Shown here piece by piece: positions 1-64,000 of a stretch of 64,000 bases of DNA. The notes beneath the pieces were generated by a model. That model did not search any database and had not been told where the DNA came from. It saw only the letters and a program-made list of their open reading frames with translations. Each line of letters opens with the position of its first letter. The stretch's first letter is position 1. Source of the stretch: Phorcus lineatus (lineage: Eukaryota > Mollusca > Gastropoda > Trochida > Trochidae); contig OV121092.1 in assembly GCA_921293015.1 (NCBI GenBank), positions 47,267,064 to 47,331,063 of the forward strand, written 5' to 3'. The translations under genes were made by a program, and so were the position numbers.

Positions 1-1088
1 TTTAAAATAAGACTAAAAAATTTAATTTTGCAATTTTAGCACTGAGATAAATGAGACTGTTTCAAAGCATTATCATATTCACTGCATTGAGAAAATTTTC
101 TTTATAAACTCGATTAAAAAGGAACATATTCTGCCATCTTAAAATAACCAAAGCGTTTTTAGATTTGTTCACGCTAAATAAATTTGGATCAACATTGTTT
201 TCAATATAATAACATACAAAATAATGTAGAACTGTCGATCTGAAGTTATCCAGATTGAGAATTTGCTTGCACCATTGAGGACACAGATTTTACGTCAGAT
301 CGTTGATGATAATCAGACTGTTTCATGTCTATGTTGTGCATCATTGCAGCGCTCAACGATTATATAACAATTGATGTCGTATGTTTGCTAATTATGTTAT
401 CACCTTCTTAACCATGACTTTTATTGATCTGGATACATATATAATGTGAACCACAATATCGTTTGAATTAACGTAACAGACACTGATACACATGAGTTGC
501 TTTAACCCTCCAACCCCAGGTTTCAAGTACAATTTTGACCATGTGGCCATAACTCAGAGAGAATGGTTAGAGTCAAGAGAACTGTCTCTTCAAATACACT
601 ACCATGCAAAAGAAAGGTCTCACTCATTTTTCAAGTCTACAAAATATAAACAAACGCAGATGTGAAACTCCAACGATTGGTTCATCAACAAAAATAAGTT
701 CTTATATCCAAGAAAGTGTGCTACAGGACTTCTTATGAAAAATAAAAATCAATATGATAGAGTAAAAATCAATATATAATCTATTATCTACAAGCATTAA
801 TCCGAAAAATTAAGTTCTCTTGTTTAACATTTATCGTGTAATGTCAGAGTAAAATCAACATTATCATATTATAGCGTAAATTAAATTCATGATTTTCCTT
901 TTTTATTTTTTTCCAAGTGTTTGTTTTTGCTTTAATAATAAATGCTTTTTATTGTCGTTGGTTGAGGGAACAACTAAATGTGAAAACTCTCATTACCTGA
1001 ACTATAAAAGCTAAAACGTAGTGCGGATATCATGAAAAACTAAACTAATATCCAATATTGTAGGCAGACCAAATTAAGCTACTTATTG
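1..1088. other. AT-rich non-coding DNA, no gene seen
   Basis: No open frame with recognisable protein character, no RNA gene and no clear repeat boundary is visible in this stretch. It is AT-rich, with short homopolymer runs typical of intergenic DNA in this window. Confidence 0.6.
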
Positions 1089-1356
1089 ATAATTAGTTAT
1101 TCGTTATGTGAAAAAAACTTCCTCGTTAGTTATTCGTTATTTGGATAATGAATGATTAACTATCTCATATTCTAATAACAAAATAACTAACTGGTTAGTT
1201 ATTCGTTATTCGGATTATGGATGATTAACTGCCTCATATTTGAATAACGAATAACTAACTGGCTATAGTTATCGTTATTCGGATTATGGATGATTAACTG
1301 CCTCATATTTGAATAACGAATAAATAACTGGCTATAGTTATCGTTATTCTAATACT
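1089..1356. repeat. Tandem array of 65-70 bp hairpin-forming units
   Basis: About three and a half head-to-tail copies of a unit whose two ends are inverted copies of each other. The left arm reads GTTAGTTATTCGTTATTC, the right arm reads GAATAACGAATAACTAAC, and the middle contains GATTAACTGCCTCATATT. Each unit could fold into a stem of about 18 bp. The last copies carry small changes (TATAGTTATCG in place of TTAGTTATTCG). This could be a tandemly amplified short foldback element. No coding capacity is seen. Confidence 0.75.
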
Positions 1357-3050
1357 ATATGATTACTATGACTGCTTATGTTTATCTTTTAAGAATACGT
1401 TACTGGTGAGCCCGTGAGTTTAGTTAGCATTCTTTGTTGAATGGTGCATTTTATGACTCACTGAAAAGAAATTTTCAGATCTATTTACTCAGAAAATGGT
1501 AAAATATCCTCGGAAATTGAACCTTTACCGTCCTCTAACTCTCGCGTTACAGGGAATACCTATAACAGAATGGAAAGTGAAAATCATATGAAAATTCGAA
1601 AAAAGCAGGATCTGTATCTGATAACTTATCAATAGAACTGAACCCATTGTACCATGGTGTCTGTAGCAGTGAGTGTGTAACAAGCGATTGTATGCCATTT
1701 GATCAATCAAACAGGTTCAATTATTCATTCATCTAAAACATCTATTGATTGTTTCATCGACTGTTACAGTCAGAGCAAATTAACCTTGGTTTTCTTAGCA
1801 CAGAAGGGTCCATAAGTGTTTTGTTGAAAAGGGTCGATATTAGTAGAACATGAGTGTTTTCAGACAACATTAAGCGATAGACTTGTGTGTTGTCATTTTC
1901 TTTTGATTTCATAACCGCCCTGGGGTAAATCGAAATCTTGAGAACTTGACCAAGACAACAGCACAAAATAGTTCCTTTTCATTTTTAACAAATTCTCCAT
2001 TAATGCCAGTACATACGTTTGTGCTTCGTCATTTCATTCTTCTGGTTTGAACATATGTGCTCTTTAAGAAAGGAATCTGAATTCGTGAACCAGCCAAAGG
2101 TTGGAATCAATGCCACTCCAATAAATGCTTACGAAGCTTGATATTGAAGACAACTAAAGTAACTGTACTAAAGCAAGACGTTAAAAACAAAAATGATAGG
2201 TTGGAGGTACATTCGTACATGACATAGAAGTATGTTGACCATGGGTGAAGTTTCTATAAGTAATTATCTGGTGCACTGAAACAAGAATGTTACTGTTAAT
2301 TGATTTATTCAACGAGCCATTGTCGTGAAGTTTTTACACCATGTCCATGTTTATAAAATTTCATGTTTGTTCTCAGATTTCATTATTTATGACATGCGAA
2401 GAGATAATGAGCAATGTCTTCGGGAAAATGATTCTGTGAAATAACTACTTTTTATTTTTAATGATTGAGAACATCTATGGGATTTTCAGTTAATTGTTTA
2501 TATTGATGAACTCATTCTAAGATTATCATGGATTTGTCAAATACCGTGTCTGGTAGTAGTTCAGATAGAACGGAAGCAGGCGACGACATTGCCGTACTAA
2601 TACACACAACTCCTATTGCAAACATCTCACATAACACATTACCCAAACAGACAGTTGATTTTATTCACATCTCACTCGTTTTCAAATCAGAATACACAGT
2701 GCATGAATCAAATACATCAACATATACACAACCAACCGCCGAACGGTTCTTACAAAAGATATGAAACTACAAGAAAAAGAATTTGATAAATTGTAAGCAA
2801 CATGAGCATATATGCAAGATATAGAAAAAAGGTAATGTATTATCTATGCAAAAATAGCGCTCTAAAATGGCTGGTCGTGTTTTGGTTCATTAAGAATATA
2901 AATATTTATGACAACTCTTTTAAAAGTAAAAAAAGGTGTTTATACAAGTCAATAATGAAAGCCTCCTCTTTATCCAGACATTTGACAATCAATTTATCTT
3001 TTCTATCGTTGTTTCTTAAGTTCCAATCATAAAGTCAATGTACAGCCCAT
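1357..3050. other. Non-coding DNA, no gene seen
   Basis: Short open frames occur, for example 78 codons at 2528-2764, but none shows a domain, signal peptide or codon bias like the nearby secreted-protein gene. I see no RNA gene or transposon terminus. The last part leads into the 5' flank of the gene starting at 3407. Confidence 0.5.
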
Positions 3051-3264
3051 CCCATCCGCTCATGGCCGACAGTTAATTCACTCTGCGTTCATTAAATGAT
3101 AATCTCATCCCTAATTGATTAATGGCAACTCTTCGAAAAAGGAAGTGACGCCCCTCGAGGCGCATGAACGTGTGAACATCTCCCTCAAAACCATACCCAC
3201 ACCTCGTGGTTGCCTCGAAATCCCTAAGTGGTTTATAATTGCCCCTCGCACCTTCTTGTTGAGG

Positions 3265-3272
3265 TATTTAAA
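3265..3272 (+). promoter_or_regulatory. TATA-like box upstream of secreted-protein gene 1
   Basis: TATTTAAA lies about 135 bp upstream of the chosen ATG at 3407. A transcription start about 30 bp downstream, near 3295-3305, would leave a ~100-base leader. The paralogues at 9 kb and 16 kb also have a TATA-like box upstream, of a different sequence and closer to the ATG. Position and motif are seen; promoter activity is inferred. Confidence 0.5.
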
Positions 3273-3406
3273 CCCGACAGGATGCAAGGAGGAGTCATAA
3301 TCAACACACACAGATCACAACCTCCCTCACTGCACCCTGTGTGTATGTAGAGTGTAAGACATTGCCTCTTGCTATATCCCTCACCATACATATCACTCGT
3401 CTAGCA

Positions 3407-4330
3407 ATGTCTCCCAGTCGATCAGTAATACCCGTGCTCGCCGTTCTGGGCCTATTGTGTCCGTCTCTAGTGACCGCCCAGTGGATGGGGGGCCAGCTTC
3501 AAGGGGGGCAGAGTCAGCTTGGAGGGGCCTGGGGAGGGGCCTCGCCCTGGGGAGCCGGTTTGTTTGGGGGACAACAGCAGCAGGACGACCAACAGTTCCT
3601 AACATGTACCGCAGCCAACTCTAATAATGACGACATGCGCATCACCTTCAGTACCGGAAGTAGTAGCAACAACCCCTGGGGTCGCTTTGGCATGATGGGG
3701 AACAGATTTGCTAATGCGGGGCGTCTGCGCCTAGAAGCACGCATTACTTCCGGTATAGGATCGCAGATGCAAGGCCAGTACCAGTTGGTCGTAACACGAT
3801 TCTCCCGCTCCGAGGAAGTGTGTCTGAGTCGCGCCCTCGGCGACATCCTGTCCGATAACACGCCATCCTGGTGGGGACAGCGCAACCAGACGCCGCGTGG
3901 CATTGTGGGAACGCCCATCCGGATCATGAGTGGTCAGACCGCCACTTCCTCCGAGACCGTTGACAGTCTGCGCTTCGATGAGCTGGCAGGTCGAGGCATG
4001 GCTCTGTGTCCTGCTCACCAGATCTCAGACTCTACGTGCATGGACGCCATCCCACTCTGCTGCAAGATCGGCTTCGACTCTCAGCGAGCTACCACCCCCT
4101 TCACAACCGTCGGTCACATGTTCCAGCAGTCTGGCGGATTTGCTATGCAGAACGGAGACTTCGGGAGCGATATGAACGCCGGTGGACTCAACCAAGGGTT
4201 TACCCAACCTGGATTCGACCAGGGAATGAACGCAGGTGTAGATTTGGGTGGACAGGGACTTGACGCACCAGGTTTTGGCGGAATCGCATCTCAAGGCCAA
4301 GGTCAAGGAGGCCTCGCCTTCAAGAAATAG
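3407..4330 (+). CDS. Secreted Gly/Gln-rich six-cysteine protein, paralogue 1
   Basis: The product is 307 aa. I chose the ATG at 3407 rather than the in-frame one at 3341 because MSPSRSVIPVLAVLGLLCPS begins a clean signal peptide, predicted to be cleaved after VTA before QW; the paralogues start at the equivalent codon. The mature protein has three parts. First is a Trp/Gly/Gln-rich N-terminus (GG repeats, QQQQDD). Then comes a conserved core of about 165 residues with six cysteines (TCTAA, EEVCLSR, ALCPAH, STCMD, LCCKIG) and a sequon NQT followed by Pro. Last is a Gly/Gln/Asn/Asp-rich tail unlike that of the other two copies. There is no intron in the coding region. The coding DNA is far more GC-rich than its flanks, which suggests strong codon bias and high expression. 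Composition resembles mantle or shell-matrix secreted proteins; I do not recognise the core family, so function is unassigned. Confidence 0.85.
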   Translation: MSPSRSVIPVLAVLGLLCPSLVTAQWMGGQLQGGQSQLGGAWGGASPWGAGLFGGQQQQDDQQFLTCTAANSNNDDMRITFSTGSSSNNPWGRFGMMGNRFANAGRLRLEARITSGIGSQMQGQYQLVVTRFSRSEEVCLSRALGDILSDNTPSWWGQRNQTPRGIVGTPIRIMSGQTATSSETVDSLRFDELAGRGMALCPAHQISDSTCMDAIPLCCKIGFDSQRATTPFTTVGHMFQQSGGFAMQNGDFGSDMNAGGLNQGFTQPGFDQGMNAGVDLGGQGLDAPGFGGIASQGQGQGGLAFKK

Positions 4331-4509
4331 ATGTCTTGATGTAAACAAGTTTTCCTGGTAGTTTGTGATTATAGAGTCATATCTGTGAAAAAAATTATTT
4401 TTTATGATATTGAATTGGATATTTAAGAAATGAATAGATGAAATGATTACATGACGACATGTACATCGAATGCAACGTTTCTGTCAATACATCAAGTTTC
4501 TAAAATGGC

Positions 4510-4515
4510 AATAAA
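4510..4515 (+). promoter_or_regulatory. Polyadenylation signal of secreted-protein gene 1
   Basis: AATAAA sits 180 bp after the stop codon at 4328-4330, in AT-rich sequence without further coding potential. This fits a short 3' untranslated region. Confidence 0.55.
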
Positions 4516-5687
4516 TTTAACTGAATTTAAAAGTTGTTGTTTGTGCTAACAGTTTCTTCTTTCGCTGACTAGAGATGTTTGATATGTCGTCGGTGGATAT
4601 GTCAACAACGCAATCATAATTATATAAGACATAATATTTGTGTTGAAAAGCACATTACCACCATGATATAAGATATTTTTAGTAGTCATTAGTAAAGTCA
4701 ATGGAATTTAGTTTCACGCTTACTTGTTTTCCTTTTCTGTCCTTTTTCGCAAATAGGCTTTCAGGAAGACAACGAATTTTGGGTTTTCAACTTCTTCAGA
4801 CATGCATAAAACGGTATAATAACCTTGACCGAGGCGTCACTATCATAATTATGAAGAAGTTTATGTTGTATCAGGCTTTAGAGCCTTAATCTTGAGAAGT
4901 CAATAATGACGAGCCGTTGTGAGCGGAACCATGTTTATTAGTGACGTACAAAGTACAGTAAGAGTTATCTTCCTTGGTTGCTATACACAAAACGGAGAAT
5001 TCCACTAAAATATAGATACCACAACAGTTTATAATCCATAAACTTCATTGATGCTAAAAGCACCGTCATGAATTCTCCGTGTGGAATGTGTAGCCGATCA
5101 AACTGTCAGATACAAAAGTTATTGATTCAGGCAAGCAATTTTCGAACAGAAGAAGATTTCGGAAACCTTAAGCTCTGTCAATACTTACATTTATGTGACC
5201 TTAACGAGCGGGATGAAGTATTATCGACCTTATAATAAAGGGTCACTTATGATTCACAATACACCAGGCTCGCTTCAATAAGTGTACGTGTTTTCAACAA
5301 TCATGTACATTTGATCAGAAATAAAAGACCCCGAACTAAATCCGTGAATTGTTCCTTTCAATAGCGTTTTACAGGAAACCAGCCTCTTTCAGCAGTTCGT
5401 AGATGATACAAAGGGGATCTATCTGTTTTAGTAACGGAGAATATACGTGCTTACTGTGTCTCTGGTGCACGTAGATATCTGCCATCTGTATATGTTTTCT
5501 ATTCTGATAGTATCCCATGAAAAACCAAAAACACTGGAGATACCGGACTGCTTGCTGGTTACAGGTTACAGTATGGACTGTCACTTATCCAACGATGACA
5601 AACCCAAAACGCTCTGAATAAAAAAATCAGAGTGAAAAGAATCATTGAAACTGTTTTCAACTTTGATCAAGGTCATTTTGGAAAGCA
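4516..5687. other. Intergenic DNA, no gene seen
   Basis: No recognisable gene, RNA or transposon end. Short open frames on either strand lack domain character. Confidence 0.5.
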
Positions 5688-6525
5688 AATTTAGCTTCGT
5701 ATGCAGTGGCTATTGACCAAAACTAAAGAATTCAAATAAATCTAATTAAGCTTCGTATGTGGTGGCTATTGACCCAGACTGAAGAATTCAACCAAATCTA
5801 ATTTAGCTTCGTATGCAGTGGCTATTGACCCGAACTGAAGCATTCAACCAAATCTAATTTAGCTTCGTATGTATTGGCTATTGACCCAGACTGAAGAATT
5901 CAACCAAATCAAATTTAGCTTCGTATGCAGTGGCTATTGGCCAGAATTGAAGAATTCAAACAAACTAATTTAGCTTCGTATGTAGTGGCTATTGACCCAA
6001 ACTGAAGTATTCAACCAAATATAATTTAGCTTCGTATGGATTGGCTATCGACCCGAACTGAAGTATTCAACCAAATCTAATTTAGCTTCGTATGGATTGG
6101 CTATCGACCCGAACTGAAGCATTCAACCAAATCTAATTTAGCTTCGTATGGATTGGCTATTGACCCAAACTGAAGCATTCAACCAAATCTAATTTAGCTT
6201 CGTATGGATTGGCTATCGACCCGAACTGAAGAATTCAACCAAATCTAATTTAGCTTCGTATGGATTGGCTATTGACCCAAACTGAAGCATTCAACCAAAT
6301 CTAATTTAGCCTCGTATGGATTGGCTATTGACCCAAACTGAAGCATTCAACCAAATCTAATTTAGCTTCGTATGGATTGGCTATTGACCCAAACTGAAGC
6401 ATTCAACCAAATCTAATTTAGCTTCGTATGGATTGGCTATCGACCCGAACTGAAGCATTCAACCAAATCTTATTTAGCTTCGTATGGATTGGCTATTGAC
6501 CCAAACTGAAGAATTCAACAATTTC
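5688..6525. repeat. Minisatellite, ~56-bp unit, about 15 copies
   Basis: A head-to-tail array whose unit begins TTTAGCTTCGTATGGATTGG, continues with CTATTGACCCAAACTGAAG and ends ATTCAACCAAATCTAA. The left copies are more diverged (GTATGCAGTGG, GTATGTAGTGG) than the right ones (mostly GTATGGATTGG, alternating TTGACCCAAAC and TCGACCCGAAC). This suggests expansion of a subtype toward the right. It is non-coding. Confidence 0.9.
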
Positions 6526-7131
6526 ATCAAGAAGTGGTATTGGACATTGTTCATGAAATTCAATGTTACTATGATACTGCCAAAACACAATATGTATTGA
6601 TTTATGTTTACACCATCCCACTCATCATCAACTGTGTACATGAATGTACCCATATAACCAAGTAACACTGTATCTCCAAAACTATGTTATTACCGTTTCA
6701 AAGTTCTTCTTACTCATAATTGCCTTCTGTCGATCAACTGTTTGAGTGGCATTCTAGAAGTTGGCAGAATCAGGAAGAAGAGGATTCAGTGGGTCAATTC
6801 TTTAATATAATGATATCGACATTTCCATATGTTCTTATACCATTTTCAATAAGCGATCAGTTCATGATATTTTTTTCATAATATTTTTAAACTCCATACA
6901 GAAAAAGACATACAAAAACCGTTAAAGACATAACAATGTTATATTACTTCATAAAGAAACACATGGTTTAAGTCAGCATGCTTACAATTTATTGTGGACA
7001 TACTTGTGATATAGCAGTAGGTAGTGTGGTCTACTAACTAGAAAAAGTTATGACAAATCGACCAGAAATTTATTAAGCTGTCATATCTACAGGTTGCGTA
7101 TGCGTTAAAGCGGTCAACAATATTTAGAGTC
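6526..7131. other. Intergenic DNA, no gene seen
   Basis: AT-rich sequence between the minisatellite and the TTAA-flanked element. No gene or structural feature is supported. Confidence 0.5.
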
Positions 7132-7847
7132 TTAAGGATGTTCGCTCCTCAAATTTAAAGTATTAAATTTTTTTTCTAACTTGTTTTTTTCAAAAGTTTA
7201 GTGTATTTGCTCGAAATATCAACCCAAAAAAATGGGGGTTAGTGTGGGTTTTTTCGAGATATTGTATGACAAAGATCCTTATGTCAGTCAGAGATTTAAC
7301 ATGGGAGTCAATGGGGAAATGATGACCTTTTTTGAAAAATGTTAAATTTAAATTAGTTCCTGTATTAAACTTTTTTTAATATGAAAACAGGTTTGAGTTA
7401 ACATAATTTTCTTCCAGAAAATAGTATAAAATATATATGGTAGTGTGGGTTTTTAGCCGCTACGGCACAACATGTATTCAAACATTTCAATAAAATTATC
7501 AATATTTAAGCTATTTTTTACTAAAAACATGCTTTCTCCCACACATTATCTAAAAATTATACCTGAACAAATACATACAAATCATATTCTTTCAACAACA
7601 TCTATTTTCTAAGAAAAACAGACAATAGAACTTGCTCAAATGATAGTTACAATTAAAATTGCTGAGTCAGCAAAATTGTGAATTATTTCAAAATGAAAAA
7701 TACTACGTTTCTTAATTTTGATGAATATTTAATCAGAAATCATCAAAATTGAGAAATTGCCGCTTCATTTTGGTTTATTATATAAGAACATTATGATTTA
7801 AGGTTATTTGAGTTTTGTCACTGTTACTGAGGAGCGAACATCCTTAA
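7132..7847. mobile_element. Non-autonomous DNA transposon (MITE) with TTAA target site
   Basis: The ends are perfect 16-bp inverted repeats: GGATGTTCGCTCCTCA immediately inside a left TTAA (7132-7135) and TGAGGAGCGAACATCC immediately inside a right TTAA (7844-7847). The ~716-bp body is AT-rich with no transposase. A TTAA target duplication is the hallmark of piggyBac and Kolobok superfamilies; which one mobilised this copy cannot be told from the ends alone. Confidence 0.8.
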
Positions 7848-8558
7848 TGTCTTATTTTAAAGTATGGGGACGTTTCTTGTTTCATTTTAAAAATGCTGTA
7901 TTTCATAACCTTTATTATCAAATTCAGAACATAGTTTCGTTTTTCGCAACATCCTTGAATAACATTCTAAGATGCCTAGCGGTTAGAACAATCGAAAAAA
8001 AAGTACTTTACTTTATTACAAAACACATTGGGGTAGAGCGAACTTTATTTCTTAATTCATTTTAGAAAAGACGATATTAGTTCCTGTTTTCTTCTAATGG
8101 CCAAATTTCTAATTTTTTCCGGATAATTTTTTTTTAAAATTGGCAATAATAAAGCATCTGTAAAACTGACTCTTTCTCTGTTTTTCAAAAAATGTGCACG
8201 TGTTAAAATCCTAGTATTTCATTTTTTTACTGTCTCATTTGTTGATTTGGTTTGTTGATAGAAATCTATGCAGTATGCTATATGACAGCCAAGAATGTTT
8301 ACACTATTATATGACATCAACATTTAAGAGTTTTGTTGCTTTTGCTGTTTATCAGTATATCGTATTTTTCTTTACAGCCTTTGCCGTCTCCAGTTTTTAA
8401 TATTCGTTTGACTCCTTAGCGCTCGCCAATCGAGGTTCACCGTATTTCGGAAAAAAATAAATAATATCTTTCACCTTGACTATTTGTAAAAGAGAGTATC
8501 CGTATTGTCAAACAAAAACTCGAATACAAAAACAAAAGCGGTATTTGATATATAATTT
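7848..8558. other. Intergenic DNA, no gene seen
   Basis: AT-rich; an 85-codon open frame starting at 7808 overlaps the MITE end and has no recognisable protein features. Confidence 0.5.
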
Positions 8559-8561
8559 TGA

Positions 8562-8567
8562 TTTATT
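8562..8567 (-). promoter_or_regulatory. Polyadenylation signal of secreted-protein gene 2
   Basis: AATAAA on the minus strand, about 260 bp after the stop codon. It is conserved in the duplicate at 15015-15020. Confidence 0.45.
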
Positions 8568-8825
8568 GAATATTTTCATCATCATTGACACGTTTTATAA
8601 ATCACTCACACATTCATTCTAATAAATACATTTGTCCCAAACAATGTTTGTTGATGACGCATCTTAACGGAAGAGGAGGAATGAGGGTTCGATTTTGGAG
8701 AAGGGTCATGAGAAACGGCTACCACATCTACGTTTTATAAATATAAGTTTCTGATGAATAGTTTATCCGTCCGCATGCTATGTTTCAAACCCAATCTGTT
8801 CTCCACATGGTATGTATTGTCTGAT

Positions 8826-9734
8826 TTAGAAGGCTAAGATGCCCATAGACTGTTGCCCTTGGTTACCGGGAGGAGGTCCGGGCAGAGACTGGCCTTGAAC
8901 TCGACTAGGGGACCCAAAAGCTTGATTTTGTCCTTGGCCCATCATCATGTCTGCGTTGCTCGCTCCGCTGTTGAAGGGATTGTTTCCGAATCCTCCGCCC
9001 ATAGCCCCGGAAGGTTGGAACATGTGACCGACGGTTGTGAAGGGGGTGGTAGCTCGCTGAGAGTCGAAGCCGATCTTGCAACAGAGTGGGATGGCGTCCA
9101 TGCAGGTGGAGCCGGAGATCTGGTGAGCTGGACACAGAGCCATGCCTCGACCTGCCAGCTCATCGAAGCGCAGATTGTCAACGGTCTCGGAGGAAGTGGC
9201 GGTCTGACCACTCATGATCCGGATGGGCGTTCCCACAATGCCACGCGGCGTCTGGTTGCGCTGTCCCCACCAGGATGGCGTGTTATCGGACAGGATGTCG
9301 CCGAGGGCGCGACTCAGACACACTTCCTCGGAGCGGGAGAATCGTGTTACGACCAACTGGTACTGGCCTTGCATCTGCGATCCAGAACCGGAAGTAATGC
9401 GTGCTTCTAGACGCAGACGCCCCGCGTTAGCAAATCTGTTCCCCATCATGCCAAAGCGACCCCATGGGTTGTTGCTAGTACTTCCGGTACTGAAGGTGAT
9501 GCGCATGTCGTCGTTGTGTGAGTTGGCTGCAGTGCACGTGAGAAATTGTTGGTCGTCCTGCTGCTGTTGTCCCCCGAACATTCCAGCTCCCCAGGGCGAG
9601 GCCCCTCCCCAGGCCCTTCCCAGCTGACTCTGCCCCCCTTGAAGCTGGCCCCCCATCCACTGGGCGGTCACTAGAGACGGGCACACTAGACCCAGGACGG
9701 CTACTACGGCTACAACTGATCCACTGGAAGACAT
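8826..9734 (-). CDS. Secreted Gly/Gln-rich six-cysteine protein, paralogue 2
   Basis: The product is 302 aa from the ATG at 9732-9734. Upstream in-frame ATGs exist, but this one begins the signal peptide MSSSGSVVAVVAVLGLVCPS and follows the TATA box by about 55 bp. The core is nearly identical to that of the 3407 gene, with the same six cysteines, NQT sequon and QQQQDD linker. The C-terminal tail differs, being rich in Gly, Asn, Met and Gln (ADMMMGQGQNQ) and ending GILAF. It is intronless and GC-rich against AT-rich flanks. It is convergent with gene 1 and parallel to gene 3. Function is not assigned; a secreted structural or mineral-associated role is inferred from composition only. Confidence 0.85.
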   Translation of the reverse strand: MSSSGSVVAVVAVLGLVCPSLVTAQWMGGQLQGGQSQLGRAWGGASPWGAGMFGGQQQQDDQQFLTCTAANSHNDDMRITFSTGSTSNNPWGRFGMMGNRFANAGRLRLEARITSGSGSQMQGQYQLVVTRFSRSEEVCLSRALGDILSDNTPSWWGQRNQTPRGIVGTPIRIMSGQTATSSETVDNLRFDELAGRGMALCPAHQISGSTCMDAIPLCCKIGFDSQRATTPFTTVGHMFQPSGAMGGGFGNNPFNSGASNADMMMGQGQNQAFGSPSRVQGQSLPGPPPGNQGQQSMGILAF

Positions 9735-9787
9735 TGCTGTGGAGTGATCACTGGAGTGAAATGTGATGTGTTGAGAGTTCATACTGG

Positions 9788-9794
9788 TTTTATA
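9788..9794 (-). promoter_or_regulatory. TATA box of secreted-protein gene 2
   Basis: TATAAAA on the minus strand, 54 bp upstream of the ATG. The whole leader and TATA region is repeated almost exactly upstream of the 16-kb paralogue, so both copies probably share regulation. Confidence 0.6.
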
Positions 9795-9945
9795 CTGCAC
9801 AGACAGGGGTGCAGCTACCTGATTGTTTAGTGGCTCCCCAGGCGTTACGTGCATGATGAGAGAGATTTGTTGGCTAGGCGATAGAAAATAATTAAAAGTC
9901 AATTAGCGCCGCCGATTACCCTAGGGGCACTCAGGGTTGTAAGTA

Positions 9946-10559
9946 TTCTTACACATTACTAGAGATCCACAGAAGTCCTTGACCAGTGAGGACGTATGTG
10001 AACTGGATGATAAAAGTGTCAAACCAACAGCTAGATTTGATATGACGATTAATGCTGACCCATTTTTACATTAGGGGCTGGGGGCAAGGTGACCGCGCTG
10101 ATCCTAAACAAGCGGAAGCTTGAAAACTTAGCATGCATCGATATTGTTTAAAGGTTTCATCGTTTGCTTAAAAAAGAATTACTAGCCCTGATCAATGGCA
10201 CAGAATTATTTCACTCCCAATCAAGGAACCAAAAACGAACCCCACTACTAGTATCCCCAAATTTATAGGGGTATATCACTCATCTCTGTGTCATGTTGAA
10301 TTTACAATATAACTTCCGCCTCTCTCGGTTGTTTGAGGATAAAAATACCTTGTGTGTTGATCAAAATTGGTTTAGGAGAAAAATGGGGATATCAATACTA
10401 TCATCACACAATATAGTCTGTGCTTTATGATAGAAAAAAATGCCAAACAGTCAACGGTTGATTTGTTACATCAATGCTGCTTTCAGGTTGTTCATGGTAT
10501 GGACTTCAACATCTAGGAATAGCCGGTAAACTCTATGAAGCCAGAAAATCCAAAACACC
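9946..10559. other. Intergenic DNA, no gene seen
   Basis: No gene, RNA or repeat boundary could be supported. Confidence 0.45.
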
Positions 10560-11200
10560 GTTTCAATAAGATATCACTGGAGTTCTTACTAGTCCTTTCA
10601 GTATACACTTAAGAATTCGACCGGGTCGTGTGCTTTGCCCTGCACTGTTTATATTTATCAACGATTTTGCTTATGAAAGTAAAATTCTTAGAAGCGATGT
10701 GAAAATTTGGGATGTGTTTTAAGTTTATTGCTCCTTGCCGATATTGGCCCGGCGAAGCAAGTCTACAGCGTATGCTTGACGTGGCTGCTGATTTGTGTCC
10801 GAATTGCTAAAAATATGTTGGCAAAACTAAAGTTGTTCACAGCTAATTTAAATGAAAATTATCATCTTTCAATTCTAAATAACATGATTTTATCTTACGT
10901 GAGTTCGTACGAATATCTAGGACTCTGTAGCTACCAAGTATGGCAATCCCTGCTCATTTCAGCATTGCGATATATTACGAAACAGAAAATCGTTATGCAA
11001 AACGTTTTGCGTTATATTGGAACTTTTAACATTTTAGATTTCCCATGGTCTCTTGACAAAATAACAGGGATTAGAACGGCAATCAATGCTCAACTGTACA
11101 CCGTTTTGGAAAGAGGCTGGTGACTCTGTGACTAGTTATGACCTTAAAGAGACTGACCTGTCGACATCTGGTTTTGGGGCTAGATAAAACGCGCTCTAAT
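10560..11200 (+). pseudogene. Decayed non-LTR retrotransposon reverse transcriptase fragment
   Basis: A frame near 10620-10690 reads RPGRVLCPALFIFINDFAYE, which resembles the segment of non-LTR reverse transcriptases that precedes the active site. The next frame (10707-11123) contains LLLLADI where the catalytic YADD motif belongs, and later SSYEYLGL, matching the YLG region after the palm. The frame breaks between these pieces and the catalytic Asp pair is lost, so this is a dead fragment. It is weaker evidence than the minus-strand fragment at 13.6-14.9 kb. Confidence 0.5.
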
Positions 11201-13619
11201 TTTACTCATTTTCAACTTCGATAAAAACTACATGTATGGATAGACTATCCCCACATTTACAAATTATTTATGAAAAGACTAACCATCATTGCCAATATCC
11301 CATTGAATTTGTTTCCAAGAAATCCCCCAGTATCACGGTTCTTTTAAAGACCTTTGCGTTATTTTCACTTTTCGGGTTCATACCGTTTTTATACAATTTT
11401 CAATAAAATCACGAGTTTGGGTTGTGTTTCTCTGCAAGATTACACAAAAAAGGTTAATTTTATACCGCCCCATATATTTGATGTTATCAGAAGTACCTAT
11501 ACGTATCATGTTGCTTCTGCGTTGCCATACTGATGAACCATTGATAATGCGCACCCTTACGTCCTTCAGCGCTTTTAATCGTTTGCATACACTATTTACA
11601 TAATATTCCTTGTAAATGTGACGAATAAATTCAGACTTTAAAATTTAAGCGACATGCTCCCTTCGGATTGGATTTACGTGACCGGCATAAATTACAGTTA
11701 ACGTTAGACTAAAGTTTACACAGTATAAACGCAATATTTTAGAGGTTGCACATAATACTGTCTTCAGATGGAAGTAAGCTATATTTCCTCAATGTATCAT
11801 TGCGCAGTAATGAAACTATTATTACATGCTGTTTTCACTATCATATTTTTGTAAGTTTTTAGCTGTAAGTAAATACTCACAATTGAGTTTAGAATTTTAT
11901 TCGAGCAATAGATCAAGAATATCAATCAACTAATGTGCATAATGTTTTCTGTTAACTCCTTTTTGTTATTGATCTCACATGGGTGAGGGAGCACAAATAT
12001 GGATTGAGCTTGGGACATATTACATAGAATCTAAATGCGTTGTTTTTTCTGTAATAAGTCTTTGCATAATTGAATTTTTTATGAAATTATAAATAAAAAA
12101 TTTCCTCAAATTAAAAAGTTTGAGATTATAAGAAATAGATTTCTTAATGTGTTGTTCACTGGCTTATAAACGGTTTTTAAAGTTCAATTTAACTTTTCAA
12201 AAGTTATCATTCAAATCGCCAGGTTATTTCTGTAAGCTTTCCAAAAGCTATATTTTATTCGAATATGCACCTTGTACTTTGAATCGTCTTTACAGGACAC
12301 AAACGCCTCATTTTTCGACTGTTTCATTGCACAGGCCTTTGTGACATCAAATATGTTATTCATGCATTCGTTGTTTTCATTGGCTGAAATATAGCCAGGT
12401 AGTTTAAGTTGCAATATTGTCCCGCCAGGGGAAAGTGCCGGCAGCCCGGGAAACTTTCGTATTAAGATAGAGGTTGTATAGGAATTAATGACGGAGCTGT
12501 TGGGAGAGAATGTGTTGATATGTGATCCGTGTTTTCTAATAATATTTTAAAACTTTGTATCTTCACATATATTTCATGTGATGTTTTATGCATAGTTTGA
12601 AAAGTCAAAATAAAGTTCCAGTCTGATTAAAATCAACCTTGTTCCGAGCAAGAAAGGTTTAAAAGTATTTACTTCATCGAGATATGAACTTGTTCTGTTT
12701 CAGGGCTTTCCTCTTTACACAGTCTGGCCTTGGACTCAGTCAATAAGCCCCAAAATCTCTGGCTGTAAGGGACTGCTTCAAGGCCTCTTAAACATTTCAT
12801 AATCAAACCGATGGGACTATATCAAAACGTAAACAATTTCAGTTCTGTTTCGTGTTCCCAGATACTGTTGTCAAGTAAGTTATTAAAAGAATGGGTCTAA
12901 CCCATGCACTAATTATTCTAAGCCAATTGACTTATCTTCATTTTTATAGGTTGCCACACAGGCGAAATCAACAGTTTTGGGCCTCCTAATATTTATTAAT
13001 AAACTGTCGGTGTCGCGTGTATGAGAAAAATAATAAAATATTTAGCCATATGATATATGACGTATTTCGTAGAGAGAAAAACAATATAAAACCTCTCTCA
13101 AGTATATCGTAGTAGTATACGTTACCTAGCTAAAATGGACTGAAACAGCAATGTTAAAGTTAAAAAAAAATATTTCAATATCTCATTAAACAATTAGAGA
13201 TATATAATTTCCTAAAAGAGCGGCCAGCATATTTATCAAAGTCTGTTGAATAATGAGTCTCCATGGCTTATACTCTGCCAAAGCTTACAATTTGAAAATC
13301 GTGTTAAATTTCGCCGCCTTTGTCTAAACACTTCAAGAGCAGAATAGAATTAAGGGGCAAAGATGGTTTGACAAGTCATGAAGACTATTCTGAACTCATC
13401 TGAACCAATAAGCACTAAGAAAATAATTATCAGCAACAGCAAGTTCACTGGACATATTTAACTTCATAATCTTGTTCACTTTAAAGTTATAAAAATAGTA
13501 TACTCGAATAAATGATGGTTTATTTCACGTAAACGGACCACCAGCCCAAGGGCATAGTACACTTTAATATTATAGCCTCAATGGTTAAGAAATTTTTGTC
13601 TCTTTTTTTCAGCTAAGAA
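11201..13619. other. Intergenic DNA, no gene seen
   Basis: AT-rich sequence with only short, featureless open frames. Part may be older retrotransposon debris, but I cannot delimit it. Confidence 0.45.
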
Positions 13620-13626
13620 AATAAAT

Positions 13627-14935
13627 TTACCTAGGTTCCTTAATTTTACTGGATTTTTTTAGGAACGTAGCTGGGGACATTTTCTTGCTGTACGGTATTT
13701 CCAAAAGTACAAGTATAGGTAACACTTTTTGTCTGAAGTCATTATTAAACGGGCAAGTGAGTAAAACATGAAACTCGTCTTCACTTATAGGAATTATACA
13801 CAAAGGACTTATTCTCTCCCTTGTAGGCATCTGACACTTTCTACCTTCCAAAATCATGAGGTTATGACCTGAACAACGAAATTGTGACAGCGAAATACGA
13901 TAAACCTGGATATTTATACAAGTTAAATATTCCTCAAAGAGATTATTTAACTTACTACTTCTATAAAATGTTAAGCTTGAATACCTATCGATAACCTCTG
14001 AGTAAGACTGTTTGTCAATATCAATACATCTTTGTCTAATCATAGTTATGAAATTTCTTCCCTCTTCCGCACCTTGGCAATGTCATTTCCAAAGCTCTAT
14101 CGAAAAAGAAGCGTTTTAACTTTTAAGGCCCAACAGTCAATTCCTCTTTCAGCAAGATTGAATGGATACAAATATACATGTTGAAGAATAAAGTTATCAC
14201 TATGGGACAATAATATAATCCGATATTTTATAACTATAAACTAAACCAAATTCACTTCTAGCAACAATATTTGGGACGCATCATCTCAACCGAGGAATCA
14301 ATTTACAGAATTTATCGTGAATAATCTTTGTTTGGTTAACGGGGTGGAAACCCTTAACCTCAGATCCATGAAGCAAGATAGGGATAATTTTGATGTCTAA
14401 AGTGTCTAACAGAACATAAATAGTTAAGTTATCAAAATTATGAATTCTTTGTTTTAACATTCAGACGACTTCCCAAGCTTGTAAGGACAACACCTTTTGA
14501 CTAGTAAACCACGACCCTGAACTGGACAAATGAACTCCCAAATATTAATAACTTACCGTTCAGCGAAAAAAATTCATATTTCTTCAACTTTTTACCTTTC
14601 CGAAAATGTATTTGGTCTTATCCAAGTTAATACGTAGTTGCCACTTATCACAATAACATGACATTTTATTCAATCTCTTCCTGAGCCAAATGACAGTGCT
14701 ATCAAATAGAATGATATCGTGAGCAAGGAGAAGTATTAACATATTCAGAACGCCAATATCAATACACCATTGACCATCTGCATTTTGAAACTTGACAATA
14801 TCATTAACATAGAAAGAAAACAAGAAATGAGACAACTGGCAACCCTGACGGACCCCGAATAAGCAGTCAAAGAATGGAGTGCAGCCTTCAAGCGAAACAC
14901 ACGATGAAACGTTCTCCTACATATTGCGAATCAAT
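13627..14935 (-). pseudogene. Decayed non-LTR (LINE-type) retrotransposon, RT and C-terminal region
   Basis: Reading on the minus strand, 14.92-14.58 kb gives FDCLFGVRQGCQLSHFLFSF followed by YVNDI, which is the classic non-LTR RT motif (GVRQG, LSPFLF, ND). Then comes LLAHDIILF, where the catalytic YADD should be, and CDKWQLRINLDKTKYI, the next RT motif. After a broken stretch, 14043-13627 encodes RCSGHNLMILEGRKCQMP and EDEFHVLLTCPFNNDFR, matching the Cys/His-containing C-terminal region of such elements. The YADD-to-LAHD change and frame breaks show it is inactive. It abuts the right copy of the secreted-protein duplication. Confidence 0.75.
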
Positions 14936-15260
14936 TTGAAATATTTGAGTATACTCGAATTGTCGAATAAAAACTCGAATTGACAAACAATAACGACATT
15001 TATGATGCTTATAATTTATTGAATTTTTTCATCATTACTGACTCTTTTTTATAAATCACTCTCACATTCATTCTTATAAATATATTTGTCCAAACAAAAT
15101 CGGAATGTAATGGTAACAGGGAACAAGGGCTCGATTCCGGAGAAGGAGAAGGAGAATAGGCTACCACATCTAATGTGGATGAATTTTTTCATAAATAGTA
15201 TCCGTCCGCATGCTATGTTTCAAAACCAATCTGTTCTCCACATGGTATGTATGATCTGAT

Positions 15261-16172
15261 TTAGAAGGCTAAGATGCCCATAGACTGTTGCCCTTGGTTA
15301 CGGCCGGAAGGAGGTCCGGACAGAGACTGGCCTTGAACTTGACTAGGGGACCCAAAAGCTTGATTTTGTCCTTGGCCCATCATCATGTCTGCGTTGCTCG
15401 CTCCGCTGTTGAAGGGACTGTTTCCGAATCCTCCGCCCATAGCCCCGGAAGGTTGGAACATGTGACCGACGGTTGTGAAGGGGGTGGTAGCTCGCTGAGA
15501 GTCGAAGCCGATCTTGCAACAGAGTGGGATGGCGTCCATGCAAGTAGAGCCGGAGATCTGGTGAGCTGGACACAGAGCCATGCCCCGACCAGCCAGCTCA
15601 TCGAAGCGCAGATTGTCAACAGTCTCGGAGGAAGTGGCTGTCTGACCACTCATGATCCGGATGGGCGTTCCCACAATGCCGCGGGGCGTCTGGTTGCGCT
15701 GTCCCCACCAGGATGGCGTGTTATCGGACAGGATGTCGCCGAGGGCGCGACTCAGACACACTTCCTCGGAGCGGGAGAATCGCGTTACGACCAACTGGTA
15801 CTGGCCTTGCATCTGCGATCCAGAACCGGAAGTAATGCGTGCTTCCAGGCGCAGACGCCCCGCGTTAGCAAATCTGTTTCCCATCATGCCAAAGCGACCC
15901 CAGGGGTTGTTGCTAGTACTTCCGGTACTGAAGGTGATGCGCATGTCATCGTTGTGTGAGTTGGCGGCGGTGCACGTGAGGAACTGCTGATTGTCCTGCT
16001 GCTGTTGTCCTCCAAACATTCCAGTTCCCCAGGGCGAGGCTCCTCCCCAGGCCCCTCCCAGCTGACCCTGCCCCCCTTGAAGCTGGCCCCCCATCCACTG
16101 GGCGGGCACTAGAGACGGGCACACTAGTCCCAGGACGGCTACTACGGCTACAACTGATCCACTGGAAGACAT
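15261..16172 (-). CDS. Secreted Gly/Gln-rich six-cysteine protein, paralogue 3
   Basis: The product is 303 aa from the ATG at 16170-16172, beginning MSSSGSVVAVVAVLGLVCPS as in paralogue 2. It differs from paralogue 2 at a handful of residues (for example VPAQW for VTAQW, DNQQF for DDQQF, an extra Arg in the tail). The six-cysteine core, NQT sequon and tail ending GILAF are retained. It is intronless and GC-rich. Near-identity of coding DNA against more diverged flanks suggests either recent duplication with selection or gene conversion. Function is unassigned, as for the other two copies. Confidence 0.85.
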   Translation of the reverse strand: MSSSGSVVAVVAVLGLVCPSLVPAQWMGGQLQGGQGQLGGAWGGASPWGTGMFGGQQQQDNQQFLTCTAANSHNDDMRITFSTGSTSNNPWGRFGMMGNRFANAGRLRLEARITSGSGSQMQGQYQLVVTRFSRSEEVCLSRALGDILSDNTPSWWGQRNQTPRGIVGTPIRIMSGQTATSSETVDNLRFDELAGRGMALCPAHQISGSTCMDAIPLCCKIGFDSQRATTPFTTVGHMFQPSGAMGGGFGNSPFNSGASNADMMMGQGQNQAFGSPSQVQGQSLSGPPSGRNQGQQSMGILAF

Positions 16173-16225
16173 TGCTGTGGAGTGATCACTGGAGTGAAAT
16201 GTGATGTGTTGAGAGTTCATACTGG

Positions 16226-16232
16226 TTTTATA
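16226..16232 (-). promoter_or_regulatory. TATA box of secreted-protein gene 3
   Basis: TATAAAA on the minus strand, 54 bp upstream of the ATG, in the same context as the box at 9788-9794. Confidence 0.6.
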
Positions 16233-16390
16233 CTGCACAGACAGGGGTGCAGCTACCTGATTGTTTAGTGTTCCCAGGTTCCCCAGGCGTTAGTCCTACG
16301 TGCCTTGTTAGGACTGTTTGATAGCGAAAATAATTAAAAGTAAATTAGCACTTACGACTTCCCTCAGGGCACTCAGGGTTCTACGTTTTC

Positions 16391-17185
16391 TTATAGCAAC
16401 AGTGGGATCGGTGGCTCGTATTGACAGTTCAGATATGATTAATAAATTAGGTAATCAATAGATGATTCGTTAATAACTGGGTTTTTTTTATTTTGATAGA
16501 AAACATGGCATTTTACCGTGCGTTGCAAGCAAACGTTATTTTGGAAACAATTCTGAAAGAGACAGGACGGCAGATTGAAATTTACATTGTTTCTTTAATT
16601 ATGTAAATTGGATATCTAATTTCCGATAATGCTGGCATATTTTTATAGTCTTAAACGGAAATTCAGTCGTAAATTTCTGTAAAATGTACACCTTTTAAAC
16701 TTGTATTTCTGATAAGAGCCAGAGGGCTTAAGAATAATAGACCTATTCGATTTTGGATCGATTTCATATCAGCAACATGCAATTAATAAAATTGTATTCC
16801 AAGTTCAACGATTGTCTTCAAGTGAATTGAAATAAGAAACGGAACGGCTAAATTTTCTGGACAACAATTTTTCAGTTTTCAAAAATAACATTAGAACCCG
16901 AACCTACTGATCCTTAAGTAATATATGCGTGCATTGTTTTAGTGGAAGGTAATCTTTTCATCGAAATCATCACTGAATGTTTCAATTTATATATATGTAT
17001 GACAGGATTGCACCTGTTTTTTAGGGGTTGTGTAATAGTGATTATCAGTTCTTGGTGCATTTACTTAAAGTATGCATAATGTGGTATTTTTGCCGAAATC
17101 ATGAACACAAATAATGAAAAACAATCATTTTCTTTTTATACAGCCTACCTGGTTCTAAAAGTTATAATCCACAGTGACTGAAATT
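16391..17185. other. Intergenic DNA, no gene seen
   Basis: AT-rich, no supported feature. Confidence 0.5.
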
Positions 17186-17673
17186 AAAGGGGCACAGAGT
17201 ATGTTGTTGGGGTCAAATATGGCAAACTTAAAAATTGGTGTTATCTCATTGACACGTAGTGGTTGTTTCTGAAATTTAATATCTCGATCGTTGCTTATCA
17301 GTTAGCATTAGTGACAATAAACAGGGGGAAAGTCGAGATTTATTATCGGAAACCGGACCATGGCGCGCGCCAATGACTCAAACGTAATTTTGGAAACTTA
17401 TTCGTGGCAGACATGACGAGAAATATAGGTCGGTATTGCTTAGTAGGTCATCTAAGAATATGCACATGTAAATGTGACGCTCAATTTCGACTTACTAAAA
17501 TGTATATGGCTGCTTTTAATTAATAATCCGAAACAAGAAAATGTCATAATATTGGCATTTAAGAGATAAAACTGAAACTTTAAATACAAAATTTGAATTT
17601 ACCTAGGTCATGATATTTTGGTTCTATTTAAGCAACATACAAAATTCATGAAACATACTCTGTGTCACTTTAA
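17186..17673. mobile_element. MITE-like element with ~22-bp imperfect terminal inverted repeats
   Basis: The left end reads AAAGGGGCACAGAGTATGTT. The right end, read on the minus strand, is AAAGTGACACAGAGTATGTT. The ~490-bp interior has no coding capacity. The target duplication is ambiguous because both ends lie in T/A runs (TTAAA). Confidence 0.6.
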
Positions 17674-19115
17674 ATAATAGAATCATGCAAATATCATTAT
17701 TAATAAACTTCAAAAACCAATGTTAGGCGATTTATACTCTTTGCAAGAATTGTGACCAAACCCGAATGGGGCCTCGCGGTTAGACAAAGGGAGGTAACTC
17801 TCATTGTTTCGAATTACTTCCAGGTTAATTGTAAAATTGTGTCAAGGTGAAGATTGGACTAGATAGAGAAGTGAATTCTTAGGCTACATCAGCCTAAATA
17901 ACTGAGTAGATTGGAACACATGCTACGAACATGACATTAGAAGATATTTTCAGAGTTTTACCGGCGGTGGCGTTTCTAGTTTTTCAAGGAATTCAAGATG
18001 TAAGTTTGATTTTAGTCACTTCGTGAAAAAAACGTTTTGATACTTCAGCACTGACAACAGGACGATACTGAGCGATCTAGGAATTATACACGAGGGTGTG
18101 AGTTAAAAAACAAGCATGTACGTCTATAGCTGTTATTTTTGTCACTTATTACGACATTTTGTCGCTCCTAGTCGTGTTTTGGTTGAAAGCTGATGGCGAT
18201 GAGACTGAAAGGATCAAATTACCGTTGGTTATTTCAGAGTTAACTGTTTGTCTTTAAGATTTAACAGCATTCTGTTACGGATGAGTCATAAGTTGTATCA
18301 TAACATGACAAAGCGACTTCTATTATATTCTTAGACTAATTTTTACTTCAAGTGACACTTTAACTAGGTATAAGTTACCAAACGCTATCAATGGTAGTAT
18401 TTCAGTGAAAATGATTTTCGTTAAGGCTAATTTGGAAATAAACCTAGTGTGTTTGAAAAATCAACACATATTGTACTGGATTGAAACCCAGTAAATTTTA
18501 AATTGAAACTGAACGCTTCAGTTTCAATTTAAGACTTGCTCGCTATCAGTCCAGTAAAACATCTCTCTGTTCTTCAAACCAACTAGGTTTATCTCCATTC
18601 TACCATGACGATTTTAATTTTGAACTCTTTGGCCTAGCGAAATACATTTTGTAAATGGCCCTAACTGTGTCAGGGATTTTGCGTCTAACTATTGAAATAA
18701 ATGAAATGAAATGAATACTAATACTTTAAAATTAAATCTAATACTTTGTACAAAGTAGTTTTCTTAAGTTTATGATACATAAAAAAGAACGCAACATCCC
18801 TAGGAAGCGAATAGGTGACTCTAAGAGTAAACTACTTTGACCTTGTTCAAAGGATAATGACATCAGACACACTCTCGAAATGTCGTCATTGTATTAATTG
18901 TTGCCAATATTGGAAGGAATCCTGTGTGCTGTATGCCTGGTTAGGGAAAGCTAAGTCTACCTTATTGGTCAATTAGAGAATGAGAAAATAAGACATCAAC
19001 TTCTAACAATTTGTTCTCTCCATGTAAACACACAAATAAAACATGATTAATTACTTTTAAAAGAAGATTATTCTCACTTAAACACAGAATACAGACTCTA
19101 AAGTTAACTATCTGA
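17674..19115. other. Intergenic DNA, no gene seen
   Basis: No gene found. A small imperfect inverted repeat (AACGCTTCAGTTTCAATTT and neighbours near 18480-18600) is present but too short and diverged to call as an element. Confidence 0.45.
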
Positions 19116-22101
19116 TAGCTGGGTCGTTTTCAAAATTGGTGTCATTTTCCGTCCAATCAAGATTTTTTTAAAATTACTTGTTTTAAAAGGGCTTTTAGTT
19201 TCTAGGAAGAATATTTAGATGTAAATGGTCAGTTTTTGTAATAAAGATTCATTCTTGTCATTTTGAAAGTTTTGATAAAATCACATTTTAGGGTCAAAAT
19301 TGACAGTTTTACTCTGTCCGGAGGTGACGGTCATGGTATATATGTTCACAAAAACTGTATAAATAAACCTTATCAAACAAATATTATCATATCATGCTTA
19401 TCATTAGTGATAATTTATTTCATCAGTGCAGTTGATTTTTCATTATCTTGAAAAACAAAAAATCTACAATGTGTAACATGTCTGTCCGTAAATTTTGTGT
19501 CCTGACCGTTACAGCAACACAAAATTCCTACAATAATTTCCCCATTGAGCTTCACTGCATCTGTACTTGCTGTTTCTGAATGATCTAAATCCTGTGCTAG
19601 TGATAGGAGATGAAATAAAGAGATTTAGCATATTTTGCAGAAATAAGACAGCATCAAGTAGGTAGGAATTTGATTCGTCAACCTTAATTGTCCAAACCGT
19701 TACGACTGTTTTTTGTATAAAATTAATTTCCTTTTTTTTCACAGAACACAATAGTTTGTTGCCCAGAAATGGGAGAGGTGGATGGTGTGTCACTTGTTAT
19801 CTTTTAGGGATCATTCTTTATTTTATTTCTGATTATTAGAAAATTGTCCTAACCGTTACCCGTCCAAACCGTTACTATTATGTATCGTAACAGTACGGAC
19901 AGTTTTAGTAACGGTCAGGACAAAATTGTTTGAAAATTCAAGAACTAATGAAGTTATTTTTAAAATTTTTTAAAAAGTTTAAAATCATCATTCTTTCAAA
20001 AATGATAATTGTATGAGTATATAAATTTACTGTTCAAAATGGTTGTGATGTAGTTGCTTTAAGATGAATGATTTGGTGTAATGGTTTGGACAAAAAACAG
20101 TAACGGTTTGGACATTCATAGAATATATTTTTATTCAAAGAATATTTTGGAAGGTGAAATATTGCCTATTGCATAAAAGTATCATTTCGATACTATTTTT
20201 CAAAAGACAAAACATATTTTCTTATATTAGTTCATATTTTCTATAAGATCAATGATAAGAAAATGGTGTAACGGTTTGGACAATTTAAGGTAACGGTTTG
20301 GAATTGTTTCTTCAGAATTTTGTACTACTATTTCTAATTACATCTCAAAGTAGTATGAATCTGTGTCAATATTGGTGTTGATAAAAGGAAATGATTATTT
20401 GAATATTTTATGTAATTTTTAAAATTTTAACCCTATTTGAAACTATCTTCAAGATTGTACAGTAACGGTCTTGAACTTTATATGTCTGTGTATCCCAATA
20501 CATTATGAACACATGATAATATTTTCTTTCTTTTTTTATTCATGTTAGCAGTTTTGGTATGAAATTAGATTGCTACCTATCAATGTCTCATTTTTAACAT
20601 GTATTTCTTATTTTATTACAAAATGGTTTTGAAATGCTGATGACAAACTTAAGATCGCATCAGTTGAATAGCTTACTGTTTCCACAAAAAAGAACCAATC
20701 ATTAAGAGAAAGAAAAACTGAGGAGTGTCAAAAGAAGGTCAAAGACCTATAACTGTTCAGGAAAAACAAATGCATTTGATATGTAACCAATTTATGTCAT
20801 ATACTTTGAGAATGTGTTGTTACGAACTCACACATAAATCATTTGCAAACCAACCTGATTGTATTCAGCCTTTTAGGATTTTGTTTTGATTTTAAATGTG
20901 ATCATGATCAAAAAATTTATTGAAACTTTTCCTAGTTTATTTTATGTGCATTTTTGTAAGGTATCGAAATGACTGAAAGAATCATATGTCATTGAAACTG
21001 ACATTGTACGATATCTACTGAAAGTAATTAATAGCTATGCAGTTGCTGGTGAAGTGTGACCATTTGTGCATTATTATGTTTCTTGAATTGTCTTTCAGAA
21101 TTCCTTTATTTAAACTTTTTAAGACAAAAAGGTTCATTCCTTACGCTTTGTCCTAACTGTTACCAAAAATGTCACGACCGTTATAATTCATTTCATTTTT
21201 GATCTACAACTGCACATTTCATTCAGCTATCAGTAATTCCTTTATCATGAAAGTGTTATTTAATTTTTCTTATAAGTTGTTTCAGTATATCTTGTAAAGA
21301 GCAAATTCTTCATTAGTATCATATTGAAATTGTGATAAATGTCCAAGCCGTTACCTCGGCATTGAAGAAAATATGTCAAGTTTTTTAAATGTCACCATTT
21401 GTAATTCAAATTTCACTGTCTGTCCAAATTAGGGTAAGCATTTAAGCTAAATGATATTAATTTGTTATTTAAAAGTTCATGAAATCCATGTTAAATTGGA
21501 TTGATATCATTTATGTCCAACCCGTTACAAATCCTGTCCATACCGTTACCTCTGTTGTCCAAACCGTTACTGGTCTTAATTGACTGCTCTCATTAATCCA
21601 TAAGGATCTATGAAACAATCTTCTTAATATAGATGTCATTAAAACAAGTTATGGGTTAAGCAGCAAATGTTTATTTTAGTTAAAATTTCCTTTTAAAGAG
21701 TATAAACACAAAACTTTTTCTGAAAATGCTGTTATTTTCTGTTAAGCTACTGAAAGGTACAAATTTATATTCTAATGATTGATGTTGACAATTTTTACCA
21801 TCAAGTTATAACAATAGAGTGTAGAAGATGTGAATGGCACTGTAAAAAGACTTTTCTGAATCATATTTTAAAATCCTTGCTCTAGTTATGAATCCGTAAC
21901 GGTCAGGACATCTTCCATACCTTTAATTACTTATAAGTCAATTAAAAGGTATGTAAGTACATTTAAGCCTACTTGTTACTATTTTGTAATAATCTGGTGG
22001 TTGCTAATCTCTATTGATGTAAAGTTTATCATTTTTTAGGAGTTTGTTTTTACCCCTTTTAGCAAATGAAAATGCTACCAATTTTGAAAATGACCCAGCT
22101 A
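19116..22101. mobile_element. 3-kb TA-flanked inverted-repeat element with 18 internal 14-bp motifs
   Basis: The ends are inverted repeats of about 32 bp: GCTGGGTCGTTTTCAAAATT from 19118, and on the other strand GCTGGGTCATTTTCAAAATT inward from 22099, each followed by GGT and a CATTTTC block. Both are bordered by TA (19116-19117 and 22100-22101), as expected for Tc1/mariner-type insertion. The ~2.98-kb body has no transposase-sized frame, so it is non-autonomous. It contains 18 copies, in both orientations, of a motif close to GTCCAAACCGTTAC between 19499 and 21909. No other part of the window has this density. Confidence 0.75.
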
Positions 22102-22559
22102 CGACGTCAATGTTTGTATTAAAACATTGTAAAATGATTTTGGGTAAACAGAGCTACTCAATCATGTATGTATGGCTTGTGAATCTGAAAAATCAAACAG
22201 AATCCTGTATCTAGCACTTTCATGGTGGATATATATGCATTCAAATATACAATCTGTTTGCCACTTTTATTTGCTTTACAATATCCCCAAACTTCCCAAG
22301 ACATTACAGATCAATAGAAAGTGGCAAACAGATTATATATATCGGCTACTAATGTAGGTCTGTGCTAGGTATGGTGACAATTTAAAGGTAGATATCTTGA
22401 TTTTGTATAGTGAAAATCAGACGATGTTTTAAAACAATTGCTCAAACATAATTTAGAAAACTGTTGAACACAGGGAGAAAGATTGGAGTAGATTGACAGT
22501 CTTTCATATGTGGGTTTTGTAATAAATATAACCAGTAATTCGTGAATATTAATAACTTC
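22102..22559. other. Intergenic DNA, no gene seen
   Basis: Short inverted blocks (AATCTGTTTGCCACTTT near 22250 and AAGTGGCAAACAGATT near 22318) form a possible hairpin of about 16 bp. No gene is seen. Confidence 0.45.
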
Positions 22560-22569
22560 AATATCAGTG

Positions 22570-23048
22570 TTTCATATCAACATAAAATATGTGTTGCAGG
22601 TTTCAAACCGTGCAAAACATGGAGTGGCCGTAATAATGAAGATAGTATATGATATTGTTTTTGTATATACATGTACATATAGAATTGATACATATGTGCT
22701 ATGTAGGGTGATAGATAGTATATGATATAGTGTTTGTAGCTGCATGTACATATAGAATTGATACATGTGTGCTATGTAGGGTGAAACAGTCTTGTAATAA
22801 GTAGGATGTTATCGTTGAATGTGTGAATATGAATATATGCAACATCCATGTTTCATATCAACATATCATGTGTTTGCAGGTTAGGAAATCGTACAAAATG
22901 TCATTAAAAAAACATGGAGTGGCCGTAAAAATGAAGATAGTATATTTATAGTGTTTGTAGATACATGTACCTATGGATACATATGTAGTATGTAGGGTGA
23001 TACAGTCATGTAATAAGTAGGATTTTATCATTGTGCAACAGACATCCT
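22570..23048. repeat. Two-copy ~200-280 bp tandem duplication with an internal repeat
   Basis: Both copies begin TTTCATATCAACAT, share AACATGGAGTGGCCGTAA and ATGAAGATAGTATAT, and end near GTAATAAGTAGGAT. The first copy (22570-22846) has its central block (GTTTGTA, ACATGTACATATAGAATTG, CTATGTAGGGTGA) doubled; the second (22852-23048) has it once. Confidence 0.75.
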
Positions 23049-23229
23049 GAGATAACTGGTTGAGTGTGCACATAACAGGGCGCTAAGTCTAATGTACATG
23101 TTAACAACACTGGCTTTAGACAAGCTAACTCTGTTGGATACTCTATAAGAATCCTAGCTTATTATTAATTATTAATTTGGTCTATTATTTTGTTTTTTGG
23201 CATATGTGAAAAGAAAATGCTGTACTTTT

Positions 23230-23262
23230 ATTAATTTAAAAAAAAAAGGGGGGGGGGGGAAG
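23230..23262. repeat. Poly-A/poly-G tract
   Basis: A run of A directly followed by about eleven G. It is a low-complexity tract that may be length-variable or affected by sequencing error. Confidence 0.7.
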
Positions 23263-23780
23263 ATGGTTTTTATTGTCCATTTTTAAAAGAAATTTCTACC
23301 ATTGCACTGCCGATGAATGGTGTCCTTTCTCAAAGTTTTTCTTTTTAACCCTCAAGTTGCTAAATATTCTTTTGACTAGTTTTGCCCCCTCGGCTGAATT
23401 TTCCAGCACTCGTCTCGCTACCGTTAATGACTGCAAACAATTCTTTGTCAAGGAATCTTAGGAAACCAAATCTTTTACTAAGTAATATGCTTCAAATCAA
23501 TTGTCAGAAGATGTAGAACACTTATAAATGACATACAAGCAGGAATTCCCCTGAATTTGACCTCTCTATTGACTGTTCAAGATCTGTCATTTTGTTCTGT
23601 ATTTCAATATGTCAAATGATAAATATTTTCTGTAGTTTTGAAGATTATTGATGATATTAATACACTAAGTATTGGTAAAATATTGCCAGATTAAGAAATA
23701 TCAAATCCTCAGATTGATCAAAACTTCATTGTCATGCAGTAGCCAGACTTTCGACACTTGTAGCAGAGATTACTGACATC

Positions 23781-23955
23781 CAGGGATTTGGAAAGATAGA
23801 GGCCATGGGCCATTTTGCACATTGGATGAACAAATGGCCCATTCAAATTAGAGAGATTACCATTGATACTAATGGGAATGGCTCATTCAAAATTCTGAAA
23901 ATGACTAAATGCCCTGAAAATGGCCCATGGTCAAAGGTGTCTTTCCCAATCCCTG
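23781..23955. mobile_element. Short MITE, 175 bp, CAGGG termini, 6-bp target duplication
   Basis: The inverted ends are CAGGGATTTGGAAAGA on the left and TCTTTCCCAATCCCTG on the right. A second inverted block (GGCCATGGGCCATTTT and AAAATGGCCCATGG) lies inside. The element is flanked by GACATC on both sides. CAGGG termini recall hAT elements, but those usually make 8-bp duplications, so family assignment stays open. Confidence 0.65.
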
Positions 23956-26900
23956 GACATCAAGATTATGTTTCATTTAGGATGAATGTGTGCTTTTTTT
24001 TGTCAAATAAAAAAATCCTGACGCGACTTGAATATAATCATGTGTAAGATGTTTAAACTGGAGTGAGAAGTGATCATGATTTACATTGACAGTAATATCC
24101 CATCTGAATCTGTCTCCAACAAACACACCTTAACACTACTGTTTCATAAAGAGTACAGTCTTACATGAATCAAAGGCAAAGATCATAACATAGAAATGAC
24201 AATATTTAATTGCATCTGGTTACATGCAGTTTAGTTGTTGTGACAAACCTAGGACTAATTTAGAAATTAAATAGTTCTTTGGCATCTGCCCATTACTTTC
24301 ATAAGCCCCTATAACACCCTTTATTGTAATTTAGAATTTTTTTAATTTTATTTCCGCATCATTACTGTCCAACTAAATCATCTATTTGTCCACCTAAGAT
24401 ATCTATATGACTCCTATGCCATTGTGCATTCTGTTGACACTTCCAAAATGTATTTCTGATGATACAAATTAAGTGTTTTCCTTCCGCATCAATTTTTGCT
24501 CCAAGAAAAAGTAGAAATAAAGTCCTGTTGCCCTCATTACTGTTGAAAAAATGTGCCCTGAAAAACATTTGATTATTTTTATGTAGCCTAAAATGTTGTG
24601 TGATATGGGCCAAGTGTATAGACAGACAGACAGACAGATAATATTCAGGGAAGAGCTCTGCAGAACTGTACAACAAACATTGACTATTATTAATTCTGCG
24701 ATATTGCCAGTCATTGTTGGCCGAGCAGAACGTGGAGGGTGGGAAATGCAAATAAGAACATAAGATAATGTAAGCCTGTATAATAGATGCCATGCTACAT
24801 TACTTCAACAATGTTGCAGTGTCGCTGTGAGTTATGGCTATGTGTAGTTAACATCACTGAAAATTAGTTCCAACATGGTGGACATGAGTTGTCTAACAAT
24901 CACTTTGAACTGTGATAAGATTGTGTGTAGGAAATTGCGTAATACTTGGCTGACATGAAAGTTGCTCAATGCTGTAATATATTAAGCCTACCGTGTGATT
25001 TCTGAAGAAGAATTAAAAGGAAAATTAAGTCTTTTCAATGATTTCACATCAAGATAATTATGAGTAATAGTCTCTTATTTGAATTGAATGATTGCAATAA
25101 AAGTGTTTATCTTAAACTGAAGCCATACTATTTTCATGTTGGAGGATAGAAACAGGGAAGTTTGTTCTGTCTGATGAGTCACTCATATATATACTTCTAG
25201 TCATGCTCTCTCTGTAATCCTAGAGCTCTCACACAAGTGTCAATAGTTGTTAATGACTCACATATAATCAGGATATGAAAAACTTGAAGTCTTTAGTCAC
25301 AAACTTGTATTTCTTTTTAACATATATATTATTTCTCACAGAGTAAGCTTATCTTCATTCAAAATTGTCACAAATAATTCTGTATTTTTCATATTAGGGA
25401 AATAGTTAATTCATAACAATTTTATGAAATTCTCTATCAACACAAAAACCCCAAGAAATTGTTGGCTATGCTTATCAATACCATTTGTATTTTATTATGC
25501 TAAGTTTTCTTTGTGTTGACCAAGATTGTTTAAAGTTTGGTCATTGACCAAAAAATGAGTGATCCTTGAGTGCGATCCCCCTACCCACCCCCCTTTTAAA
25601 ATTCTTTCATCTGCCACTAGATAAGGGCTGTTTTTCGAAAGTTGCTGAACTTTCCTCTTTTGGCCAGTGTTCAGTGCTGAACAATGACCTCCAAGATGAA
25701 AATTGCTGTAAGTGTTAAATTTCATGATGGATAGATATTTGAAAAATGGTGCCCATGTATCACAAAGTGTGTTGAAATGATTCAGATTGTGGTTTATGGT
25801 TCAAATGTGGAGGGTTCTACATGTAAAGTGACAAGGAAGTGTTAGCCTCTCAGTCTGTGTCATCATCCACCTCACGTAACTGAACCCTGCTGACCGCTGG
25901 TCAATGGATCCTGGCTAATTAATCAGAGGGAATTAAGACTGTCATGTGAGGTGTTGTGCACATGTTATGAAATGACAATCGATGGTAGCACATTTTATCA
26001 ATCTGGATCAAGGCAATAATTCTTGCCTTTATTAACATGCAAATTATTAGTTATTCTTTAAAACTGCTTATGAGCTTATGAAGATGTTTTGAAGGGATGT
26101 TTAAAAGTCTCAAAGGTCTTTGGTTTGTCAAAAAAACACTTTAGAAATCTGTCTTTTAAAGCTGTATTTGAGATAAAAAGATTTCATAAAACATCATCAA
26201 CAGTCGTGACTTGTCAGTACCTTAATGTCCTTGGTTTTGCTCCCTGGAATCAAAGGTTAGAGAGGTTATGTACGTAATTCTTATTCAGGTGAAAAATAAG
26301 GGTTGATTGATAAAAAAGGCACAGTCATAGTGTTGTAATTTTTCACAAATTTGAGAAAAGGTTAAAAAAGCAAAATAAGGGCCATTTGTACTGTGGGTTA
26401 TTAGGGAAATGTCAATTGTGTGACCCCTTCAGCTTATCATCTGGGAAGAACATATGGATAAGAAACCATCCCAGGTGCTAGACCCACACAGGAAGTAGAT
26501 AGCTGTCCCAGGGTGTGGACACTGACTGATGACCCAGGATGTCTCGGAGCTGTTACAGTGAGAACTGTTGGGAGGTGTGGGTGCTTTATGATGGCTCAGA
26601 GTAAATAATTAACGACCTGTCATTAAGCTGTTGAATGTGCAGTATAACTGGAAACTGGAAATAATGAAGAGATGCACTGTAGTCCACCATATCTTTACTT
26701 TGTGACGACACATCATACCAAACCGTCTCAGATATCTACTCCTTGTTATCAACATTATGTTTGCAGCTGAGGTTTTCTATATTGAAAACAAAACAGTAAA
26801 CCTTTGAACTATTTAGATGTTACATATTTGTGCATGCAGCATAAAGTATTTATTTGATAGAATTTATTTTGTCAGATTGAATTTTATGATGATGGCAGCA

Positions 26901-27097
26901 GAGAGAACATGGCCCGATGCAACTAAAGCCATGTCTGTTTGATCAGTAGAAACCCATCTTGTAGAAGATACTCTGTAGACCAAACAATCCATCAATAAGA
27001 CATGCAGGGCGTGGTGAGGATTACGCTAAGAGCAGAAGGGTTAGTCAATTAAAGAGCTGGGACAGGACTACTGGTGTCTGTGTATTGAATGAAGGCA
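23956..27097. other. Long stretch without a recognised gene
   Basis: Open frames up to 143 codons (24362-24793, minus) are present but contain no motif I recognise. A short (ACAG)n tract lies at 24622-24642. This could be intergenic, or an intron of the plus-strand gene whose exons appear from 32417 on. Confidence 0.4.
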
Positions 27098-27105
27098 GTA
27101 TTTTG

Positions 27106-27681
27106 TAGGTGTGTCACAATACACAAGCCTCCCGATATGATACGTATTATGATACGTATCGCAATGCAGATTTCTCTTTCAAATTCAGAAGAGACTGTTA
27201 ACAGGTTAAACTATTACGACAATTTTCTGCATTTCTGAAGAACACTGTTATCTTAAATAAAGAAAAAAATGAACACACATTATTTATTAAATAAATAAGA
27301 AAAATCAAATGAGATGTTGTCACATGTCCACGTCAAGAAGATAACAGACTCAATTGAACAATGCCAAGAGCTTTAATTGAGAAGAAATTTATATTGAAAA
27401 ATTTATGTGTAGATTATTAGATATTTAGTTAACAAAACATTATAGTTGTTCATTGGTTTTTTTCAATTTGCTTTACAGGTAGTGCCTATTTGTTATACTT
27501 ACGTTTGACACATGTACTATTTGCCTCAAGGCCACTTATACACAAATAAAATCTGTCTGTCTATCTGTCTGTATTGATAGTTTGTGGAAATAGAATCGAT
27601 ACACTCAGAAACGTATAGTGTATCGTATCGCCAATTAGATGTATCGATACATCGCTACAATTGTGTATGGTGACACCCTTA
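27106..27681. mobile_element. Non-autonomous hAT-like element, 576 bp, perfect 8-bp target duplication
   Basis: The left end is TAGGTGTGTCACAATACACA. The right end read on the minus strand is TAAGGGTGTCACCATACACA. GTATTTTG is duplicated exactly at 27098-27105 and 27682-27689, matching the 8-bp duplication made by hAT transposases. The interior contains palindromic runs of ATACGTATC/GATACGTAT and TGTATCGATACA and a (TCTG)n tract, but no transposase. Confidence 0.85.
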
Positions 27682-27689
27682 GTATTTTG

Positions 27690-28445
27690 AATACAGGTTA
27701 GTTTATTAACATTATGATGAATCGTCACTATTGTCATATTTACCATATCTGCACATGCAGCCATCTACTTTGAATAAGTTGGCATATGGATATCATCAAA
27801 CAAACAGTTGGTTATATTTTAATTGTATGAAGCTATGGCCAGAAAAAATGGCTATTTTATGATTCTGACATTAGTACATTGGTAACACAATCTGCACTAT
27901 CACATATTCTCATGACCTTTATGGACTGAGTCCCTTTCTTGATTCCAGTACAGAGGTGGATACAGGAGTTTGTTTGGGAGCTATGACCTAGGGGTGTCAC
28001 AAGTAAAACTTTGGAAATGATTACTTTTGATTAAAAAAATGTGTTTTTGACTGAATTTTAGTTCCTTGCACTATACATTTTTTTTTTATTCTCTTACCAT
28101 GTATGACAATTTGACTCTCAGCATTTACTATGTTTGCACCCCTATTCTGGAAAGTGTGCCATATGACTTTATGTGAGCATTATTTCATGTCATATGAAAC
28201 AGTCTTCAGGAGGGCCTGTTTATTTCAATGTGAACTAGGCTACCAACCTGAGACTGTTTTATCATGTCTCTCTGTATCCTCTCTTCTATGTGCTCAACTA
28301 TTGATTGAAAGGAATTTTTTTTACAACCCTCAGATTTTTAGAGAAGCAAAACATTTCATACAATCAATCAAACAAGGAATTAAAGACAAATTAAAATCTA
28401 TTTTTTCATTAGTTCATTAGATTTTGTTAGTAATGGTCATGGCAG
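27690..28445. other. Intergenic or intronic DNA, no gene seen
   Basis: A hAT-like terminus motif (TAGGGGTGTCACAA at about 27991) is present without a matching partner and target duplication. A 96-codon open frame at 28130-28420 has no recognisable domain. Confidence 0.4.
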
Positions 28446-28850
28446 GGTTAGGGCTGGATATTTGACCAAATTTTGTGTGGTGATATTTTGCAATAATTAG
28501 CTCTTGTATTGCAATGATATAGCAATACAGTGAAACTACCCTATTCCCAAGTTGTTATGCTCTCTGTTCAGTTTTAATGGGCAACTCTAATATTGCAAGT
28601 GGGTTTCTATAAATAGATCAACGATTCAAATATTTGATCAGTTAATCAACTGATATTCTACTCATTTTGAATACACACCTGTTTCAACCTGCAACTTTAC
28701 CTTAGAACAAGTCATATCTGATTTATTAAATCTGTGTATTTCTATTCTTAGAGGTTTTATATTGCTAAAATGAAAATCATATTGCAATTATTATATTGCA
28801 CAGTTAATACCGGAATATACTGATATACCAATAATGTGTGACAGCCCTAC
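28446..28850. mobile_element. Possible hAT-type MITE remnant
   Basis: The left motif TTAGGGCTGGATAT and the right motif TGACAGCCCTACC could be degraded inverted ends. The interior is rich in ATTGCAAT/TATTGCAATA inverted motifs. No convincing target duplication is seen, so this is tentative. Confidence 0.3.
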
Positions 28851-29175
28851 CATTGATTCTCTATATAATGTGAAGGTGTTGCTATGGTTTTTAATGTAAT
28901 TAACTGGGCAGGTAATCTTACTACGACTAGTATCAGATTACTGATATTAACATGCTTATTATTTATATAGTTATTCAGGGACTGGATCTACGCCTTTTTG
29001 ACAGAATACTTATGGCCAAAAATCAATTTCATATCTTCTAAAAAAATTAAACCTTACAAATGTATGAGGTTTAACCTCATCTAGCCTGAAAAGCCGGATC
29101 CGCTTATGGCATGCCATGGCGTCAGTATGTTCGTCAATCTGTAAACCTTTTAGTATTTCATCTTCTTCTCAATAA

Positions 29176-30805
29176 CCATTGACTCAGGAAATCTGAAATT
29201 TGAAAGCTACCAATCACCAGCTACATTAACCACCGATCACCAGCTACCAATCACCTGTTACATTAAGCCTCACAGCTACCAATCACAAGCTGCATTAAGC
29301 CTCGTAGCTACCAATCATCTGCTACATTAAGCCTCACAGCTACCAATCATCTGCTACATTAATTAAGCCTCACAGCTACCAATCACCAGCTACATTAACC
29401 ACCGATCACCAGCTACCAATCACCTGTTACATTAAGCCTCACAGCTACCAATCACAAGCTGCATTAAGCCTTGTAGCTACCAATCATCTGCTACATTAAG
29501 CCTCACAGCTACCAATCATCTGCTACATTAAGCCTCACAGCTACCAATCATCTGCTACATTAATTAAGCCTCGCAGCTACCAATCATCTGCTACATTAAG
29601 CCTCACAGCTACCAATCACCAGCTACATTAAGCCTCGTAGCTACCAATCACCAGCTACATTAAGCCTCACAGCTACCAATCACCAGCTACATTAAGCCTC
29701 ACAGCTACCAATCACAAGCTAGTTTAAGCTTCGCAGGTACCAATCACGAGCTACATTAAGCCTCACAGCTACCAATCACAAGCTGCATTAAGCCTCGTAG
29801 CTACCAATCACCTGTTACATTAAGCCTCACAGCTACCAATCACAAGCTGCATTAAGCCTCGTAGCTACCAATCACCTGTTACATTAAGCCTCACAGCTAC
29901 CAATCACAAGCTAGTTTAAGCTTCGCAGGTACCAATCACGAGCTACATTAAGCCTCACAGCTACCAATCACAAGCTGCATTAAGCCTCGTAGCTACCAAT
30001 CACCTGTTACATTAAGCCTCACAGCTACCAATCACTAGCTACATTAAGCCTCACAGCTACCAATCACAAGCTGCATTAAGCCTCGTAGCTACCAATCACC
30101 TGTTACATTAAGCCTCACAGCTACCAATCACCAGCTACATTAAGCCTCACAGCTACCAATCATCAACTACATTAAGCCTCACAGCTACCAATCACAAGCT
30201 GCATTAAGCCTCGTAGCTACCAATCACCTGTTACATTAAGCCTCACAGCTACCAATCACCAGCTACATTAAGCCTCACAGCTACCAATCACCAGCTACAT
30301 TAAGCCTCACAGCTACCAATCACAAGCTAGATTAAGCCTTGCAGCTACCAATCACGAGCTACATTAAGCCTCACAGCTACCAATCACAAGCTAGATTAAG
30401 CCTTGCAGCTACCAATCACGAGCTACATTAAGCCTCACAGCTACCAATCACAAGCTAGATTAAGCTTCGCAGGTATACCAATCACTAGCTACATTAAGCC
30501 TCACAGCTACCAATCACAAGCTGCATTAAGCCTCGTAGCTACCAATCACCTGTTACATTAAGCCTCACAGCTACCAATCACCAGCTACATTAAGCCTCAC
30601 AGCTACCAATCATCAACTACATTAAGCCTCACAGCTACCAATCACAAGCTGCATTAAGCCTCGTAGCTACCAATCACCTGTTACATTAAGCCTCACAGCT
30701 ACCAATCACCAGCTACATTAAGCCTCACAGCTACCAATCACCAGCTACATTAAGCCTCACAGCTACCAATCACAAGCTAGATTAAGCCTTGCAGCTACCA
30801 AGCAT
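29176..30805. repeat. Minisatellite, ~32-bp unit, about 50 copies
   Basis: The unit is close to AGCTACCAATCACCAGCTAC followed by ATTAAGCCTCAC. Variants (CACAAGCTGC, CACCTGTTAC, CACCAGCTAC, CATCAACTAC, CACAAGCTAGATTAAGCC) recur in a fixed order as blocks of three to five units, so the array has higher-order structure. For example, near-identical stretches of ~250 bp at about 30047-30330 and 30495-30785 were duplicated as blocks. It is non-coding. Confidence 0.9.
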
Positions 30806-31215
30806 GAATTTATACTTTACTGGTAAGTGGCAAGGCTTCGTCAAGCCAGTGATGAAGACTGGCTCGAGTTATGCTTTGCAGGGAAAGAGCTCTGTTTTTT
30901 TAACTGCTGTTATTTGAGTGTTGTTTGAGATGACAAGAACTTTATAACAGTAATGATACACACTGAAAAAACCAAAGCTAGAATGCTGTTACACATTGTG
31001 TAAAGAGATTATGCTGTTGATTGAGTTACAGTTGTGATATGAGTGATGTCAGAATTACAATCTTTGTCCAATATATACAAGTGAGTATTTTATTAAAATC
31101 AGCAAGTAATAATTGAAAACTAAACTTGATAACTTGTAGAAGATATTGTTGTATGAAAACAAGCTATGCACTCTTTCATTCATCAGATACAAATAATCCA
31201 CAGGCTTCATAAAAC

Positions 31216-31516
31216 TGATATGAAGGAGACTGTTGTTTACTCTTCTCTGTCTGCGTAATGATATGAAGGAGACTGTTGTTTACTCTTCTCTGTCTGCGTA
31301 ATGATATGAAGGAGACTGTTGTTTACTCTTCTCTGTCTGCGTAATGATATGAAGGAGACTGTTGTTTACTCTTCTCTGTCTGCGTAATGATATGAAGGAG
31401 ACTGTTGTTTACTCTTCTCTGTCTGCGTAATGATATGAAGGAGACTGTTGTTTACTCTTCTCTGTCTGCGTAATGATATGAAGGAGACTGTTGTTTACTC
31501 TTCTCTGTCTGCGTAA
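31216..31516. repeat. Seven perfect tandem copies of a 43-bp unit
   Basis: The unit starts TGATATGAAGGAGACTGTTG and ends CTCTGTCTGCGTAA. All seven copies (301 bp) look identical by eye, which points to very recent expansion or an assembly artefact. It lies upstream of the first visible VOPP1/WBP1-like exon. Confidence 0.9.
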
Positions 31517-32416
31517 TGATCTTATCACTTGATCCAGCCAATTGATTATGATGTTAGCAACTGCCCAACAAGCCAATGATGCCATGACATGTGAGAATTA
31601 GGCGTGTTTGTTGACGATAATTAGAGACAGGTTTGTCGCCCAACAGAGACTTGATATAGATTGTGGAGGCATCACATGTCAGTGAGTGGCTGAAGGTCTA
31701 GTTATGACTTTCTGGGATAAAACCAAGCTGCCGTTCCTCCATGGAAACGTGAGTTTTTGATGATTAAACCACTTCAGATTTTAGTTGTGCGTCTTAATTA
31801 CCTAAAACTTGTGTCTATTTATAAGATGTTTTATTGCATTACACTCTTAGATTCCTGCTAGGTTTCACATGGAGTTGATATAGCCCTTGATGTTTTATCA
31901 AAACCTTGTTCAGAAAACATTACTTTTGACCTGTGAGATAATGATGATCTATTCTTTAACCTGATCGTCCATATCTCCAGCTGTGTAACCTACAATGGCA
32001 TATACTTGTATTAAGTACTTTTTATGGTGACTGTAATTCTTTCTTGTTTGATTGTGCTGTTTTATTAGACCTCCTTAGAATTTCCATACTAATCTGTAAT
32101 AATAGCCTCAATACGTCCAGATTATGACCCCAATAGTATACTTTCTCCTCGGGTCCACTGGGTCCGTATGTATCAACATCCTCAACGTTACCTCAACGGT
32201 TCAGGTTGCTTCAACCAAGCCTCTTTCTGAAGTTTGCTTCATTTCAGTGTTAAGGCGGCCAGTTTTTCAAACCCACAAAAATAGGCGGAAAACCTATCTC
32301 TTTAAACCTTACCTCCATTAATTTGTATATGCACCTTATGTCATCATATCATGATCATTATTATTATGAATTGATTACATTACATTATATTTAACTTTTG
32401 TCTCTTTTTGTTTAAG
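31517..32416. other. Probable upstream intron of the VOPP1/WBP1-like gene
   Basis: No exon could be firmly identified. The missing signal-peptide exon of the gene that continues at 32417 must lie here or further upstream. A GTGAGT donor after ATGGAAAC near 31748 is one weak candidate. Confidence 0.35.
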
Positions 32417-35400
32417 GTTCTGGGAGAAGACTGTGGAAATGATATACAGTAAGTACTCTAGCAGAAAGCCAGTGCAGCCACTTCAGGACGAAGAGCCATC
32501 AATGATTCTTGGTCATTAGTATTTCATTTACACAAATAACTTGCAGTCCTTTACCGTAAGGGTGATCGTTGTACATTTATGAATCAAATGTGAGCTTTTA
32601 TGTCTCCATACAATTGACAACGCCAGGATATTGTCTTTAGCCATCAATCTCATAAAAATAAATGAAATATGTCCTCATCTGGCGTGGAAGATAGAATAAA
32701 AGTATTAACAAATCTATAAGAAGACTAGAATGCTTGATGTGGAATCACCTTTCATGTTATTCAAGATTTAGTTGAGATTGAGATGCAGGCCTACCAAGGT
32801 AACGGATGAAATAACCTCCAAATGGATCAAATAACCGCACAAATGGATTAGATAACCTCCAAAACGGTACTAATAACCTCGTACACGGTATTAATAACCT
32901 CAAAACGGAATGAATAACCTCAAAACGGAACGAATAACCTCGCGTTAGCGCAGCGCATCTCTACGATCTACCCGGTTTGACTGAAGGCGCCCAGTCTTTT
33001 GTTTTTGTTTGTACGCTCGCGACGCTGAGGAAGATCGATGCTCGAGAGAACTGAACGCTGCAGGTAAGTGAATTTCAAGTTTCCTGTCCATATGGACTCG
33101 TGACCTAATACTAATTTTATTTAAACATTGAGGTAAATAATGTAAAAATGACTTGGAAAACTGTATTTTTTCACAAAAGGATACATTTCTTCCCTATTTG
33201 CCTAAATTACGTATACCTTGTTAGCGTGCCACAACGCAGTTGCCTTTGATGAAACGGGGCTGCAATCACGAGTCACATATTTCATTTATTTAGTTCTATT
33301 GAATTAGACCAGGAATTAAATATGTAATATCAAGATAAAGTGATCACACGAATTGAATAAATTCGATGCACATACTTTCCACTACTAGTACGTGTATAGC
33401 GGCGATAATGGACACAGCTACAAACCTTATAATTTTATTAATGAATGTTAACGAAGTATTTTATTTTTTCATACATATCTTGAATTTAATTTAATTTAAT
33501 TTAATTTAATTTCAGATACTTTCTAAGAAGAGTGTATTCAACAAAGTCCTTGTCATTGGCAGTGTTTTTAGGTATGTTAATGAATAAAAAATACATGTCT
33601 GCACATTTTGAAGCACATGACTAATAGCCTTTAACTTTATATGATTATCTATAAATTCTCCTGAATTTTGTCAATATAAATGATATAATGAAAAAGTATT
33701 GCCTTATGGTAACTGAGGATAAGACTAGTTTTTACAGTGCCTACAATAATTTTTTGAATAATAATAATTATGAGTATTTGTGATCATTTTAATCATTTAT
33801 TGTTGTAATTACAATTTTTTTCACAATTTCAACTCGTAGATATCACATACTGTTTTTTTAAATATATTTTAGATTATATGATAATACATAAGGACATGTA
33901 ATAATAATAACCATATTATGGAATATAGATTATTACATTCATTACATGCTGGCATATATAATAAATCTAATTAATTAATTAATTTCATTAAGGAAAGGAG
34001 TGTTACCATATCACAATACAACATTGATTAGTATAAAAAAAATTATTTAAATGTTAGAATTTATTTTACTGCTTTGAGTGAATATATAATTTGTAAAAAG
34101 ACAATGTCAAGTGCACATATAATGTTTGAGTTTTGGAAGTTAGATGTCACTGTCAAGTTATGGATATTTATGTTATTTTTCAGATAATAAACCAATATAA
34201 GAGATGGGGTATCCCGAGGCAAAATGTTGACCAAAACAAGGATTAATATATTGATATCCTTGAAGATGTGAGTATCTACATAAAATTCCTTAAGAAAAGA
34301 AGTGTTGAACAGTCACTGAATTCTATGTCACACATGAATTTGAATGAAGTTATATGGTAAATAAACCTAAACGTATGAATTTAATTTCATCAATTTTAAG
34401 TTATTACTTGTGTGATGATATAGTGAAGATTATTTGTTAAAGACTGCACTATGAGTGAATTAATTTTACATTTTATTTGTTAAAGAATTATATAATCAAG
34501 CACTTAATATTCACTTTCAAACTCTCATGATTACTGTATTCTATCATTTTAATGTTTAATTACAACCGTAATATTTTGTTTTTCAGTTTGATTGATTAGT
34601 GTTCAGTTCATGATGCTGAACATGGGGGACCTATTGACGTGGAGCACTGTCTGCATGAATGAAGCATCTCAAGACGATGATGTCCAAATAAATGTGAGTG
34701 TCATTATAATACTGGTACATTAAACAACACTGACATTAAAAACAAGTGATTATGGCATGGCCCATCGTCCGTAAACTTTTCACAATTTTGACAAAAATTA
34801 CACCCTCAAGAATTGCTCTACACCCAAAGTTGAAATCTCAATGCTCCACAGTGTTTGAAAGCAGAATATATATCAAACTTCTTATATTTCTTAGGTACCA
34901 ACCTGTCATAAACATCATATTAATGGAAGTCATAAATTCATAGAAACAGTGAAATTTTGTAATTACTAGTAATTTTTCAAAAACATAATGAAAGCTCAAC
35001 TTTGTCAGTTTATGAAGTTATTTGTTTAATTCTTGAATTTTCATTTTCATGTCTTTTACCTAATACAGTTAATATTGAAATACTGGTGAGCTACAAGTAT
35101 TGTCTGACTCATAAATTCTAAAGCAATCATCTGATTTGACAAAATTTGGTAAAGAGACACCAAAAGACGGTATCGTCCCAAAATACAGAATTCCCAAAAG
35201 ACAGAAAGCTTAAAACAACACTTTTCATGGTTGACAAATTATGTCTAACATGGGTTATTTTGAGATAAAAGAAGACAAAAAATTCCAAAAAAAGGCAGAA
35301 AAAATCACCTTTAAAATACAACAGTAGTCTATTTTTTTCTCTTGATGGATGATAATTACATATAAATATACTATATAATGTGAAGCACCATTTTATTCAT

Positions 35401-38400
35401 TAACATATTGTTGTCTCTATTAACACATATATACACATATTCTCCACATTATAGCAAAGTATTACCGTACATCACATGTTTTTAAATTCATTTCTCTTCG
35501 AATTCAGTTCAGACTGCTCAGGTAGATGAACTTCAGCCAATGTTCTGGGTAGTGGTGGGATGTTCTGTCGGCGGTGTCGGTACATGACGCTTTTTTTGTG
35601 ATTGTATAAAAAATATTAGATTTAATGAGCGGGTCAGTTCAGTTCATTGATTAATTAAGGGTGGTCAGCACAGCTCAGCTAAGTAGTATTGTGATTGATT
35701 CTGTCTTTTGGGAATTCTGTCATATGGGAATTCTGTCTTACGGAACAGAATCAAAATGACTTGAAGGTGTGTCATGTCCAATCTGAAGTTATAAGTTTAT
35801 GTATTCATTATTATATAAAGTAAAGTTCAGATGATAAAAACATGTCAATGTTACAAAATGTTTTCACTTATTTACAGGACAGCCATGACCAGGCGTAAAT
35901 ATAACTTAACTTTAAACAGAATAAAAAGAAGGATATTAAATCGGCCTCTAGCAGAGGTAAGCAATACTATAGACTGTCTTAAACACAGTACACCTATCAA
36001 GAAGAGAGCAATAGATCCATCATATATTTCTGAAATTTCACCAATCAAAAAATCAACTCATGTTGAATTGCATCCTAATATTTCTGACATTTCCACATGT
36101 GACAAGAGTGAAGCTAACCTACATCATAAACTTGTGTTTGGATCTTCAAAGGAAGACAGTTTTTCTTCTTATGAATCATCAAACAAAACTTGTCTAGAAC
36201 ATCCTGAGATAAGTTGCACATGACTTTGTGAGATTTGTGGGAAATTATTATTTATTGATTATTAAAATATTAATGATGAATTTTGAAGAGAAAAACTGTC
36301 AGGATCTTTGGCCCTAAAAGCAAAAAATGAAGGCTGAAAAGATCCTCAAATTTCATTAACAGTTTTGAAATTATTTTACATTTATTGATATTGGCTCTTG
36401 TTTTATTAATTCACATGAAGGACATCAAATTGAATGAATATTTTTCTTTCCCAGAATCATCTGTTCGATTCAAAAAAAAGGAGGAGGTGTGCAAGAAAAT
36501 CTCCAACAGGATTATCAAACCCACATGAACCAGGAAAAGGGGGTGTTGGCATCAGACATTACCATAAAGTAAATGAATCCAAACTAAATCCACTTGTTCG
36601 TGCTGGTTTGCCTGTTGCACTGGCAAGTCCAGTTTGGTCAAAATGAAAAGACATAAGCGCACATTGTACAAATTCCTGTCTAAAGAGACACATGTGGAAT
36701 TGAAATTCTCTAAATAGTAAAACAATATTGTACATATCAGTCACTTGAAATTTTAATAAAGTGGGCTTTACATACTATTGATTGCTAATAATGTGATAAA
36801 TATCAGAGCTTACATGCTGTGCATTCATCATTCAGACAAAATAAATTGTAATTTGATTTGATTGCAATAAGTTCGTTTATTTAATAATAATAAAACTGGT
36901 TATACGAGAATGATCAATTAGAGTAAATGAATTGTTTGCAATCGAACTCAGATGAATGGTCAAAATTTTATGCTTTTATCAGGAAAGAAATTTGTACATT
37001 AACATATTAATTGTCAAGGGTTTTGTATATATAGTTTATAGTTAGTTGTACAATTCTATTCTTACGGGGCCTACATGAATTGTACTGTATCTTTGTGTAC
37101 AAAAAAAAATTTCTGTAAATTGTTATTAACTGTTTTGAAGGTCTATGAGGATAGATTGGCTTAATGACATGGCCAGCAACAGTATGTTATCCTTGAGGCG
37201 TCAGCTATAAACATTAAAAAATTTCACATATGCTACATTACTGCTTTGTTTATAGCAGTTCGAAAATATGTACATTACATATAGGTGCTAATATTTACTG
37301 TAGGCTAAACTTGATAGCAGATTATAAAGATATGTTTTAACCTATCATTTCATATGCAATTCTTTCTCCTTATATAATAAATCATAAGAGACTGATGATG
37401 TACAGAGAAAATGACCATGTTTTTATTCAGAAGTATGCATTATATGCAAATTGTACATGAAAACATATATGTCAACAATTCTTGTAAGTGATTGGATATT
37501 TTGTGTCAATAAATAATAATGATGATTATTTACAAAGTATTCTTAAATATTTTCTATTTCTTTTATACACCACTTTCAAGTGACTTTATCATTATCAACA
37601 TTGTAGATGGGTACACATTTCCTTAGAAAATTAACTTAAGGACCAGGTTTTATACTTGAGTGAAATCAATCAATCTTTATAAACATTATTAAACACTATA
37701 AGTAAGCAATATGACATTTGTATGGAATTTTCACTCATGTACAAGCTCCAGCTAGTTGAACTGATATAAATGATATGATTAACATTCAATATCAAGTTTT
37801 CAAATTTCCTCCCATGAATCCTTAAGATTTTCTTTTAAACATTTCATGCCTTTCAGGTGCCTTTGCAAATTGAAATTATCTCTAAAGGCAGATCCGCACA
37901 AGTCACATACATAACCTCGAATGTTCCCATGAACTTGATCAACATGCCTTCTCACAGCATTTCGCCATTTGCTTTGAAAGGGACAGTCTTTGCACCCATA
38001 CATAACTGGAGATTCTTGATGCATTATTGAGTGTTGCTTAAGTTCTGCTTTATGTGAAAAGTATTTTTTGCATACATGGCAATCAAATGTTTTATTATGT
38101 GTTAACATATGCCGTTTCAGATTTGATTCAGTTTTACAGGCCTTATCACAATGCTCACATTTAAAAGATAGACCCAGATGAGTCTTTACATGCAACCTCA
38201 TGCCCCTGAAAGTTGCAAATATTTGACCGCAACTTTTACACTTGCAAACACCTGTTACATTATGAATTTTAGCTTTATGCTCTTTTAATTCTTCTTGACA
38301 AAAAAACTGTTGTGTACATTGAGAACAAGAAAATTTAAACTTTTTCAGATGCTGCCTTTTCTTGTGAGCTGACAATGAGCATATGCTTTTGAAGGCAATG

Positions 38401-41400
38401 TCACACTTCTCACACTTGATGTGTTTCACTATTGGCAAACCTGAAACATTAAAACAAAGTCAATGTAGAATTTCTTTTATTTAAATTATGACATGTTTGT
38501 CAGAAAGACTTGAAATTAAATATTATGTCAAGAATTTAATGACCAGTAAATTTAACTGTAAAAGTAACCATTCAGTTACATCAATTCAACACATCACTTT
38601 TATTTGGGTTAAATCATCCAGTTTGAGTTGCAAAATTTTTATCTGTTCAAACATTGTGACATAGAATTATGAGCCTGAAGTTTTCTTGCCTGGCATTAGA
38701 TTGTCATTGACATCTTCATCACATGAGTCTGGAATAGTGGTGGGCTCATCAGAGTCAGAATTCAGCAGTAAGTTGGAAAGAGCATCAATGTCATCTTTTG
38801 GTACCTAATGAAATATATATTACAATTTTTGTATGTATGAGTGAAATTCTATTCTCTTAAACACAATGAACATATTTATATATATTTTTTTTCTGTGATA
38901 AAATTATCATAAATGATAATTACCGTTTATTTGGGTTTTTTTCATGTACATACATGCTCTAATAAATAAGTTTATTTTGTTAAGAATGCTGAACAATTTT
39001 AGGCAAAGCATAGAAAGATGAAATGGAATTATTGGGGTCTTTTTGATACTCAGGTATTTTGTAGATGATTTTCGTTCAGTGATAGAAATCATTCACAAAA
39101 ATCAATTCATTAAATAAAATCTCATCAAGAACATAAAAGAGACGATTATAGTATTTCGGCACATATTAAAAAAATGTTATATTTTGAAGGAATATTATAA
39201 CCAGCGTAAAACAATAAAATAGAATATAGGCCTATATCGAAAACAACATAGTTTCGCCTTCGGTAGAAAACTTTTGGCGTGTACAACGATCGATTTGATG
39301 CTCATGTACATTTAAAATTGACTTGCATACTCTCATTTTAGTATCATGCACTCAAAGCATTTATAAAGCACCTACAAAATCACTTAATATTTACAGCGCC
39401 ATGAAAAAATCTTACCGGAGGCTCTGGCGTACTGAGAGCGGCCATCTTCCTCAGCGTTTCTAGCGTAAACAAAAACAAAAGACTGGGCGCCTTCAGTCAA
39501 ACCGGGTAGATCGTAGAGATGCGCTGCGCTAACGCGAGGTTATTGAATCCGTTTTGAGGTTATTCGTTCCGTTTTGAGGTTATTTTTACCGTGTACGAGG
39601 TTATTACTACCGTTTTGGAGGTTATCTAATCCATTTGTGCGGTTATTTGTTCCATTTGGAGGTTATTTGATCCGTTACCTTGGTAGGCCTGAGATGTAGA
39701 CAATATTTTCTTTACATAGATTTAACATTAGTCTGAGAGTGAATCTGTTCTATTGCAGCTGTTTCCCCCCTTACGTGTGTTGCACCAACCATCACACCTG
39801 TTGCTATGACAGCGAGTCCCAGGACAACTACCGGCGCGCCTACAAGCTGCATGTGTGGAACATGTGGTACTTCTGGTGAGTGATGTCTGCGGACGTTGCT
39901 TTACTTGAAAGTGTTTTGAGCTTTTATCAAAGCAGAGGATAGGCAGCTTTGTCTCGTGTTGAGAACTGTTCAGTGGAAAGTGAAGTGAAGGCAATGGGAC
40001 AGATCTCCAAGCACTGTATTCTTTTGTAGCACGGTTGCATATTGCGACAGAGAATGAAGATTGAAGCATGTCGTTCCTTTCAGCAGGATAATAATTTTAA
40101 GTGTGATCAAGCATTTCCTAGGGATATTGGTTATTATATTGAGCTATCTTCTGTATAAGTGTTCATGTCTCCAAATAATCGTGTATTCCAAATAATCGTG
40201 CCGGTATTCTGAATCAATACCTACTGAAGGAGTAATTTCTATCCTGAAGTATGAAGAAGGTTACCCCTTTCCTTTGAATCATTTTTACAGCTCCACTGGT
40301 TTGTTGTCATTTTAATCCTAATACCCCTAACTCAGGTCCTCAGTCGCAAAGATGTAAGAATGTATTAATTTGTAAACACTTTCAACGCTTATAAACTCAA
40401 GACTTCTTTTGTCCTTAATGAAACCTCCTTTCTCAATATCGCAGGTTTGTCATCATATTCATCTTGATGTCGTGTTTTGGCGGCTGTGGTTACTACCGGC
40501 GACGGCGCATGGCAGCCATAGAACAACAGCGCCAGACAGTCATCACAACCAGGCGAAATCCACACTCCCGCCGCTCCAACCGAGCCTCTCACTCGTATCT
40601 TGCCTATGTGGGTCCAGCTGCATCAGAACCACCAGACATCTCCTTCCTGCCCCCACCTTACTCACAGGTCAGTCTCGGGTCTTGTTGTCTTTGTATTTTA
40701 TGTGGAACATAACTTCCATCGGACATTCCTGTTTATACAAAAGTTAGATATCTTTAATTTCTATTCATAAGATGTATCTGAGGGTAATATTTTTGCTGCT
40801 GGTGAAATCATTTATTTCATAAAGAAAACTTTAGAAAAGTGGATTCGTTTATCACCAATAACATTTTGATTCCTACCCAACTTAAACCGTATGAATTTCT
40901 GTGAAGAATTCTGTGAAGAATTCTCTGAAGATGTGGAATTAATATGACTATTATAAATAAGCTAAGTCCATGGTTGCATGTCACAAGTTGATGACTGATC
41001 TATTTATGATAAAGACGTAGAGATGGTGTGTCTGTTGCAGGTTGTAAACCTCCCTAGCTCTTACCCGGACAACAAGTCCGATCTGCCACCATACCCCGGA
41101 CCTCCTGTTATAGAACCCAGCTATGCAGGTGGGTTCACAAGCTTCATCAACCAGTCACTAATTAGGCATGAAGACTATTTGTCCTGCTCATCTTTTTTCA
41201 AAACAGACGGTAGACTAGAATTTTATCTATAAAAAAGTTTAATGATTTATTGTTCCTTCATCCATAATATTTTTTTTCTTTGGGCTCCTAATTTCATGTG
41301 TATTCAGTCAATCTAGACTTGCTGAATGTGGACCTAGACTGTATAAAAGGCCCCTTATATACACAGTCATGAAGCAGGACAAAACAGACGGTGAAAAGGC

Positions 41401-42661
41401 GACTTATTTTTTAAAAACCAATGATGAGTCAGGAACATATTTTGTATTTGCATCAGGATTGTAGCTTCTAGTTGACAAACAGTAACATCCGGGTTTTGAC
41501 ATCGATCTTTTTTAGTGGACAATTAAATGATTGGTTAAGATAAAAATAATAATAACAGTATTTTGGAAATTCTGAAGGGCTTTAAGAATGGTTTTACTCC
41601 AAATTTTAAAGGGCGTCAAGATTTTTATACTCCAAACTCTTAAGGGCATTATGAATCATTACGCTTCAACCTTTAAAGGGCCGTAAGAGCCGTTATACTC
41701 CAAACTTTAAAGGGTGTTAAGAACCGTCATAATCCAAACTTTAAAGGGCGTTAAGAACCATTAGTGTCCAAATTCTAAACTGCGTTGAAAAACATTATAC
41801 TCCGAACTTAAAGGGCATTAGGAACGGTTATACTCCAAACTTTAAAGGGCTTTAAGAATCATTATACTCCAAACTTTAAAGGGCGTGAAATCGTTTTACT
41901 CCAAATTTTATAGGGCAACAAGATTTTTATACTCCAAACTCTAAAGGGCATTATGAATCATTACGCTTCAAGCTTTAAGGGGCGTTAAGAACCGTTATAC
42001 TCCAAACTATAAAGTGCATAAAAGGTTGTGAGGATCCGTTTTATCTCATACTTTAAAGGATGTAGGAATCGTTATACTCCAAATTCTAAAGGGCATTAAG
42101 AACAGTTGTACTCCAAATTTTAAAGGGTGTTAAGAACCATTATACTCCAAATTTTAAGGGCATTAAGAAGTCAAATACACAAAGCTTTTCTGATTAACAG
42201 CAGAGTATATTTAGATAAATTATAATAATTTCAAATATACATTAAGTTAAGCATTTAGGAAACATGTTAACTACTGTCAGCAGATTCACTGAGACAGGTT
42301 ATAAAGATAGTAATGTGTTATTGTTAGTATTTGGAAACAAATGTGGTAGTATGAACAGCGATATTACATCTTTGAATGATTTGCAGGAATTATGCCAACC
42401 CCTACAACTTTAAATGCTCAAGATCTCAGACCTGCTATCACGGCGATGCCTAAACCTCCTCCATACAGCGAATTTGCAGAACCCTCTCAAACACCTGCCA
42501 CCTCATTGGCTGGGTCTCCAGCAGCAGCAACCAATCAGGCAACAGATAACATTCAACAAGAGACCTCCCAGCCAGCCACTCCAGCGACAGATAGCATTCA
42601 AGAGAGTTCTCAATCAGCCAATCAGTGTTCACCTCAACCTCCAACTAATCAGAGTGTTTGA
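32417..42661 (+). CDS. VOPP1/WBP1-family membrane protein with PPxY motifs (5'-partial)
   Basis: Five exons are joined by GT-AG introns with continuous phase: 32417-32448, 39759-39875, 40445-40667, 41041-41128 and 42387-42661 (stop). The visible 244 residues begin within a Cys-rich luminal region (EDCGNDIHC, VCCTN, HTCCYDS). A single membrane segment follows (WYFWFVIIFILMSCFGGCGY), then RRRRM and a Pro-rich cytoplasmic tail with LPPPYSQ, LPPYPG and KPPPYSE. This order (Cys-rich domain, WYFWF transmembrane helix, basic stop-transfer, PPxY) is that of the VOPP1/WBP1/WBP1L family. These proteins bind WW domains of HECT ubiquitin ligases and similar partners and sit on endosomal or lysosomal membranes. 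The signal-peptide exon is not seen. The first visible intron (32449-39758) is filled by a 6.9-kb inverted-repeat element; the fourth (41129-42386) holds a minisatellite. Confidence 0.8.
32786..33034 (+). repeat. Left terminal inverted repeat of the 6.9-kb element
   Basis: The outer ~155 bp consist of seven subrepeats of 20-21 bp with the form (A/C)GG, 4-5 variable bases, then ATAACC. The inner ~95 bp are GC- and CpG-rich (CGCGTTAGCGCAGCGCATCT) and look promoter-like. It ends at GCTGAGGAAGAT, just before an ATG at 33038 and a GTAAGT donor at 33064. Confidence 0.85.
34610..36646 (+). CDS. Small basic protein of unknown family, encoded inside the 6.9-kb element
   Basis: The proposed exons are 34610-34693, 35508-35521 (a 14-nt microexon), 35878-35956 and 36455-36646. 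All have canonical splice sites and total 369 nt (122 aa). The N-terminus is acidic (EASQDDDVQIN); the middle is basic (MTRRKYNLTLNRIKRRI), followed by KKRRRCARK, a probable nuclear localisation signal; the end reads LVRAGLPVALASPVWSK. I recognise no family. An alternative is retention past the donor at 35957, which stays open to a stop at 36223 and adds 89 Ser/Lys-rich residues (KHSTPIKKRAIDPSYISEIS). Upstream non-coding exons probably run 33038-33063, 33516-33571, and one near 34184-34267, linking the gene to the left terminal repeat. The exon chain is inferred; the individual open segments and splice signals are seen. Confidence 0.55.
35186..35719. repeat. 21-bp perfect inverted repeat pair around intronic DNA
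   Basis: CAGAATTCCCAAAAGACAGAA at 35186-35206 is inverted at 35699-35719, and the right copy is followed by a second partial copy (GGGAATTCTGTCTTACGG). It lies between exons of the small basic protein gene and overlaps the 14-nt microexon region. This may be a nested foldback element or an RNA hairpin affecting splicing. Confidence 0.5.
37800..39445 (-). CDS. Seven-finger C2H2 zinc-finger protein inside the 6.9-kb element
   Basis: There are three exons: 39445-39416 (MAALSTPEPP), 38804-38690 (acidic, Ser/Asp-rich: LLLNSDSDEPTTIP) and 38440-37800. Together they make 786 nt, or 261 aa. The second intron uses a GC donor (CCAG then GCAAGA) and a normal AG acceptor; phases match. The third exon encodes seven zinc fingers, starting IKCEKCDIAFKS, FSCSQCTQQF, CKCKSCGQIF, FKCEHCDKAC, FDCHVCKKYF, YGCKDCPFQS and YVCDLCGSAF. 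The last is C2HC (HLKGMKC). No KRAB, SCAN, BTB or ZAD domain is seen. It is probably a nuclear DNA-binding protein. The start ATG overlaps the inner edge of the right terminal repeat, so that repeat is its likely promoter. Confidence 0.8.
39444..39691 (-). repeat. Right terminal inverted repeat of the 6.9-kb element
   Basis: Inverted copy of 32786-33034. The inner CpG-rich ~70 bp are identical, and the outer subrepeats differ only at the variable bases between the GG and ATAACC blocks. Inward it runs directly into the ATG of the zinc-finger gene. Confidence 0.85.
39876..40444. other. Intron 2 of the VOPP1/WBP1-like gene
   Basis: Begins GTGAGTG and ends TATCGCAG. No repeat or nested gene is seen. 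Confidence 0.7.
41570..42180. repeat. Degenerate minisatellite (~34-bp unit) in intron 4 of the VOPP1/WBP1-like gene
   Basis: About 17 diverged copies of a unit like CTTTAAAGGGCGTTAAGAAC followed by CGTTATACTCCAAA. Unit length and sequence vary, so it is older than the other arrays. Confidence 0.8.
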
Positions 42662-42888
42662 AAGAGTAAATTTTAGTACTTCATCACCATGTGAAAGATT
42701 TCACTTGCTTTGATTATAACTGAACTATTTGGTTTTGGTGAAATATATCCTTTCATGTCATTCTGCAATAATTGTTGATTATATGTTAACAGCATATTTG
42801 AAATTGTTTTCTTTTTATGATATAAGAAAGCCTTTCAAATGAGAATATTCTGAAATTTCATCAGACTCACCTTCTAACACTTAACCTA

Positions 42889-42894
42889 AATAAA
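42889..42894 (+). promoter_or_regulatory. Polyadenylation signal of the VOPP1/WBP1-like gene
   Basis: AATAAA 228 bp after the TGA at 42659-42661. It is the first good signal in the 3' flank. Confidence 0.5.
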
Positions 42895-45090
42895 GTGCTT
42901 TCCTTTGCTTCATAAAATAGATATAGAGGGAAATTTTGGGGGGTAGCCATCTTTATATATATTGATATTGAAGTGCCCAAGAAAGCTGGAAACTGATTGG
43001 TTGGATAATAGTCAGCCCTGCCAACTGATGTCTGTCAATTTCTGGGTCATTCTAAGTAATGTTCACTTGGATCTCTATGAGTTTCCGTCAGATCATACAT
43101 AAGTGACTAGTAACAACACAATACAGATTTAATGAGCGAAAAAGTTATTTGATTTTTGAGATGTGTGCTCTTCTTCATTGACTGAGTGTTTTGTGTGATG
43201 TTTGCAGTCCTCTTGGTCATTATTATTTTTGAGAGATCTGAAAAGGTTGTTTGAGATTATTTCAACCTTCTTGAAATAGTGATCTAAGGGAGGTAATTCA
43301 GAAAAGAATATGATTACCTCCCTTACAAGCCATAAAGACAAGATTTGATAACTTGTCGTAATTGTTTTATGCAAGATGATTCTTGCAATTTTGAATTTAA
43401 TTGTCTGGTAAAAAAACCTATAGATGATTAAATGTGATGTATTATAGTGACTTTTTATGTATATGTCTGTTGATTTGTAGTTGTTAATGACAAGTATTTT
43501 ACAGTTAGGCTCCCTTCTGATTTATGCAATAATCTGTTAATGCTTAATAAGATTCTCTCCGCACAGAGGTCACTATGTTATAGATATTTTTCTAAAGTAG
43601 CCTCTGTAACAATTGGACCATCAAACTTCTTCCTAGCATCTTAAGCATTGTAATGTCAAGTCCCAATGTTTAATCATCATCAACTTAAAAAAAAACTTGC
43701 AGTACACTACGACCTGGTTACACCAATCAGATGTACTGGGTTATTTACTAAATGAGTGACCAGCTTTGTCCCGGAGGACTCCTTTTGCTTTGTACCAGAG
43801 ATTGGTGGAATGAAATGCTAGAGTTCACCCTGTGCAGCGAGATTGACCCAAAAACTGATTGAAGAAAATTAATTTCTTTCCTATAGAAGCATAAGATTGA
43901 CATCTTCCACTAATCAAGATACATGTAGAATGTTTTTAGTAGATAAACACTTATCTTTAATTTGAGAGCAGCATTTATTACCAAGTTTTGAGTTATAAAT
44001 ATAAATATATTTTACTCAGGATCATTGTCAGATCACACACAATTCGTCAAGTATTCTAGGCAGAATTGTTTATAATTAATATGCAAAATGACAAATATCG
44101 ATCTGCACAATTTCCTAAACGTTTTAAATAAACCACTTGCTAATTATGATTACAAAGTGAAAGAAGGACAGGTATCTCACCTTTAAATATTTTTGGTCAA
44201 TAATTTGGTATTTCATCAAAAATATTTGCTTAGAAGTAGAAGACACATGCAGTATGTCTGACAGATTTATTTTTGAAATAATACATATTACCTGATGTTT
44301 TATATTGTATTCATATCTGGTCAAATAACAAAAGATGAAATTTGATATGAATGTGTTAGTCATAATATTTTAATCTTGAGAGTATATTTTAATATATTAA
44401 TTCAGTCCCAAATTTTTCATAATCTATATTACTAAAACTCACATATTTTGTATCAGGGTAATCCATATATACTAGTGTTCATTTTAGCATAAGCTGATCA
44501 CAATAGTTGAATGTACCGTTACACATTGATGATTGATTTACATGATGTTTTTGGTTGAAAATACGCAATTTTGTTGTAATTAATAGATGGTAAACTATGA
44601 TTGGTGAATTTCTAATAATAGCAACATGGTATTGTTGTAAACATGTAAGTCATACTTGTCTGTAGTCTGCTTTGTTGCTTTTATTAGTTTTGTGATGGTT
44701 GAATCTTATTGCAAACGTTTCATTTAGTTTTCTGTTTTAATGTTTATTTATTAATCAAGAGATTTGTAAAGTAGAATTATTGTGAGGCATTATTTGCATT
44801 CCGTTTAACCTTATTTAATTTGCAACGCTGTGATTAGACCATTAATTATATCTGCATAATAAGGAAACAGCATCTAAATAATGTGTGGTGTCTCTGTACA
44901 AATTACTATAAGATGAGTTATCACGCTATTCCTGTATGCAAACAACTTCAATATAGATATTCATTTGTCAATAGTGTCATTGTATCTGTTGAATCTGTAA
45001 CTTCTTGTTGATGGGTTCGTGTGATCTGGTCTTGTTTTGAAGTTGGTCAAAATGTACATAACCTTCCCTATTCTCAACCAAAAGCTCTAC
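42895..45090. other. Intergenic DNA with one short palindrome
   Basis: No gene is seen. At about 43288-43323, AAGGGAGGTAAT is inverted as ATTACCTCCCTT 16 bp later. The same GGGAGGTAA core appears singly at 17789, so it may be the terminus of a short MITE family. Confidence 0.5.
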
Positions 45091-45720
45091 AGTAAGCCTT
45101 GATCCAACCAAGAAGTAAGCCTGATGTACCCCCTGCCCTAGCTGACCTTCAACCAAAATGTAACTATGACATAACTTTTCCTGTCCTACACGGCCGTTAT
45201 CCAAAACATAACCCTTTCCTACTCCCAACCTTAAACTGTATCCTAGCTCCACAAAAATGTAACCCTTCCCTGCCTTACACGGCCGTTATCCAAAACATAA
45301 CCCTTTCCTACTCCTAACATAAACCTGAATCCTAGCTCCACAAATATTTAACCATGGCTTACTCTGTATGCTTCTTCCCTACATTTTGCTGAAAACCTCT
45401 ATCGTCAAGGTCCAACAAAAATTGAAAACCTGCCTAGCCTTGACCCGTAACCTCTAGTTAAAAAGAAAACCTGTAATCTGACAGACCCTAACCCTAACCC
45501 TAAAACCTAACCCCTAAATGTTACCGGATCCTTCAAAGAAACCTGATCCCTTAACCTAACCAGATCACTAAACCTAACCAGATCACTAATCCTAACTTGA
45601 TCACTAATCCTAACAAAATTCTTAAACCTAACATGCCCAATCACTCAACTAAAAGCAATCCCTAAACCTAACCTAAACCAAAACTTAACTCTAATCCTGA
45701 CCTAAACCCATTGAATCCTT
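45090..45720. repeat. Pyrimidine-rich tandem repeats with telomere-like CCCTAA stretch
   Basis: A ~95-bp block (CACGGCCGTTATCCAAAACA, then TAACCCTTTCCTACTC) is present twice (about 45188-45250 and 45278-45335). It is followed from about 45484 by degenerate CCTAACCCTAACC sequence passing into CTAACCAGATCACTAAACC repeats. It resembles interstitial telomeric DNA but is too impure to be a functional telomere. Confidence 0.65.
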
Positions 45721-46759
45721 GGGAATTCAGCTTATATTTTTTAAGTTCTCACAGTGCTAAGGCAAAAGTACAACATATTAACATTGGCTAAGGACTATCT
45801 TAGCACTAAGAGAGCTATGAAAAAATGGGTTATGACCTGTAAACCTAGCCTCATTTTTTACCTCATATGTATGTTGTCTTATTTTATATATATGTATAAT
45901 ATCTTCAGTATGTTGCCTTACACTATTGTGATAACACTTTCACTTTCATAAGACTATTTTTGATCAGATATCATTATGGAAATATGAACTTGCATGAAAG
46001 CCTTTATAAGAGCAGTAAGTGTGATATAAGTACCACTGATAGATCTCCCAGCAACATTACTTGAACATTATTAAATATACTTGGAGCCACAGAAGATTTA
46101 CACCCATGCTCCCTGACTTCTTTTTGTAAGATCCCTACTTGTAATTTTACAAGTTGAACATTGAGAGAAATGTCTTAGCAATCACTTTTTGAAAATATGA
46201 ATAATTATATTAACAATATCAGTTTTAAAAGTCTTTTTCTTTGTTTTTTTATTCAGACACATCAAGGACAGTTCTTGGATGTTTAGTTTGACAATGGTGG
46301 GGGAGTTTGGTTTTTTTTTTCCATTCAAAACGGCAAGCTTATATTGATACTTGGTATATGTTTTCTATTTTCTTGTTGATGTATGTTTTTCATGTTATGG
46401 AATGTTTTGAATGTGCAATGACCTTGAACTTTGCCCCGAGACCACTGTTTCTCTAACAATAATTGATCAACATCTTCATGAGGATAAAGAGCCTATATTT
46501 TCTCTCATGGTGAAGATTCATCTGGAAAAAACAATAGTGCTTAGTTGGATTTCAATTATTTTATCACTAACAGTTTTTTTTTACAATTTTGTTTGCAATT
46601 AAGGATTTATATATAATTTAGACACCCTGGAATAGCTTGCCTCAAACTAAAACATTAATTTATATCTTAAATAGAAAAAATGAAACTGAACTTATGAATT
46701 GAGGAGAAGTTGAACTTCTGAAAGATTTTATGAAAAAAGATGGTTTCTTGTTTAACTTT
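45721..46759. other. Intergenic DNA, no gene seen
   Basis: Only short featureless open frames. Confidence 0.45.
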
Positions 46760-47600
46760 TTTATCCCCTGCAACAATGGAGTGGCGGAGGGTATTAAAAT
46801 GGGCACTGTCCTTCTGTCCATCTGTCCTTCGGTCCGTTGCATATTGTGTCAGGCTCATAACTTTTTAACAAATAAACCAATTTATTTCAAACTTGTCATG
46901 GAAGTTTAGATAATATATAATGATGTGTCATTATTACTTATAATCTAATTTTGATCAAATTTGGTATGAAGAGGCATAATTACATGAAGGTGCGTCATGA
47001 TTAATAATTTTGAAAATATTTTTGTAAAAATTGGTGTTTTTTAGGCAAAAGGTGCCGACTCAGTTAGAAAAACTGTTTCAAGTCCTGTCTGGTTCCTAAC
47101 TTCTAACTAGTCATCTGATTTTGATCACATTTGATAGTGATATACATAATTTTATAATTGTGTGTCATTAACAATTCTAAACTTTTTTTTCTATTTTGCG
47201 TTTTTTGGAAAGAAGATCCGCCATTTTTTGGAAAACAGTTTCGAGTCATGTTGAACTCATGATTTTAATCAAATCTGGTACAAAGATTCATAATTACATG
47301 AAGGTAAGTCGTGATTAATAATTTTTACTAATTGTTTTAAATTTTGCAAAATTCTCAAAATATGGTGTCTCTGTTTCAAAGTTGGTTTGAGATGGTACGT
47401 GTGTCCATATTAACAATTTTGAAAATATGTGTGTAAAACTTTTTGTTTTGGGAAAAAGCTAATTATTTGGGGAAAAAATGAACAAGTCATGTATGGATGT
47501 TCTCTTTTTTCGGGTTGTTTCAGGTCAAATTCATTATAGAGATCCAAAAATACATGAAGGTTGTATGAACAAAAAATAAATTAAGTATAAATTTTTTGGG
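46760..47600. repeat. Diverged interspersed repeat with internal 150-180 bp periodicity
   Basis: Starts with CCCTGCAACAATGGAGTGGC and a (GTCC)n-like tract, then GTGTCAGGCTCATAACTTTT. About four diverged copies follow of a segment like TTTTGATCAAATTTGGTA, then ATAATTACATGAAGGT, then GATTAATAATTTTGAAAATA. I cannot name the family and see no coding capacity. Confidence 0.5.
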
Positions 47601-48136
47601 CCCGAAATAATAACATCGATATCATGAAAGGCTGAAATCATCCAGTCTTCTCTGCCTTGGCTATTGTCTATTGGAATTTGTAAGTGTAAATTGTAAATAA
47701 TATTTGTAAAGTGTAAAGTTATTAAATAATTAATATTTGAAAAAAATTTTTTTGCGGGGATAGCGCTAGACCATGTCAGCTGCTTGTTTTTTTAATCAGT
47801 TATTTTGATTTATTCAGTAACAATTGTTATGGTAATATTGTTTACACAAATAGTCAGTTTTTATAGACAAATTATATGTCTAGAAATACATATCTAAACC
47901 ATTTAACTTACAAAATTAATGAAATCCTGAAAAAGGTTATAACGATTTTTACTTTTCATCAGCTGAAATGAATTGATGCAAATATGCCAATAAAATGTTT
48001 ACATACCCCTTGTTTGTTCTGAGTATTTCAACTAGGTAAGACCTGTTGTCCATCTCAATGAGGTTGTTAGAAGAGGGGTTCGCATCAGAGGTTTTTAATG
48101 AGAGGTTTTCTAAAATAAAGGTTTTTTTTTTATAGT

Positions 48137-49305
48137 GGTTCTGATTAGAGTGGTTCTGATGAGAGTGGTTCTGATGAGAGTGGTCTGATGAAAGTTCCGA
48201 TAAGAGTGATTCTGATGAAAGGGTTCTGATGAGAGTGGTTCTGATGAGAGTGGTTCTGATGAGAGTGGTTCTGATGAGAGTGGTTCTGATGAGAGTGGTC
48301 TGATGAAAGGGCTCTGATGAGAGTGGTTCTGATTAGAGTGGTTCTGATGAGAGTGGTTCTGATAAGAGGGTTCTGATAAGAGGGTTCTGATGAGTGGTTC
48401 TGATAAGAGGGTTCTGATGAGAGTGGTCTAATGAAAGGGTTCTGATGAGAGTGGTTCTGACAAGAGTGGTTCTGATGAGAGTGGTTCTGATGAAAGGGTT
48501 CTGATGAGAGTGGTTCTGATGAGAGTGGTTCTGATGAGAGTGGTTCTGATGAGAGTGGTTCTGATGAGAGTGGTTCTGATGAGAGTGGTTCTGATGAAAG
48601 GGTTCTGATAAGAGTGGTTCTGATAAGAGTGGTTCTGATGAGAGTGGTTCTGATGAGAGTGGTTCTGATGAGAGTGGGTCTGATGAGAGTGGTCTGATGA
48701 GTGGTTCTGATAAGAGTGGTTCTGATGAGTGGTTCTGATGAGTGGTTCTGATGAGAGTGGTTCTGATGAGAGTGGTTCCGATGAGAGTGGTTCTGATAAG
48801 AGGGTTCTGATAAGAGGGTTCTGATGAGTGGTTCTGATAAGAGGGTTCTGATGAAAGGGTTCTGATGAAAGGGTTCTGATGAGTGGTTCTGATGAGTGGT
48901 TCTGATGAGAGTGGTTCTGATGAGAGTGGTTCTGATGAGAGTGGTTCTGATGAAAGGGTTCTGATGAGAGTGGGTCTGATGAGAGTGGTTCTGATGAGAG
49001 TGGTCTAATGAAAGGGTTCTGATGAGTGGTTCTGATGAGAGTGGTTCTGATGAGAGTGGTTCTGATGAGAGTGGTTCTGATGAGAGTGGTTCTGATGAGA
49101 GTGGTTCTGATGAGAGTGGTTCCGATGAGAGTGGTTCCGATGAGAGTGGTTCCGATGAGAGTGGTTCCGATGAGAGTGGTTCCGATGAGAGTGGTTCCGA
49201 TAAGAGTGGTTCCGATAAGAGTGGTTCCAATAAGAGTGGTTCCAATAAGAGTGGTTCCAATAAGAGTGGTTCTGATAAGAGTGGTCTAATGAAAAGGTTC
49301 TGATT
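48137..49305. repeat. 15-bp minisatellite (TTCTGATGAGAGTGG), about 75 copies
   Basis: Most units are exactly 15 bp, with variants of 12-16 bp (for example TTCTGATGAGTGG, TTCTGATGAAAGGG, TTCCGATGAGAGTGG). Runs of single subtypes show local expansion. Because 15 is a multiple of three, long stop-free frames appear on both strands (SEPLSSEPL, SDESGSDES), but I regard these as by-products of the repeat. Confidence 0.9.
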
Positions 49306-49346
49306 AAAAGCGTTCTGAATAAGGGGTTTTAAAGAAAGTGATTCTG

Positions 49347-49439
49347 ATGGCTTGAAAGAAACATATATATATATCACATATTTAACACATTTTGGGAAAA
49401 AGCTAATTATTTGGGAAAAAAATGAACAAGTCATGTATG
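49347..49439. repeat. Junction of two ~47-bp segments that recur at 50460 and 47446
   Basis: 49347-49393 (ATGGCTTGAAAGAAACATAT and the following AT run) recurs at about 50460-50508. Immediately adjoining, 49390-49439 (TTTTGGGAAAAAGCTAATTA, then GAACAAGTCATGTATG) recurs at 47446-47495. The two copied pieces abut here. Confidence 0.7.
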
Positions 49440-51430
49440 TATTTTCAAGTTGGGAATGTTATTGCTCCTAATATTATCAACAAGGCAAGAATTGGTGCAG
49501 TGGGAAGGTTTCAAATCTGATAATATCCTGAAAAGGCAATTCTCTTTTATTGTATCTGTTTCATTAGCAGACTCAAGGGCAGATAACTGACAACAAACTT
49601 ACCTGAAGATCTATGGTTTCATGCATGGGGAACATGCGTTTCATAACCAATTGATTCAATTGCAGTTTCTTAGAGCTGAAAACACTTAAAGCTAACCGAA
49701 GACAACTGCAATTAAACTGTACAGGACAAGGTTTGGATTAAATTATAACAAACTCGTTGAATTTGTATCAAAATCACATTTATTTTGAAGGCACTTATTT
49801 CTCTGTTGTTCACAATCAACAGTCAGATGATTTCACTCCTTTGATGTAATACTATATATATATATATATATATATTTATATAATTTATGTCATAACTTTG
49901 TCATATCATATCATACATGAAAAGAATAACAAAGTGGTGTTCCCACAGCTCAAAGTTGGGACACTGATTGTAACCCATCCCGAAGATACAACCCTGGACC
50001 TCTGGCAGACTCTTTAGTCTCTCCTGAATGCAAAAGCTCTCTCATCTCACTACACTCAATTACACCTATTCCATCAAATCTATGCGAGTCGAAAAAGGTT
50101 TTATCAGCATATGATGGTTGTCTACAAGCTTTGAGCCAAGGGGAGACCACTCCATGCATCTCCCACAATTGAACAATCATATCACTCACACAATCATGTC
50201 ATGTATATACAATATCCCACCATAAATCAAACAGCAAAATTGATACCTCAATTCTTAAAACCCAACCTCTCTGATGTTACAATATCAAGACTAAATGAAA
50301 ACAAAAATTTCCAAAAAATATTTTTTTAAAGTTTTAATTTCCCAGGTAAACAACATGATCGTTATTATAAAACTGAGAACTATTAAACTTGAATTCACCT
50401 AAAGCTTTTTTGTTAATCTGTCAATCTATGTTCCATAAGAAAACTTTCCTTCTGATTTTATGGCTTGAAAGAAACATATATATATATATCACATATTTAA
50501 CACATTTGCAATGTATTTATCTATGCTAAGAAAAGCTCACTTCCTGTCTCTGTTGAAAGAAAAAAAATATCTGTAAACCTTTATTCAACCTGTGCCTTTC
50601 AATCTATGCAAGAAAGTTCATCTTAAAATGCTTATTTTCTTTCAGAAAGATTTTTTTTCTGTTACTGTCCATATTTTAAGAAAACTAATGTTGGGTTGTC
50701 CATGATATCACATAGATTCTAAAATATATAAATTCTAAACTTATTGTCTTCCCTAATATCCCTTATTAGCAGTTGAAATTCTTTTTCATCACTTAATTCA
50801 AACATTACATTACAAAATATTCAAGTAAAAATATAGTTTTAAGGAAAACATAAAATATCCAAAGAATTCAGCAATATAGGTAACACTATAATGTATGTAT
50901 GTAAGTATGTATGTATATAAATATTGAAAAATGTATTTCTGATATGAAAATCCTGTTATCCATTATGAAAAATGACAAAGAACACAATTATTAATTTTCT
51001 TGATTTCATTCAGGATTTTATATCCCTTTTATATTTTTAATTTTAATTGTTTTAAATCAAGATCACATAGATAAATTGTTTTTACATTTGGGATAAACAA
51101 TTGTTAGACTTTATTATTTAGCAAGTTATTGTTTCTCAATATAAGCTTTGTTATAATATATAGATTGTTAGTTGCAATGAAACATCTCATTATTTGTGAT
51201 AACGGAACATACCTGTAATGCATCATGAAAATATTGATGATAAACAGCATGTAATAAATAAACATAACATCCTGGACAAAAACTAACCCGCACAAAACAG
51301 CTGACCACAAAATATCCCATAGGACAGCAAAAATATTTAAGCTCTTTGAAAATGACCTGGGTCCCACAACTGATTAACAAAACTTGCATGGAATGTAAGT
51401 AACAGAAGCCTCCCACTCCTCATAACTAGT
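49440..51430. other. Intergenic DNA with a TA microsatellite
   Basis: No gene is recognised. A (TA)n tract lies at about 49853-49880 and a GTAT-type tract near 50894-50920. A 79-codon minus-strand frame at 49950-50189 is less AT-rich than its surroundings but has no recognisable domain. Confidence 0.45.
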
Positions 51431-51434
51431 TCCT

Positions 51435-51934
51435 GTTACCATAGCAACACACATACTGAACTGTATCTGTGATGCCATAGTTTGAAACATAAATGTCAAT
51501 GATGATTGATATTCATCATGGGAAACAAGAACAGCTTTGACAACTGTTACCATGGATACATTTAGTTTGTGAAACCATAGCAACAAGCACCATGTTTTCC
51601 CTTGGCAACAGATTTTACATGTAAACACAGAAACTGACAGTCTGTTCTATTCCAACAGATGATAGTTGCCATAGCAACAACTACATTGTGATACCTTAAG
51701 AAATACCATGTTTTTCCATAAATTAGGGGATTCAATTTTCAGACATAGCCAAAAGTGAGGAAAATCACATAACAATATGCACAACATAGATTTGATGTTA
51801 TAGCGAATGATGTGTCATGTTACCATTGGAATATAGAAATACCACACATGTTGTAATAGAAACTGTTACCATAGCAACGCATACTTTTTTAAACAAATAT
51901 AGGGAAACCCATTATTTCATTTAACCATAGCAAC
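51435..51934. promoter_or_regulatory. Cluster of X-box-like (RFX-type) motifs
   Basis: Six matches to the X-box pattern GTTNCCATRGNAAC occur in 500 bp: 51435-51448 and 51865-51878 (GTTACCATAGCAAC), 51665-51678 (GTTGCCATAGCAAC), 51546-51559 (GTTACCATGGATAC), and two half-matches ending CCATAGCAAC at 51571-51584 and 51919-51934. A further one (GTTTCCATGGTAAC) is at 52958-52971. RFX factors bind this palindrome, classically near ciliary genes. Here the sites lie 1.7-2.2 kb beyond the GalNAc-transferase stop codon. Function is inferred only from sequence. Confidence 0.5.
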
Positions 51935-53660
51935 AGGAATGTTTCCACTGTTGAACAGGATATGATATATTATAAATATATACAGTCTTGTAAACAAACA
52001 CACAAGCGGCAAACAGGCATGAGTAAATAATTACACTTTGGCAATTTTCTTGTGAATTTAAGTGCACTTGTGTGCATACATAAGCAGTATATGGATTGTT
52101 AATACTTATTCAGGGCCAAGTTTTATAATGATGAGCCCTGGTAATGGATGTTGTAGACAAATTATTCAAGAATTCAAACGATGGAAAGCAAAGAGATTTT
52201 AACAATTTTCAGAGACAAACTTATAAATAAATCAACACTTTGGCAGTTAAATTATATTTGAAACATCTGATCAACTACTTTATTGTTTCAAATTTTCATA
52301 AAATTGTATGTTATCACTTGACTGCATATTCTAAACAAATCTTAAAATGTTTCATTATTTTTTTAAATAAAAAATATGAGCACTATAAATACTAAATGCA
52401 AGAAATGTTGGCAGATAATAGATAAAACTATAAATCTTCTACCTAATGGAATTGTTTTAACAGTTAAAGAGTGGCAAGGAGATCATGTAACGCTTCAGCA
52501 AACAGAAACACCATGCTGCATTCAGTGATGTTATCCTCTGTCAGTCAACATTACATCTAGGGAAACCATCACCACAGCAACCATCAACTTTACCTTAACG
52601 AAACATTTTCTAAAAAGTATGCAATCACATGTGTAAGTAATTGCAAAGAGTGAACAAAATCAAATGATGAATATGTCTACAGAAATTGTACAGGGTGAAA
52701 ATCTAAGATGAATATTTTAAGAATTTCATTTGACCACAATTCTCCTCCACAATGAATAATGCCAATCCAGATATATATATAAAATCTGACACCATGGATA
52801 TGGTAATTTCCCTACACATAATGTTGACTGTACAGAATATATTGATGGAGCAGGGAATGAAACAAGGCAGATCCACTGTACCACAGTCTACAGTCAGGGT
52901 TGGACCAAACAATGATGTGGAATGTTATCTCTGTTTCTGTATCCAAGTAAGTTTCTGGTTTCCATGGTAACACAAAACAAGCAGAGTAATCATAAAATTC
53001 TGGAAATGTTGATATTTCATACAAAACCCCACATGTATGTGGTGAAAAAAAACATTGAAATGCCAATAACATTTTATACAATAATTATTTTCTGACATAT
53101 CCCCCGAAGGAAGCTCGTTCAATGATTGATTGTGATTTGACTAATTTTAGTCATGTGAAGTTCAAAATAAACTTCCACAGGTCCAACACAACTGTTCCTC
53201 CCTTGTAATGAAATGGATTTCCTGATCAACTAAATGAATTTAAAGAATATAGTTTCTTATAGAGTTCTTTTGTGAATTCCATTCCTTGGGAATGCAACAA
53301 TGGTGATGACTTTCTGCTTCAAAATAGAATGTCATCACTCACTTATTCTTCTTGTCTCCTGTCAGTGATGTCCACAATAGGTAATCACTAAAATTCTTAG
53401 AATGTTCTTTCATGAAGACACAAATGAAGATGAAACAGTTGTCCCCGAAGCTCAGCGGTTATATTAGCAGCATCTTGTAGTACAGCATTACTCAGACATC
53501 ATCCACAGTTCACATAGAAACACAACAAATATAGTCGGCAAGAGTTATCCTTCCTTTCAGCAATGAGGTGAGGAGGTCAAGGTTACAGTTTTTGACCAAT
53601 CACAGGCGAGATACGATATGTAGTTGCATAGTGAGAGGGACACATGGCAGAGAGTTAGCT
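51935..53660. other. 3' flank of the GalNAc-transferase gene; no other gene seen
   Basis: Contains a further X-box-like motif at 52958-52971. The 3' untranslated region should extend downward from 53660, but I could not choose a single polyadenylation signal with confidence. Confidence 0.4.
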
Positions 53661-56600
53661 TTAAGTGTTTCGTATAATTCCACTGGGTGCTTTCTTCTTC
53701 CACTGCCACAACTGGCGGTCTATACCCGAACACGGTCTCATCTGGAGCTTCTTACCATCTATGGAAACTTCCGCACACTTCTGAGTGTTCACATGGACCA
53801 GCGTGTTATCCTGAAAAATAAAGATGAATCAAAGTAATGTCTTGAGGAGTTTTATAAAAGATCATACGAAGGAGAAGAAGTAACAAGTAACACGGATAGT
53901 AACTTTTGTTATAGCTATTATTGCAACTTTTGTCCAAAGCTGCGATATGTGTGGTTTTTTGGACACAACCCGGGAACAAAGTTCAGACCCATTTAGTCCT
54001 CCTTTATTTTACACCTCTGGATATTACTGCATCCAGGTTTCAGTAGCGTCTGGACTTGTTGTGGGTTGTTGTCATTATCATTCAGTATTTATCATTCAAG
54101 ACTAGTATTTACACCATTACCTTTCATTCATAGCAGTGAAGAAGGTCCAACTTATTCTCTTTCAATTCTTAAATGTATAAGTACTCTCCAAGTTACAGGT
54201 CGAGCAACAGTCATTTCATTCATTGTTTCAAAGATAAATTTCAGTGCAATGGAGAGTTTAGAATCTTTACCTCTTTATACTGCCACTCTTGGTTTCCCTT
54301 TTGGCCATGACAGGGATAGATGATGACGTCATCACCGCCAGAGTAGTCAAGGCAACCGTCATCACGTCTGATCTCCCCTGCCTTACTCATCATCCAGTAC
54401 TGCAACAATACACAGGCATAAAGCTTTACTCTCTCTCTGTTGATTGCAGCACAAACACTGCACTGTGCTTTTCCCTGTATCTGTTCTTCTTGCTACATAC
54501 TTGATAAATAGTAGCAATAGGATATTTGAAGATTGTTGGTCAAAGACTAAACCAAAGAAACAAACTGCTTCCCTAGCACACTACATAAGCTAGTGACCGT
54601 CATGGTTGAGACCTGCCCCACAAGACATATAATGAGTCTCCATCACTGGCTAACTTTAGACTTGCTCCAACCAACAAATTCATGATTTCAATAACCTGCA
54701 CTAACTGTGACTTTGATTTGAGTGAAGCCCTCATCAAGGAGCAGTGGGAGATTCCTCCTAGGAGATTTCTGATAAGACAATCAAGTTCAGCTGTATAGAC
54801 TGAAGAGCTGGCACAGAAAGTGAGGAAATGCAGCAGAACTTGAACAGGCCGGTGATTGAGACTGGCGCATATACGTCACATATTCTGAATGGACTGTTAC
54901 TGATGTAAATATAACCATGTTGACTTGTTGCCCCCTGTTTTTATGTGAGGGATCACCTTGAATATATTACACATCTGGATTCTGCCTTGGTTATAACCTA
55001 TGTGAGGGATCACCTTGAAGTTATAATACATCTGGTTTCTGCCTTGGTTGTAACATATGTGAGGGATTACCTTGAAGATATTACATATCTGGATTCTGCC
55101 TTGGTTGCTACATATGTGAGGGATCACCTTGAAGATATAACATATCTGGTTTCTGCCTTGGTTGCTACGTATGTGAGGGATCACCTTGAATATATTACAT
55201 ATCAGGTTTCTGTGACAATTGCAAGAGTTGCAAGATTAACAAGAGAACTGAGGAATCACTATTCAACAATGACATACCTGGTTTCCGCCCTGGTTGTGAC
55301 AGGGCCACATGTTGACGGCCTTGTGGTAGTTGTGGTGGTCCACCGGACTGTCAATACACATGGGCTTGGCCTTGCTCCGGATCTGAAGCACCATCATATG
55401 TTACAGAGAGGGACAGCGTATGGAGATTAAACATTGCTGAATGAAATGGCCCTAGTTGTCCACCTAAATTTGCCATCACTTCAAAACTCCTGATTAACAC
55501 ACTTAAGCTGCTGTCAGAGTTTGTGAAATCTAAAGCTGATACTGTCACACCTCATATTAACTTAAATCCTGTCTTAGGCATCTAAATATTTTTTTATCTC
55601 AGATAATTATGTTTATAAAAGAGGAATACATTCCTTAACATGAAATAGTTATCTGGATTGGAATGGTGGATCAATGAAAGACTATGGAATGATACTGAAC
55701 TCTGCATTGGCTTTGAACTTGACCATAGGTATAATTTATTTTCCTCTCAATGAGGTTTGGACAGCTCTATAATAATAAGATAATTTCTGCCTTAAATAAA
55801 AAAACTCAACATTTTCGTATTAAGGATCACAATATCTAGTGTATTAGAAATTCTTGAACACTTTTACATTCCTCATTTTCAAATATTATATCAAAACCAT
55901 GAACAAGTTTTTAATGTCTTTTTATCTAAATATGTCAAAATTGAATTCATATACATATCATATTTTATTGACATAGAAAATAAAGATAGAGAAGCTCACC
56001 TCGCCAGACGCTACAGCTTCTCCAGGCACGAAGAGGTCAGGGTAGATGTTCTTCACGAACCAGTCGAAGCTCTTGCACTGCAGCCTCTTTCTGAGGGCCC
56101 GCCTCTCGCTCACGTCACCAAAGTCTCCCTGCCAGATGATATTACATCATTTTATATGGGAACTGTAAATAATGCCACTCTTAGAAGTGAGTGGTTTGGT
56201 ACTGAGAGAAGTAAAAAAATACAGATGACATGATATGATAAGGTATTCCGTATTGCCACGGCTTGCCACGCCCCTCTGACCTTTAACCCGACCCAATTCA
56301 GCGGCCTGAATCCCTATATTCCATCTTGAACTAAACATGATAAAAATCCCAAATTATAATGATAATGTAAAATGCTTACCAAATCAAAATTGAATCTTTC
56401 ATAATAGTAGTTTTTGTAGTCATCCATCCAAACCTCGGCCAAACGGACTGAATTTTTCTTGACTACGTTGACACCCGTCTTCCACTTGTAGGGACTTCTC
56501 TTGCGGAATATGTGACCCACGTGGGAACATGGGATGATCTCTAGAGATCCTCCACACATCCATATCTGCACGTGGAAAACAACATGATTATGATGGATGG

Positions 56601-59600
56601 ATTTATAGACATGATGACTGCCTATATCTTAAACATGTATTTCTGTTTCTTTTAATGTTTCTTGAATTAGAAAATTCATCATATATGAATATACTACTTG
56701 ATCTTAATTCTATTCATACAGTACGAGATGATTGAAGGTGAGAGGTAAATGTCTAAACCAGATATGTAGGTTTCATAGTTGATTTGTTAAATTAAGTTAG
56801 AAAAAACATCTTTTACATTGCATTACTGCATAACACGTGTGTAATATCTGATAGAATTCAAGTGACAAAATTTACAATATTTGACCAAATGCAGAAGACC
56901 TACCCTAAATTAAAGCTCATCAGATCTAAAAGACCTACCTGTACCCAAAATGAAAGCTCATCAGATCTACGAGACCTACCCAAAATGAAAGCTCATCAGA
57001 TCTACGAGACCTACCCAAAATGAAAGCTCATCAGATCTACGAGACCTACCCTAAATGAAAGCTCATCAGATCTATGATACCTACCCTAAATGAAAGCTCA
57101 TCAGATCTATGATACCTACCCTAAATGAAAGCTCATCAGATCTACGAGACCTACCCTAAATGAAAGTTCCCAGATCTACGAGACCTACCCTAAATGAGAG
57201 CTCATCAGATCTACGAGACCTACCCTAAATGAGAGCTCATCAGATCTACGAGACCTACCCTAAATGAGAGCTCATCAGATCTACGAGACTTACCCTAAAT
57301 GAAAGCTCATCAGATCTACGAGACCTACCCTAAATGAAAGCTCATCAGATCTATGATACCTACCCTAAATGAAAGCTCATCAGATCTACGAGACCTACCC
57401 TAAATGAAAGCTCATCAGATCTATGATACCTACCCTAAATGAGAGCTCATCAGATCTACAAGACCTACCCTAAATGAAAGCTCATCAGATCTACGAGACT
57501 TACCCTAAATGAAAGCTCATCAGATCTACGAGACCTACCCTAAATGAAAGCTCATCAGATCTATGATACCTACCCTAAATGAAAGCTCATCAGATCTATG
57601 ATACCTACCCTAAATGAAAGCTCATCAGATCTATGATACCTACCCTAAATGAGAGCTCATCAGATCTACGAGACCTACCCTAAATGAAAGCTCATCAGAT
57701 CTACGAGACCTACCCTAAATGAAAGCTCATCAGATCTACGAGACCTACCCTAAATGAGAGCTCATCAGATCTACAAGACTTACCCTAAATGAGAGCTCAT
57801 CAGATCTACGAGACCTACCCTAAATGAGAGCTCATCAGATCTACGAGACTTACCCTAAATGAAAGCTCATCAGATCTACGAGACCTACCCGAAATAAAAA
57901 GCTCCTCAGATCTACGAGACCTACCCTAAATGAAAGCTCATCAGATCTACGAGACCTACCCTAAATGAAAGCTCATCAGATCTACGAGACCTACCCTAAA
58001 TGAAAGCTCATCAGATCTACGAGACCTACCCTAAATGAAAGCTCATCAGATCTATGATACCTACCCTAAATGAAAGCTCATCAGATCTATGATACCTACC
58101 CTAAATGAAAGCTCCTCAGATCTACGAGACCTACCCTAAATGAAAGCTCATCAGATCTACGAGACTTACCCTAAATGAAAGCTCATCAGATCTACGAGAC
58201 TTACCCTAAATGAAAGCTCATCAGATCTATGATACCTACCCTAAATGAAAGCTCCTCAGATCTACGAGACCTACCCGAAATAAAAAGCTCCTCAGATCTA
58301 CGAGACCTACCCTAAATGAAAGCTCATCAGATCTACGAGACCTACCCTAAATGAAAGCTCATCAGATCTACGAGACCTACCCTAAATGAAAGCTCATCAG
58401 ATCTACGAGACCTACCCTAAATGAAAGCTCATCAGATCTATGATACCTACCCTAAATGAAAGCTCATCAGATCTACGAGACCTACCCTAAATGAAAGCTC
58501 ATCAGATCTACGAGACCTACCCTAAATGAAAGCTCATCAGATCTACGAGACCTACCCTAAATGAAAGCTCATCAGATCTATGATACCTACCCTAAATGAA
58601 AGCTCATCAGATCTATGATACCTACCCTAAATGAAAGCTCCTCAGATCTACGAGACCTACCCTAAATGAAAGCTCATCAGATCTACGAGACTTACCCTAA
58701 ATGAAAGCTCATCAGATCTACGAGACTTACCCTAAATGAAAGCTCATCAGATCTACGAGACTTACCCTAAATGAAAGCTCATCAGATCTACGAGACCTAC
58801 CCTAAATGAAAGCTCATCAGATCTACGAGACCTACCCTAAATGAAAGCTCATCAGATCTATGATACCTACCCTAAATGAAAGCTCATCAGATCTATGATA
58901 CCTACCCTAAATGAAAGCTCCTCAGATCTACGAGACCTACCCTAAATGAAAGCTCATCAGATCTACGAGACTTACCCTAAATGAAAGCTCATCAGATCTA
59001 CGAGACCTACCCTAAATGAAAGCTCATCAGATCTACGAGACTTACCCTAAATGAAAGCTCATCAGATCTACGAGACTTACCCTAAATGAAAGCTCATCAG
59101 ATCTACATGACCTACCCTAAATGAAAGCTCATCAGATCTACGAGACCTACCCTAAATGAAAGCTCCAAGTTCTCTCCTCCCCAGATGTCCATACCCGGAT
59201 CGTATGTTCCGAGATAGTTAAAATATTCTCGACTGATCGCAAACAAACCCCCGGCCATCGTAGGGGACCTGCATAGAACAGAAACAGGGTCAATAATGAG
59301 TTATCATTTTTTTTATTACAAGTTCTTTCATTCATTTTCTTCAACATTGCAAATCTAATGGTGGCATGGACAAACCCCTATCTTCATTACAATTTCCTCA
59401 ATTCACTGCATCAATTCTTATAAATGCAATATTACAAACATTAGCACAGAATGTTGTGAATAGTTAATAATAGTTCAAAGTAAATATTTTATTCCTTTAA
59501 AAATTTAGTCTAACAGAAGCAAGGCAGATGTGCATGTTTTCTCAGGTAAATATAACAGCATCTATAAATTGTGGAGCATCATATTCAACACACTAAATGA

Positions 59601-62600
59601 TTCAAAACTGAATCATTCAACACAACAACTGCATCCCAGCACCACAAGCGATGTGCTAACAGCAGGGTCATAGATTGTAGGTTCTTAATGGGTGAGGCGT
59701 ATTTTAATGGATAATCTTTGATGGTGTATAATATAATTTACATCAGAATGAAACAAAAAAATTAACTGGTTTTACAGATTATCATACAGACTCATTGGTG
59801 AACATTGGAACATTACTGTTTAAGAGTTAAGGTATATTATCTCAATTATCAAATATTGATTGATTTTCCCTTAAATTAGAAGCTTATAACTTGAACTTAT
59901 ATTATGAGAACATTGTAACTCTAAATCAAAGTCCTGCAGCGATGATAGATATAACATCAAGGCCACACAAAGGTGAAGGTCACACAAAGATGAAGATAAA
60001 GCTTGGTGAAGGTCAATGCTGCAGAAAAGTCAGAAAGATCGAATATTTGCCTGACAACAAACCTAATGGGATCTGTGGGAGAAGTCCGATTGGCTAGCAT
60101 ATATTTGGGAGCTGGCATCCAGTTGAAAGTGAGCGTCCAATCAAACTTGCCCACATGAATTTGGTCGGACCCAAACCAGAAATAACTTAAAGTGTCATCA
60201 TTAATGTTGTCGATAACAGGGCAAACCACGCTATGTGGGGAACTTCCTATTCTTGCAACCAGGGGCTCTAGCCAGCCTGTTGAAAGAGGCGAAAAATATT
60301 TAAAATTTAGTTCTATAAATTGTCTTTTTGAATTTGTAAGTAATCATTCTGTAATGGAAGTTGGAAGCTGATCTCAAGAGGTTTTCCTAAAATGGAAGTC
60401 AAAGTAGCTCTATATAAATTGAAGCAAACAGCAAACACTATTTGAATTTTATCCTATAATGAGTTATACAAGTTAGATTGACTGAATAAAATGAATTAAG
60501 TTTGTACAAAAGTCCACGAGAGGTATAACAGGCGAGATATTAAGACAAAGCGATCAAAGACTGGCGAAAACAAACTGGGAAGCCAAGATTTGCCAGGACC
60601 AACACCTTGTTACTAGGTTATAGAACACAATTTTGAATTTAGGTCAAGGTAAAAAAGTATTGGGTCAAGGTCAGGTCATAGCAAGGTGAAGGTCACTTGC
60701 CACAGGGGATCAATACTGGAATTCCGATTTTTGGTGATATATGGGGGCGGCATCATCCAATTGAAGGTCAAAGTCCAGTCAAATTTGCAAACTTGGACTT
60801 GATTGGCAGGAAACCATTGCAGACCGAAAGTGTCGTCGTTAATATTGTCGATGACGGGACAGACAACATGAGTTTTATCATCAGCGATTCTATTAAGCAG
60901 AGGCTCAAGCCATCCTGTGAGAGAAACAACCATCAACATTTAGAAATCAAGTTTTGGATGGAAGTGAGATTTGCGAGGTGACATGGATGTCATCATAATT
61001 TCTTCCCTGTTCTAAAAGCAAATTAGAAATATTGAGTTAGCTTTCTGATACGCCAGGTTTTGCTGTTGCTATGACTTGACAAGTTTGAATGAGTTCTTCA
61101 AATTGTTATTCATTGACCATTTCTGTCAAGATGGAGCTTTAACTAATTTGTAAAGTTGTTGTATAGTTAGCAATTAAGAGGGTAGTTAAACTCAGTTCAA
61201 AGCCTTTATGTAAGTCATGAAAGTTATTTGGAATATGTAAACACACATTTTCATACATCTTTCTTCCCCCAACATGTTCTGATTGAAGAAAAGCCAACCC
61301 ATAAAATGTGTAACCAAACAATTTTCTCTTTTCAAAGTTTCCATAAGGAAGTGTTTCTCCTCAAAAAATACAGACAATGATTTAGTGCTTTTAAGTTTTA
61401 CATCGAAAATCAATCTTCAGTACAGAATCATCCAGCAATTGCATGTGTAGATACACAGGACAAGATTCAAAACAAGTCCAGTCATGACGCCTGGTTTATC
61501 AGATGGAACAACAGAAACATCTCTGTTTCAGAAGACGACAGCAGACATCCTGTTTCTTTTGGGGTGATCGCCACATGCACTTATGGAGTCAACAATAGAT
61601 ATTTTATAACAAGCAAGTGGTTGGCATATTTAATGGTACCTTTTGCTATCAGAAATACATAAGCAAACTGTCAATCTCTTTGACATAAGATCTAACATAC
61701 TGCTCTATTTCAGACATGTAGTAATACCTAATGTGGAGCATTAGTTAAGATCTTATTTCAATGAGATTGTCAGATTGTAAAACTATAACTACTATTCAAA
61801 TAAGGGCCTATAAAACAATTTGTATTGAACCTTTCTAAACCCAGTGGGGTATTCAGAAGAGGAATTTAATCCTCCGTCATACCCCCATTCATGCAAACAA
61901 AACTGAAAGAAAGCATGCAGCACAAGCAAAATAACTCAAAGTAAACTAAAAAATAAACAGAAAATTTTTAGGTCGCATATCAGCTGATTGTCTTGTACCA
62001 AAGCACTAAAGAGCATTCACTGAGAACCGCTTCCCTTTTCTTCATATCATTATGAGTACAGTCAGTCACCAGTTGTTTTTGTTTAATATGTTAGTATTGT
62101 TATCAGTTGTTAACATGCCTTGTGTTGTGTTATTGGTCAACTTCTTTCATTAAAGGAAAACTGTCAAACTGTTATATCAATATATATGATTAAAAATCCA
62201 AATTATGAAAAAAATATAACATAAAACATTTTGTTATTGTTGATCTGAAGTGAACAAATTAACCTAAAGTCAAAAACAATATTTAAATCATAGTAACTTT
62301 TTATATCATCTTATACCTTTAAATATGGTTATAGTAATGAAATGGTATTTCACTAAACATAAATGCTTTTCAACTTAATGGAAGACAAAGGAAATTCACA
62401 ATAACACAACACTGGCAAAACAGATGTAACAGATGTTGGCATTGGTCAGATTACATGAGAGATGTAAGAAGGTTGGCTATTTGCTGAGAGGATAAGTAAG
62501 TGAAAACCAGACAGGAGGTTGGAAGAAATGGTGCAGAAAATACAAGCAAATTGTGAAGAGAAATTGAAATATACAAAATAGACTGATAGCTTAAGCTAAG

Positions 62601-63930
62601 TGCATCTGCATCATTATACCAGTATTCACACTGCATGAGAAATAGAAATTAAACACCTTATTAACTCAGCTAATTCATTCAAATACTTTTAAAACCTTTG
62701 ATAAAGTTTTCATGAAAAAGTTTCCTGACTGTTACAGTTCTCACCACGCAGAATTAACAAAAACACTGTAAATGTTAGATGTCAAGCTAGTAGTTACTTC
62801 CTAAGGCATACAGTTCTGATTGGAAGTGTTTGAAAGTCAATGAAGTGAAATAAAATCATCACATCTACCAGCTGTAGGCTTGTTGGCCAGTGACAACAAA
62901 GGGTACGTAAACAAAGGAAAAACTCAAGCAACCACCATAAAACATTATAAAGGGGAGACAACCCTTTGCCAAGGGGAGACAAATCAAACAACCACCACCA
63001 AAGGTTAGAAAATCATGTCATCTGCCATTGCTTCTGTATCAGTAAATATCTCATATGTTAGATTAATCTTTTCGTAAATATCAAACCAAAAATAAATAAA
63101 AACTGAAAACTGTTGCCATGGTGACAGACTGTTACCTGACAGGAGAGATATCATAAGGTCTGCGACTTCGCTCGTAATCAGGAATGCTATGCCATGTGAA
63201 CTGCAGGTTCCAGTCAAACCCTCCGATACTTGTCGCCTTGGCGCTGCCGTACTGATACTTAAATGAATCGTCTTCTATGACGTCAATTACGGGACACACA
63301 ACTATGCTTTTATTTTCTGCAATTCGATCCAGCATGGGCTCTAACCAACCTAGAAGAAAAGATTTTATGTGTGGAACAAATGAAAATTGTCTTTTCTGCT
63401 GTACAGTATTTGGTATGAAATGAAGCAATGTCTAAACAAATTGACTAGCGTCTTGAACAGTGAATTGACCTGAAATGTAAGGCATGCATTAGTATTTTCC
63501 CCCTATGTGAAATACTAATTGTTTAAAGTGCTATTGAGCAGGTACAGGCAATTTGAAAGTCTCATAATTAAAACCATGTCTTTTATCTCAATGCTTTTGA
63601 CGTTCCCTTTTCTAATGGTCTTTAATTTTGACAAACTCATAATTTGAAGTGTTATTTAGAGTTAAAAAGATGAAAAATGTACCATAATACTGACCAAAAC
63701 AATTATGTAAACATGATTTGGTATAATTCATATGATCAATTAATTAGCTTTTCACCAAGACCCACCTTCTGTACATTCACAATGTGAGTCTAGGAAAGTA
63801 ACGACATCTCCGTTTGCAGCAGCAAACCCCAGCAGACGAGCTCGTATCAACCCCTCACGCTGCTTTGTACGTACAATCTTCACCACCTTCAGTTTTGCCA
63901 TGTATTCCTCAAGGGGCTTCTTGAGGTGGT
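53661..63930 (-). CDS. GALNT: Polypeptide N-acetylgalactosaminyltransferase (3' portion of gene)
   Basis: This Golgi type II enzyme starts mucin-type O-glycosylation by moving GalNAc from UDP-GalNAc to Ser/Thr. Exons in order: 63930-63766, one of three 214-bp alternatives, 59268-59151, 56565-56380, 56128-56000, 55382-55278, 54399-54271 and 53810-53661 (stop). Phases agree throughout, giving about 397 residues. Visible motifs: DSHCE, the DxH manganese site, in the first exon; GWLEP and [23 protein letters not shown]; and [10 protein letters not shown] with a metal-binding His. The C-terminal ricin-type lectin domain follows with three repeats: MCID with NQYW, GCLDYS with NQEW, and a degenerate KCAEVS with RQLW. 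The 5' part (cytoplasmic tail, membrane anchor, first half of the GT-A domain) lies beyond the window. The subtype is not resolved. One alternative exon has a GC donor, and two introns carry splice-site-derived minisatellites. Confidence 0.9.
54271..54399 (-). CDS. GALNT: GalNAc-transferase lectin beta-repeat exon
   Basis: This 43-codon exon starts [15 protein letters not shown] and contains [19 protein letters not shown]. The CLD and QxW motifs are intact, so this repeat is the best candidate for binding GalNAc on already glycosylated substrates. Acceptor TTGCAG and donor GTAAAG. Confidence 0.85.
54944..55205. repeat. Minisatellite (~55-bp unit, ~5 copies) resembling the end of the adjacent lectin exon
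   Basis: On the minus strand each unit contains ACAACCAAGGCAGAAACCAG or a near variant, which matches the last 21 bases of the exon 55278-55382 (ACAACCAGGGCGGAAACCAG). The rest of the unit is ATGTATTATAACTTCAAGG and GTGATCCCTCACATATG. Translated in the exon frame the copies read NQGRNQ against NQGGNQ in the exon. They lie in the intron just downstream of that exon. Confidence 0.75.
55278..55382 (-). CDS. GALNT: GalNAc-transferase lectin alpha-repeat exon
   Basis: 35 codons: [20 protein letters not shown] through [10 protein letters not shown], with acceptor TTCAG and donor GTATGT. CLD is CID here. The aromatic of QxW is supplied by the next exon (NQ then YW). Confidence 0.85.
56380..56565 (-). 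CDS. GALNT: GalNAc-transferase exon with CSHVGHIFR metal-site histidine
   Basis: 62 codons running [20 protein letters not shown] to [17 protein letters not shown]. It carries the second conserved catalytic-centre His of the family. Both intron phases are 0; donor GTAAGC. The next exon, 56128-56000, links it to the lectin domain ([20 protein letters not shown]). Confidence 0.85.
56892..59166. repeat. 35-bp minisatellite (~65 copies) built from an exon 3' end plus its 5' splice site
   Basis: On the minus strand the unit reads GAGCTTTCATTTAGGGTAGG then TCTCGTAGATCTGAT. The last 15 coding bases of the exon 59268-59151 (GAGCTTTCATTTAGG, Glu-Leu-Ser-Phe-Arg) and its donor GTAGGT are themselves the first unit, so every copy carries a candidate donor. 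About twelve units have GTAAGT in place of GTAGGT. The array fills about 2.3 kb of the 2.6-kb intron. Confidence 0.9.
59151..59268 (-). CDS. GALNT: GalNAc-transferase WGGENLE exon
   Basis: 118 bp, entering in phase 2. It encodes [20 protein letters not shown] through [11 protein letters not shown], the conserved acceptor and sugar-site loop of the family. Its last 15 bases and donor form the seed unit of the 35-bp array that follows. Confidence 0.9.
60063..60276 (-). CDS. GALNT: Alternative exon c of the GalNAc-transferase catalytic domain
   Basis: 214 bp, acceptor CAACAG, donor GTTTGT, entering in phase 1 and leaving in phase 2. It encodes [20 protein letters not shown], then [25 protein letters not shown] and SPTDPIR. 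It is fully open between the splice sites. It is more like exon b than exon a. Confidence 0.8.
60701..60914 (-). CDS. GALNT: Alternative exon b of the GalNAc-transferase catalytic domain
   Basis: 214 bp, acceptor CTCACAG, entering in phase 1 and leaving in phase 2. It encodes [43 protein letters not shown] and SIDPLW. The phase-matching donor is GC (CTGTG then GCAAGT); a GT six bases on would break the frame. The last residue becomes Trp where exons a and c give Arg. Confidence 0.8.
60915..63135. other. Intron between alternative exons a and b
   Basis: 2.2 kb without a further GWLEP-type exon that I can find. There is an X-box-like motif (GTTGCCATGGTGAC) at about 63112 and a GGGGAGACAA direct repeat near 62954-62983. 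Confidence 0.6.
63136..63349 (-). CDS. GALNT: Alternative exon a of the GalNAc-transferase catalytic domain
   Basis: 214 bp, acceptor TTCTAG, donor GTAACA, entering in phase 1 and leaving in phase 2. It encodes [47 protein letters not shown] and ISPVR. It is closest to the upstream DSHCE exon and probably the ancestral form, because GGF(D/N)W and PVR are the usual family residues there. Confidence 0.85.
63766..63930 (-). CDS. GALNT: GalNAc-transferase DSHCE (DxH) exon
   Basis: 165 bp encoding [40 protein letters not shown] and [15 protein letters not shown]. This is the nucleotide-sugar and Mn2+ site of the GT-A fold. It leaves in phase 1, which all three 214-bp exons accept. It is the most 5' exon in the window. 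Confidence 0.9.
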
Positions 63931-64000
63931 CTAAGGGTCAAAAGGTAAAACAAGGTAAAAGAGTGGCTCACGGTTAATAGGTGGAACAAGGTCAAAAGGT

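Follow-up and report, generated by a model that had tools for sequence, protein, structure and literature searches.

A minisatellite at the end of a GalNAc-transferase exon in Phorcus lineatus repeats the exon's own 5' splice site in each of its 65 units

The stretch of Phorcus lineatus DNA analysed here (64 kb in total, referred to as the window) codes on its minus strand, from about 63.35 to 54.2 kb, for a polypeptide GalNAc-transferase. The closest solved chain is PGANT9 from Drosophila (6e4r, 3.1e-76), which aligns over 144/144 residues of a peptide spliced from three exons and shows the catalytic-domain similarity of a polypeptide GalNAc-transferase (GALNT, PGANT9-like). Furthermore, a ricin-type lectin part is present toward the C-terminus, since the piece 54244-54381 on the minus strand, the only lectin piece tested, matches Ricin_B_lectin (2.8e-07). 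Pfam searches with single exons were weaker than the PDB search with the spliced peptide. Here, the array-bearing exon described below gave Glyco_transf_7C (4.3e-05) on its own, exon A alone gave Glycos_transf_2 below the cut-off (0.0034), and exons B, C and the 186-nt exon, each searched alone, gave no match.

The gene also contains three tandem exons of 214 nt each on the minus strand, A (63136-63349), B (60701-60914, with a GC donor) and C (60063-60276), which have a common phase and code for the same catalytic segment of the GalNAc-transferase, corresponding to PGANT9 chain residues 170-238 (E 9.9e-24, 1.2e-13 and 2.1e-15, respectively). Since two of them together would destroy the frame, these exons look mutually exclusive.

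Elsewhere in the window, three reading frames of 352, 358 and 342 aa (3272-4330 on the plus strand, 8826-9902 and 15261-16289 on the minus strand) are closely similar by eye and Q/G-rich (QWMGGQLQGGQ...); the first, the only one of the three tested, had no match in Pfam. A C2H2 zinc-finger reading frame lies at 37800-38459 and a reverse-transcriptase fragment at 14584-14916 (RVT_1, 4.7e-06, bit score under the curated cut-off), both on the minus strand.

The exon of interest, SPTMAGG..., spans 59151-59268 on the minus strand (118 nt, ending in phase 0), and its last 15 nt lie within the first unit of a minisatellite. It is followed on the same strand by an intron of 2585 nt (56566-59150), in which the array occupies 59150-56896 and only the final 330 nt lie outside it, by the next exon IWMCGG...FNFDL (56380-56565, 186 nt) and by the exon GDFGDV...VASGE (56000-56128, 129 nt). 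The 186-nt exon is of phase 0-0, and its skipping therefore preserves the frame.

The minisatellite was detected by TRF on the minus strand at 56896-59165 with a period of 35, 64.7 copies and 95% matches. A unit-by-unit cut yielded 65 units: 60 have a length of 35 nt, two measure 36 nt and one each 34 and 41 nt, while the last one is partial and was cut at 35 nt by the script. On the minus strand, the unit consists of the 15 coding bases GAGCTTTCATTTAGG, encoding E-L-S-F-R, and the 20 intronic bases GTAGGTCTCGTAGATCTGAT. Unit 1 begins at 59165 and is identical to the array consensus; positions 59165-59151 within it are the final 15 coding bases of the exon (ELSFR), and the donor follows at 59150. 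This agrees with the original prediction, whose span of 56892-59268 comprises the exon and the array, that the unit contains the exon's terminal 15 coding bases together with its donor. The 21-base core pattern GAGCTTTCATTTAGGGTARGT of the unit matched 62 times in the 64-kb window with up to three mismatches, all of them in the array and none elsewhere in the window, and 0 times in 100 shuffles; in viral contigs it had no exact match. Other minisatellites of the window lie at 5688-6519 (56 bp x 15), 29205-30801 (32 bp x 49), 31216-31520 (43 bp x 7, 100% matches), 48134-49304 (15 bp x 81) and 54942-55212 (57 bp x 4.8). Since minisatellites are this common in the window, it is less surprising that one of them landed on a splice site.

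The end of the exon is fixed by protein comparison, because PGANT9 (6e4r) and the spliced three-exon peptide (144 aa) align gapless over the junction ELSFR/IWMCGG. According to this alignment, the authentic 5' splice site is AGG/GTAGGT at 59145-59153 on the minus strand (donor 1), with 59150 as the first intron base. The exon therefore really ends at donor 1, within the first array unit, as had been proposed beforehand. An exon end upstream of the array was considered and rejected. The GTs within the exon pair worse with U1 (best -7.0 vs -9.4 for donor 1, as rough duplex energies of the U1 5' end with the register not forced), and residues common to PGANT9 would be lost.

The array is an exon-boundary minisatellite, in which unit 1 contains the authentic donor and each of the other units carries a donor as well. 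All 65 units have either GTAGGT or GTAAGT, so that the expected number of about 65 near-identical tandem donors was indeed found. As 9-mers, these donors are AGGGTAGGT (48 units), AGGGTAAGT (12), CGGGTAGGT (2), TGGGTAGGT (2) and CAGGTAGGT (1), which accounts for 65/65.

To determine the consequences of donor choice, the exon was spliced in silico from every one of the 65 donors to the next exon, and the frame was read. Only donor 1 leaves an open frame through the next exon (1/65). Use of donor 2 lengthens the exon by 35 nt, which shifts the frame and leads to a stop in the next exon, while donors 3-65 all (63/63) stop at one and the same TAG codon within the array, just as the original prediction had read the second and the later donors from the unit.

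What marks out donor 1 among these sites is its position, and neither its strength nor its accessibility. In strength it is tied with 47 other donors. The 17 donors that differ from it comprise 12 with an A at +4 (GTAAGT) and five with a U1-pairing base at -3, a position at which donor 1 does not pair with U1. Counted in register with G-U pairs allowed, donor 1 pairs at 8/9 positions and three donor types, found in five units, pair at 9/9. Its predicted accessibility ranks 64 of 65. The idea that donor 1 is stronger or more accessible than the rest was therefore rejected, on U1 pairing as well as on predicted accessibility. Furthermore, no RNA structure of the array that would hide its donors was apparent, since donor accessibility was equal or lower in 67% of 200 cases in which the non-donor bases of the unit had been shuffled, and eight units fold with an ordinary energy (46% of 200 shuffled units reached the same or a lower value).

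On the other hand, donor 1 is the donor nearest to the acceptor of the exon and gives an exon of 118 nt. Exon definition could decide the choice of the donor in such a situation. In addition, TAGGG, a motif of hnRNP A1, is present in 60 of the 65 units as counted from the unit types, and the stretch directly 5' of donor 1 is rich in purines (21/30 bases). It has been reported that hnRNP A1 favors those 5' splice sites that are intron-distal, whereas SRSF1 favors the intron-proximal ones and, when bound just 5' of competing sites, disfavors the intron-distal one (PMC5585400). By analogy, the effect of hnRNP A1 would help donor 1, whereas the purine-rich exon end together with the effect of SRSF1 might work against it.

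The history of the array can be read from the variation between its units. Over the 65 units, the partial last one included, 16 unit types are interspersed, and a block of eight, CCDEEAAA, occurs twice, at units 13 and 28. When the first 64 units are divided into thirds, the mean distance to the consensus grows away from the exon (0.91, 1.14 and 1.71); without one unit of distance 9, the last third has 1.35. Columns were compared among the 60 full-length units, leaving aside the four units of 34, 36, 36 and 41 nt as well as the partial unit at the end. Here, 9 of the 35 columns are variable, 3/15 in the coding and 6/20 in the intronic part. All six columns of the donor core are without variation in 60/60 units, but the same is true of 20 among the remaining 29 columns. 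With 26/35 columns invariant, selection on the donor columns is not visible in the 60 full-length units (P = 0.14). This variation resembles ordinary minisatellite turnover, and the array looks young and homogenised rather than maintained for its donors.

The arrangement is probably best explained by a duplication of the exon end that grew into a tolerated minisatellite, of which the first donor is used and the others are silent or leaky, possibly at a mild cost. A tandem duplication across the 3' end of the exon would have taken in 15 coding and 20 intronic bases. The duplicate would then have expanded and been homogenised to a 65-unit intronic minisatellite, whereby the exon's own donor was presumably copied into each unit. 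Most likely, nearly all productive mRNA comes from splicing at donor 1, since recognition of the exon by the spliceosome would start from the upstream acceptor and take in 118 nt as a unit, with donor 1 as the nearest donor. Occasional use of donor 2 or a later one would result in frameshifted or stop-containing mRNA, which would then be removed. The array would accordingly be tolerated and not selected, and a mild cost, if any, would be that less mRNA is produced or that the in-frame exon of 186 nt is skipped. In favor of a tolerated array are the identity of unit 1 with the consensus together with the conserved coding of ELSFR, the presence of a donor in 65/65 units and the single open frame among 65. 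Counting against the use of the first donor are that it is not the strongest, that it is predicted to be poorly accessible, and the report on SRSF1.

A considerably less probable explanation is that the array acts as a length rheostat. Here, more units would bind more U1 snRNP and splicing factors, and the length of the array would set the share of productive mRNA, either by slippage between donors or by skipping of the next exon, in a way that is used or selected. That 64 of the 65 donors are unproductive and that the next exon, with 186 nt, is in frame would fit to this. Human genes give further support: in ABCA7, expression has been reported to drop and skipping of exon 19 to climb with the length of a variable number tandem repeat (VNTR; PMC5954066), and more repeat units in CBS have been reported to lower CBS activity (PMC5188458). 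Nevertheless, the retention of a repeat unit in ABCA7 is described as independent of length (PMC5954066), and the donor columns of the array described here are under no constraint beyond that of the rest of the unit. Judged by ABCA7, length may thus tune productive mRNA in some form, since the precedent speaks against a slippage that depends on length, but for a length-dependent loss of the next exon and a lower expression.

Much less likely is an assembly artefact, by which the copy number, or the array itself, would be wrong. Arrays of near-identical units are indeed prone to collapse and expansion during assembly. However, the 16 unit types are interspersed and include the repeated eight-unit block, the exons on both sides belong to a gene that looks intact, and a collapse would understate the array and not invent it.

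In the full unit, the donor is preceded by a CTGAT that resembles a branch point, by a short pyrimidine tract and, one base before it, by an AG. The intron holds 57 copies of CTGA(T/G)GAGCT(T/C)TCATTTAGG, which resemble a branch point plus acceptor, and stretches of 36 nt from this AG to the next donor were found 55 times by a pattern that did not match units lacking this AG or differing in length; 55/55 are open in frame. If real, the array would be a bank of interchangeable 36-nt in-frame microexons, by which regulated alternative splicing would yield a new protein with 12 residues, or multiples thereof, inserted after ELSFR in the catalytic domain. This is highly improbable, since the 55 open stretches are not independent, their length and frame stemming from one young unit sequence, the distance of about 15 nt from branch point to AG is short, and the insert would hit the conserved catalytic domain where PGANT9 aligns gapless.

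The array can be compared with three human minisatellites. Because of these, one part of the original prediction does not stand: the anatomy and the unproductive later donors were read correctly, but the statement that no donor-site minisatellite of such size had been described is refuted by ABCA7, with up to about 427 units, as well as by CBS and IFI6.

The VNTR in intron 18 of ABCA7 has a 25-bp unit, includes the donor of exon 18 and ranges from about 12 to 427 units (PMC5954066), so that the Phorcus lineatus array is within its size range. In both cases, the authentic donor belongs to the array, which sets in where the exon ends, and the next exon is in frame; in ABCA7, a cryptic donor one unit downstream is described as used at a low level, shifting the frame (PMC5954066). 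The resulting one-unit retention is a minor isoform of about 2%, if the 'respectively' of the paper follows its order, and a block of translation raised the stop-containing transcripts (PMC5954066). Steady-state shares therefore understate the use of later donors. In contrast to the array described here, the ABCA7 unit begins at the GT, so that no coding bases are repeated, and the repeat is C-rich by description, polymorphic and linked to Alzheimer's disease (PMC5954066). As in ABCA7, a minor, length-independent retention of one unit and a length-dependent skipping of the next exon would be expected in Phorcus lineatus, and the precedent points to the 186-nt in-frame exon more than to donor slippage.

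A second case is CBS, for which a 31-bp VNTR has been placed at exon 13-intron 13 (PMC1395315); elsewhere it is called non-coding at the exon 13/intron 13 boundary (PMC5188458). The variant name c.1444_1467+7(16_21) implies 24 coding and 7 intronic bases (PMC2630376), and a donor in every CBS unit can be inferred from it. The unit thus spans the exon/intron boundary, and in composition, with 24 + 7 bases, it comes closest among the three to the 15 + 20 bases of the Phorcus lineatus unit. The differences are a different gene, a different unit and the 16 to 21 units in CBS (PMC2630376).

In the third case, the human 6-16/IFI6 minisatellite, a short unit, which is said to be 12 bp long, forms the repeat. 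The likeness is that multiple splice donor sites are provided by a minisatellite, as stated in the title of the original report (Turri et al., 1995), and according to a sentence citing it, two downstream repeat units act as donor sites (PMC4526556); the difference, besides the short unit, is that three mRNA species are reported to be made.

With respect to the protein, Drosophila PGANT9 (PDB 6e4r, 6e4q) is the nearest solved relative and is alternatively spliced as well. Here, the alternative exon 8A/8B of the fly lies in the lectin domain and not in the catalytic segment, and no donor array is mentioned for the fly gene in the parts of the report considered (PMC6115407). A donor-site minisatellite of an invertebrate was not seen in the open-licence literature, in a search that was not designed to exclude one.

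With 64 unproductive donors out of 65, all of them near-equal in sequence, RNA from this locus would measure position against strength in the choice of a 5' splice site, and it would also show whether the length of the array affects the next exon. The arrangement is known in print for human ABCA7, CBS and IFI6, and Phorcus lineatus adds another case.
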